A stretch of DNA of 64,000 nucleotides from Anas platyrhynchos (taxonomy: Eukaryota > Chordata > Aves > Anseriformes > Anatidae): positions 39,919,001-39,983,000 of the forward strand of contig NC_092587.1 of assembly GCF_047663525.1 (NCBI RefSeq), in the 5' to 3' direction. This document shows, piece by piece, positions 1 through 64,000 of this stretch. The first letter of the stretch is position 1. Each line of letters begins with the position of its first letter. The notes beneath the pieces are model-generated. The model had not been told where the DNA came from. It saw only the letters and a program-made list of their open reading frames with translations, and did not search any database. Made by a program: the position numbers and the translations under genes.

Positions 1-900
1 TTTGTACTAACCAGGCTTTCAAAAGGTAGTCTGAGTTTTTGCTACAGTAATCTTGTGGGTGTTGTCTGCCTATCTTATCTCAAAATGTTGGCTGTTACCT
101 GAAAAAAAATCCCTTTTGTAATGAGTGATGAGCACTGCAATTTATTTCACACTGTGACAGTTTGAAATGATGCCTTCTGAAATTATGTTTTGGGGGTTGC
201 TTTACTTTATTACGTTTTTGTTTTCCAAAAAAGCAGTCACACCTGTTGCTAGTTTCAGCAGGAATCTGAAAAAGCACAAAAAGTCTCTATTGAACACCCT
301 AGTTTGTTCTTGAGTTACCTGCATCCTACCTATGTATGCAGAAGATTGGTTATTTTAGGACGTGTGTTTCTTTTTGCAATCCTTTCCTTTATTTGAGAAA
401 CTGTCATACTGATTTGTCATACTAAACTATCACCTTCTGACAAAAGTAATTTCTCTAAAAGTTTCCTTCTTTACAGAATTTTTAAAAAGCCTTGAACTAG
501 AAACACATGACTGTAACCACGATTAAAGTTTTGTAAACGATTCAAAGCAGGGATGGAGAACAACCGCAAGCCTTCCATTAACATACTTGACTACGTTTTT
601 TTCCCCTCGATGACAGCTGAGCCTGCCGTCGAGGGGATGCAGCAACTCCTTCAACTTTCAACTCCATTCAAATTGAATAGCAGCCTTCAGAATAAACTAG
701 AAAACAGAAAAGAGTATTAGAAATTCGCATGCTTTCAATGGGAGTACTTCTGTAAATAAAAAATTGTTTTAGAGACAACGTTTCCATCACTGATAATTTG
801 GGTATTTTCATCAGCAAGCTCCCAAACGTTGCTAGGTTCCCTTTTTCACCACTCCTTAAGTTCAGTTTTTCCTTGCTAACGCTTTACCAGATTCTTTGTC
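1..900. other. AT-rich flank, no gene seen
   Basis: No convincing exon, RNA gene or recognisable repeat. The only structure noticed is an imperfect inverted repeat at 603-636 (CCCCTCGA paired with TCGAGGGG around an 18-base centre). Confidence 0.5.
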
Positions 901-929
901 CAATTTACCTCTTCGTCTCAAGTCCTACC

Positions 930-1450
930 CCCTTTCCCATGTGCTTCTTTGGGCCCCTCCCGTTGCAGCGTTAGGGTTTGTTACCCCTCGGGAAGGCGAA
1001 GCCGTGTTACTGCCCTGGCCCAGGTGCTGCGGGCAGGCCCCGCTGGCACGCAGCCACCCCACACCGACATTTTTCCCCGGTGCTCTCCCCGGGAGGGCTG
1101 CGTTTCCCTCCACCCCGCCGGCTGAGGCACCCAGAGCCCGTCGTTTTCAAGTCACCATTAACAAAGGCTGGTCCCGTTGCTACCCTCTGCGGGGCACTCA
1201 ACTCCCCAGCACCCGTTACCAGGCAGGCAGCCGAGCCGAGGGGAGGGGAGGGCAGGCGGGCCGGGCGCTCGGCCCCTCTCCTCCCGCACCCCCCGGGCTG
1301 AGGGCGGCCCCGCTCCCGGCCGTTCCCCTGCGGGCTGAGGGCGGCCCCGCGCCTGCGCCCCGGTCCCGGTGCCGGCTGGCGGCGGAGCTCGGTGCCGGCC
1401 GCCCGGCCCGGAGGGCTGTTTGCCAGGGGTGCTGCCAAAGCCAGGCAAAA
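930..1450. promoter_or_regulatory. Orphan CpG island
   Basis: A block very rich in G+C and CpG stands in AT-rich surroundings and is densest at about 1200-1420. It resembles a vertebrate CpG-island promoter, but I find no spliced coding exon attached on either strand. The open frames across it (up to 223 aa) are low-complexity Pro/Arg/Ala/Gly translations, as expected from GC-rich DNA. It may be the promoter or first noncoding exon of a gene lying left of the window, or of a noncoding RNA. Confidence 0.6.
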
Positions 1451-2792
1451 GCTGTCGTTTATTGCAAAGCTAGTGACTGCGGTGGAGATGTATGGCTGGA
1501 GGCTATTAATTTCAACCCCCTCGTTTGTTTTCAGAAGCAAAGATACTCTGCTTCTACGCAGAAATGAACAATTCGGTCAGTTTCATGGAGTGAAACACCA
1601 GAAGTATTGGTCCCTTTCATTAAAGCCTGCTTCCTCCACAGAAACAAATCCACTTTATTTTCCTTAAGAAAAAAAAAAGTGGAAAAAGTTAAGGAATTAT
1701 ACCGTAGTACTTAAAAGCTACGCATTTAAAAACAAACAACAAAACAGCATTCCACAGTCAAACCTACCTCTTCAGTAATTCCTGGCATTGAAGGGTGGCA
1801 GTTTCATGGGCACATGGGCTAAGTGAACACAAAAATAATAGAAAATAACTAAGGTCTGGACAGAACTGACTGTTGCAAAGGAGAAAAAATGCTTTTCTAA
1901 ACACTGACCTAAAAACGCCGCCATCAAACTAACATAAAACAAAACACCCCCCCCCAAAAAAAAAAAAAAAAAAAAAAAACACCACCCAAGCCCTACAGTT
2001 CTTGAATGATATGTAGTAATACATATATTGGTACTGTCGTAAGAAAAGTGTATTACAATGAAACAGAAGGCCAGATTCTGCAGTGTTAAAACAAAGATGA
2101 ATCAGGGACACTAGTGCTAATGGGTATCAGCAATTACTAGGCATCTGCCAAGTTTAACCACTGATGGCTGGGGAATAAAGAAAATTATCCAACGTAATGC
2201 AGTAAGGTTTCAATTGACATACAAAACTATACATCATTCCTGAGGAGACAGACAAATGAGAATTATTTTAACAGTATTTGTTAAATTTCTCTCCAAAGAA
2301 AGAAACTTGTCTACGAACACATCTCTAAGACTTAACGTGTACTGGTTTTCATTCCTCCCCACCCCCAGAAGTTTTCCAAAAAGTGCTGAATTCAACAGTG
2401 CATGCTCTTTAATAAACTCAAGTCACAGTTCAAGTGGTACTAAGCTCACTAGTTATAAAACATTTACAAAGCACCTATTCTTTAGTCTAAATTACAAGAT
2501 ATTCCAACATTTTAGTGAAGCATCAGATATAATTACAGTGCATTATATACAGAGTACAGAAATATTTTCATAGGAAAAAATAAATAGAAAAAATACGTAA
2601 ACATCCTCAGTGAAACTTTGCTGCCATTGATGACACTTAGGGAACCATCACAGACAAGAATACAGGCAGCTTTCACCCCTCTTTTTAAAGCATATAGCAG
2701 TGCATGGAGCTTCATTGGAAACAGTTTAAAGTGCATACAACATTGTGGAAAAACAAAATCATTAGCTTTTGTAAATTTTATACATGCAGATT

Positions 2793-5700
2793 TCATTCAT
2801 ATCTATTACGTCTCCTCAATCCCATCTCTGATTCTATGACGTTTTTGTTTATCATTTCTTGGTCTTCTACCACATCTGGCTCAAAACGGTGTACTTCACA
2901 CTCATCATATAATTCATGCTCTTCTATTTTGTAATCATCATCAACATCCTCCTGAAAATCTTCATTACCATCATCTTCTCTGTCATCTAGTTCTTTCTCT
3001 TGAGGGTGTTCCGCAAATGACTGAATGAGATCTTCAAGTTTCTCATTACAAATGTGGTTGACATCTTAAAATGCACAAAAAAAGGTTTCAATTACTGGAC
3101 AGATTCCAAGTTTCAGAGGCAGCTTAGAAGCAGCATATTCGTTTTCTGTTTTTCTCTTTTTTAATAACTCAACTAATGCAGAAATTCCCCAAATTTCTAA
3201 TGAACCATTCTTAACATTGAAGATTTGTCTTGGACTCTATTCGTCTTTTGGAAGCCTCCAGAGGAAACAAATAGACAATTTACTGTTCAACGCAATCATG
3301 CAAGTATCGCCCACAGCCCCAGAGGTCCCCATTTGGGAATCCTCAGACTGAAGTTAGACCAGTACTAACAGACGGCTCAGGAACTCACATTCAAGAAACA
3401 TGTTTTAACAAAATGTGACTGCTCTTTGACCTAGTTCAATGTACTTTAGCGCTTATTCTTACAAAACAAACAAACAAAAACAATACTTCAAGACGTGGTA
3501 TCAGATATACTTCAATCAGGAAGAAAGGTATACCTCGGGAATAAATTAATTCCATGCACACTTAACCAAAGATACAGGAGCTGAACATTATTACAGAAAG
3601 ATCTGTTTATTCTTTTAAAATATAAACTACTTGGGTACCTATGCTACTGAAAATTCAAGTACCTGTCATCTTGTTTTCTGATTTATCCAATCCACTTTCT
3701 TTCATCAGTCGTCTAATTGATTGGATCTGTGTCATTATTTCATCTTTCTGCTCACAAGCTAAAGCATTGACGCTGGAAAAGAGAGATGTCAACATCTGAA
3801 AGATTACCTTGGAAGTGAGTGTTTTATAACAATACGTAGGATTGCAGTATTTCTTTTAGTAGATAAATGCCATACTTAGCAAACACTTTTAGGTCAACGA
3901 GAATGTCTCCCATGAAGTTGAGAGATCTTGACATACTAGAGGGCAGGGCAATCACCAACTGTGTGAAATTTAACAGGAGAATGTGCCAGAATCTGCCCTG
4001 GGACAGGGCATTTCTGTATATACATGTATGTACAGTCTGGGGGATGAGAGGCTGAAAAGCAGCCTCGTGGAAGCGGTCTGGCGGCCAGTGATAGGGTCCT
4101 AAGGAACGGCATGAATCTGCATCAGGAGAGGTTCAGTTTGGATGCCAGGCAAAGGTTTTTTACTGAGAGGGTTGTCGGGCACTGGGACAGGTTCCCCAGG
4201 GAAGTGGTCATGGCACTGGGCATGCCAGAGTCCAAGCAGCATTTGGACAACGCTCTCAGACACATGGTAATGATTTATAGGTAGTCCTGTGTAGAACAAG
4301 GAGTTGGGCTCAAAGACCCTTGTCCGTCCCTTCCAACTCAGGATATCCTGTGATTCTATGATCACGCACACCTACTGAGTAATTTAGTTGCTGAATTCAA
4401 ATGCTGGAGCTCCAACGGCTACTAAGGTGTAGCAATGACTACAGAAAACAACAACCACCCAAGTGATTCTATTTTTAGGACAACAATGCCTAATATAGAG
4501 CTATTGAGTTCAGAGGCTTTTCTCTCTTTGTTTACTCTCTCTCCTCTCCTCCCCATCACTGCTGGAAATTTCTTAAGCAAATTGGCCAGTGAATTTACTG
4601 TTTAATAGTCACAGCACATAGTGGGTTCAGAAGTACACTTAAGGAACAATCATGAAATTCTGCATGTTTTAAACTAGGCTTCATGAAAGCTGTCAGTCTA
4701 CACCAAATATACAGCATGGATACTTTTATTTGTGGTACATGTGTAAGGCCCTACCTTCTTAAGCAAAGAACATCTTTAAAACTACAAGGAGGTAATATTA
4801 CTTATTCCCTTGTTTTTACACTACTACAGACTAGTTATAGTTCCCTAAAGCACACACATTCATTTATCAGGTTCCTTTCAAAACACAGAAATAAACAGCT
4901 ATACACTGATAACCAGTTTCATCTTCTAATGATATTGAAGACATTCGTTTTGCTACCAGAAATCTAATCATAGAATCATAGAAACACAAGGTTGGAAAGG
5001 ACCCACAGGATCATCTAGTCCAACCATCCTTCTATTACCATTACTACCTATTACTAAAATAGCAGTAAGCACAAATGAAAGCTTAAGAACACTTTCTATT
5101 CCTATAAAAATAAATAATTTGTATCCTCACAAGGCTTTTCAAATGATGCTGACCTTATTTTTCCAGTATTATTCTCCTCAGTCCACATTAAAGTTTAACT
5201 TGTTAAGCCACAGTAACTTGATCGTAAGTCTGAGCTTTTGCATTTATGTTGGTAAACAAGAGAGATGTCTCTAGAAAACACCCTAAATGGCAGACGAGGT
5301 ACTACCTGTAAAAGGCTACAGAAATAGTAAGCAATTAAAGATGGTTGCTAAACAATGATCTCTATCTATAAGAAACTTTTTTTGAACTTTTTGTTAACAT
5401 TTTGGAAAATTTCAATTTACAGACAAGAATACTAACTAAAATGTTTTCAAATCACTCACCAGTTTGACAGTGGATCCAACTGAGTCAATAAAGAATTTAA
5501 CATTTTCTCTGTCTGTGCTAGGTGCTGCTCCAGTTCTAAAAGCTGATGTTCTAGCAAAAGAAAAAAAAAAAAGGAGGGAGGGAGGGGCAAGGCGAACACT
5601 CTACATTATGAAATTTATTTACAATACCGAAAGGATATTACTTTGTAACAGTGGTTGGACAGATTCAAAATACAGTTGTTTTTTTTTTCTTTTTCTCTAT

Positions 5701-8700
5701 AAAAGTCTAGAATGTGAAAAGGAGGTTGTAGCTTTAAAAACAGAAGCTTTACAATGTATAACTGAAATACTTCTCATCTGGTAACGCCTCTAGTAGTGTC
5801 TAACAGTATATGCTGGTAGACACTGAGACTGTGACTGTCACCGTCCCAGCCTCTGAAACTGTGCAGCTCCAAGATTTCCTGAGCCAACAGTAGTGCCTTC
5901 ATACACTGTCATTAATTTGCTCACTCACACCTTGCAACTACATTCAATGCTTCAGGCACTACAGTTGAGAGGAGTAACTCTTTCTAAAATACTATTAAAC
6001 TTGGGAAGAAAGAAAAATGCAATACATAAGAGTGGTAAGTAAGCAGTGTAACAGAACACTGCTGAAACCAATTGCAGATCTGATGTACAGGGACACCAAA
6101 AGAGGCTGATAAATTGTTTAATTAACTGTCTATAAGAGGGCCAAAAAGAAGTATGAGAATAACAGAACTTCTGTGTGCCCTAACTTTTTCTCCAAAGGAA
6201 AGCCCACTTCTCGGCATGTCCAAAATAGTCTGAATCTGACAGCCAATGGTACTCTGTATCATGAAGAAAAAGATACCATCGTTTACTTATTTTCTTACTT
6301 TGTCACCTCTATAAACCTCTCATGGTTTTGACAAATCTCTAATTTGGCCCAGAAATACAACAGTCTGTATCAAATTGTCTATACTGTTCTGTTATCAATA
6401 CAGTTCAATTCTAAAGCTACTTAATGTATTCCAGTTCAATATCCTATTAATTTTAAAGAATATTATATCCTATTTAAACAACCTATTCTATTGAAGAAAA
6501 TTCTATCAGGTCTCAAGTGACAAAAACATCACACATTACAATGTAGAGAACCTTTACAAGGTTACAAGGTATTACTGTATCTCTTCTAAAGAATACTACC
6601 ATCTGGAGTTTGCAAACAAACCTAATGACCGTTTGAAATATATAGAATAAAGTGGATTTTTTAGGTTCCTAATAGCACTTAAGTAACTGTAAAGACTGTT
6701 CCTCTTCAGATAGACTGCATTAATTAAAATACGTAGCTTTGTTTCAGTAGGATATACACATCTGGTGAATGTTTCCATACTAAATGGTATCTTACCGGTT
6801 TCCTTTGCTTTGTCTTCTGTGTTTTTTTCCTTCTTAGCGAGATTTTCTTCATGTGCCTTCATCTTCAATAAATAAAATTGTGTTAAAGGCTGCATTAACT
6901 ATTCTGATATTAAAAATAAAAATACATTTACAAATTCAGTGACAGCAAATAGCAACCATAAACATTTGCACTCAATTAAAGAAACTATTTCTGCTATGCC
7001 TTCTTGCAATATTAAAGTAACACTTCTGATTTCAAACAACGACAATATAACAGAGAAAAGTCATAAAGGAAGCGGTTGCTTCTTCATCTCCAGTTTTCAA
7101 AAATGAACTGAAGGAACCTTCTACGTTATTGGATCTAATCTCCTACCATTAATTAGGAGATAAAACTCCTTTTCTTAAACTAATAAAGCCGTTATTATAA
7201 AAATACTTATTTTTCTGTTCCACAAGCATAAGTGTACAGAGTTTTAATATACAAAATACAGTTTTTAATGATGTTAAATTTTATATACAACCTAATTACA
7301 ATGATTATTAGAACCAAACTATTCAACCTTTATCTTCATCTTACTAAGCAGCTGTATTCCTCTTGCACAGGAGATGATATAAAACTGACTATGGACATGA
7401 AGATACTGTCTCTCCTGCTTCTCATGTTTAACCCTGACTTTTATTTATTCCCCTCTTTCCTCCCTTAAAAGAGGGGCTGACAGTGTGTGTGTGTGCCTAG
7501 GCTGCTCATTATTCTATCCAATTGCTACCCTAAGGCTATTATTCTACAGGAATCACCTCCTTCCCATACATGAGGTCATTCTCAAATACGAAAAAGAAGT
7601 GAAACACTAATGAGACTTCAGTTACAGCCTCGGGTAACAGCACTGTTTGCATTCTCAGATTCTTATTTGAGACTGGGGGAGAAGCATGAGATTCTCATTA
7701 AGTGTCTGAAAATATGTAGTGTCAGAAGCCTTCTTCAGCAGGAAGAATCATATATGCTACAATTTTAACTGTGGTTTACATTCAAATTCAAACCGAGCAC
7801 AAAATGTCATTCAGACAGCCATGCTTGGTGGGGAGCAAGTATTACATTTCCTTCTAATTTCAATAACTGAATGCTTTAAGGCTTACCTTTAGGAATTTGT
7901 ATGCTGCAAACACTCCCACTCCAAGAGCATACAATGGCATAAGGGTGAACGCTAAGTCTCTACCATTTCCTCTTGTCCTCTCACTCTTTATCTGTTTTTC
8001 CATTGCATTTCTCATCTGCTGAATACTCTGGTAGTTATGACCCTCGGAATTTCCTGGATTCAGGTGAACTTGATGAACTGCCTGAGGGCTACCTTAAAAA
8101 TTGAAATGAGAGAAAGAAGACAAAAAAGTGAAATCGAAGGTGTAATTAGTTTCACAACTGGAATTTCCCCTCCCACTTTGTTTTTCGCTCCTGTAAATGG
8201 TGTGGTCAGCCCTACATCAAAATAAAGTTACCTACAGTACTCGTCTGTATACAGAATGTAAAGTTAAGTCTAGGTAGAAAAGACTCTCGAATTAAGTTTC
8301 TATCTTCCTTTAACATACAAGTCTTCAATAAATAAATAAGTAAACAGTCGAAATACACATGCTGTGTTGTTGCTTTGGTTGCTTGAGCAATAAATTCAGT
8401 GTTATGCACCTACCCCCACAGGCTGTACTTCTGCGAATCAAACATTCAGCCAGATAATTATGCAACAGCAAACAGCAGCCCGGCCCATTCAGTGATACCT
8501 TTCCTAAAGAAAGGCTCCTGGGCTCCTCTCAATACCTTACTTGACAGATTTGGTAAGAGCCGGTGCCGACGCGTCCCACCTGCTGTCCTGGCTGAAGTTC
8601 CAACCCAGTCCCTAACCTGTCAGAGCCACCGGCAACACCACGCCACCTACCCACTCACTGCAGCTGCCATATATATATCCAATATATATATGTATTCCAG

Positions 8701-9012
8701 TGACAGAGCAACATCAGTAAATCGATGCTCTAAGACCCAAGAGCCGCCTCACGCCCCGACCCCCCCCCCCCCCCCCGCCCGCCATTTCGCGGCGGCTCCC
8801 TCCGGGCTTCCCCGGGCAGAGCCGGCCCGGCGGCTGCCCGCGGTACCTCCGTGCTGCGCCCGGGGATCGTGAGGGCCGGGGCCGGCCCTGGGGCCCCGCG
8901 GAGCCCTGCCGGCCCTGCCGCCGCCTCCCCCGAGCATCCTGGGCGCGGCGAGGAGCGCGCAGAGCACCAGCACCGCCGACACCACCGCCTGCTGCAGCAC
9001 CGACAGCGCCAT
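2793..9012 (-). CDS. RIC3/CCDC107-family membrane and coiled-coil protein (six exons, 303 aa)
   Basis: Coding exons on the minus strand are 8847-9012, 7887-8092, 6796-6862, 5460-5550, 3663-3772 and 2793-3064. Phases agree throughout and sum to 912 bp including TGA. Residues 1-22 form an N-terminal hydrophobic segment (MALSVLQQAVVSAVLVLCAL...). A Gly/Arg/Pro-rich linker follows, then a second hydrophobic stretch at about 102-124 ending FAAYKFLK. A coiled coil spans about 145-215 and includes EQHLAQTEKMLNSLLTQLDP, which resembles human CCDC107 (LAQTEQHLNNLMAQLDP). The tail is acidic and ends GLRRRNRYE; both RIC3 (LRKRN) and CCDC107 (GLRRR) end in a similar basic motif. RIC3 is an ER chaperone for acetylcholine-receptor assembly; the role of CCDC107 is unclear, so function here is inference. 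Length is near CCDC107 (283 aa) rather than RIC3 (369 aa). The start is the first ATG of the island-borne exon. Confidence 0.82.
3911..4362 (+). repeat. CR1 LINE fragment (3' part)
   Basis: Decayed CR1 ORF2 end and 3' UTR in plus orientation. Traces of the family are visible in translation (VKFN, then WGMRG), followed by the characteristic [16 protein letters not shown] region in degraded form. It ends in TCCTGTGATTCTATGATCA, the CR1 tail. It lies in an intron of the minus-strand RIC3/CCDC107-like gene. Confidence 0.8.
4967..5040 (-). repeat. CR1 3' tail fragment
   Basis: Reverse orientation. It begins with the tail (ATCATAGAATCATAGAA) and continues AGGTTGGAAAGGACCCACAGG, typical of the last 70 bp of CR1. 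Intronic. Confidence 0.75.
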
Positions 9013-9247
9013 GGCCGCGGCCGCGCCGCCTCCCTGGCGCCGGAGGAGCTGCGAGCCGCCGGCCGGCCCCACACCGCCCCCCGGCGGGCTCGGAGCGGCT
9101 GCCGGCTCCCCGCACCGCCCCGAGGGAGCGGGGGCAGCTGCGGGGCTCGGCGAGGCTCCGAAGGGATTGGGCGGGTGGGGGGCGGGGGGGGTCGTGAAGG
9201 TTCTGGAAAGGGCTCGGGGCGCGGAGCGTTGGGGCGGCTGCGGAGCC

Positions 9248-16624
<7,377 letters not shown>

Positions 16625-18790
16625 CTGTATTTGAAATACATACTATGTTCTGAAGATAATCTCTAATGAATTAAGCAAAAATCTTTTTGCCATAACTTTA
16701 AAGACAGCTTTCTTTTCAAGTAATTTTGTTACTACTTTATTCTGTTTATAAAAAGATAACATGCTATAAAACTGAACATACTTGTAGGTAAGACCCGTGC
16801 TGGGAAAACATTAAGCTAAAGATGGCATCTGATAAGATCTGAGGTATTGTTTTTAATTACCAAATTTACATATTCAACTGAATTTAATTACCACATTTGC
16901 ATAGTATATTCCTGGAATTCAAGGAGAAAATTACTTATCAGTTAAATAACTGTTACTATTCATCCTAAGCCAATATTTGAAGTGACAATTGCTGAATTTG
17001 GATGCTGAGAGGAAATACATCATATTATGTACTCAGTCCTATTTCCTAGAGTGACAGAATGTTCCAACTAAAATATATAAAGTAAGAAGGTTCTGTAGAA
17101 ACAGTTCTTTAGAAATCTTGATGTTTAACAAGTTAGTACAATCTGGTTTTTATTCAGTAATGTATTTATTCTTCCTCCTTCAAAATAAAATGCCAAACCT
17201 TGTGTTTCATTTGTAAACCTTTTATTTTATTTGTTTTAACCTGTACTGTTACTTATGCATAAAGTATTTCCTGTTCTGTAAGTGTTCTAAATTTTTAATA
17301 ATAAATTTTCTGTTATTTTTTTCTGGAAACCTGCTTAAGTCCTTTTATTCAACACAGATTTTATTCTTCTATATCTAAGAGAGCAAGTCTTTAATTCATA
17401 TGCTTTAATTTCACTTTCTCTTAAAAACAAATTATATTTACACAAGGATCTGAAGCTGTTTTTGTTACCAGTTTAATAAAGTAGATTTTCTTAATTGTAT
17501 CAGTTTTATCTAATAAATGCTAAAATAACTGTTAAAATACATTATTATTAGGTAATGTTTCACTGTTATAAAACAACAAAAAAAAAGTCAATTTTTTTTA
17601 TTATTTTCTTACTGTTCAGAACTCAATCTGAACTTAAAGGAATCTTCCATGAGTTCGTCTTTTGGAACAAATTTGTTTTATATTTCCTTTCTTTGTGTCT
17701 ATGATAGACAACTCAGATCTAAAACACTGCAGTTGATGATTTAAATCTGTGCTGGTATTTTCCACTGATGGCATAAAAAAAAAAAAAAATTATAAAAGAG
17801 TCTCAAAGAAAATAAGCTAGACTTCTGTTGTAGATTAATTTAATCAGACATGATAGCTATTTCTTCAGTAAGTTTTCTATTCTAAAATTACTCAAACACA
17901 GAACAGGCTTTAAATATATTAGCCTTTTATTTAAAATTTGGATTACATTCTCAAATCTAGGAGTCTAATACCTAAGACCATAAATAGGCAACTCCTTCAT
18001 ACAAAATTGCACAGTATGAAAGTTCCTGAGCAGCAGCTCTTCCCGGTGCTTTACCTGAAAGTTAGGTCTCTGAAGATAAAATCTTTATTTAGATGGCTTC
18101 TTATGGTTGTAAAGCTTAATTTCGAACTTGGTAAGGAAAAAGATTGCTTAGTACCTGCAATATAAAATTTTGTGCATAGATGACCTAATTTTCTATTATA
18201 CTTTGCTACCGAGAAGAGTTAGAATAACTATAGTCTCAGTATTGTGAGGCACTGGAATGATATATCATCTACACACTGACAGGCTGTTACCATCCTCAGT
18301 GATGGTTCTTGTGTCCACACAAAAATACTTTGCTCCATTCCCTAATTTGCCTAATACCCCAATGTCTTTGTGAGGAAGTCTAGGTGTGGCTGAGAAGGTA
18401 GTTCATTCCAAATAACATTTTTCTAAAAACAGCATGGAGGTGGACTGTAACGGCTTTCTGTATCCTCTGTCAGGAGATTCCTGAGTATTTTTCAGTAATA
18501 TTTCAATAGTATTATAGTGGTTCTTGAATGTACACATTTTCATGCTACTGCCATGCACCAACTATTTCAGGTGTTATCCTAAGAAAATGGACGTACAATG
18601 GACAGCAGAAAAGCCTTATTTTTGGAATCTTCTCATTTAGCACCTTGAAATTAAAAATAAAGAGATAACCAGAGATGCAGCACAGCTAGGCATACACATG
18701 TAACAAACTTCCTGTATCTATGTTGTTGAGATCATTCAAAATCCCTCATTGTGCACAACCCAGTGGAGCTTCAGCTCCATGAAGGAATGA
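16625..18790. other. 3' UTR and AT-rich intergenic DNA
   Basis: AT-rich DNA with the candidate poly(A) signals of the upstream gene and several homopolymer runs. The small open frame at 17938-18165 has no recognisable motif and no splice context, and I do not call it a gene. Confidence 0.5.
17184..17305 (+). promoter_or_regulatory. Candidate poly(A) signals of the GLIPR1L2-like gene
   Basis: AATAAA hexamers at 17184-17189 and 17300-17305 lie 560-680 bp past the stop codon. The second is followed by a T-rich stretch. Which is used cannot be told from sequence. Confidence 0.4.
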
Positions 18791-18794
18791 CAGG

Positions 18795-19060
18795 AGCACA
18801 GAGAGGTTGAGGTTAGAAGGCACCTCTGGAGGCCACCTTGTCCATGCTCTTGCTCAAGCAGGGATACCTAGGTTGCCCAGAACCATGCCCAGGTGACTTT
18901 TGATATCTCCAAGGAGGAAGACTTCACAACTGCTTTCAGCAGCCTGTGCCAATGCTCAGGCAACCTCACAAGACAAAAGTCCATCCTGATGTTTAGGTGT
19001 AGCCTCCAGTGTTTCAATTTCTGTCCATTGCCCCTTGTCCTGTCACTGGGCACCGCTTGT
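18795..19060 (-). repeat. CR1 LINE fragment
   Basis: Reverse CR1 3' end. The tail side shows AGGTTGAGGTTAGAAGGCAC. The minus-strand translation gives RTRGNGQKLKHWRLHLNIRM, the degraded ORF2 C-terminus. Confidence 0.8.
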
Positions 19061-20014
19061 CACTCAATACTTGTCACTCAGGAGACCACTGTCTTCCCCA
19101 GCATTATCACTGCCTATTTGTCGTGCCTTTGGTTTTCAGCAGGCCTATCACCAAAGGGAGGAGACAGCCTTTGGTGGATGTATCACACGTCCCTTACTCT
19201 TTGGTTGGAAGGACGGTGTGAAACAGGCTGGGTTTGAAGGCCAAAGAAGATGTGATAAAGGGCCATCTTTACTGGCAGGAGGTAGGCACCACAAAGTTAA
19301 GAACAACTAGCAACCTCTTGTACTTTGGTCCATATGGCATCCCCGTAGACTGTTCAGAGAGGTCAGCAAGCTGCACATTACAGTTCTGCTCAGTTAGGCT
19401 ATGGGGCGTAGTTGCAGTAAGCAGCACTGTACAAAGTGCCCTAACCAAAACAACAGTAAAACAGCCTGCAGTCCAACCACATTCATGGCCTCCCTTGTTA
19501 ATTCTAAGATTTTTTATACCCTCATTACTACCAAAATAATTGCATAAATACATAAATAAATAATGTTTATATCCATTATGTTTCTACTTCTTACTATTCT
19601 TATTTCTATTCTTCTATTTTTGTTTCTATTCTTATGTTTCTAGCCATTTTAAAATGAAAGGTGAAAAGTGAGAAAGGGGAACCTAACCATGGGATCTTTT
19701 TTTTCAAATAATTGGGCTGTACAGCTTCCTGCCCATGCCTCACTCATTGTGCTAAATCTCACTTGAGATTTATGCAGGGACAGGCAATGTTTGTATTGTC
19801 CAGGCAAATACTATGTGGATATCCAAATCACAAGGCTTCATTTTCATCTGGTTTATGAGAAAGGCTGATTAATGGTGAAAGATTATAATTCTTTTTATGA
19901 AAACATCACTTCTAGATGCTTATGGGCAGACAGCACTTCTGCTTTAATTAGATGTAATCACTAGATGGAGCCAGAGTCATCTTCTCCAAGAAAGCATCTT
20001 CCAGGAGTTTATAC
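19061..20014. other. Intergenic DNA, no gene seen
   Basis: No recognisable exon, RNA gene or repeat family. Short open frames near 19009-19553 have no family motifs. Confidence 0.4.
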
Positions 20015-20063
20015 GCCATGATCCTTCCGACTCAGGATTTTTTATGATTCTGTGATCTTACAA
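20015..20063 (+). repeat. CR1 3' tail fragment
   Basis: A short piece ending TTTTTATGATTCTGTGATC, preceded by ATCCTTCCGACTCAGG, as in the CR1 3' terminus. Confidence 0.55.
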
Positions 20064-20533
20064 CCCGGACTATCCTGCATATATCAAATTTTTCTGCTTC
20101 AAAAAGGTCTCAGTTTTCAGTCTCCAAGCAGAACATTTCTGCTGCACAAATATAAAACTGCTAGATCATTGGATTGCTAAATTAATGGCGCAGTTTTACT
20201 ACATTGCTAATATTTTTTGTATGAATTGCTTGTCAATGTAATATAGTCATGTTTTTACATAAAGTCCATCTGAGAAAAAGCGTATTCTTACATCTGGGTT
20301 TCCTCATAGCAGTATGTAGCTGAGGGGGTCCAAGTTTCCCAGGTAAGATTTATGTTTTTTCTCCTACCAAGCACCAGCTCAGTATACAAAGCTCTGTTAA
20401 TAACACCCAAACATGTAGATGTTAAACTGAAACTGCTTTTAAACCTATTTGTTGTTACGAACATAGCTTAATACGTGCCTTTTCAGATAATAACTGTCAG
20501 TAAACTGAAGTCATTTGACCTGGCTTAGCAAAG

Positions 20534-20619
20534 AGGCAAGATAACTTCTAAGCGACAAGTAGATGATGAGCCTTCGAGGCAAGATAACTTCTAAGCGACA
20601 AGTAGATGATGAGCCTTCA
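20534..20619 (+). repeat. 43-bp tandem duplication
   Basis: A 43-bp unit beginning AGGCAAGATAACTTCTAAGC occurs twice head to tail with no visible mismatch, starting at 20534 and 20577. It lies beside the LTR fossil and is probably a recent slippage or break-repair duplication. Confidence 0.9.
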
Positions 20620-20759
20620 TTGATGTTCAGTTTAGAAGGAGGGGAGGGGAGCAATGACCATAATGGTGAGGGCCCCATCACTCTTGCCAATGCCTACACC
20701 CCATTTCTGGACAGAGCAAGACAGCAGATGAGAATAGAAACTCTGATAGATAAGTGACC

Positions 20760-21356
20760 TTGGCAATGGTAGCGGTACACCAGGTGCCAATTGCAACAGG
20801 TGGATCTATTAGATGTAGGTGAGGTCATGACCATCACATAACATTCTGGAGGCAGATGAAACCACAGCCACCCACTGACAAGGGAACAGGTAACCCCGGG
20901 GCCTGCTCCTGCGGGGGCTCTCCATGGACCGCAGCCTCCTCCAGACCACATCCACCCGCTCCACTGAGAGCTCTTCCACGGGCTGCAGCGTGGAGATCTG
21001 CTCCCTGTGGGACCCATGGGCTGCAGGGGGACAGCCTGCTCCACCAGGGGCCTCTCCACAGGCCGCAGGGGAACTGCTGCTGCCTGCCTGGAGCACCTCC
21101 TGCCCTCCTGCTGCACTGACCCTGGGGGCTGCAGGGCTGCTTCTCACTCCTCTCTCCCAGCTTTGTTGTTGTTGTTGGTTTTGTTGTTTTTTCCTTTCTT
21201 CAATCTGCCCTCACAGAGGCACAAACATCATGTATTGGCTTGTCTCTGGCCAGCATCAGGCCCCTTATCTAGTATGGGGCAGCTTCTGGATTCTTCTCAC
21301 AGAAGCCACCCCTACGGACCCCTGCTACCAAAACCTTGCCACATAAACCCACTACA
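20760..21356 (-). mobile_element. Fossil LTR of an avian endogenous retrovirus-like family
   Basis: Reverse-oriented LTR sequence whose 5' end reads GTAGTGGGTTTATGTGGCAA on the minus strand. It contains the GC-rich CCATGGGTCCCAC / GGTGGAGCAGGCTGT region seen again at 52700-53520. No internal coding region is visible beside it, so it looks like a solitary, broken, old copy. The family assignment rests on recognition of the LTR style, and the inner edge is approximate. Confidence 0.55.
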
Positions 21357-21489
21357 CTGTGATCTTTCTGGGAGAGTTTCAAAGCACTGGAAACTATTGT
21401 AAAACAAAATGGGAAGCAAGGACAAATCATGTCCTGATCCCTCTCTGTCCAAGTCTAGTGTGCCTCTGAGGGCTGCAACCATCGCCCTA

Positions 21490-22215
21490 CCACCAATGTC
21501 ACCCACTAAACCATGTCCCTAAGCACCACATCCAACCTTTCCTTGAACACCCCCAGGGACGGTGACTCCACCACCTCCCTGGGCAACCTGTCCCAATGCC
21601 TGACTGCTCTTCCTGAGCAGAAATGTCTCCTCATTTCCAACCTGAACCTCCTCTGGTGCACCTTGAGGCCATTCCCTCTAGTCCTATCACTAGTTATCTG
21701 TGAGAAGACGATGACCCCCAGCTCCCCACACCTTCTTCTCAGGTAGATGTAGAGAGCAATAAGGCCTCCCCTGAGCATCCTCTTTTCCAGACAAAACAAC
21801 CCCAGTTCCCTCAGCCGCTCCTCACAGGACTTGTGTTCACCAGCTTCATAGCCCTTCTCTGGACATGCTCCAGGGCCTCGACATCCTTCTTGTATTGAGG
21901 GGTCCAAAACTGAGCACAGTACTCAAGGTGTGGCCTCACCAGAGCTGAGTATATGTACATGGGGATGATCACTTCCCTGATCCTGCTGGCTACACTATTG
22001 CTGATACAAGCTAAGATGCTGTTGGCCTTCTTGGCTACCTGGGCACACTGCTCGCTCAGGTTCAGGTAAGTATCAACCATCACCCCCAGATTCTTTCCCT
22101 ATGCACAGCTTTCAAGCAACTCTGCCCCAAGCCTGTAATGCTGCATGGGGTTGTTGTGACCAAAGTGCAGGACCCAGCACTTATTGGTGCTGAACCTCAT
22201 CCCATTCGTCTCTGC
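21490..22215 (-). repeat. CR1 LINE fragment (ORF2 C-terminus and 3' end)
   Basis: About 0.7 kb of reverse-oriented CR1. Minus-strand translations show the conserved end of ORF2: [36 protein letters not shown], and [20 protein letters not shown]. It has decayed into several frames. It lies between the GLIPR1L2-like gene and gene B. Confidence 0.92.
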
Positions 22216-23391
22216 TGTGAGGGCCCCTCTGTAAGGGCTGTGGTAAGCCTGTCGAACAAAAATAATTGTAGGTCCCCTTTTTGTTTCTCTCCCAAAAGAT
22301 CCAAAACCTCAGAAGGTGCCTACACTGTTGCCTCTTGCAGCTGGTGCTACCTTCATGAAATCGGACAACTCATGGCAGGCATAAGGGGAGGAGGCTGCAG
22401 AGAATTAGTAATGCATTAACATCCATACGCATTCACAGAGATAAATATTTAATTGCATGTCTCCCATTAAGGGGATAGATAGATGTAAATGTTGGGGGGC
22501 TACAGGTTTGAAAAAAAATAAATTAACCAGCTTGTAGAACAGCTGGTGAGAATACAAATCCCAGCACTGCCCATCCTACTGCCCCAGAAAGGGATCAGGC
22601 TTGGAATTTTACCTCAGGAGTGGTAATCCTACAGCTTCTCTCCTCACATGAGCACAGAAAGCTCTTCCAAGAATTTCAGCCTCTTAGATAAACAGGTGGC
22701 TAGTGAAGGTGAGAATCAACACCCTCATTTATGCTTGGGATTTCAATGTCATACTTTTGCTAAACACCAAATTAGAAGCTTAGAAGGTTCCACAGCAAGC
22801 TGCTGCTTAGGAACAATTTTTATTGTTTCTTTGGTTGGTTGTTTTTGTCCTGGTGGGGACACAAAATTTAATATATGCAGTTTCCCTAATTCCTTTTATT
22901 CCTAGAGTAACTCTGAAATGGAAGAAAGATTCTACAAAATAATTGCAGTTGACTTGGCACAACTAAGCTGCACAGTAGGAAAAGCACCTGAACAGCAGAT
23001 CTGTATTGTGTCATAGCTACAATCTTTATGGTTGACGGAGGTTTTAGCAAAGTTGCTGTGCAGCACCTCTTCAGATAAGACCTGCAGCCACAGAATGGCT
23101 TGGCATTCAACCAGGATGGAAGGCATTCAAAGAAGAGGCAGACATTTCAGTGTGGCAGTACCTCTGGGCAATATGCGTGGCAGATGCGTGTTCCTCAGCT
23201 TACCCTCGGACAGCCAGCGGTGATGTCAGATGGTTCTGTACCTTGTGAAGCAATTCCACTTCCTGTTGCTCTGACTTTGAAGAGCTTGCACACCCAGAGG
23301 ACTACAGAGAAACTGCTTAGCAGCATTATCTCCACCTAAGGGATATTTCTTTTAAAAACTTAAGAAAAAATACCGAGAGCATTGAAGAATT
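22216..23391 (+). promoter_or_regulatory. Upstream region of gene B (left edge of the duplicated block)
   Basis: Sequence from about 22525 is repeated almost identically upstream of gene D (from 41699), so the duplication carried the presumed promoter. An ETS/PU.1-type CACTTCCTG lies at 23258-23266, about 125 bp before the ATG, and is preserved upstream of D. No TATA box is obvious. The transcription start is not determinable here. Confidence 0.45.
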
Positions 23392-26300
23392 ATGAAAATC
23401 ACATCTTTTTTTTCTGCAGTGCTCTTACTGGATCTCTTTGCCTGCTGTCGTGCGTATGCACAATATCCTTTGCCTGACATTGAAGATGCAAAGTTCATTA
23501 AAGACTGTGTGAGCGCTCACAACAACTTTCGATCCAAAACGAATCCACCAGCCAGCAATATGTTTCGCATGGTAAGGAGGCGTTTGTGATTGGTTTGAAA
23601 ATTGACATAGATGGTGCTGCTGAGTTAGCCCACCTTACTCTCCAGTTGCTCTGTGCTTTCCTTTCTGTTTCTGTCAATGATTTTGGTACTATATCTGATA
23701 GTCCTTTGTAGGAAATAAAAAAGCAATTAATTTTCACAGTACTGTTCTGTCTTATTAATTGGAAGAGGATTCATTGTCTGGGGACAGGTTGCAGCTCTAA
23801 ACTTGAGCCATAGCAAAGGACTGTGTTACAAAAAATATACGTAATGTTCAGTTCTCAGCGTTGCATTTATCTTTTTCAAAGAGGGACAGTAATCTCCCTT
23901 CTGTTAGTCCAGCTTTCATGCAGGGAAGCTGCTTGGCATTAGAAAGCTCCTGAAAGGCAACGTGGCTTATTGAAAATCTAGCACCTCACCTTGTGCCTTC
24001 CAGTCTAGAATCCGTATTGAAGAAAGGGGGTTGCCCCTTTAGACACCCCTGTAGACACCTCATCTTCCTTTGCTGTGCTATTTGGAGAGTAGCTGGGCTG
24101 GAAAAGAGATCTTCCCATAAACATAATGGATATCAGAGCAGGCCGTGGATAGGTCTCAGCTTGCTCAATGGAGTATGTAAGGAATAGGTAGAGAGAGAGC
24201 TGGGGGAGGCAAACCCAGTCAGTTTACGTCGTTACTTTGAACCCTCCAGCAGTGCCGCTTAGCTGAAAAGGAAGTTAAATGCACAACTGCAGCCTGATAT
24301 AATTTCTGTGAAAGGAAGTTCAGATAACGATGTAAAAGTCAGACTACTCAAAATGTTAATTTTTTGGCATTTTGTTAAAAAAAAAAATAATAATAATAAT
24401 TAAAAACAAGTTTGCTTTAGAATGCTAGAAAACAGGAGAAAATTTAGCTGCTCAGACCAAAGATCGTGCAGTCCTGGAAGGACAAATATACAGAAACTCT
24501 TGAATGAGAGGTGCTACATTTTATTTAAAGGCTTGTGATGGGTTTTTCTTGTGTGACTTTTTTTCAGCCTATGCAAGCTTCTATCACCCTTAATATCTCG
24601 TAGCAAAATTGCAGTCTTAACTACATGATATGTAAAAATCTCCTTGCATTTGATTTGGTCTTGCTAATTGCTAGCTTCCTTTGATAGTCTCTGATCCTTG
24701 TGCTGCAAAGAGCAAGTAATCATTGCTTATTTGCATACTTCACAAGACATTCAGCTGTCCCCGCAGAAAGCTACAGAGCATCCTTAGTATTTGACAATCC
24801 CCCATATTCTCTGTGCCCTTTCCAGTTCTAGTGTCCCTTTTTAAGACAAGGCACTGCACACAGTATTTAACAGGACTTCTTCAGTGGTGAACTTATATAT
24901 TTAGGTTCACTCTCCAGTCCCTCTCGAGGAATTTCTAATACTTTATTTGCCTTAATCTATGCTAAGCATAGATTTACAAGCAGTAAGAGTCAGCTCCAAA
25001 TCTGTCATGAATACTAAGTCAACATTATTTTTCCTCCTCATGTGCCTTTACTTGTATTTTTGTATACTGAATTTGACCTGCTATTTTATTGCCTAGTTAT
25101 CCAGCAGCATAAAATCTTTCTGTAAGTCTCACAAACCAGTCTCCTCATGGACCAGGCAGCTTAAACACTGCTGTCCAGCTCTAAGTATTGTAACAAGTCA
25201 GATACCACAGAACAGGGATAGATACTATATGTCTAGCAATATCTGAGGCAGAAAGAAGAAGAAAAAATTTGTTGTGGGAGTTGAAAAGACAGGGAAAGAA
25301 ACTGAATGTTCAGTGGGAGTCAGGGGAAAAGAAATCTTTCCAATCTTCTGTTTAAAACTGTTTGAATCCAACTAAGTCGCTGCAATGCAGTGTTGTTATG
25401 TTTTTTTGTGTGTTTGTTTTCAGCATTATTATGCCTATTATGTTTTCTTTCCTTTGTACAGTCCTGGGACCCTGCTTTAGCTAAGTCTGCCAAAGCATGG
25501 GCAAAGAAGTGCAAGTTTCGGCACAACAGCTACCTTAAAATACCACAGAAGATGCACCCCACCTTTACTTTTGTAGGAGAAAACATCTGGACTGGCACAG
25601 CCTCCATCTTTTCTGTGCATGCAGCTCTGAATGACTGGTTTAATGAATTCAAAAGCTACGATTTCAACACCCGTAGGTGTACTAGCATATGTGGTCACTA
25701 TACACAGGTGAGTTTTTTCTCTGTCTAGTGTAATGGTTTCAGAGAAAAAATGCAGGCTTAGACCAGACTGCTTTGGAACAGGAATTATGGCAGTGGTTTT
25801 GCCCTGCAGTTTACTGCTGGATGAGATTGGAACTATATTCTGAACTGCCGGGGTGTCTGAGCCCTCTGTTCACTAATGGTTGAAAAGGATTATCCCCCTA
25901 ACAATGTCATGTTTCCAAGGGAGCCAGGTAATAAGTGCAAAACCACCTAATGGTCTCAAGTCAGACTCTGCTCAAGTCAGGTCTCTGCTGTACTTTGAGC
26001 TGTTGATGTTGCTCCTGTATTGTCTGTTTTAAGCTGCCACAAGATCCATCAGTTCAGCCACTAGTACCTTCTGATTCAATACTGTGAATTCTGGTTGTTT
26101 TTTGAGTCCTTGAACAGGTGCATCACATATTTCACTTTGCCTTTCAGGTTGTTTGGGCAACAAGTTACAAAGTTGGCTGTGCAGTTCACTTCTGCCACAC
26201 AGTAGAAAATTTTCAAGGACTCGACAGAGCAGCACATTTTGTTTGTAACTATGGGCCAGCGTAAGTCAATTGTGGCATTTGGGGGTTCATTTTTCTGCTT

Positions 26301-29133
26301 TTTAACTAACCTATGACTGACCTGGTATCAGATGTTACTAATGGCAGGAGCAGTTGTAACAAATTTCTGAAGAAGCTATGTCCACATGTTAGTGGTTCCC
26401 CTGTCTGTTTAGAGCATAAGGTGCTGGGCAGAGTCTGGGCTGCAGAAAATCCCTTTCTAAAAAAGCAGGTGAGCAGGCTCAGGCTGAGGGCACTCACCAT
26501 CAGCAAGCATTGCCAGATAAAATCTGTTTTGAGTTCAGTCTCTGCAGGAATAGTAGGAACGGTGCAATTGAATTAATCGCAGAAGTAATTGCACGTCAAG
26601 TACTGTGTTCAGTTTTGGCCCTTCACTACAAGTAAGATACTGAGTTTCTGGAATGTGTTCGGGGAAGAGCTGGTGAAGGGACTGGAGAACAAGACTCATG
26701 AGGAGCGTCTGAGGGAGCTGGCATTTTTAGTTTGGAGAAGAGGAGACTGAGGGGAGACCTCATCTCTCTCTACAACTGCCTGGAAGGAGGCTGCAGCAAG
26801 GAGTGTGTTAGTCTCATTTCTCAGGTGACAAGTGACAGGATGTGAGGAAATGATCTTAAGTTGCACCGTGGGGAGGTTTAGACTAAGGACCAGGAATACT
26901 TCCTTCATGGAAAGGATGGCTAGGTACTGAAACACGCTCCCCAGGGAAGTGGTGGAATCCCTGTCCATGGAGGTGTTTAAGAGAAATGTGGATGTGGTGG
27001 CACTAAAGCACAAGATTTAGTAGTGGACTTGGTAGTGTTAGGTTGATGGTTGGAGTAGATGGGTTTAAGGGACTCTTCCAACCTAAGTGATTCTATGAAA
27101 AAAGGAAGACAATCCTCTAGTTTATTCCATGCCCTGTGATTTCTGGACATACATTTTACAGATTTATTTAAAGTATGTGTGGGTAAAGAGGGGCTAGAGG
27201 CAGATTCCTGTATAGTTAGTCTGAATAGCACAGTATTACCCAAGAAGCCTCCCCATGTCAGTGAAAGATTTAGTCTGATCCAAGAGGAATTTCAAATAAT
27301 GATAATGATCTTTTTTTTTTTTTTTGCATAAAATTATTTTTCCCTGATAATAGGTTACAATGGCAAATTATTCTAGCAATATAATGAAACCATGTATTTA
27401 AATTATTTTCCAAAGACAGAGCTAACAAAGTATTGCTCTTCTGCTCTGCAGGGGGAATTACCCAACAAAACCTTATGAAGAGGGACCACCATGCAGTAGA
27501 TGCAGTAATGACAAGTGTGTGGACAAGCTCTGTGGTAAGACCGAAGTGATCTGCTGAGGAGCTAAAAGTATCACAATTATCGGTGGAAATACAGCAGAGG
27601 AGAAATGTGCTAAATGCATAGTGGGTCTGTAGCCCACCACAGACCAACAGGACTAAGCCCTGGTTAAAATAGTATAAGAAGGAATTGATTGGGATATTTT
27701 GTTATTTAAAGCTCCCAGAGATAGAAAACAGAGTTTCCAAAGAAGAGAAATATCAGACTATTTTTTATCTTTTAACTGACCAAGAAGTCAAATCTAAAAT
27801 ATCCCTCACAGATATTCCCATCTGTTTTGGTTTTGTTTTGATTTTCTACAAGAAATAGTGTGTTTAACTTCTGCTTTCCTGCTTGTTTAATATTTTCTAT
27901 CACATTTTGCAAAAAAAATATATAGTTTGGAACCAATAATCAGGCTGTATTGAAAAACACACTTACTTCTACAGTTTTCTGAAATACCACAGTGAAAGCT
28001 TGTTTTTCCACGTTTGCACCTGTGGACTTTTGTTCTTACACCTAGTTCCAGATTTGTCAGAAACAGTGTTTTAAATAATCAGAGAGTAAAAAGCATGCAA
28101 CGGTGTCTTAAATATGACTTTTGTACAGAGGTTTAATAGAGATGTTCTCTAGCAGCCAGGCACTAGATAGCTTCAGCTGTAGAAATAATTGAGCATTTGG
28201 TATTCTTATTTCCTTCTGTGACATCCTGGCTGACTCATCTCGAAGTCACAAGTTGATGCACCACAGAAAAACTAGAAGCATCACAAAGACGAGGGGAAGG
28301 GAGAGGAGGAAGAGAGCTTTTTAAGAGCTAGATCCTAGAACCAGTTTTACCATATTCTCCTATAGGACAAATCACAATGTCAATAGGGGCACATGTGCAA
28401 TCCTGCAAATGCATCAAAGCTCTTAGTAAAGATCTGTTTTTTTTTTCTGACAAATTCTGTAGTTAGATTTGTCTGTCTCTAACTATTTAAATTTGATTTG
28501 TGTATCAATTTAAAATAAATTTCAAGTCTCCTTTTTATTTACTTCCCTCCTCCCCATGCCACCAATACTTCCCATCGCAGCTGCTTCGCTTCTGCTTCTC
28601 CTCCTGCTCAACAAAAAGCTCTAACCCCACCTCAGTGGGGAGCCCCCTTGCTGACCGAGTTCCCCGCTGCCAGATGCTTGCGACACCGGCAGCACTGCTG
28701 CCATCAGCCAGGCAGCAGCACTGGCATGCCTTTTTGTGCTAAGAAACACCACTGAGTGACGGTCACATTTATGTCCTTTTTCTCATCTCTCCACAGTAAA
28801 TGCAGGACGTGAGAAGCTGATAAGTACGTATCCAATTCTCTTTGTTGCTTTCCTATGAGCGTGGCTAAGCTGGACAAGTTCTCACACCTAATTCTTTGCT
28901 GTTTTTAAGGTTATGACAACTGGTATCCGGACTGGGACACGCAGCCCCGGCCACCACCGCGACCCCGTCCCTCCGGGCCTCCAGCCGACACCCCCCCAGC
29001 TGGGCAGCCGCGTTCCTCTTGCGACAGCTACTGTCTTAGTGTCTTGATTTTAAGGCTGCTGTTTTTGGTACTGAGCGCTGCAGGTACTCTTTTAATACAG
29101 CGAAGGTTTCCACACACGTTTATATATGAGTAA
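23392..29133 (+). CDS. GLIPR1-like CAP-domain membrane protein, gene B (six exons, 290 aa)
   Basis: Exons are 23392-23571, 25462-25707, 26148-26260, 27452-27534, 28797-28823 and 28910-29133; phases agree and the sum is 873 bp. A signal peptide of about 23 residues (ending CCRAYA) precedes the CAP domain: [70 protein letters not shown]. All four cavity residues (His, Glu, Glu, His) are present. A Cys-rich exon ([14 protein letters not shown]) and a micro-exon follow. Exon 6 encodes a Pro/Arg-rich juxtamembrane linker, about 25 residues longer than in the other family members here, and then one transmembrane helix ([16 protein letters not shown]). It is probably a type I membrane protein. Family role: human GLIPR1 is a p53 target linked to glioma and myeloid cells. 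Whether this is the GLIPR1L1 counterpart or an avian GLIPR1 paralogue is unresolved. Confidence 0.9.
26590..27100 (+). repeat. CR1 LINE fragment (3' end)
   Basis: Plus-oriented CR1 in intron 3 of gene B. It starts near GTACTGTGTTCAGTTTTGGC, matching [16 protein letters not shown] of ORF2, and ends at the tail ...AGTGATTCTATGAAA. Confidence 0.92.
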
Positions 29134-29570
29134 TGATCATTTAAGATACTGATAGTGATCACACCACTATATCTTTGTCAGAGAACTGCACACATTTAAA
29201 AAAAAAAAAACACTCCATTATTTCTCCATTATATTTGTGATATTTACCCACCATAAAAAGATCTTCCTCTGCATTCAGGGAAAGAATTAAATGGCAGTGC
29301 ATAGAGTTATTGTAATTTATTATCATGGCTTCTATTTCTGTAAGAGCTTCTTAACTCTGGCTCAGGTATAGACTGCTGGAGGCAACACACTGCTGTATAT
29401 ACCAACAAGCCTTCTGGAAACCTGGAGCATCACAAAGACTTGTCTGAAGGGGCACTCTGGATCCAAAAGAAGCAATAACTCATTTCCATTAACTTTGAAT
29501 TATCCCAACCATAATTTGTCGTAGATAGTTTGAGACTTAACTGTATGCATTCCTTTTTAAGAGCAGAAAG

Positions 29571-29576
29571 AATAAA
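29571..29576 (+). promoter_or_regulatory. Candidate poly(A) signal of gene B
   Basis: AATAAA about 440 bp after the stop codon of gene B, followed by GT-rich sequence (GCCTGTGTGTGTTACTC). Confidence 0.55.
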
Positions 29577-29689
29577 GCTTGTCCTTTACTACACTTAGCC
29601 TGTGTGTGTTACTCTCCATTAAAGCTGTGCTATTGGTGGTTGTACTATTCTGTCCTATCCAAGTGCTTGTCATATTTCTTGTCATATTT

Positions 29690-29762
29690 CCTGCATGATG
29701 TGCTCTAGGTGATCCTGTTTGGGGGGAGGGCAGACTAGATGATCTCTGTGATTCTATGATAC
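29690..29762 (+). repeat. CR1 3' tail fragment
   Basis: GACTAGATGATCTCTGTGAT followed by TCTATGAT is the CR1 3' terminus in plus orientation. Confidence 0.75.
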
Positions 29763-30124
29763 ACAGCAAAATTTCACAATGCAAGAAAACTCATATTTAA
29801 TTTCACCACTGTCAGTTCTTGTCTGCCGCCATCTGTTATACTAAGAGATAAGTAATGTTTTAAATTAATGGCTTTAAATAAAGATCTGGAGAATATACAT
29901 ATATACATCTAGTTACTGAGGAATAAATAGTTTGATTAACAAAATAATGTTCTCAAAATTATGCATCAAGACCTTAAAAAACAACAGCAGCAACAAACAT
30001 CAACAACAACACAATTACTGTGTTTGCCTTTAACAGACAGGACCTGAACTGTCAGAAGGGATATTGGACATCACATAACAACATGCTCAGCAATAAAAGC
30101 AGTAGAGGAAGAAGGGGGCAGAAG

Positions 30125-30305
30125 TGGCTTCCAAAGTGGCCACTGCTTTTCCCCGTTCTTTCCACACCTGCTGAGCTGTCTTTATCCTGACCCATGAGTT
30201 TTTTCACTTTTGTTCTTCCTGCTTTCTCCTCCTGTCCTGCTGGGGACAGGGAGTGAGCAAGTGGCTACCTGGGTGCTTGGCTGCTGGCCGGGGTCAACCC
30301 ACCTC
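30125..30305 (+). mobile_element. Fossil LTR 3'-end fragment
   Basis: TGCTGGGGACAGGGAGTGAG and GCTGGCCGGGGTCAACCCAC are the 3' end of the same type of avian LTR as the copies near 21 kb and 53 kb. Only a short old fragment remains. Confidence 0.45.
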
Positions 30306-31116
30306 TCACCTCAACCTACCTTCTGCTGTCAGACGTGGTCTGCAGGGGAGCTCTGAGCACCGTGTTTCATTCACATGATTCCCCCAGGAGGCCTTTTTGC
30401 CTGTAAGCAGCCTTGGGACCACAGGAGAAAGCCTGAACTTGATGGAGAGGCAATAGTTAAAGGCAGCGTGAGGAAAGGGTGGTGAGTCCGGGCAGGGAGA
30501 GTTGGGCAGGTGTGCCTGGGACTTCAACTCCTTCCTCACGGCTGTGAAGCCTGGTGTGGGTGCTGGGCACCAGGCACGAGGCAGCACCAAGCTTCATGGC
30601 ACCCAACTCTGCCTGGTGCTCAGGTCACGGGGAGTGATTAAAGAATTACTAATGCCTGGAAAGAAAAATGGGTAGCAACATGTACCACGAATGTGTGGTC
30701 ACAGGAGAATCCCATCAGTAAGTGCAGCATGTTTAGGTTGTTGTTACCCCTCCAACAAATCAATGTACAACCACAATGATTGCTCACGCTAGAGTAAAAC
30801 TCAGAGTTCACATCAATTATTCACATCTCATTCCATTTTGGCCCAGAGGAGCAGCCATAACAGCAGTGCTGTTTTAATGAAAAACAGAAAAATTATCCAA
30901 AACTTTATTGCAACATGTTTTGATTGCTGTGGGTGGGAGGAAAGGGCCAAAACCCCAAACAATGAAAAGCCAAAAGTTAGGAGAGAAGAAGCTTGCTCAA
31001 CACAGTCAAAGAAAAAGAAATAGAAAAGGAAAAAGAGAGAGAGAGACAAAGCCTCTACAGCTCTGATGCGAACTTGCAGCTTAATTTCCTTATTCTCTTA
31101 GCAACGCTCTGAAATA

Positions 31117-31130
31117 TGACTCATTTCCTG
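31117..31130 (+). promoter_or_regulatory. Composite AP-1/ETS-type site upstream of gene C
   Basis: A perfect AP-1 consensus TGACTCA (31117-31123) is followed after one base by TTCCTG (ETS core), about 150 bp before the ATG of gene C. Such composites are common in myeloid and stress-responsive promoters. Function here is inference from motif and position. Confidence 0.4.
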
Positions 31131-31274
31131 TGACAAACGCCGTCTTCAATTACCATGGCTAAGATAAGTCCAGCCCACAAGCCTTCGAAGCAAAACGCTG
31201 CCAGTGGAGCCAAACCCACTTTATTCAGCTGAACTATTCTGCTCTTAAAGCTGGAAGACCAGAGGCTGAGAATC

Positions 31275-34200
31275 ATGATGAGCAGATTTTTCACTTGCAT
31301 GCTGGCTTTACTGCGTTTCTGCCTTTCTGCTGGCTCCTCTACACCACAGACATTGCCTGATATTGGAGATGCCGAGTTTATTGAGCAATGTGTGACAGAG
31401 CATAACAAATTCCGGTCTGCAGTGAGCCCACCAGCCAGCGACATGCTCTACATGGTAAGGGGATCTTCACTGCTTACGTGCAAGCGGGCAGCACTGATCA
31501 TTGTGGTTTTTGCAGTTCTTAAAGATGATTTCTGTAATCAAATGTTAAAAAAAAAAAAAAGAAAAAAAAAGAAAGAAATGGTCTCCTGGAGTCATAGCAG
31601 CAATTCCTTTTTACAGCAAATAAGGCTCTGATTATCAGATGGCTTTATACGGTTGGGTACGTGTATAGTTTTGCCTGGCTCAGTTTCTTTATCTGAAACT
31701 CGAGATTTCAACCCCCAACCTGGTGCTGTAGCTGGTGCTGTGAAAAGCCTCCTCATTCCAAGGCATTGCAGCCTGGGGTGTGATTTATGTGCAGACCTCA
31801 GCACATCCTTTCATACTAGAGTTGGCGAGGGCGGAGAACATTGCCAAAAGGCTTTGAAGAGCTCTGCTTTAGCTTTCTCTGCAAATCTCTCATGGCCTGA
31901 GCCAGCAGAGCTATTAGCAGTGGTTCCTAGGCACCGGGCTGCAGAGGAAGCCAAAACAAATGCAACAAGTGCAGCAGCAGTGGGGGCTGAAGGCATCAGG
32001 TCCTGCACCACAGTGCCTGTCTCTGCAGTCATCAATGCAAAAGATAATCTGTCATGATTCAAAATATAGCCCAGCCTCTGCAAGTAGCCACCTCATGTTT
32101 AAGATGGTTTGTGGCACTTGGGAAGCTGTAAATGCATGCACAAGGTTGGCTTACGGGTTGTGAAGCTCACCTCTGCCTGATCTGGGAGGCATTGTTCAAT
32201 CCCAGAAACTTGGGAGCTGCCTCTTGTAACAGCCACCACCTTTTGTGCTTTGGTTGGGTAATGCTTGAAACCTTTAATGCTAAAGGTTTCTTCCTGGGAT
32301 AACATGCAGAGGTCCATAATGATTGCCCTAATGCTGGCCTTTCCTCTTGCTTCCCTCTCATCATCCCACTTGGCCACCACCAGAAGAGGATGTAACCCCA
32401 TTCACAGTTAGCAACACCTAAAACAAAGTTCAAAACCAGCTCCATTTACATTTCTAGCTCTCAAACACCAGAAAACAAGTGCCTGTTAGGGGGGTGTAGG
32501 CAAGCAGCTAGCAAGCTGCTGACAGGGAACAATTTAGTTTCTCTTCTGCTGTGTTTTTTATTTCAGATTTCTTTAGTGGGACATTAGGAAACCTCTCCAG
32601 TGTTGACCGCAGATTTCCAGTGAACATTGCTTTATCTTTTTGAAAAGTAGATCTGAAATTTGTGGAAAAAAAAGAGCGAATAAACAAATAAGGGTCATTA
32701 CAAAGAAAAGAAGAAGTAAAATCATGGTAGCTTTCATTTAAAGCACTGAAAAAAAAAAATCCAAAACTTCACCACCAACAAAAACAGTCTTGAGTATGAC
32801 CTCTCACAGGAATAATTTTACATGGAGAAATCAGTAAAATGTATGATCAAATCTTTTATGAAAGTAAAAGTATTGAAAACCACATGTATATTAATTTTTT
32901 AACCAACTAAAGCACTTCAAAAAAGAGGAAAAGAAGATGACTTGTTTTCAAGATAACAAGAGAAAAAAGAAACTTCTGTTTCCTGTAGATAACTGTTCAC
33001 CTAGATACGTAAAAGTGAAGAATATGAACACAAGGCATTTCCACCTTTTAGAAAAAAATATTTTTTTTAAAGAAAATACTAGACAGAAACTCCTTTAAGT
33101 ACAAGTGACAAAGCCCCAACAGCTACAGTAGTAAAACAGCTGTTAAAAATAATGATCTACTTTTTTTTTTTTTTTTTTTCAACCAGACAAATGTGAACCC
33201 TTCTTCCCATTCACCCTTCACAGTCCCCCAAAGTACTGTCTAGGTCTGTTCCAAACCAGCAGAAAGATCCTCACTGCTTATATCAAGGCTTTCACAACAG
33301 TGAATGTTCCTGAATTACTTTTCACCAGTCATACAATCAGTTTTCCTTCCCTAAATAAATGAAAAACTCATCTGAGTTACAAAACCAAAACTGAAAAATG
33401 GTTCCTGAAAAACACCCACCTCCAATTACTATTTTCCCAAACAGCAGTGATATTTATAGGCAAACCTCCCTTTCCTGTGCTTTTTTACTCATGCAGTTGA
33501 TTGTAATCTTTTGGGTAAATGTGGTTTTGTAAGCAAACTATGATTAAAACTACGCTTAAACTAAAGACCATTCCAGACTATAAATCTCTGCCCATTGCTT
33601 TTTCAGCCAGCTGAAGCATTTGTACAAAAAAGGAAAAGTACCTTTACACTGAGCTGTTATTATTAACACTGCTAAAGGATGAAGGAGAAAATAAGGGTGC
33701 AGACTCTTAAGCAGAATCTGAAAAACTAGACTTCAGAGCACTAAGATCCACCAATCACTGTCACACAGCTTTCATTGTGGTCTTATTCTTGTGAGCTCAC
33801 AGCATTGCCAGAATGTAAACTTCAGCCTCTGTCTTGACTTGCAGAAATGCTAGGAGTGGAAGATAACCTGTGAACAACAGCAGATTTTGTTCATCCTCTT
33901 TAAAAGCTATCATCTAAGGAATTATCAGCTGTTCACTTCAACTAAGACCCTCTGCCCCCAACCTTACCTTTCATATTCCAGATACTGTGTTTCTAGGCAA
34001 ATTACTTGTGTGTTAGTTTTGTAGGAAAACTCCCACCCCAAATGCTTGCCACAGGGAGAAATGGAAGACATGGGTTAGAAAATAATTGCAAATCTCTGCA
34101 GATCTGTTTTGATGTGATCTTACAAATTTTAATTACTTACTAAGAGCATAAACTTTACACATATTATTTCAGTACATATATATCATCAGTACCAAAAAGC

Positions 34201-37200
34201 TATATTATGTAAAACAGACAAAAAGTCTAAGAACCTCCAAGTCCTTTTCCTCTGTCACCATTAATGATACATTCAAAACAGCTTCTCTAGTGGTTCTGTA
34301 ATTTGCAGAAGTAACTGAGAGATTTTAATCCATACATAGAAGGACAAATAAGGAATTTTCATTACAAAAAAAAAAAAAAAAAAAAAGCTACAGGCACACA
34401 GAGGTGGCACAGCACTGTGTTTGCTTAATCAGGTTGTGTGCACAAGAAAACCCAGAGGAATCTGGCAACACCTCCGACGCAAACAAAAGACATTTATATA
34501 ATCCAATGGTTTAAATAACAGCTCTCTGTAGGATTGAATACCAAGCGCATGAGTGACTCCACAAATACAAATTCAGCGCTAACATTTGAAGCATCAACTG
34601 TGATTGCCCGCCACCCCAAGATCTTCCCTACATTTAACAAGTGACAAAATTCCCAGGAGACACAAACCTACAAGCCAATTTACCATGCAGAATTGTCTCA
34701 GCAGAAGCAAAATCCAGACTAGCCCATGGCATAGACACTTCTGAGTCCCAGCTGCGCCAGAAGCTGCTCCGCATTACCGCATTGCTTAAGTACCCAAGCC
34801 ATTTTCTCTTGTTTTTATCTTGCAGACTTGGGATCCAGATTTGGCGAAGACTGCGAAAGCTTGGGCAAAGAGATGCCAGTTTAAACATAACACATACCTC
34901 AAAGAGCCAGGGCAGACTCACCCCAGGTTTACCTCTGTTGGAGAAAACATCTGGACTGGCTCGCTCTCGATATTTTCTGTGAAAGAAGCCATCACCTCCT
35001 GGTACAATGAGGTCAAAGACTACAGTTATACCGCCAATAGTTGTAGAAGAGTGTGCGGCCATTACACACAGGTAGGCATGGAACTTCTCCACCTGAACCA
35101 AGAACCAGCCCTGCCGTTGGGACACAGGAATTCTAGACTTCTGTCCAAGATTCAACAAACCAAGAGCGGTAGTGATTTTTTGTGCCTGTATGCATGAAAT
35201 GTTCTTACATCCCCACTTTGTAAAGGAAAAGAGTCCTTTTTTTTTTTTTTTACATACCCCAGTTGTATTTTGTTTCCAGGAACAAGCAGTAGCCTAAAAT
35301 CAGGAAGCGGCAGTGGCAGTGGGCTGCAGTGTGGGGTGGGATGAGGTCCCCCCTCTGTCAGACAGCCTCTGTGTGGCACTACGAGCTGTGCCAAAGGCTG
35401 ATGAAATGCCCCCACATCAGGCTGGGACACGTGGGGCACTTCTGCTACAGCTGAGTGCTGCCAACACGTACGGAGATGGCTGCAGCTCCTGCAAGCATCA
35501 CTTTTCCCAACCTTTTTTTTCCTAACCAGTATTCCCAAGGAGAAAGGACAAAGAGAGGAACGGGAGGGCCACTGCCTTGCAACCCTGCAATTGTTAACCT
35601 TGGTTATCAGAGAGCAGGGCTGCTCACAAACGGGCCTCTAGGGGCTGGATTTTGATGTGAGGCTGTTCAATACTTTCCAGGGAGATAAACTACTGCTCTC
35701 CTCTGCAAAGTGTGCCCAAGGAGCACTCCTCAGCCCACTTGCTGTGTGACACAGAGGAGGGCAGGGCTTTTCCCTCATGCTTTAGATGTTAAAGCAGATG
35801 TTCATTCACTGGCGTTCATGTTTGTCTTTTCAGATTGTTTGGGCTCGAAGCTACAAGGTTGGCTGTGCTGTCCACTTCTGTCCCACGGTGCAGTACTTCT
35901 CAGGAAAAAATGCAGCACACTTTATCTGCAACTACGGGCCGGCGTAAGCTTTTCCATGACAAACATTTCACAGGGGTTGGGTCCTGCCCCTTCTTCCTTC
36001 CCACAATGTACAGCTTCCTTCACACAATGTGCAGCCCATTTTTCACGTGTTTATGGGTCCCCAAAACAGAGACAGATGCACACCTCTATCCAAGCAGCCG
36101 TTTTTCACTAAACAGGGGCTATGTGATGTAGCCAAAAAGCAGTGGCACTGGTAGAAAGAGTAAAATGTAAGATACTGAAATGAGCCTACTTAAGCGATCA
36201 CTGGAAAACTGTTCCCTTGCTCCTCAGTGCCAAGGTGGCCCCAGACAGTTGCCAAGGTACAGACCCAGAGTCTAAAAATATTTACACATTTGCCTGCAGA
36301 ATTAAACTTTCAGGTCAATGGTTTGGGTAAAAGTGTGCAGCGCTTGCAGCTGCAGCCTGAGCTTTATCGGACTTTACCCCCACAAAGCTGGGGCTGCTCG
36401 AGGCAAAAGTTTATCCAGAGGTCCTTCATATGCATATTGGCTGCAACTGGGATGGATGCTTTCTACCTTTTCCCAGCTAATTAATGCCAGCATCTAATTT
36501 CCATTGGAGATGGCTTTTGAGCTGGGTGAGCACACTGCAAACAGGCTAAGAAATGGGCCTGCTAAGGCCTGCTAAGAAATGGGGCCGTGTCACATCCAGC
36601 ACTGCCTGCATCCTGCACATCCTGCCCTGGGCACACAGGGACATGGAGGCTCTGCAAATGCCTGCCGAGCCTCAGCTCCCAGCATGTGAGGGCAGGATCC
36701 TGCCTAGGTCCTGAGCTGCACAGCCCTGCTGGGTCAGAGCATGAAGGTCACTGCCAGAGCACGAAGGCCCTGCCATGGGTGCTGGCAGCCTGGCCACATC
36801 TGCAGGGAATTTGGGTACATCTAGGGCTAGGGGGGAGTGGGGTGGTCAGGGAGGGCAACCCAAAAAACTGTTCCCCATCAACGCAGGTGAAGCAAAACCC
36901 AAGCTGAAAAGCAAAAGAGCAGGAGGAATTGGCATGCTGCTAATGGCAGGTTCAGAGCAGTGTTACTTTCCTTCACAGGGGGAATTATGGCTGGCACCCC
37001 TACGAGACGGGAGCAGCATGCAGCAAATGCAAGGGCGATCAGTGTGCCAAGAACCTGTGTCGTAAGTAGAAAACCCACCCTCCTCCACAAGCACACGCAG
37101 AAAGAGCACACAGAAGACTCTGGCAGAAGGCATACTGTTGTCCCAAACACAGTAGGAAAAAAAAAAAGTGCAATCAGAAGCCACGATAGCAGTGATGCTT

Positions 37201-37938
37201 AGGGATCTTAAAGGTGTTAAAACACCAGCATCGTAAGAGGGAGAGGGGATTCCTGATGGATGGGATAGTTTGACATCAGCTACAGATTGCGGTTCTTAAA
37301 TATAAGTACTGGGGAAAATAAATAAATTAATTAATTAAAAAAAATATACAGTAGGGACAACAACAGGCATATTGGCAGCAGGACGTACCCCACACATGCC
37401 CTCTTGGGATATCATTGTACCGGAGAGTCCTCTCTATGCCAGCCACTATCAGGGGGCAGTCAGTAAGATGCGACCAAGCTCTCTGCAGCAAATCCCCAAG
37501 AGCCACTGCAAGGCTCTCCTGAAGTCAACTGGTTCTTGTTTCTGGTAAGAAATGCAGCTCCCATTGCTGTATTTCTTCTCTGCCCATTGTCAGGCTCATA
37601 GTTAATTCTCTTTTGGTTAGATCAAATTATTCACAATGTCTAAGCCTGCTTCCATTCACTTCTTTTCTCTCTCCAGGAAACCCAGAGCGTGACAAAGTCA
37701 TTAGTAAGTACCACAGATGTTTCTGCTTCAATTTGTTGCCCTCAGCACAGTTACACCTAAAACCCAGTGATCTGTTTTCTTTCCAGGTGATTCCAAGTGG
37801 TATCCAGCCTGGGACAGACCTGCCTGTGATGAGTACTGCATTTCTGTGGTTGTTTTAAGGCTGCTCTTCTTTATTCTGACAATCCCAGCCGCCTGGATCC
37901 TGCCCAAGTACTGGTCTATAGCACCTGCCAGCGAGTAA
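31275..37938 (+). CDS. GLIPR1: GLIPR1 CAP-domain membrane protein, gene C (six exons, 265 aa)
   Basis: Exons are 31275-31454, 34826-35071, 35834-35943, 36979-37061, 37677-37703 and 37787-37938, with consensus splice sites and matching phases. Length 265 aa, against 266 for human GLIPR1. After a signal peptide (MMSRFFTCMLALLRFCLSAG) come [91 protein letters not shown], a Cys-rich segment and a C-terminal transmembrane helix (VVVLRLLFFILTIPAAW). The boundary ASDMLYM/TWDP is identical to human GLIPR1, and all four CAP cavity residues are present. A second in-frame ATG at 31278 could also start translation. Downstream candidate poly(A) hexamers lie near 38020-38034. Apart from its duplicate D, this is the CAP gene nearest KRR1, as GLIPR1 is in human. 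Confidence 0.9.
31455..34825 (+). other. Intron 1 of gene C
   Basis: A 3.4-kb intron. Its 3' part, from about 33954 onward, is duplicated in gene D (from 45240); the part before that is not, which places the deletion edge. It holds poly-A/T runs (31546-31570, 33163-33179, 34366-34386) and no recognisable coding sequence. Confidence 0.7.
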
Positions 37939-38654
37939 CGCACAGGAGACTGTGAGAGCATTTGGGTTGATTTTTTCCTTTCCTGTTTGTAAACTACTAG
38001 AAGCACACACACACACAAAATAATAAAAATAAAATATGCGTAGAGACATTGTTTTCATCCACGGCTGATTTAGAAATACAGAAATACTGTCTTCAATTCA
38101 TGGAGGAGCCAGGAGAGCTGACAAGGAGCCTTCACATCGTTCAGAAGCAATAACTGGTTTTAAACTACACACTTATTTTTACAAAGCAGAGCAGTGTGGG
38201 AGGGATGGGGGACATGGGGCAGCTGCCCACGCCACCTGCCCGAGGAGGGCTGCAGGGTGGCCAAGGAGGGGGCAGAGCAAACATCTCTCATGCCTATCAC
38301 ACTCTGTGAACCCTCCTCCAGCAAGATGCAGCAGCATGGTGTTGAGTAGACTGGAGAGATTTTTTTTTCGATTTAAACCTTTTTCTCTAAGAATTTTTGG
38401 ACCTACCATGCTCACTTCATCCAGTGGCAGGCAGTGTGTTGCCCCATCTCACAGTGCTCTGGGGCCGCTGGTATTTCTCTTTGCTTAGGACCCTGTGCCA
38501 GGACACAGAGCTTCACGTGTGTGTAAATGTGATTATTTACAACCTCAATCTTTTATTTTTTTATTTATTTTTTTATTTTATTTTTTCCCTGAGCATGGGG
38601 TTTTTGACTGCTGCTTCAATCAATAAACCATTAATAAATAATTAACAAACCATT

Positions 38655-41608
38655 TGAGGGCTTTAAACTAGGTAAGAAGGGGGATGGGGCTGAGGCAAGG
38701 ACTGTTGGGGCTGTGCCAGGGGGAACAATGGCAAGGCCAGGGGATAAGGCAATGGCCCAGCTGAAGTGCATCTACACCAATGCACGCAGCATGGGTAACA
38801 AACAGGAGGAGCTGGAAGCCATCGTGCAGCAGGCAGGCTACGACTTGGTTGCCATCACGGAGACGTGGTGGGACCAGTCTCATGACTGGAGTGCTGCAAT
38901 GCCTGGCTATAAGCTCTTCAGAAGGGACAGGCAGCACAGAAGGGGTGGTGGTGTGGCTCTCTATATTAGAGAGTCTTTCGAGGTTGTAGAACTCGAGGCT
39001 AGGAATGACAAGGTCGAGTCCCTTTGGGTTAGGATCGGCTGGGACAAAAAGGCTAGCGTCCTGGTCGGGGTCTGCTATAGACCGCCGAACCAGGATGAGG
39101 AGACGGATGGAGTTCTGCAGGCAGCTGACAGAAGTTGCAAAATCATCAGCGCTTGTACTCGTGGGGGACTTCAACTTCCCTGACATATCCTGGAAGCACA
39201 ACACAGCCCAGAGGAAGCAGTCTAGGAGGTTTCTGGAGAGCGTGGAAGATAGCTTCCTGACACAGCTGGTTAGTGAACATACTGGGGGTGGTGCCCTGCT
39301 AGACCTTCTCTTCACAAACAGAGAAGGACTGCCGGAGGATGTGATTGTTGGGAGCTGTCTTGGGCAGAGTGACCACGAAATGGTGGAGTTCACTATTCTT
39401 GGCAAAGCCAGGAAGGGGACCAGTAAAACCGCTGTATTGGACTTTCGGAGGGCTGACTTTGGGCTGCTCAGGACACTGGTTGGTGGAGTTCCTTGGAAGG
39501 CAGTTCTGAAGGGCAGAGGGGTCCAGGAAGGCTGGGCGCTCTTCAAGAGGGAAATTCTAATGGCGCAGGAGTGGTCTGTCCCCATGTGCCCAAAGATGAG
39601 CCAGCGGGGAAGAAGACCGGCCTGGCTCAACAGAGAACTATGGCTTGAGCTTAGGAGAAAAAAGAGGGTTTATAATCTTTGGAAAAGTGGGCAGGCCACT
39701 AGGGAGGACTACAAGGATGTAGCGAGGCTGTGCAGGGACAAAATTAGGAAGGCCAAAGCTCATCTGGAGCTCAATCTGGCTACTGCCGTTAAAGATAACA
39801 AAAAACATTTTTATAAATACATCAACACAAAAAGGAGGACTAAGGAGAATCTCCATCCTTTACTGGATGCAGGAGGAAACTTAGTTACAAGAGATGAGGA
39901 AAAGGCAGAGGTGCTCAATGCCTTCTTTGCCTCAGTCTTTAGCGGCAATACTGGTTGTTCTCTGGATACCCAGTACCCTGAGCTGGTGGAAGGGGATGGG
40001 GAGCAGGATGTGGCCCTCACCATCCATGAAGAAATGGTTGGTGACCTGCTACGGCACTTGGATGTGCACAAATCAATGGGGCCGGATGGGATCCACCCAA
40101 GGGTACTGAGAGAACTGGCAGAGGAGCTGGCCAGGCCCCTATCCATCATTTATCAGCAGTCCTGGCTATTGGGGGAGGTCCCAGCTGACTGGCAGCTAGC
40201 AAATGTGACGCCCATCTACAAGAAGGACCGGAGGGCAGACCCGGGAAACTACAGGCCTGTCAGTTTGACCTCAGTACCAGGGAAGCTCATGGAGCAGATC
40301 CTCTTGGGAGTCATCATGCAGCACTTGCAGGGCAAGCAGACGATCAGGCCCAGTCAGCATGGGTTTATGAAAGGCAGGTCCTGCTTGACGAACCTGATCT
40401 CCTTCTATGACCAACTGACGTTCTGGGTGGACGAGGGAAAGGCTGTGGATGTGGTCTACCTTGACTTCAGCAAGGCTTTTGACACCGTCTCCCACAGCAT
40501 TCTCCTCAAGAAACTGGCTGCTCTTGGCTTGGACTGGCACATGCTTTGTTGGGTTAGAAACTGGCTGGATAGCCGGGCCCAAAGAGTCGTGGTAAATGGA
40601 GTCAAGTCCAGTTGGAGGCCAGTCACTAGTGGCGTCCCCCAGGGCTCAGTGCTGGGGCCAGTCCTCTTTAATATCTTCATCAATGATCTGGACGAGGGCA
40701 TTGAGTGCACCCTCAGTAAGTTTGCAGATGACACCAAGTTAGGTGCGTGTGTCGATCTGCTCGAGGGTAGGAAGGCTCTGCAGGAGGATCTGGATAGGCT
40801 GCACCGATGGGCTGAGGTCAACTGCATGAAGTTCAACAAGGCCAAGTGCCGGGTCCTGCACCTGGGGCGCAATAACCCCAAGCAGAGCTACAGGCTGGGA
40901 GATGAGTGGTCAGAGAGCTGCCAGGCAGAGAAGGACCTGGGAGTGATGGTGGACAGTCGGCTGAATATGAGCCAGCAGTGTGCTCAGGTGGCCAAGAAGG
41001 CCAACGGCATCCTGGCTTGTATCAGAAACAGTGTGGCCAGCAGGGCTAGGGAGGTGATCGTCCCCCTGTACTCGGCTCTGGTGAGGCCGCACCTCGAGTA
41101 CTGTGTTCAGTTTTGGGCCCCTCGCTACAAGAAGGACATCGAGGTGCTTGAGCGGGTCCAAAGAAGGGCGACGAAGCTGGTGAGGGGCCTGGAGAACAAG
41201 TCCTACGAGGAGCGGCTGAGGGAGCTGGGCTTGTTCAGCCTGGAGAAGAGGAGGCTCAGGGGCGACCTTATCGCTCTCTACAGATACCTTAAAGGAGGCT
41301 GTAGTGAGGTGGGGGTTGGCCTGTTCTCCCACGTGCCTGGTGACAGGACGAGGGGGAATGGGCTTAAGTTGCGCCAGGGGAGTTTTAGGTTAGATCTTAG
41401 GAAGAACTTCTTTACTGAAAGGGTTGTTAGGCACTGGAACGGGCTGCCCAGGGAGGTGGTGGAGTCACCATCCCTGGAAGTCTTTAAAAGACGTTTAGAT
41501 GTAGACCTTAGGGATATGGTTTAGTGGGGACTGTTAGCGTTAGGTTAGAGGTTGGACTCGATGATCTTGAGGTCTCTTCCAACCTAGAAAATTCTGTGAT
41601 TCTGTAAT
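38655..41608 (+). mobile_element. Nearly complete CR1 ORF2 (LINE), one frameshift
   Basis: The endonuclease half opens at about 38713 (YTNARSMGNKQEELE, AITETWWDQSHDWS, GVALYIRES). It shifts frame once near 39105-39120 into a long open frame running to 41524, which carries the rest of the endonuclease ([23 protein letters not shown]) and the reverse transcriptase ([10 protein letters not shown]-like start, [37 protein letters not shown], and the catalytic FADDTKL). The C-terminus is typical ([20 protein letters not shown]). The 3' tail is ATTCTGTGATTCTGTA. It is 5'-truncated just before ORF2. The matching position downstream of gene D (49700-49712) is empty, so it inserted after the B-C duplication and is young. 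Confidence 0.95.
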
Positions 41609-41698
41609 TATTTCCTGCTCCCCATGCATGGCAATCATGTATCTGCAACATGATCTAAGGTTTGACTCTCTCTGCACAAAACAAAACACATTCAGCTC

Positions 41699-42554
41699 CA
41701 ACCAGCTTGTAGAACAGCTAGTGAGAATACAAATCCCAGCACTGCCCATCCTACTGCCCCAGAAAGGGATCAGGCTTGGAATTTTACCTCAGGAGTGGTA
41801 ATCCTACAGCTTCTCTCCTCACATGAGCACAGAAAACTTCCAAGAATTTCAGCCTATTAGATAAACAGCTGGCTAGTGAAGGTGAGAATCAACACCCTCA
41901 TTTATGCTTGGGATTTCAATGTCATACTTTTGCTAAACACCAAATTAGAAGCTTAGAAGGTTCCACAGCAAGCTGCTGCTTAGGAACAATTTTTATTGTT
42001 TGTTTGTTTGTTTTTTTGTCCTGGTGGGGACACAAAATTTAATATATGCAGTTTCGCTAATTCCATTTATTCCTAGAGTAACTCTGAAATGGAAGAAAGA
42101 TTCTACAAAATAATTGCAGTTGACTTGGCACAACTAAGCTGCACAGTAGGAAAAGCACCTGAACAGCAGATCTGTATTGTGTCATAGCTACAATCTTTAT
42201 GGTTGACGGAGGTTTTAGCAAAGTTGCTGCACAGCACCTCTTCAGATAAGACCTGCAGCCACAGAATGGCTTGGCATTCAACCAGGATGGAAGGCATTCA
42301 AAGAAGAGGCAGACATTTAAGTGTGGCAGTACCTCTGGGCAATATGCGTGGCAGATGCGTGTTCCTCAGCTTACCCTCAGACAGCCAGCGGTGATGTCAG
42401 ATGGTTCTGTACCTTGTGAAGCAATTCCACTTCCTGGTGCTCTGACTTTGAAGAGCTTCCACACCCAGAGGACTACAGAGAAACTGCTTAGCAGCATTAT
42501 CTCCACCTAAGGGATATTTCTTTTAAATCTTAAGAAAAAATACATTGAAGAATT
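41699..42554 (+). promoter_or_regulatory. Duplicated B-type upstream region of gene D
   Basis: Nearly identical to about 22525-23391 upstream of gene B, including the ETS-type CACTTCCTG about 120 bp before the ATG. It begins abruptly at 41699 against sequence that belongs downstream of gene C. Small indels separate the copies, for example a few bases just before the ATG. Confidence 0.75.
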
Positions 42555-45500
42555 ATGAAAATCACGTCTTTTATTTCTGCAGTGCTCTTACTGGATCTCT
42601 TTGCCTGCTGTCGTGCGTATGCACAATACCCTTTGCCTGACATTGAAGATGCAAAGTTCATTGAAGACTGTGTGAGCGCTCACAACAACTTTCGATCCAA
42701 AACGAATCCACCAGCCAGCAATATGTTTCGCATGGTAAGGAGGCGTTTGTGATTGGTTTGAAAATTAACATAGATGGTGCTGCTGAGTTAGCCCACCTTA
42801 CTCTCCAGTTGCTCTGTGCTTTCCTTTCTGTTTCTGTCAATGATTTTGGTACATTTTGGAACATGGTCTGTTCTGAAAGTAGTAGGACTGGCTTTTTCCT
42901 GGGCGAACGGGCGGACGAGAGGCGGTCTGCCCGCGCCTGATCGGTGGAGGTGGATATTGGGAACACTGGGAAAAATCGGCAGTCGGCTGTCGGCCGTTGA
43001 AGAGAGGAGGTCGCTTGTCCTGTGAACACCTTTCGAAACGCCTCATCACAGAGAATCATGGAGCGTTTACTGGAGCAGCGATACGCAATCAAATTTTGTG
43101 TAAAACTTGGTAAAACGGGCAAAGAGACTCACAACATGATTAAGGAGGCCTATGGTGTTGCTGCCATGGGTAGATCGGGTGTTTCTGAGTGGCACAAGCT
43201 GTTCTGAGAAGGTAGGGAAAGAGTGGAAAACGACGACCGCTCCAGACGCCCTTCAACCAGCAAGACCAATGAAAATGTGTCGTGAGTGAAAAATTTATGT
43301 GGAAGTCTTCAGAAGACTGCGAAAACGCATTGCTCGTGTCCGCCCAGCCATCGTCAACAATTGGTGGCTGCACCATGACAACGCGCCGAGCCACATAGCG
43401 TTCCGCGTAGTGGAGTATCTTGCCCAGCACAAGGTGGCAACACTGCCTCAGCCCCCCTACAGCCCCGACTTGGCCCTGCCAGACTTTTTCCTATTCCCGA
43501 TAATAAAATCGATGCTCAAGGGGAAGCATCACGCATCAGTAAAAGCGCTTCAAGAGGCCATGAAGAGGGAGCTAAACAGCATTCCAGTCCAGGCGTTCCT
43601 GGAGGAGTATGAAAACTGGAAAAATCATTGGCAGCAGTGTGTAGATGTGGAAGGGTGCTACCTTGAAAAATTCTAATCGTTTCTTCTATTCTCATGAATA
43701 ATTATTTAAAAATAAAAATGAGTCCTACTACTTTCAGAACAGACCATGTATATTTGATAGTTCTTAGTAGGAAATAAAAAAGCAATTAATTTTCACGGTA
43801 CTGTTCTGTCTTATTAATTGGAAGAGGATTCATTGTCTGGGGACAGGTTGCAGCTCTAAACTTCAGCCATAGCAAAGGACTGTGTTACAAAAAATATACG
43901 TAATGTTCAGTTCTCAGCGTTGCATTTATCTTTTTCAAAGAGGGACAGTAATCTTCCTTTTATGTTAGTCCAGCTTTCATACAGGGAAGCTGCTTGGCAT
44001 TAGAAAGCTCCTGAAAGGCAACGTGGCTTATTGAAAATCTAGCACCTCACCTTGTGCCTTCCAGTCTAGAATCCATATTGAAGAAAGGGGGTTGCCCCTT
44101 TAGACACCCCTATAGACACCTCATCTTCCTTTGCTGTGCTGTTTGGAGAGTAGGGATACCAGTAGCTCGGCTGGAAAACAGATCTTCCCATAAACATAAT
44201 GGATATCAGAGCAGGCCGTGGATAGGTCTCAGCTTGCTCAATGGAGTATGTAAGGAATAGGTAGAGAGAGAGCTGGGGGAGGCAAACCCAGTCAGTTTAC
44301 GTCATTACTTTGAACCCTCCAGCAGTGGCGCTTAGCTGAAAAAGAAGTTAAATGCACAACTGCAGCCTGATATAATTTCTGTGAAAGGAAGTTCAGATAA
44401 CGATGTAAAAGTCAGACTACTCAAAATGTTAATTTTTTGGCATTTTGTTAAAAAAAAAATAATAATAATAAAAAAAGTTTGCTTTAGAATGCTAGAAAAC
44501 AGGAATAAATTTAGCTGCTCAGACCAAAGATCGTGCAGTCCTGGAAGGACAAATATACAGAAACTCTTGAATGAGAGGTGCTACATTTTATTTAAAGGCT
44601 TGTGATGGGTTTTTCTTACGTGACTTTTTTTCAGCCTATGCAAGCTTCTATCACCCTTAATATCTTGTAGCAAAATTGCAGTCTTAACTACATGATATGT
44701 AAAAATCTCCTTGCATTTGATTTGGTCTTGCTAATTGCTAGCTTCCTTTGATAGTCTCTGATCCTTGTGCTGCAAAGAGCAAGTAATCATTGCTTATTTG
44801 TATACTTCACAAGACATTCAGCTGTCCCCGCAGAAAGCTACAGAGCATCCATAGTATTTGACAATCCCCCATATTCTCTGTGCCCTTTCCAGTTCTAGTG
44901 TCCGTTTTTAAGATGAGGCACTACACACAGTATTTAACAGGACTTCTTCAGTGGTGAACTTATATATTTGGGTTCATTCTTCAGTCCCTCTCAAGGAATA
45001 TCTAATACTTTAGTTGCCTTTTATCCTACTGCTAAGCATAGATTTACAAGCAGTAAGAGTCAGCTCCAAATCTGTCATGAATACTAAGTCAACATTATTT
45101 TTCCTCCTCATGTGCCTTTACTTGTATTTTTGTATACTGAATTTGACCTGCTGTTTTATTGCCTAGTTATCCAGCAGCATAAAATCTTTCTGTAAGTCTC
45201 ACAAACCAGTCTCCTCATGGACCAGGCAGCTGGCCGGTGTCTGCCCCCAACCTTACCTTTCATATTCCAGATACTGTGTTTCTAGGCAAATTACTTGTGT
45301 GTTAGTTTTGTAGGAAAACTCCCACCCCAAATGCTTGCCACAGGGAGAAATGGAAGACATGGGTTAGAAAATAATGGCAAATCTCTGCAGATCTGTTTTG
45401 ATGTGATCTTACAAATTTTAATTCCTTACTAAGAGCATAAACTTTACACATATTATTTCAGTACATATATATCATCAGTACCAAAAAGCTATATTATGTA

Positions 45501-48500
45501 AAACAGACAAAAAGTCTAAGAACCTCCAAGTCCTTTTCCTCTGTCACCATTAATGATACATTCAAAACAGCTTCTCTAGTGGTTCTGTAATTTGCAGAAG
45601 TAACTGAGAGATTTTAATCCATACACAGAAGGACAAATAAGGAATTTTCATCACAAAAAAAAAGGCTACAGGCACACAGAGGTGGTACAGCACTGTGTTT
45701 GCTTAATCAGGTTGTGTGCACAAGAAAACCCAGAGGAATCTGGCAATACCTCCAATGCAAACCAAAGATATTTATATAATCCAATGGTTTAAATAACAGC
45801 TCTCTGTAGGATTGAATAGCAAGTGCATGAGTGACTCCACAAATACAAATTCAGCGCTAACATTTGAAGCATCAACTGTGATTGCCCACCACCCCAAAAT
45901 CTTCCCTACATTTAACAAGTGACAAAACTCCCAGGAGACACAAACCTACAAGCCAATTTACCATGCAGAATTGTCTCAGCAGAAGCAAAATCCAGACTAG
46001 CCCATGGCATAGACACTTCTGAGTCCCAGCTGCTCCAGAAGCTGCTCCGCATTACCGCATTGCTTAAGTACCCAAGCCATTTTCTCTTGTCTTTATCTTG
46101 CAGACTTGGGATCCAGATTTGGCGAAGACTGCGAAAGCTTGGGCGAAGAGATGCCAGTTTAAACATAACATGTACCTCAGAGAGCCAGGGCAGACTCACC
46201 CCAGGTTTGCCTCTGTTGGAGAAAACATCTGGACTGGCTCGTTCTCGATATTTTCTGTGAAAGAAGCCATCACCTCCTGGTACAATGAGGTCAAAGACTA
46301 CAATTATACCACCAATAGTTGTAGAAGAGTGTGTGGCCATTACACACAGGTAGGCATGGAACTTCTCCACCTGAACCAAGAACCAGCCCTGCCACTGGGA
46401 CACAGGAATTTCTGTGTCCCAACAGATTTCTGTCCAAGATTCAACAAACCAAGAGCGGTAGTGATTTTTTGTACCTGTATGCATGAAATGTTCTTACATC
46501 CCCACTTTGTAAAGGAAAAGAGTCCTTTTTTTTTTTTTTTAACATCCCCCAGTTGTGTTTTGTTTCCAGGAAGAAAACTGGACAGCCATCAAATGACCAG
46601 GTTTAGCCAAGCAGTAGCCTAAAATCAGGAAGCGGCAGTGGCAGTGGGCTGCAGTGTGGGGTGGGATGAGGTCCCCCCTCTGTCAGACAGCCTCTGTGTG
46701 GCACTACGAGATGTGCCAAAGGCTGATGAAATGCCCCCACATCAGGCTGGGACACGTGGGGCACTTCTGCTACAGCTGAGTGCTGCCAACACGTACGGAG
46801 ATGGCTGCAGCTCCTGCAAGCATCACTTTTCCCAACCTTTTTTTTCCTAACCAGTATTCCCAAGGAGAAAGGACAAAGAGAGGAACGGGAGGGCCACTGC
46901 CTTGCAACCCTGCAATTGTTAACCTTGGTTATCAGAGAGCAGGGCTGCTCACAAACAGGCCTCTAGGGGCTGGATTTTGATGTGAGGCTGTTCAATACTT
47001 TCCAGGGAGATAAACTACTGCTCTCCTCTGCAAAGTGTGCCCAAGGAGCAGTCCTCAGCCCACTTGTTGTGTGACACAGAGGAGGGCAGGGCTTTTCCCT
47101 CATGCTTTAGATGTTAAAGCAGATGTTCATTCACTGGCGTTCATGTTTGTCTTTTCAGATTGTTTGGGCTCGAAGCTACAAGGTTGGCTGTGCTGTCCAC
47201 TTCTGTCCCACGGTGCAGTACTTCTCAGGAAAAAATGCAGCACTCTTCATCTGCAACTACGGGCCGGCGTAAGCTTTTCCATGACAAATATTTCACAGGG
47301 GTTGGGTCCTGCCCCTTCTTCCTTCCCACAATGTGCAGCTTGATCAGATCAGCCCATTTTTCACGTGTTTATGGGTCCCCAAAACAGAGACAGATGCACA
47401 CCTCTATCCAAGCAGCCGTTTTTCACTAAACAGGGGCTATGTGATGTAGCCAAAAAGCAGTGGCACTGGTAGAAAGAGTAAAATGTAAGATACTGAAATG
47501 AGCCTACTTAAGCGATCACTGGAAAACTGTTCCCTTGCTCCTCAGTGCCAAGGTGGCCCCAGACAGTTGCCAAGGTACAAACCCGGAGTCTAAAAATATT
47601 TACACATTTGCCTGCAGAATTAAACTTTCAGGTCAATGGTTTGGGTAAAAGTGTGCAGCGCTTGCAGCTGCAGCCTGAGCTTTATCGGACTTGGATTCAC
47701 AAAGCTGGGGCTGCTCGAGGCAAAAGTTTATCCAGAGGTCCTTCATATGCATATTGGCTGCAACCGGGATAGATGCTTTCTACCTTTTCCCAGCTAATTA
47801 ATGCCAGCATCTAATTTCCATAAGAGATGTCTTTTGAGCTGGGTGAGCACACTGCAAACAGGCTAAGAAATGGGCCTGCTAAGGCCTGCTAAGAAATGGG
47901 GCCGTGTCACATCCAGCACTGCCTGCATCCTGCACATCCTGCCCTGGGCACACAGGGACATGGAGGCTCTGCAAATGCCTGCCGAGCCTCAGCTCCCAGC
48001 ATGTGAGGGCAGGATCCTGCCTAGGTCCTGAGCTGCACAGCCCTGCTGGGTCAGAGCATGAAGGTCACTGCCAGAGCACGAAGGCCCTGCCATGGGTGCT
48101 GGCAGCCTGGCCACATCTGCAGGGAATTTGGGTACATCTAGGGCTAGGGGGGAGTGGGGTGGTCAGGGAGGGCAGCCCGAAAAACTTCCCCATCAACGCA
48201 GGTGAAGCAAAACCCAAGCTGAAAAGCAAATGAGCAGGAGGAATGGGCATGCTGCTAATGGCAGGTTCAGAGCAGTGTTACTTTCCTTCACAGGGGGAAT
48301 TATGGCTGGCACCCCTACGAGACGGGAGCAGCATGCAGCAAATGCAAGGGCGATCAGTGTGCCAAGAACCTGTGTCGTAAGTAGAAAACCCACCCTCCTC
48401 CACAAGCACACGCAGAAAGAGCACACAGAAGACTCTGGCAGAAGGCATATTGTTGTCCCAAACACAGTATGAAAAAAAAAAGTGCAATCAGAAGCCACGA

Positions 48501-49247
48501 TAGCAGTGATGCTTAGGGATCTTAAAGGTGTTAAAACACCAGCATCACAAGAAGGAGAGGGGATTCCTGATGGATGGGATAGTTTGACATCAGCTACAGA
48601 CAGCGTTTCTCAAATATAAGTACTGGGAAAAATAAATAAATAAATAAATAAAATAAACAGTAAGGACAACATCAGGCATATTGGCAGCAGGACGTACCCC
48701 ACACATGCCCTCTTGTGATATCATTGTACCGGAGAGTCCTCTCTATGCCAGCCACTATCAGGGGGCAGTCAGTAAAATGCGACCAAGCTCTCTGCAGCAA
48801 ATCCCCAAGAGCCACTGCAAGGCTCTCCTGAAGTCAACAGGTTCTTGTTTCTGGTAAGAAATGCAGCTCCCATTGCTGTATTTCTTCTCTGCCCATTGTC
48901 AGGCTCATAGTTAATTCTCTTTTGTTTAGATCAAATTATTCACAATGTCTAAGCCTGCTTCCATTCACTTCTTTTCTCTCTGCAGGAAACCCAGAGCGTG
49001 ACAAAGTCATTAGTAAGTACCACAGATGTTTCTGCTTCAATTTGTTGCCCTCAGTGCAGTTACACCTAAAACCCAGTGATCTGTTTTCTTTCCAGGTGAT
49101 TCCAAGTGGTATCCAGCCTGGGACAGACCTGCCTGTGATGAGTACTGCATTTCTGTGGTTGTTTTAAGGCTGCTCTTCTTTATTCTGACAATCCCAGCCG
49201 CCTGGATCCTGCCCAAGTACTGGTCTATAGCACCTGCCAGCGAGTAA
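42555..49247 (+). CDS. Chimeric GLIPR1-like CAP gene D: exon 1 of B fused to exons 2-6 of C (265 aa)
   Basis: Exons are 42555-42734, 46104-46349, 47159-47268, 48294-48376, 48986-49012 and 49096-49247. The total is 798 bp with phases 0,0,2,1,1, no stop and consensus splice sites. Exon 1 encodes the B-type signal peptide and CAP start (MKITSFISAV..., [20 protein letters not shown]) and differs from B by four bases. Exons 2-6 are C-type. By my count exon 2 differs from C at nine of 246 bases (six residues), exon 3 changes one residue (AAHF to AALF), and exons 4-6 are identical. All four CAP cavity residues are kept (HPRF, GENIW, WYNEV, CGHYTQ), as are the Cys-rich segment and transmembrane tail. 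It is probably a membrane CAP protein with GLIPR1-like body under B-type promoter control. Expression is unproven; an assembly artefact is unlikely given scattered differences in both halves. Confidence 0.85.
42867..43747 (+). mobile_element. Mariner-like DNA transposon, internally deleted
   Basis: Perfect 29-bp terminal inverted repeats (ACATGGTCTGTTCTGAAAGT... and its complement) bound about 0.88 kb in intron 1 of gene D. The N-terminal transposase helix-turn-helix region (43058-43207: MERLLEQRYAIKFCVKL, GRSGVSEWHKLF) is followed by a jump to the C-terminal catalytic part (HHDNAPSH; YSPDLALPDFFLFP; ends CYLEKF at about 43675). Roughly 130 residues, including the first catalytic Asp, are missing relative to a usual transposase of about 345 aa, and the frame is broken, so it is non-autonomous. 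Gene B intron 1 has the empty site (GGTACTATATCTGATAG, near 23694). A clean TA duplication is not visible on the left. Confidence 0.92.
45231..45240 (+). other. Deletion/fusion junction between B-type and C-type intron 1
   Basis: Up to ACCAGGCAGCT (45221-45231) the sequence follows gene B intron 1 (to 25171). From TCTGCCCCCAACC (45240 on) it follows gene C intron 1 (from about 33951). About eight bases between (GGCCGGTG) match neither and look like filler from end joining. The missing interval corresponds to about 8.8 kb of copy 1: exons 2-6 of B, the B-C spacer and exon 1 of C. Confidence 0.85.
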
Positions 49248-49315
49248 CGCACAGGAGACTGCGAGAGCATTTGGGTTGATTTTTTCCTTTCCTGTTTGAA
49301 AACTACTGGAAGCAC

Positions 49316-49328
49316 ACACACACACACA

Positions 49329-49367
<39 letters not shown>
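49316..49367. repeat. (CA)n and (TA)n microsatellite
   Basis: ACACAC repeats followed by about 18 TA units in the 3' UTR of gene D. The matching place after gene C has only the short CA run. Confidence 0.9.
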
Positions 49368-49373
<6 letters not shown>

Positions 49374-49624
49374 AAAATATGCCTAGAGACATTGTTTTCA
49401 TCCACGGCTGATTTAGAAATACAGAAATACTGTCTTCAATTCATGGAGGAGCCAGGAGAGCTGACAAGGAGCCTTCACGTCATTCAGAAGCAATAAAGTG
49501 GGTTTTAAACTACGCACTTATTTTTACAAAGCAGAGCAGTGTGGGAGGGATGGGGGGCATCCTGGACCCTGTGCCAGGACACAGAGCTTCACGTGTGTGT
49601 AAATGTGACTATGTCCCACCTCAA

Positions 49625-49626
<2 letters not shown>

Positions 49627-49662
<36 letters not shown>
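49627..49662. repeat. Poly-T tract
   Basis: An uninterrupted run of 36 T. At the matching place downstream of gene C (38547-38587) the tract is broken by A residues, so it has become homogeneous in the D copy. Confidence 0.9.
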
Positions 49663-49798
49663 CCTGAGCATGGGGTTTTTGACTGCTGCTTCAATCAATA
49701 AACCATTTTTTCCTGCTCCCCATGCATGGCAATCACCTATCTGCAACATGATCTAAAGCTTAACTCTTTCTGCACAGAACAAAACACATTCAGCTCCA

Positions 49799-51997
49799 GC
49801 CTGCGCAGTGCTGAGAAACATAATGCTGGGAAAGACAGCACAAAGCTCCAAATAAAATCATGCCATGCCCATAGTGGCTGCCAAGGGAAGAGTCTCCTGG
49901 AAGCCATGCCTATGGAGCAGGCAGAAAGCAGCGTTCAGCCGGGCACCACTACTGCCAACCACTGAAGCTGAGGTTTCAGTTGAGGTTGCAGCAGAGCAGA
50001 GCTGCAGGAACACAGACCCGAGCCTTAGCAATCTGTATCTCTTCTGAGGCAGGTTTAGACACTTGTGTACCATGCCGCTCTGCAGGGCACAGGCACACGT
50101 TTCCAGGAAGCCCCCCTTGCTGTTTCCTTTCTGTGGTCCTGCCCTTGCAGTTTCTGTCAATGTGGCTGTACACCTGCTCCCAGTGCCACTGCTGGAAGTA
50201 CTGCGACAGGGACCCAAAGTTTCTCTCGTTATTCTTGCAGGCAGTTAGTAGTTAGCACTTGAATCATCTCAGCATCAGAGCATTTCCTGAATAAATCATT
50301 TTTCAAAATGCAAATACGGCTGGGAACAGAATTCCTAATTCTATTCCTTGCCCTTGATTTGTCTTCACATTTAGTTTGCGTCAGAGCATCTGCAGCTGAG
50401 ATGTCACCACCACAGACAGGCAGGGAGCAGTTTTTTCTCCATAGTCCAGTGACCAGTGACCCAGTACTCCTGCTGGCCTACCTGTGAGGGAGCCAAGCAA
50501 CTCTGATTTCCAATCTAGGCAGATCAGGGTGTTCGGAATAAATAGATAAAATAAAACAACAACAAAAACAGCAAAATCAAGGCTATGGGTCTACCTGTTA
50601 AAAAGGGCAGTTACTTTCCTTCCCACATATCTTTTTACCACTTTCTTTTGAGCAATACCCAAACTTCAAGTTTCATGTACTGCAAAGTCCCATCTGAAAA
50701 AAATAAAATAAAAAATCAAGGACAACAACAGGCATATTGGCAGCAGGACATACCCCATGCATGCCCTCTTGCACAGAAGGGCTCCCACACCACAAGGTCT
50801 GCCCCACTGAAGCCACATGCAGTGAGATCCTACTACTGCAAAGAGAAATGCAGGAGAAGAAAGAACATACACTGCTGTGTCCAGGGAGCAAAATGAGCTC
50901 AGCAGGAATTCTCCCCTGCTAAGTTCAATCTATGTTTGGGCTCCAGGAGAGTAAACAGAATGAACACAGAGACCTTAAAGATAAAAACATTCACAGCGCT
51001 GTCACTGAACTACATACCTTAGCAGCTCTAAGGGAATTCCATAGAAAAGTCTTCATTAAAAAACAAAACAAAACAGAACAAAACCTGTAAATCACCAGGT
51101 CTCAGGAAAACAAACAAACAAACAAAAGTGGTAACTTAAAACAAACAAAAAAACAAACAAACAAAAAAAAACACCTTTAAATTCAAGAACCCAAAGCTAA
51201 GCAAGTACTGCATCTCGTTTTTAATGGCATACAAAAATGCAGGTGTTTTAACTCCTGATGATCTAACCCCTTAGAGTCAATCATACTTTTCTTATGGTAT
51301 ATACCCATGTCTTCCATAAGATAAATGCAAAATACCGACATACATTCATCCATCAAGAACGTTTTTGTTAGTCTGTAAGCTCTAAAATCAGTTTATGGTG
51401 ATAATTTGCAAAATTCAAGCTGTTTCTGAAAATACTAAAACCACTTCAACCTTCCAAACCCATTTTATTTTCTATTCTTTATTTTTTATACAATTATTAG
51501 AACTCTACAGCCATATTCTCTCTGAAAACAGGTGTGAAACACACTAACAGTAAGCCCATGCAGGCAGTTACAATTAAAATGTAGATGAATCCTTTAATTT
51601 GCCTACAAGAATGAAGGCTCTTTCTTGATTTTGCAGGTTAAGTAAATAAATGTCTAACCAACAATCCTTGAAGCCTGTCAACCATAACAAGATTAAACAC
51701 AATGTGCAACACTTTCATCCCGTGACAACAGTAAGGCAAGACTCACACAAATCTGTTAAGTTTTACTGTAGTTTTACTGAGACTTGATGCAAAATCCACA
51801 TAGATGCCTGAGCTGTGGGTCCAAGATTCAAGAAGCACACTTTCATGGAAGTATAGATACGTATTTTAAGGTCAGGCTGCCACCAAGCTGTAATACATTT
51901 TCCTGCACTGTTATTCAGGTAGCCATGCAGTTAGCTGACTCAGTTGGAAAACAAACACTCTTCTTGTCAGGTATTTTAAGCCAAATCAGGTTCATAT
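49799..51997. other. Intergenic DNA, no gene seen
   Basis: Single-copy-looking sequence with A-rich simple repeats ((CAAA)n around 51055-51175). A segment of about 50 bp at 50722-50771 matches intron 4 of genes C and D. No splice-flanked exon is recognisable; overlapping small frames at 49858-50262 have no motif. Confidence 0.5.
50722..50771 (+). repeat. Copy of a GLIPR1 intron-4 segment
   Basis: ACAACAACAGGCATATTGGC and the following 30 bp match C intron 4 (about 37359-37408) and D intron 4 (about 48665-48714) with about three mismatches. The match then stops abruptly. It could be an old duplicated fragment or an uncharacterised short interspersed repeat. Confidence 0.6.
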
Positions 51998-52300
51998 AAT
52001 CATAGAAGAATGGAGTATCTGAGTTGGAAGGGACCCACAAGGATCACTGAGTCCAACTCCTGGGTTCCTGAAGGACCACACCAAAAAAAAATAAACAAAT
52101 AAAATCAGACCATGTGTCTGAGAGAGTTGTCCAAATGCTTCTTGAATTCTGGCAGACTCGGTGCCATGACCACCGCCCTGAGGAACCTGCCCCAGTGCCC
52201 AACCATCCTCCGGGTGCAGGTCCTTTTCCTAACACCCAGCCTGAACCAGGCCTGTCACAGCTTCAAGTCATTCCCTCAGGTCCTAAAAATGTTATTTCAG
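51998..52300 (-). repeat. CR1 LINE fragment (3' end)
   Basis: Reverse orientation. It starts at the tail (AATCATAGAAGAATGGAGT), then GGAAGGGACCCACAAGGATC and a decayed ORF2 C-terminus, interrupted by an A-rich stretch at 52083-52104. Confidence 0.85.
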
Positions 52301-52699
52301 GTTTCTGAAATGAAATGCCAACCTGCAAGGCCAGACAGCCATTAGTATCATGGAATCAGCCCTAAAGTTGCTAATTTTAACCTTTTAAACAGCAAACAGG
52401 CAGCTGCTATCTGCATAGGCTGTCTGCAGTGAAAAGGGCCCTTATTCAGTCCAGATTGTAACCGAGGACTCTCCCTCCCCTAGTATATTCAGGCTTCTTC
52501 CCTGGCTATCACCCAACTCTTCCTTACAGGCTTCTGGCTCTGAAGATTGATCTCTTGAAGCACTTATTTGTGGGATCACGGTGTGAGAACAGCCATTTAA
52601 ACTGAAGCATTACAATGCCTCCTGGGGTAGCCCATGCCTTGCTGAAGTTGGTCCTTTTGCTGCATGAGAGGTCTGAACTACCTGACTGAGACTGAACTC

Positions 52700-53520
52700 G
52701 GGTCTCCCCTTTACACTGTTAACTGCAGGAGGTGCTCCAGGCAGGCAGCAGCAGTTCCCCTGCAGCCTGTGCAGGGAGAGGCCCCTGGTGGAGCAGGCTG
52801 TCCCCCTGCAGCCCATGGGTCCCACATGGAGCAGATCTCCACGCTGCAGCCCCTCCATGGGTGGAGAAGCCCCCGGTGGAGCAGGTGGATGTGGCCTGGA
52901 GGAGGCTGCGGCCCATGGAGAGCCCCCACAGGAGCAGGCCCCGGGCCGGAGCTGCAGCCCGTGGAGAGGAGCCCATGCAGGAGCAGGGAGTCTGGGGGGA
53001 GCTGCCACCCACCTGTGGTAGACCCGTGCTGGAGCAGTTTGCTCCTGGGGGATGGACCCCGTGGTACAGAGTTATGTGGGAGCAGTTCTTGGAGAGCTGC
53101 TGCCTGTGGGCAGCCCATGTGGGATCAGTTTGGGAAGGACGGTATCCCATGGGAGGGACCCCATGGGGAGCAGGGGCAGAGAGCGACCATGAAGAAGCAG
53201 CAGAGACAGTGTTAGGGACTGACCACAGTCTCCATTCCCTTGTTCTGCTTATGGGGAGGAGGTAGCAGATGGTGGATGGGTAGGGAAGGTGTTTTCGGTT
53301 TGCTTTTCACTGCTACTGATAAATAAAATTTATTAGTTTCCCAACACTGAGTCTGTTTTGCCCATGACAATAATTGGTGAGTGATGTCGCTGTCCTTATC
53401 TCAATCTCTGAGTCTTTTCTGTTGCATTTTCTCCCTCTTTTCCATTGAGGAAGGGGAATGAGAGAGCATTTGAGGTGCCATTCAGTAAGGCTAATGTCTG
53501 CTACCCTAAAGAGCAAACAT
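52700..53520 (+). mobile_element. Fossil LTR of the same avian family as the one at 21 kb
   Basis: Plus orientation. It holds the GGTGGAGCAGGCTGTCCCCC region, an AATAAA-bearing segment (GATAAATAAAATTTATTAG) and the 3' part CCCATGACAATAATTGGTGA. No coding interior is attached. It looks like a solitary, broken old copy; edges are approximate. It lies in opposite orientation to the copy at 20760-21356. Confidence 0.55.
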
Positions 53521-54665
53521 GCTAGATATTTCTCAGTGCACACGCATACTGACTTTTTAGCATATATTCTAAATTCTTATTTATTCATGCAGCAAAGGAA
53601 ATCCCTATGTTCTCACTTCCTAATTTCAAATAAAAGGTCACTAACCTAAAGGCAGTGAGTTGCAATGTTCTAGCATAATCATGTCTACCAAACATACTGA
53701 CCGATTTCACAGGCACGGAAGTGGTCTGGCACTACCACCGACTGCTACATTCGCTTCTTTAGTCTCAGATGTATCAACTAAGGAACCTCTGCTATTCTGG
53801 TGAACTTCGTTTCATCACACTTTGCATTTCTGAGTAACAAAAAACCTCTACACTTCCTTCAAAAAAGGGAAGGAGCTAAACAAAAAAACAAAACCAAAAC
53901 AAAACAAAACAAAAAAAAGGAACTAAATTTCTCACTTTCTTGTAAGAAATAAATAATATATTTAAAGAAAGCTAACACTCTATGCTTTCTCTGCAGCATA
54001 TTTTATGTGGAAAGTCACTTGCTTTGTATCACAGTCTGTCTAAAACAGTCTTCAGGATAATGCTAATAAGTCGCAATTTATTAATGGCATTCAACTATAT
54101 TTAGGATTGTCTAATCTTCATATGAAGCTGTGAGCTCGCTTCCTGGAAAACAAGACCTAGACTTTGCCATAGATGAACAACTAAATGATTTAAGAACAAA
54201 AGGATTTAAGAACAATAGTTTATTACCACCAAGACAAGACATAAAAAAATAGCTTTTACAGAAACAAAAGCATAATATTGTAATAAATTCTGTCATTTTC
54301 CTAATCTTATCTGGTAGTCTTTCACAGAAGTATTACCTTAAACTCCTACTGAGTTCTCTCAATGTTTAACATTCTGCATCATACTCCTAAACGTTCGCTT
54401 TTGGCAGATGGATATTACCTAAACACTGTCTTACTTCCTCAAACAGTACAGCAGAGAAAATTTTCTACACCAACCCTGACAATTTTGCACAGCCGCATTA
54501 GGTCCATTAGTTAACATGTGCTTATGAAAAGAGAATGATCTTTTTATCTTGCATTTTCTTGTCCATGCAAGAAATGGCGAGAAATGGTTTACTCCAAGTC
54601 TCGGGTCTTCCAAGTGTGAAAACGTTCATTAATGTAGGAGAAAAGTGAGTATCTCAAGTGGTGAA
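53521..54665. other. 3' flank of KRR1
   Basis: AT-rich. A minus-strand AATAAA (TTTATT on plus, near 54206) about 460 bp past the KRR1 stop is a candidate poly(A) signal. No other gene seen. A (CAAAA)n run lies near 53880-53918. Confidence 0.4.
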
Positions 54666-59758
<5,093 letters not shown>

Positions 59759-59972
59759 GCCGGGCTGCCCGCCGCCACCTTCCGCCCGCGACGGAACCGC
59801 GGCCGCACTGTGTGCCGGGAGCTGTAGTCCTCTGCCCGCCTCTAAATCCTTTTTTTTTTTTTTTTTTTAATGTCCCCGCTAGGTGGCACTGGGGCGCTGC
59901 ACAAAGCCAGCTCCGGCCCCATGCGGTGTGGTGGAGGAGCGGAGGAGGCGGATCAGTTCTCTCATGTCCCCA

Positions 59973-60050
59973 TGTCACAGCACCACGAGGGTGGAAGAGA
60001 CCTCCCAGTTCACCCCGTCCCACCGCCCCCTACCCCCAGGATCACCCACC
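59973..60050 (-). repeat. Possible CR1 3'-end fragment
   Basis: CACGAGGGTGGAAGAGACCT resembles the CR1 3' terminus in reverse (tail GATTCTATG followed by AGGTTGGAAGGGACCT in other copies). It is short and diverged. Confidence 0.4.
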
Positions 60051-63000
60051 CCAAAGTGCAGCCCACCCCAAAAAATGGCACGTGTGGGTTGTGCAAGGGC
60101 CGTGCTGGCCGTGGGCATCGGCTTCTTGAACTGGGAAGACCACAGAAGGGCAGGAAGGTGGCGAGCCATGGGCAGGGGGAACACAAAGGCAAATTGAGGC
60201 AATGGGGAGCCCAACGTTGAGGTGTGGGGAGGAGGCAGCACCGCCAAGGCTGTGGGGTCTCTGCCACGTTGCTCTGACTGGCTACGAACAGGAATGAGTG
60301 CAATTTCGAGGCTCTCTGGTGAAATACACCTTATTTTCCCCCAATTCACAGGCCTCTCGGGCAGCATGCCCGCTGCGGGTACGTCTGTCTCCAAGGAAAT
60401 GGGAACAGAGCATCCCTGTTGCTCGCCGGCTGGAAATATAAAACAATAATACTGCTTGCTCAGCCCAGGCTCAACGGGAGGATGAAAGGATGTCACAGTA
60501 CGGGGAAGAAAACCCAGCCTTTTGAGGGCTTGCCCACTGAGAGAGGAAACTTTCCCTTGGCTCTGCCACCGAAGGGGACAAGGGACCGGTGCCTGGTGGG
60601 ACCCAGCTTCTCCCACACAAAGGGCGGACGTGGTGCAGCGCTGCACTGAAGCGTGGCTTTGCCCAGTTGAGACAGGTCTGCTAAAAATAATAGGAATCAC
60701 AGGCAGTTGCACTAACAGACTTGGAAGCTGTGACTCAGGAAGGTCCCTCAGGTCCCCTCCTGTCTGATTCTTTGAAGGAGACAGTAATTTCTCAGCTTGC
60801 CTCGTACCTCGGGGTCTGTAGTCTGGTCGGATATGGGGAAGCCACTTCCCTAATTCCTGACACAGATGGGATGCTCCCACAGACCCCTCTGCTGCTCCAG
60901 GCTGCCTGCTCAGGCTCCAGATGACAACATATTTATAGCATTTTTATTAGTCACCGCTCAGATACAATAACCAGCCACAGCGTGTCTGGCGGGGTGAGGA
61001 GGTGGGGACAGCTGCCTGGGGACCGGGGCTGCTGCAGGGAGCTCCGGCTGTGCTGCGGTGGGACAACACGTTTCCTGAGAGCAGCTTTCACTGGCAGCAC
61101 GGAGCGTGTACCACGTTCTCCATGTGTGAAGCAGAGACCTGGGTGCAAAAGGCTCTGAAAGGCTCTTTTGAGTTCAGAGGTCTCAGTCAAGCAAGACCCC
61201 TACGCCTGCTGAATGGTTGCTGGGCTTTGGGGGCACCGGGGCCAGCTCTGTACATGTATATATGTATATGTGCACACATTGTTTCCCTGATAAAAGCAAA
61301 GCAAACGAATGAAACAGCACAGCCGCACAGCCTCCCTTAAATGCACTTCAGGCTGTATGATAAAAAGGGCAGAGCGCTGCCGTTAGGCTGAAGGTGCCTC
61401 TTTATTATGCAGCAAAGTAATTATTTCCCTGTCAGTAGATAGGACTCCAGCCACTTGGCACTTTCTTACATGCCATTTTCAAATCCAAAAGAGCAACTTG
61501 GGATTTTGTGATAATTCAAGCAATCAGATGAGCTCATGCACATGGCATTCATTCACTAGAAACGCCACACAGATCCCATTCAGCCTCAGCACTCGTAAAT
61601 CCATGTGACACTTTTATCTATTTATAAACTTTTAACAGCAGGTTATGATTGTTATGCAAGCCATTTTCCAGGGATTAATAAGCAGCTTGTGTTGATGGCA
61701 GCGAGAAGGGCCATTAACTGCTCTGGGATGGTCATTAATCTGTAGTAAATGCTCAGCATCTGGATCGTTTCTGCGTAATTAAATAATCAATACTGCCTTT
61801 TGATTCAAATAACTGGAGAATTGTATTTCAAATTTATCTTGGCTAAGGGTGTTCTTAATTCTTTTAGTTTACAGCAGGGCAGGAAACAGCCACATGGGTA
61901 AGTGAGAGCTACTCTGGGTGTGACCGGGTCTTAAATCATCAGCTTTTCCATACAAAACATCCCAACTGATCAAAACATTGTTCAAAACAACTACCAAAAC
62001 ATATTAACTGGACTAAATGCTGAAAAAAAGGTCGCAAATTTGTTCTTCTTTTTGCGTTAATATCAAGGTCTTTCATTATTTGAATAAAATTATGACTCCA
62101 AGTGACCCAATGCTCGGAGGTAGACTGGCAGAACAAAAATAGTCAAACAGAAACCCCCCTGCCCGGCCATCTCTAGAAAAGTCCCTTGGATTCACTACTT
62201 ATCCTGCTGCCATGACCTCTGCACCCTCGGACTGGCGTGGCTGTGCTCCTTGGTTCTCTTTCCTCTCCTCACTTTCTCTCACTGGGGCATAAGTCACTTT
62301 TCTGGTTTTGTTTAATTCTCGTCTTTGCTGCTGAATGCAGCGATCTGCAGAGGTGCTGACAGATAAAAGTGACAGTGCCCACTGCAAACCACACTGCCAC
62401 CGTGCTGCTGCCAGCTCTGCGGAGAGCTGGGGAAATGCCTGGGGAGGTAGAGGTCATCACAGCTGGCAGGCTGCAAGTGGGAGAGGAAAACATGACTTTC
62501 AGAAGAGAGAAGGAGACTTAGTGTATCATCTCGGGATCATATGCCAATTCCCATTCTTCTGAGCTATCTTTTCACCAATCCGCACCTTGGCATAAGGACA
62601 CGGTGAACAAATAACAGCTCACCTTCACTGCTGGTGGGGTTGAAGCTGAGAAAAAAACAAGCACTCACACAGTCAGATATCTATTCATATTTTGAGGCTG
62701 GGAAGACAAGAGGAAGATTTTGCAAGAAATGGAGAGGAATATCACTGACTCAATAGCAGAGCTTTCAGATGTAGCTAGCACTTGCAAAGTTAGGCATGAA
62801 GAGATAAGGGAAAGGGGACGGTGGTCATCATAAATTCAGCTCAGCTAAGAGCTAGCTGAGTTTACAAGAGCAGGGGCTTCCCTTTAAAAGAGAGAGAGCA
62901 GAAATAGAACACACGCTGAACCCTGAAGAGGAACAAGGAGGTAGAAGATGAGAGGACTGCACACCATAAGAGCATCTGAAAGGGTTAGCTGGAAAACCAC

Positions 63001-64000
63001 AGTAAAGACAATTTGGTGCAGAAGGAAGAACCCAGGACAAGAAGGAAGAAACAGCAGATAAAACATAAAGTCAACAGATTTGTCTGTGGAAAACCTTGCT
63101 GCAATAAAATTGCTGTCACCAAGAAAGGGATGAGAGCCAAATGGGGAAGGAATTCAGTGTCATTATGAAATCAAAGCAGCAGGTTTAGATCAAAAGGTCT
63201 CTGGCGCAGGGGACATGTCTGAACATGCATCACACAGTGATGGACAGGATGGGGCTTTTGTCTTGACTTTAGCCCCTGGGTGTTGTCAGAAAGCAAACAA
63301 CACACCACAGAAACTGTGCCAGGGCCTGAGTGTGCAGCTGAGCGTGGTCGGGATGGATGTGTCAGGAGGCAGGCAGGGGGAAGGCAGGGGTGAGGAAGGA
63401 GGTGGAAGAGAATGCCTAAATCAGAGTACTCGTCCAAAGCCTCAGAGGGGAAGAGAGTCAAGTGGGGATTGGAAAATGATCACTTGTCTGCTTTAGGTCT
63501 CCCACGTAGTGCAGGGAGCAATCACACATCCCCAAAGGTGCAGCAGGGGCTGTTAACAGAGGTTTCCCCCATGTCTCACCATCTACCCCGTTCAGGTCAC
63601 ACCTAACATCACGCCAGAGCTGGTCTAAGGGCTCCAGGCTCCCCAGGGTGTCCTGTCACTGTGGCCAGCCCGTGGGAGAGTGCTGCAGGGGACACAGCAC
63701 TGAGGGCACAGGGCTGGGGCTGCTGCTCCCCAGGTCAGGGCAGCAGAAGCATCCTCAGTCCCCATCCTCCCTGAATTTCCCCCCGAAAGGTTTTGAAATT
63801 ATTTTAACCTCATACCTGAGCAGCCAGGCTTGGAGCGCTGAGGTTTTTTAGGAATTCACACCAGTGCCGGTGTGTTTTATTCTGCAAAGCACAGATAAAA
63901 CGCTCCCTCGGTCTATTTTTCTCTTGTACTAGAATCCAGGCATTATTATGCAAATTTCCACTATAGCAAAATTACAGCAGAATAAATAGCTCTGCTATAC
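60051..64000. other. Gene-free right flank
   Basis: No supported exon. The longest open frame (301 aa, minus, 59975-60880) is unbroken by chance in GC-rich DNA and shows no family motif. Around 61400-61860 the sequence is AT-rich with several TAATTA/ATTAAT-type motifs and no repeat character, as in some conserved regulatory elements. An octamer ATGCAAAT lies near 63949-63956. Dinucleotide TA/TG repeats lie at 61250-61275. Confidence 0.45.

Follow-up and report, generated by a model that had tools for sequence, protein, structure and literature searches.

The gene D, at positions 42555..49247 of the stretch analysed, is very probably a real chimeric tandem duplicate within the GLIPR1-like cluster of the duck Anas platyrhynchos, produced by duplication of a block carrying two neighbouring genes followed by an internal loss from the copy. 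The whole stretch (the window) covers 64,000 nucleotides of contig NC_092587.1, and both parents are still present in it beside D. Parent B (23392..29133) encodes 290 amino acids and parent C (31275..37938) encodes 265; each consists of six exons with an open frame. The genes, exons, flanks and elements described below all lie on the + strand.

Structure of the fused gene and its copied segments

Comparison of the 64-kb window with itself by BLAST gives four matches on the + strand. Two of these relate D to B, pairing 22525-23689 with 41700-42852 (97.3%) and 23690-25161 with 43749-45231 (96.2%), and two relate it to C, pairing 33951-35282 with 45240-46572 (95.8%) and 35283-38037 with 46608-49348 (97.4%). 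Chance is excluded, as E=0 for every match. Overall, 41700-45231 is a copy of the B region 22525-25161, and 45240-49560 is a copy of the C region 33951-38215. The first-pass annotation had traced the upstream sequence, exon 1 and early intron 1 to B, and the later intron 1, exons 2-6 and 3' flank to C, and both assignments are borne out; the copied block starts at 41700, upstream of the 42555 given there.

When spliced, D consists of six exons with an open frame of 798 nt encoding a GLIPR1/CAP protein of 265 amino acids. The five introns are all GT-AG, and exon 1 joins exon 2 at 42734/46104, in agreement with the open frame, the intact splice sites and the junction first reported. Exon 1 (42555..42734) is B-type, being identical to B 23392-23571 at 176 of 180 bases, and is followed by the donor GTAAGG. 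The remaining exons are C-type. Exon 2 (46104..46349) differs from C at 9 of 246 bases, giving six replacements, and exon 3 (47159..47268) at 2 of 110, where H171L is the sole replacement. Exon 4 (48294..48376; 0/83), exon 5 (48986..49012; 0/27) and exon 6 (49096..49247; 0/152), the last of which encodes the putative C-terminal hydrophobic helix and the stop, do not differ from C. Exon 1 is 174 nt long in the family member A and 180 nt in each of B, C and D, and it ends in phase 0 in all four, as had been stated for every family member; it is because of this shared phase that the exchange of exon 1 is in frame.

Upstream of the start codon, 41700..42554 is a copy of the proximal upstream sequence and 5' UTR of B (22525-23391), with 16 substitutions and four small gaps over 855 sites. 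The B promoter assigned earlier to D can mean at most this proximal copy, the 855 bp (41700-42554) before the ATG; beyond 41700 the upstream sequence is the downstream flank of C with a CR1-like element. That D might thereby come under new control, as first suggested, is conjectural.

Intron 1 contains the seam between the two parents. The B-derived part is split by an element at 42852..43749, which is absent from B and which we take to be a mariner remnant; its left edge is uncertain. This element carries 36-nt terminal inverted repeats (42861-42896 and 43714-43749) that are 92% complementary, and its match to DDE_3 is weak (21.0 bits, under the 28.6 cut-off). The rest of the B-derived intron follows at 43750..45231, with 41 substitutions over 1466 sites against 23690-25161. 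Eight filler bases (45232..45239) are then found that occur in neither parent here by direct three-sequence comparison, after which the intron continues as C from 33951 (45240..46103; 18 substitutions over 863 sites against C 33952-34825).

The copied 3' flank of C (49248..49797) matches 37939-38215, 38488-38632 and 41607-41699 in turn. The last two pieces correspond to 49564-49797 of D, and the duplicated flank ends at about 49797. In the C flank the match stops at 38632 and restarts at 41607, on either side of an element at 38633..41606 that is presumably a CR1. It contains an open 839-aa ORF with an RVT_1 match of 120.7 bits, and is without counterpart in the matching flank of D. The C and D downstream matches reach 41699|41700, where the sequence on the left corresponds to D's own flank up to 49797 and that on the right to 22525 onward, so that the block containing B and C has been tandemly duplicated with its junction at 41699..41700.

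Two further differences are seen in the 3' flanks. About 270 bp of the C flank (38216-38487) have no counterpart beside D, which reflects either an insertion in C or a deletion in D. In addition, D has a canonical AATAAA (49492-49497) where C has AATAAC (38149-38154), so polyadenylation may take place at different sites in C and D.

The C-type CAP body proposed for D is confirmed by the copying of exons 2-6 from C and by a match to Pfam CAP PF00188 of 84.4 bits (cut-off 21.1). Residues 26-214 of D also match the GLIPR1 structure 3q2r_A (phmmer E=7.9e-79). The CAP tetrad, which we take to be H81, E100, E122 and H139, is encoded entirely within exon 2, and these four residues and the HYTQ motif are invariant in a 37-row alignment; D conserves each of the 53 positions at which the 36 remaining proteins do not vary. 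Exon 1 had been described as a B-type signal peptide. Its origin from B stands, whereas its restriction to a signal does not: judged by eye, it encodes a putative signal peptide followed by approximately 37 mature residues, among them H43-N44, which are invariant in the alignment. The seam therefore interrupts the CAP region itself instead of coinciding with a domain boundary. N- and C-terminal hydrophobic stretches are also seen by eye, and the predicted model of D contains a helix at 231-258 (pLDDT 83 and 89 in two blocks). With a mean pLDDT of 51.4 the model is too poor for the seam to be judged.

Coding changes and possible use of D

Exon 1 of D differs from B by two silent and two replacement changes, and the body differs from C by three silent changes and seven replaced residues, one of which arises through two base changes. 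With this two-change codon left out, the Nei-Gojobori comparison of D with C gives dN 0.0129 and dS 0.0304, and the resulting dN/dS of about 0.4 is also compatible with a drifting D and constraint confined to C. It is a serious possibility, if somewhat short of an even one, that D is a real but unexpressed or drifting duplicate, with a frame that is open merely because the gene is young. In a neutral simulation of the D lineage the frame was kept in 16% of runs; an open frame surviving this often under neutrality is weak as proof of function. Such drift would also accommodate the excess of replaced residues over silent changes in the body, the replacement of H171, which is present in 34 of 36 homologues, and the insertion of the mariner-like element within intron 1.

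Two counts speak against this reading. Exons 4-6 are unchanged (0/262 against 147/6058 for noncoding sites, p=0.003, for exons picked post hoc), and the value becomes p ~0.04 by hand arithmetic when the D lineage only is counted. Similarly, no indels are found in 798 nt of coding sequence compared with 21 in 6058 noncoding sites (Poisson 0.06; Fisher p=0.16). Exon 2, with its 9 differences in 246 bases, evolves no slower than noncoding sequence (p=0.21), and the coding sequence as a whole (15/798 vs 147/6058) does not differ from it (p=0.39).

The changes are unevenly spread along the body, in that exon 2 holds six of the seven replacements and differs at 9/246 bases, compared with 2/372 in exons 3-6 (p=0.009). 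At N127, D has gained a sequon for N-glycosylation that is present in 0 of the 36 other aligned proteins.

With Cairina as outgroup, six changes fall on D and none on C, with one site ambiguous (p=0.03), as would be expected if D were drifting. This relative-rate result is only a hint, because a translated Cairina intron stretch leans the same way (6 to 1 by hand count, p=0.125) and because sites 96, 130 and 171 conflict.

A function for D is thus possible from its sequence. The chances are about even that it is transcribed from the proximal promoter of B and yields a CAP protein, which would be secreted or membrane-tethered and have a C-type body. A fuller proposal is tentative and on balance unlikely. 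It takes D to be a young working CAP gene of the Anas lineage whose C-type body is expressed from the proximal B promoter in the tissues that express B, whose CAP core has changed fast with the tail held constant, and whose mariner-like element acts as an optional exon in some transcripts.

Age, reality and formation of the duplicate

The noncoding sequence of D has diverged from its parents to the same extent in both halves (58/2439 for the B part and 89/3619 for the C part, both 2.4%; p=0.87), which fits a single event. The bird substitution rate is near 1.9e-9 per site per year, at which 2.4% would make D, as a rough estimate, some 6 million years old. The 3' flank is more divergent than the gene body, with 13/277, 9/144 and 7/87 differences in its successive pieces, the middle of which includes a poly-T run. 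Windows of 400 sites vary from 0.75% to 4%, and partial end windows reach 5.1%. These differences may reflect gene conversion or an earlier origin.

The protein sequences suggest that the duplication post-dates the split between Anas and Cairina. E114, K167 and K203 are common to C and D of Anas and absent from Cairina, and none of 15 further avian C-type proteins has them (with one gap at 203). K113, H185 and P209 also unite Anas C and D against Cairina, yet 9, 5 and 1 of those 15 proteins, respectively, have them too. There is a minor chance that the duplication is older than the split and that later gene conversion homogenised C and D, which would agree with the more divergent 3' flank and the uneven windows. 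Residue 130 points in that direction, since it is T in D and in 13 of 15 other avian C-type proteins and A in Anas C and Cairina, and D matches Chauna at 96 and 171. The three shared residues E114, K167 and K203 argue against such an early date.

The fusion is also found among database proteins. P0001, 'glioma pathogenesis-related protein 1-like [Anas platyrhynchos]', is identical to D over its 265 amino acids and belongs to a 90% cluster of six members; the record is an annotation and not proof that D is expressed. A second entry, P0002 ('peptidase inhibitor R3HDML-like [Anas platyrhynchos]'), is modelled at 427 aa; in it a B-type exon 1 (98.1% against D, 96.2% against B) is followed by pieces of the intron-1 mariner-like element and a D-type body. 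In SETMAR a host gene has taken up a mariner transposase, and P0002 resembles it in that coding pieces of a mariner-like element separate its exon 1 from its CAP body. Unlike SETMAR, P0002 is a listed model only, and the plain joining of exon 1 to exon 2 that gives D (= P0001) needs no such exon. Compared with the window, P0002 has W to R and I to T changes in the element and a K to E change in the body. Its first 20 residues fit the upstream sequence of B in frame (22648-22707), where the window's copy in D has a two-base gap, so P0002 is no plain copy of the window's D. It probably represents another allele or dataset and may stem from an older assembly, and its presence makes it less likely that other assemblies lack the third copy.

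To assess how far the fusion has spread, exon 1 and body were typed separately in 126 proteins among the matches listed, which are representatives of 90% clusters. A strong B-type start with a C-type body was found in P0001 and P0002 only. Ten more showed the B-then-C order by far smaller margins; these carry reptile names, and the exon 1 types are poorly separated there. The two parts were concordant in 97 proteins, and one or both were undecided in a further 17. Close relatives of D may be hidden behind the cluster representatives. Among the 36 matches listed for the C protein (E <= 1e-105), none of the named Anas proteins has a C exon 1, and the named Anas entries are P0001 and P0002. The intact gene C (31275-37938) may be missing from the annotation or lie outside the length range searched. 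D is thus already listed as a gene in the database, yet no published description of it, or of GLIPR1 in Anas platyrhynchos, was found in the titles and abstract openings of open-licence PMC articles.

An error of assembly was also considered. In earlier platypus, zebra finch and hummingbird assemblies, false duplications arose mainly as heterotype duplications (PMC9516828). By such an error D would be a deletion allele of the other haplotype, fusing B to C, that the assembler placed beside the full allele, and the layout of the window, with a full haplotype, then a fusion haplotype and a common flank, is what this would give. The copies are less alike than alleles, the 2.4% by which they differ across 6 kb of noncoding sequence being 3.5 to 8 times the mean duck diversity of ~0.003-0.007 given in the accessible part of PMC10542157; the corresponding parts of PMC6050300 and PMC7430827 yielded no per-site diversity usable for duck comparison. 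Each copy has its own element insertions, no N is found at the junction (0 N in 64 kb), and P0002 is an instance of the fusion seen elsewhere, though it does not show the fusion to lie in cis with C. A false duplication is accordingly very improbable, and D is probably not an artefact.

Both seams of D are resolved at the base level (41699|41700 and 45231-45240) and record how it very probably formed. The junction shows that some 16.2 kb, starting at 22525 ahead of B and ending shortly beyond C, was duplicated head to tail, with the C downstream sequence joined to the B upstream sequence through at most one shared base. The seam shows that 8789 bp of the copy, from intron 1 of the copied B to intron 1 of the copied C, was lost, probably as the later step, and the loss sealed by non-homologous end joining with the eight filler bases. 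The same product would result if one replication-based event switched templates twice. Unequal homologous exchange between the first introns of B and C, which the tandem arrangement of these paralogues might invite, is scarcely credible and was rejected as the fusion-making step, since the parents share no homology at the seam, filler bases are present, and reciprocal exchange predicts a C5'/B3' gene between B and C and not a B5'/C3' gene after C. D alone carries the mariner-like element, and C alone is flanked by the CR1-like element. The two insertions, into intron 1 of D and the flank of C, would therefore most simply have followed the duplication.

Relation to known genes and meaning

Chimeric duplicates are already a known kind. 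In the accessible text of Rogers et al. 2017 (PMC5460883), the chimeras formed by tandem duplication in Drosophila yakuba include a case of 'duplication followed by secondary deletion', and expression was raised for 24 of 76. D resembles these in joining the 5' part of one gene to the 3' part of its neighbour, and in the secondary deletion. It differs in having paralogues of one family as parents and in retaining the reading frame with every splice site; the copy, ~2.4% diverged, is known here from sequence alone. D shares the CAP domain, and apparently a C-terminal hydrophobic helix, with GLIPR1 and GLIPR1-like CAP proteins (structures 3Q2R/3Q2U). Unlike those proteins, it draws its exon 1 from one avian paralogue and its body from another.

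D allows the birth of a hybrid gene from neighbouring bird paralogues to be read at the base level, with the parents adjacent as controls. If D is silent, it calls for caution in annotation, as the database entry says plainly 'GLIPR1-like' and one model includes transposase. In the available parts of the sources, a role in mouse fertilization is reported for GLIPR1L1 (PMC6824042), and expression work on the chicken eggshell also came upon GLIPR1 (PMC2827412). If D is expressed, it would allow the exchange of a promoter to be separated from change in the protein within the GLIPR1 family.
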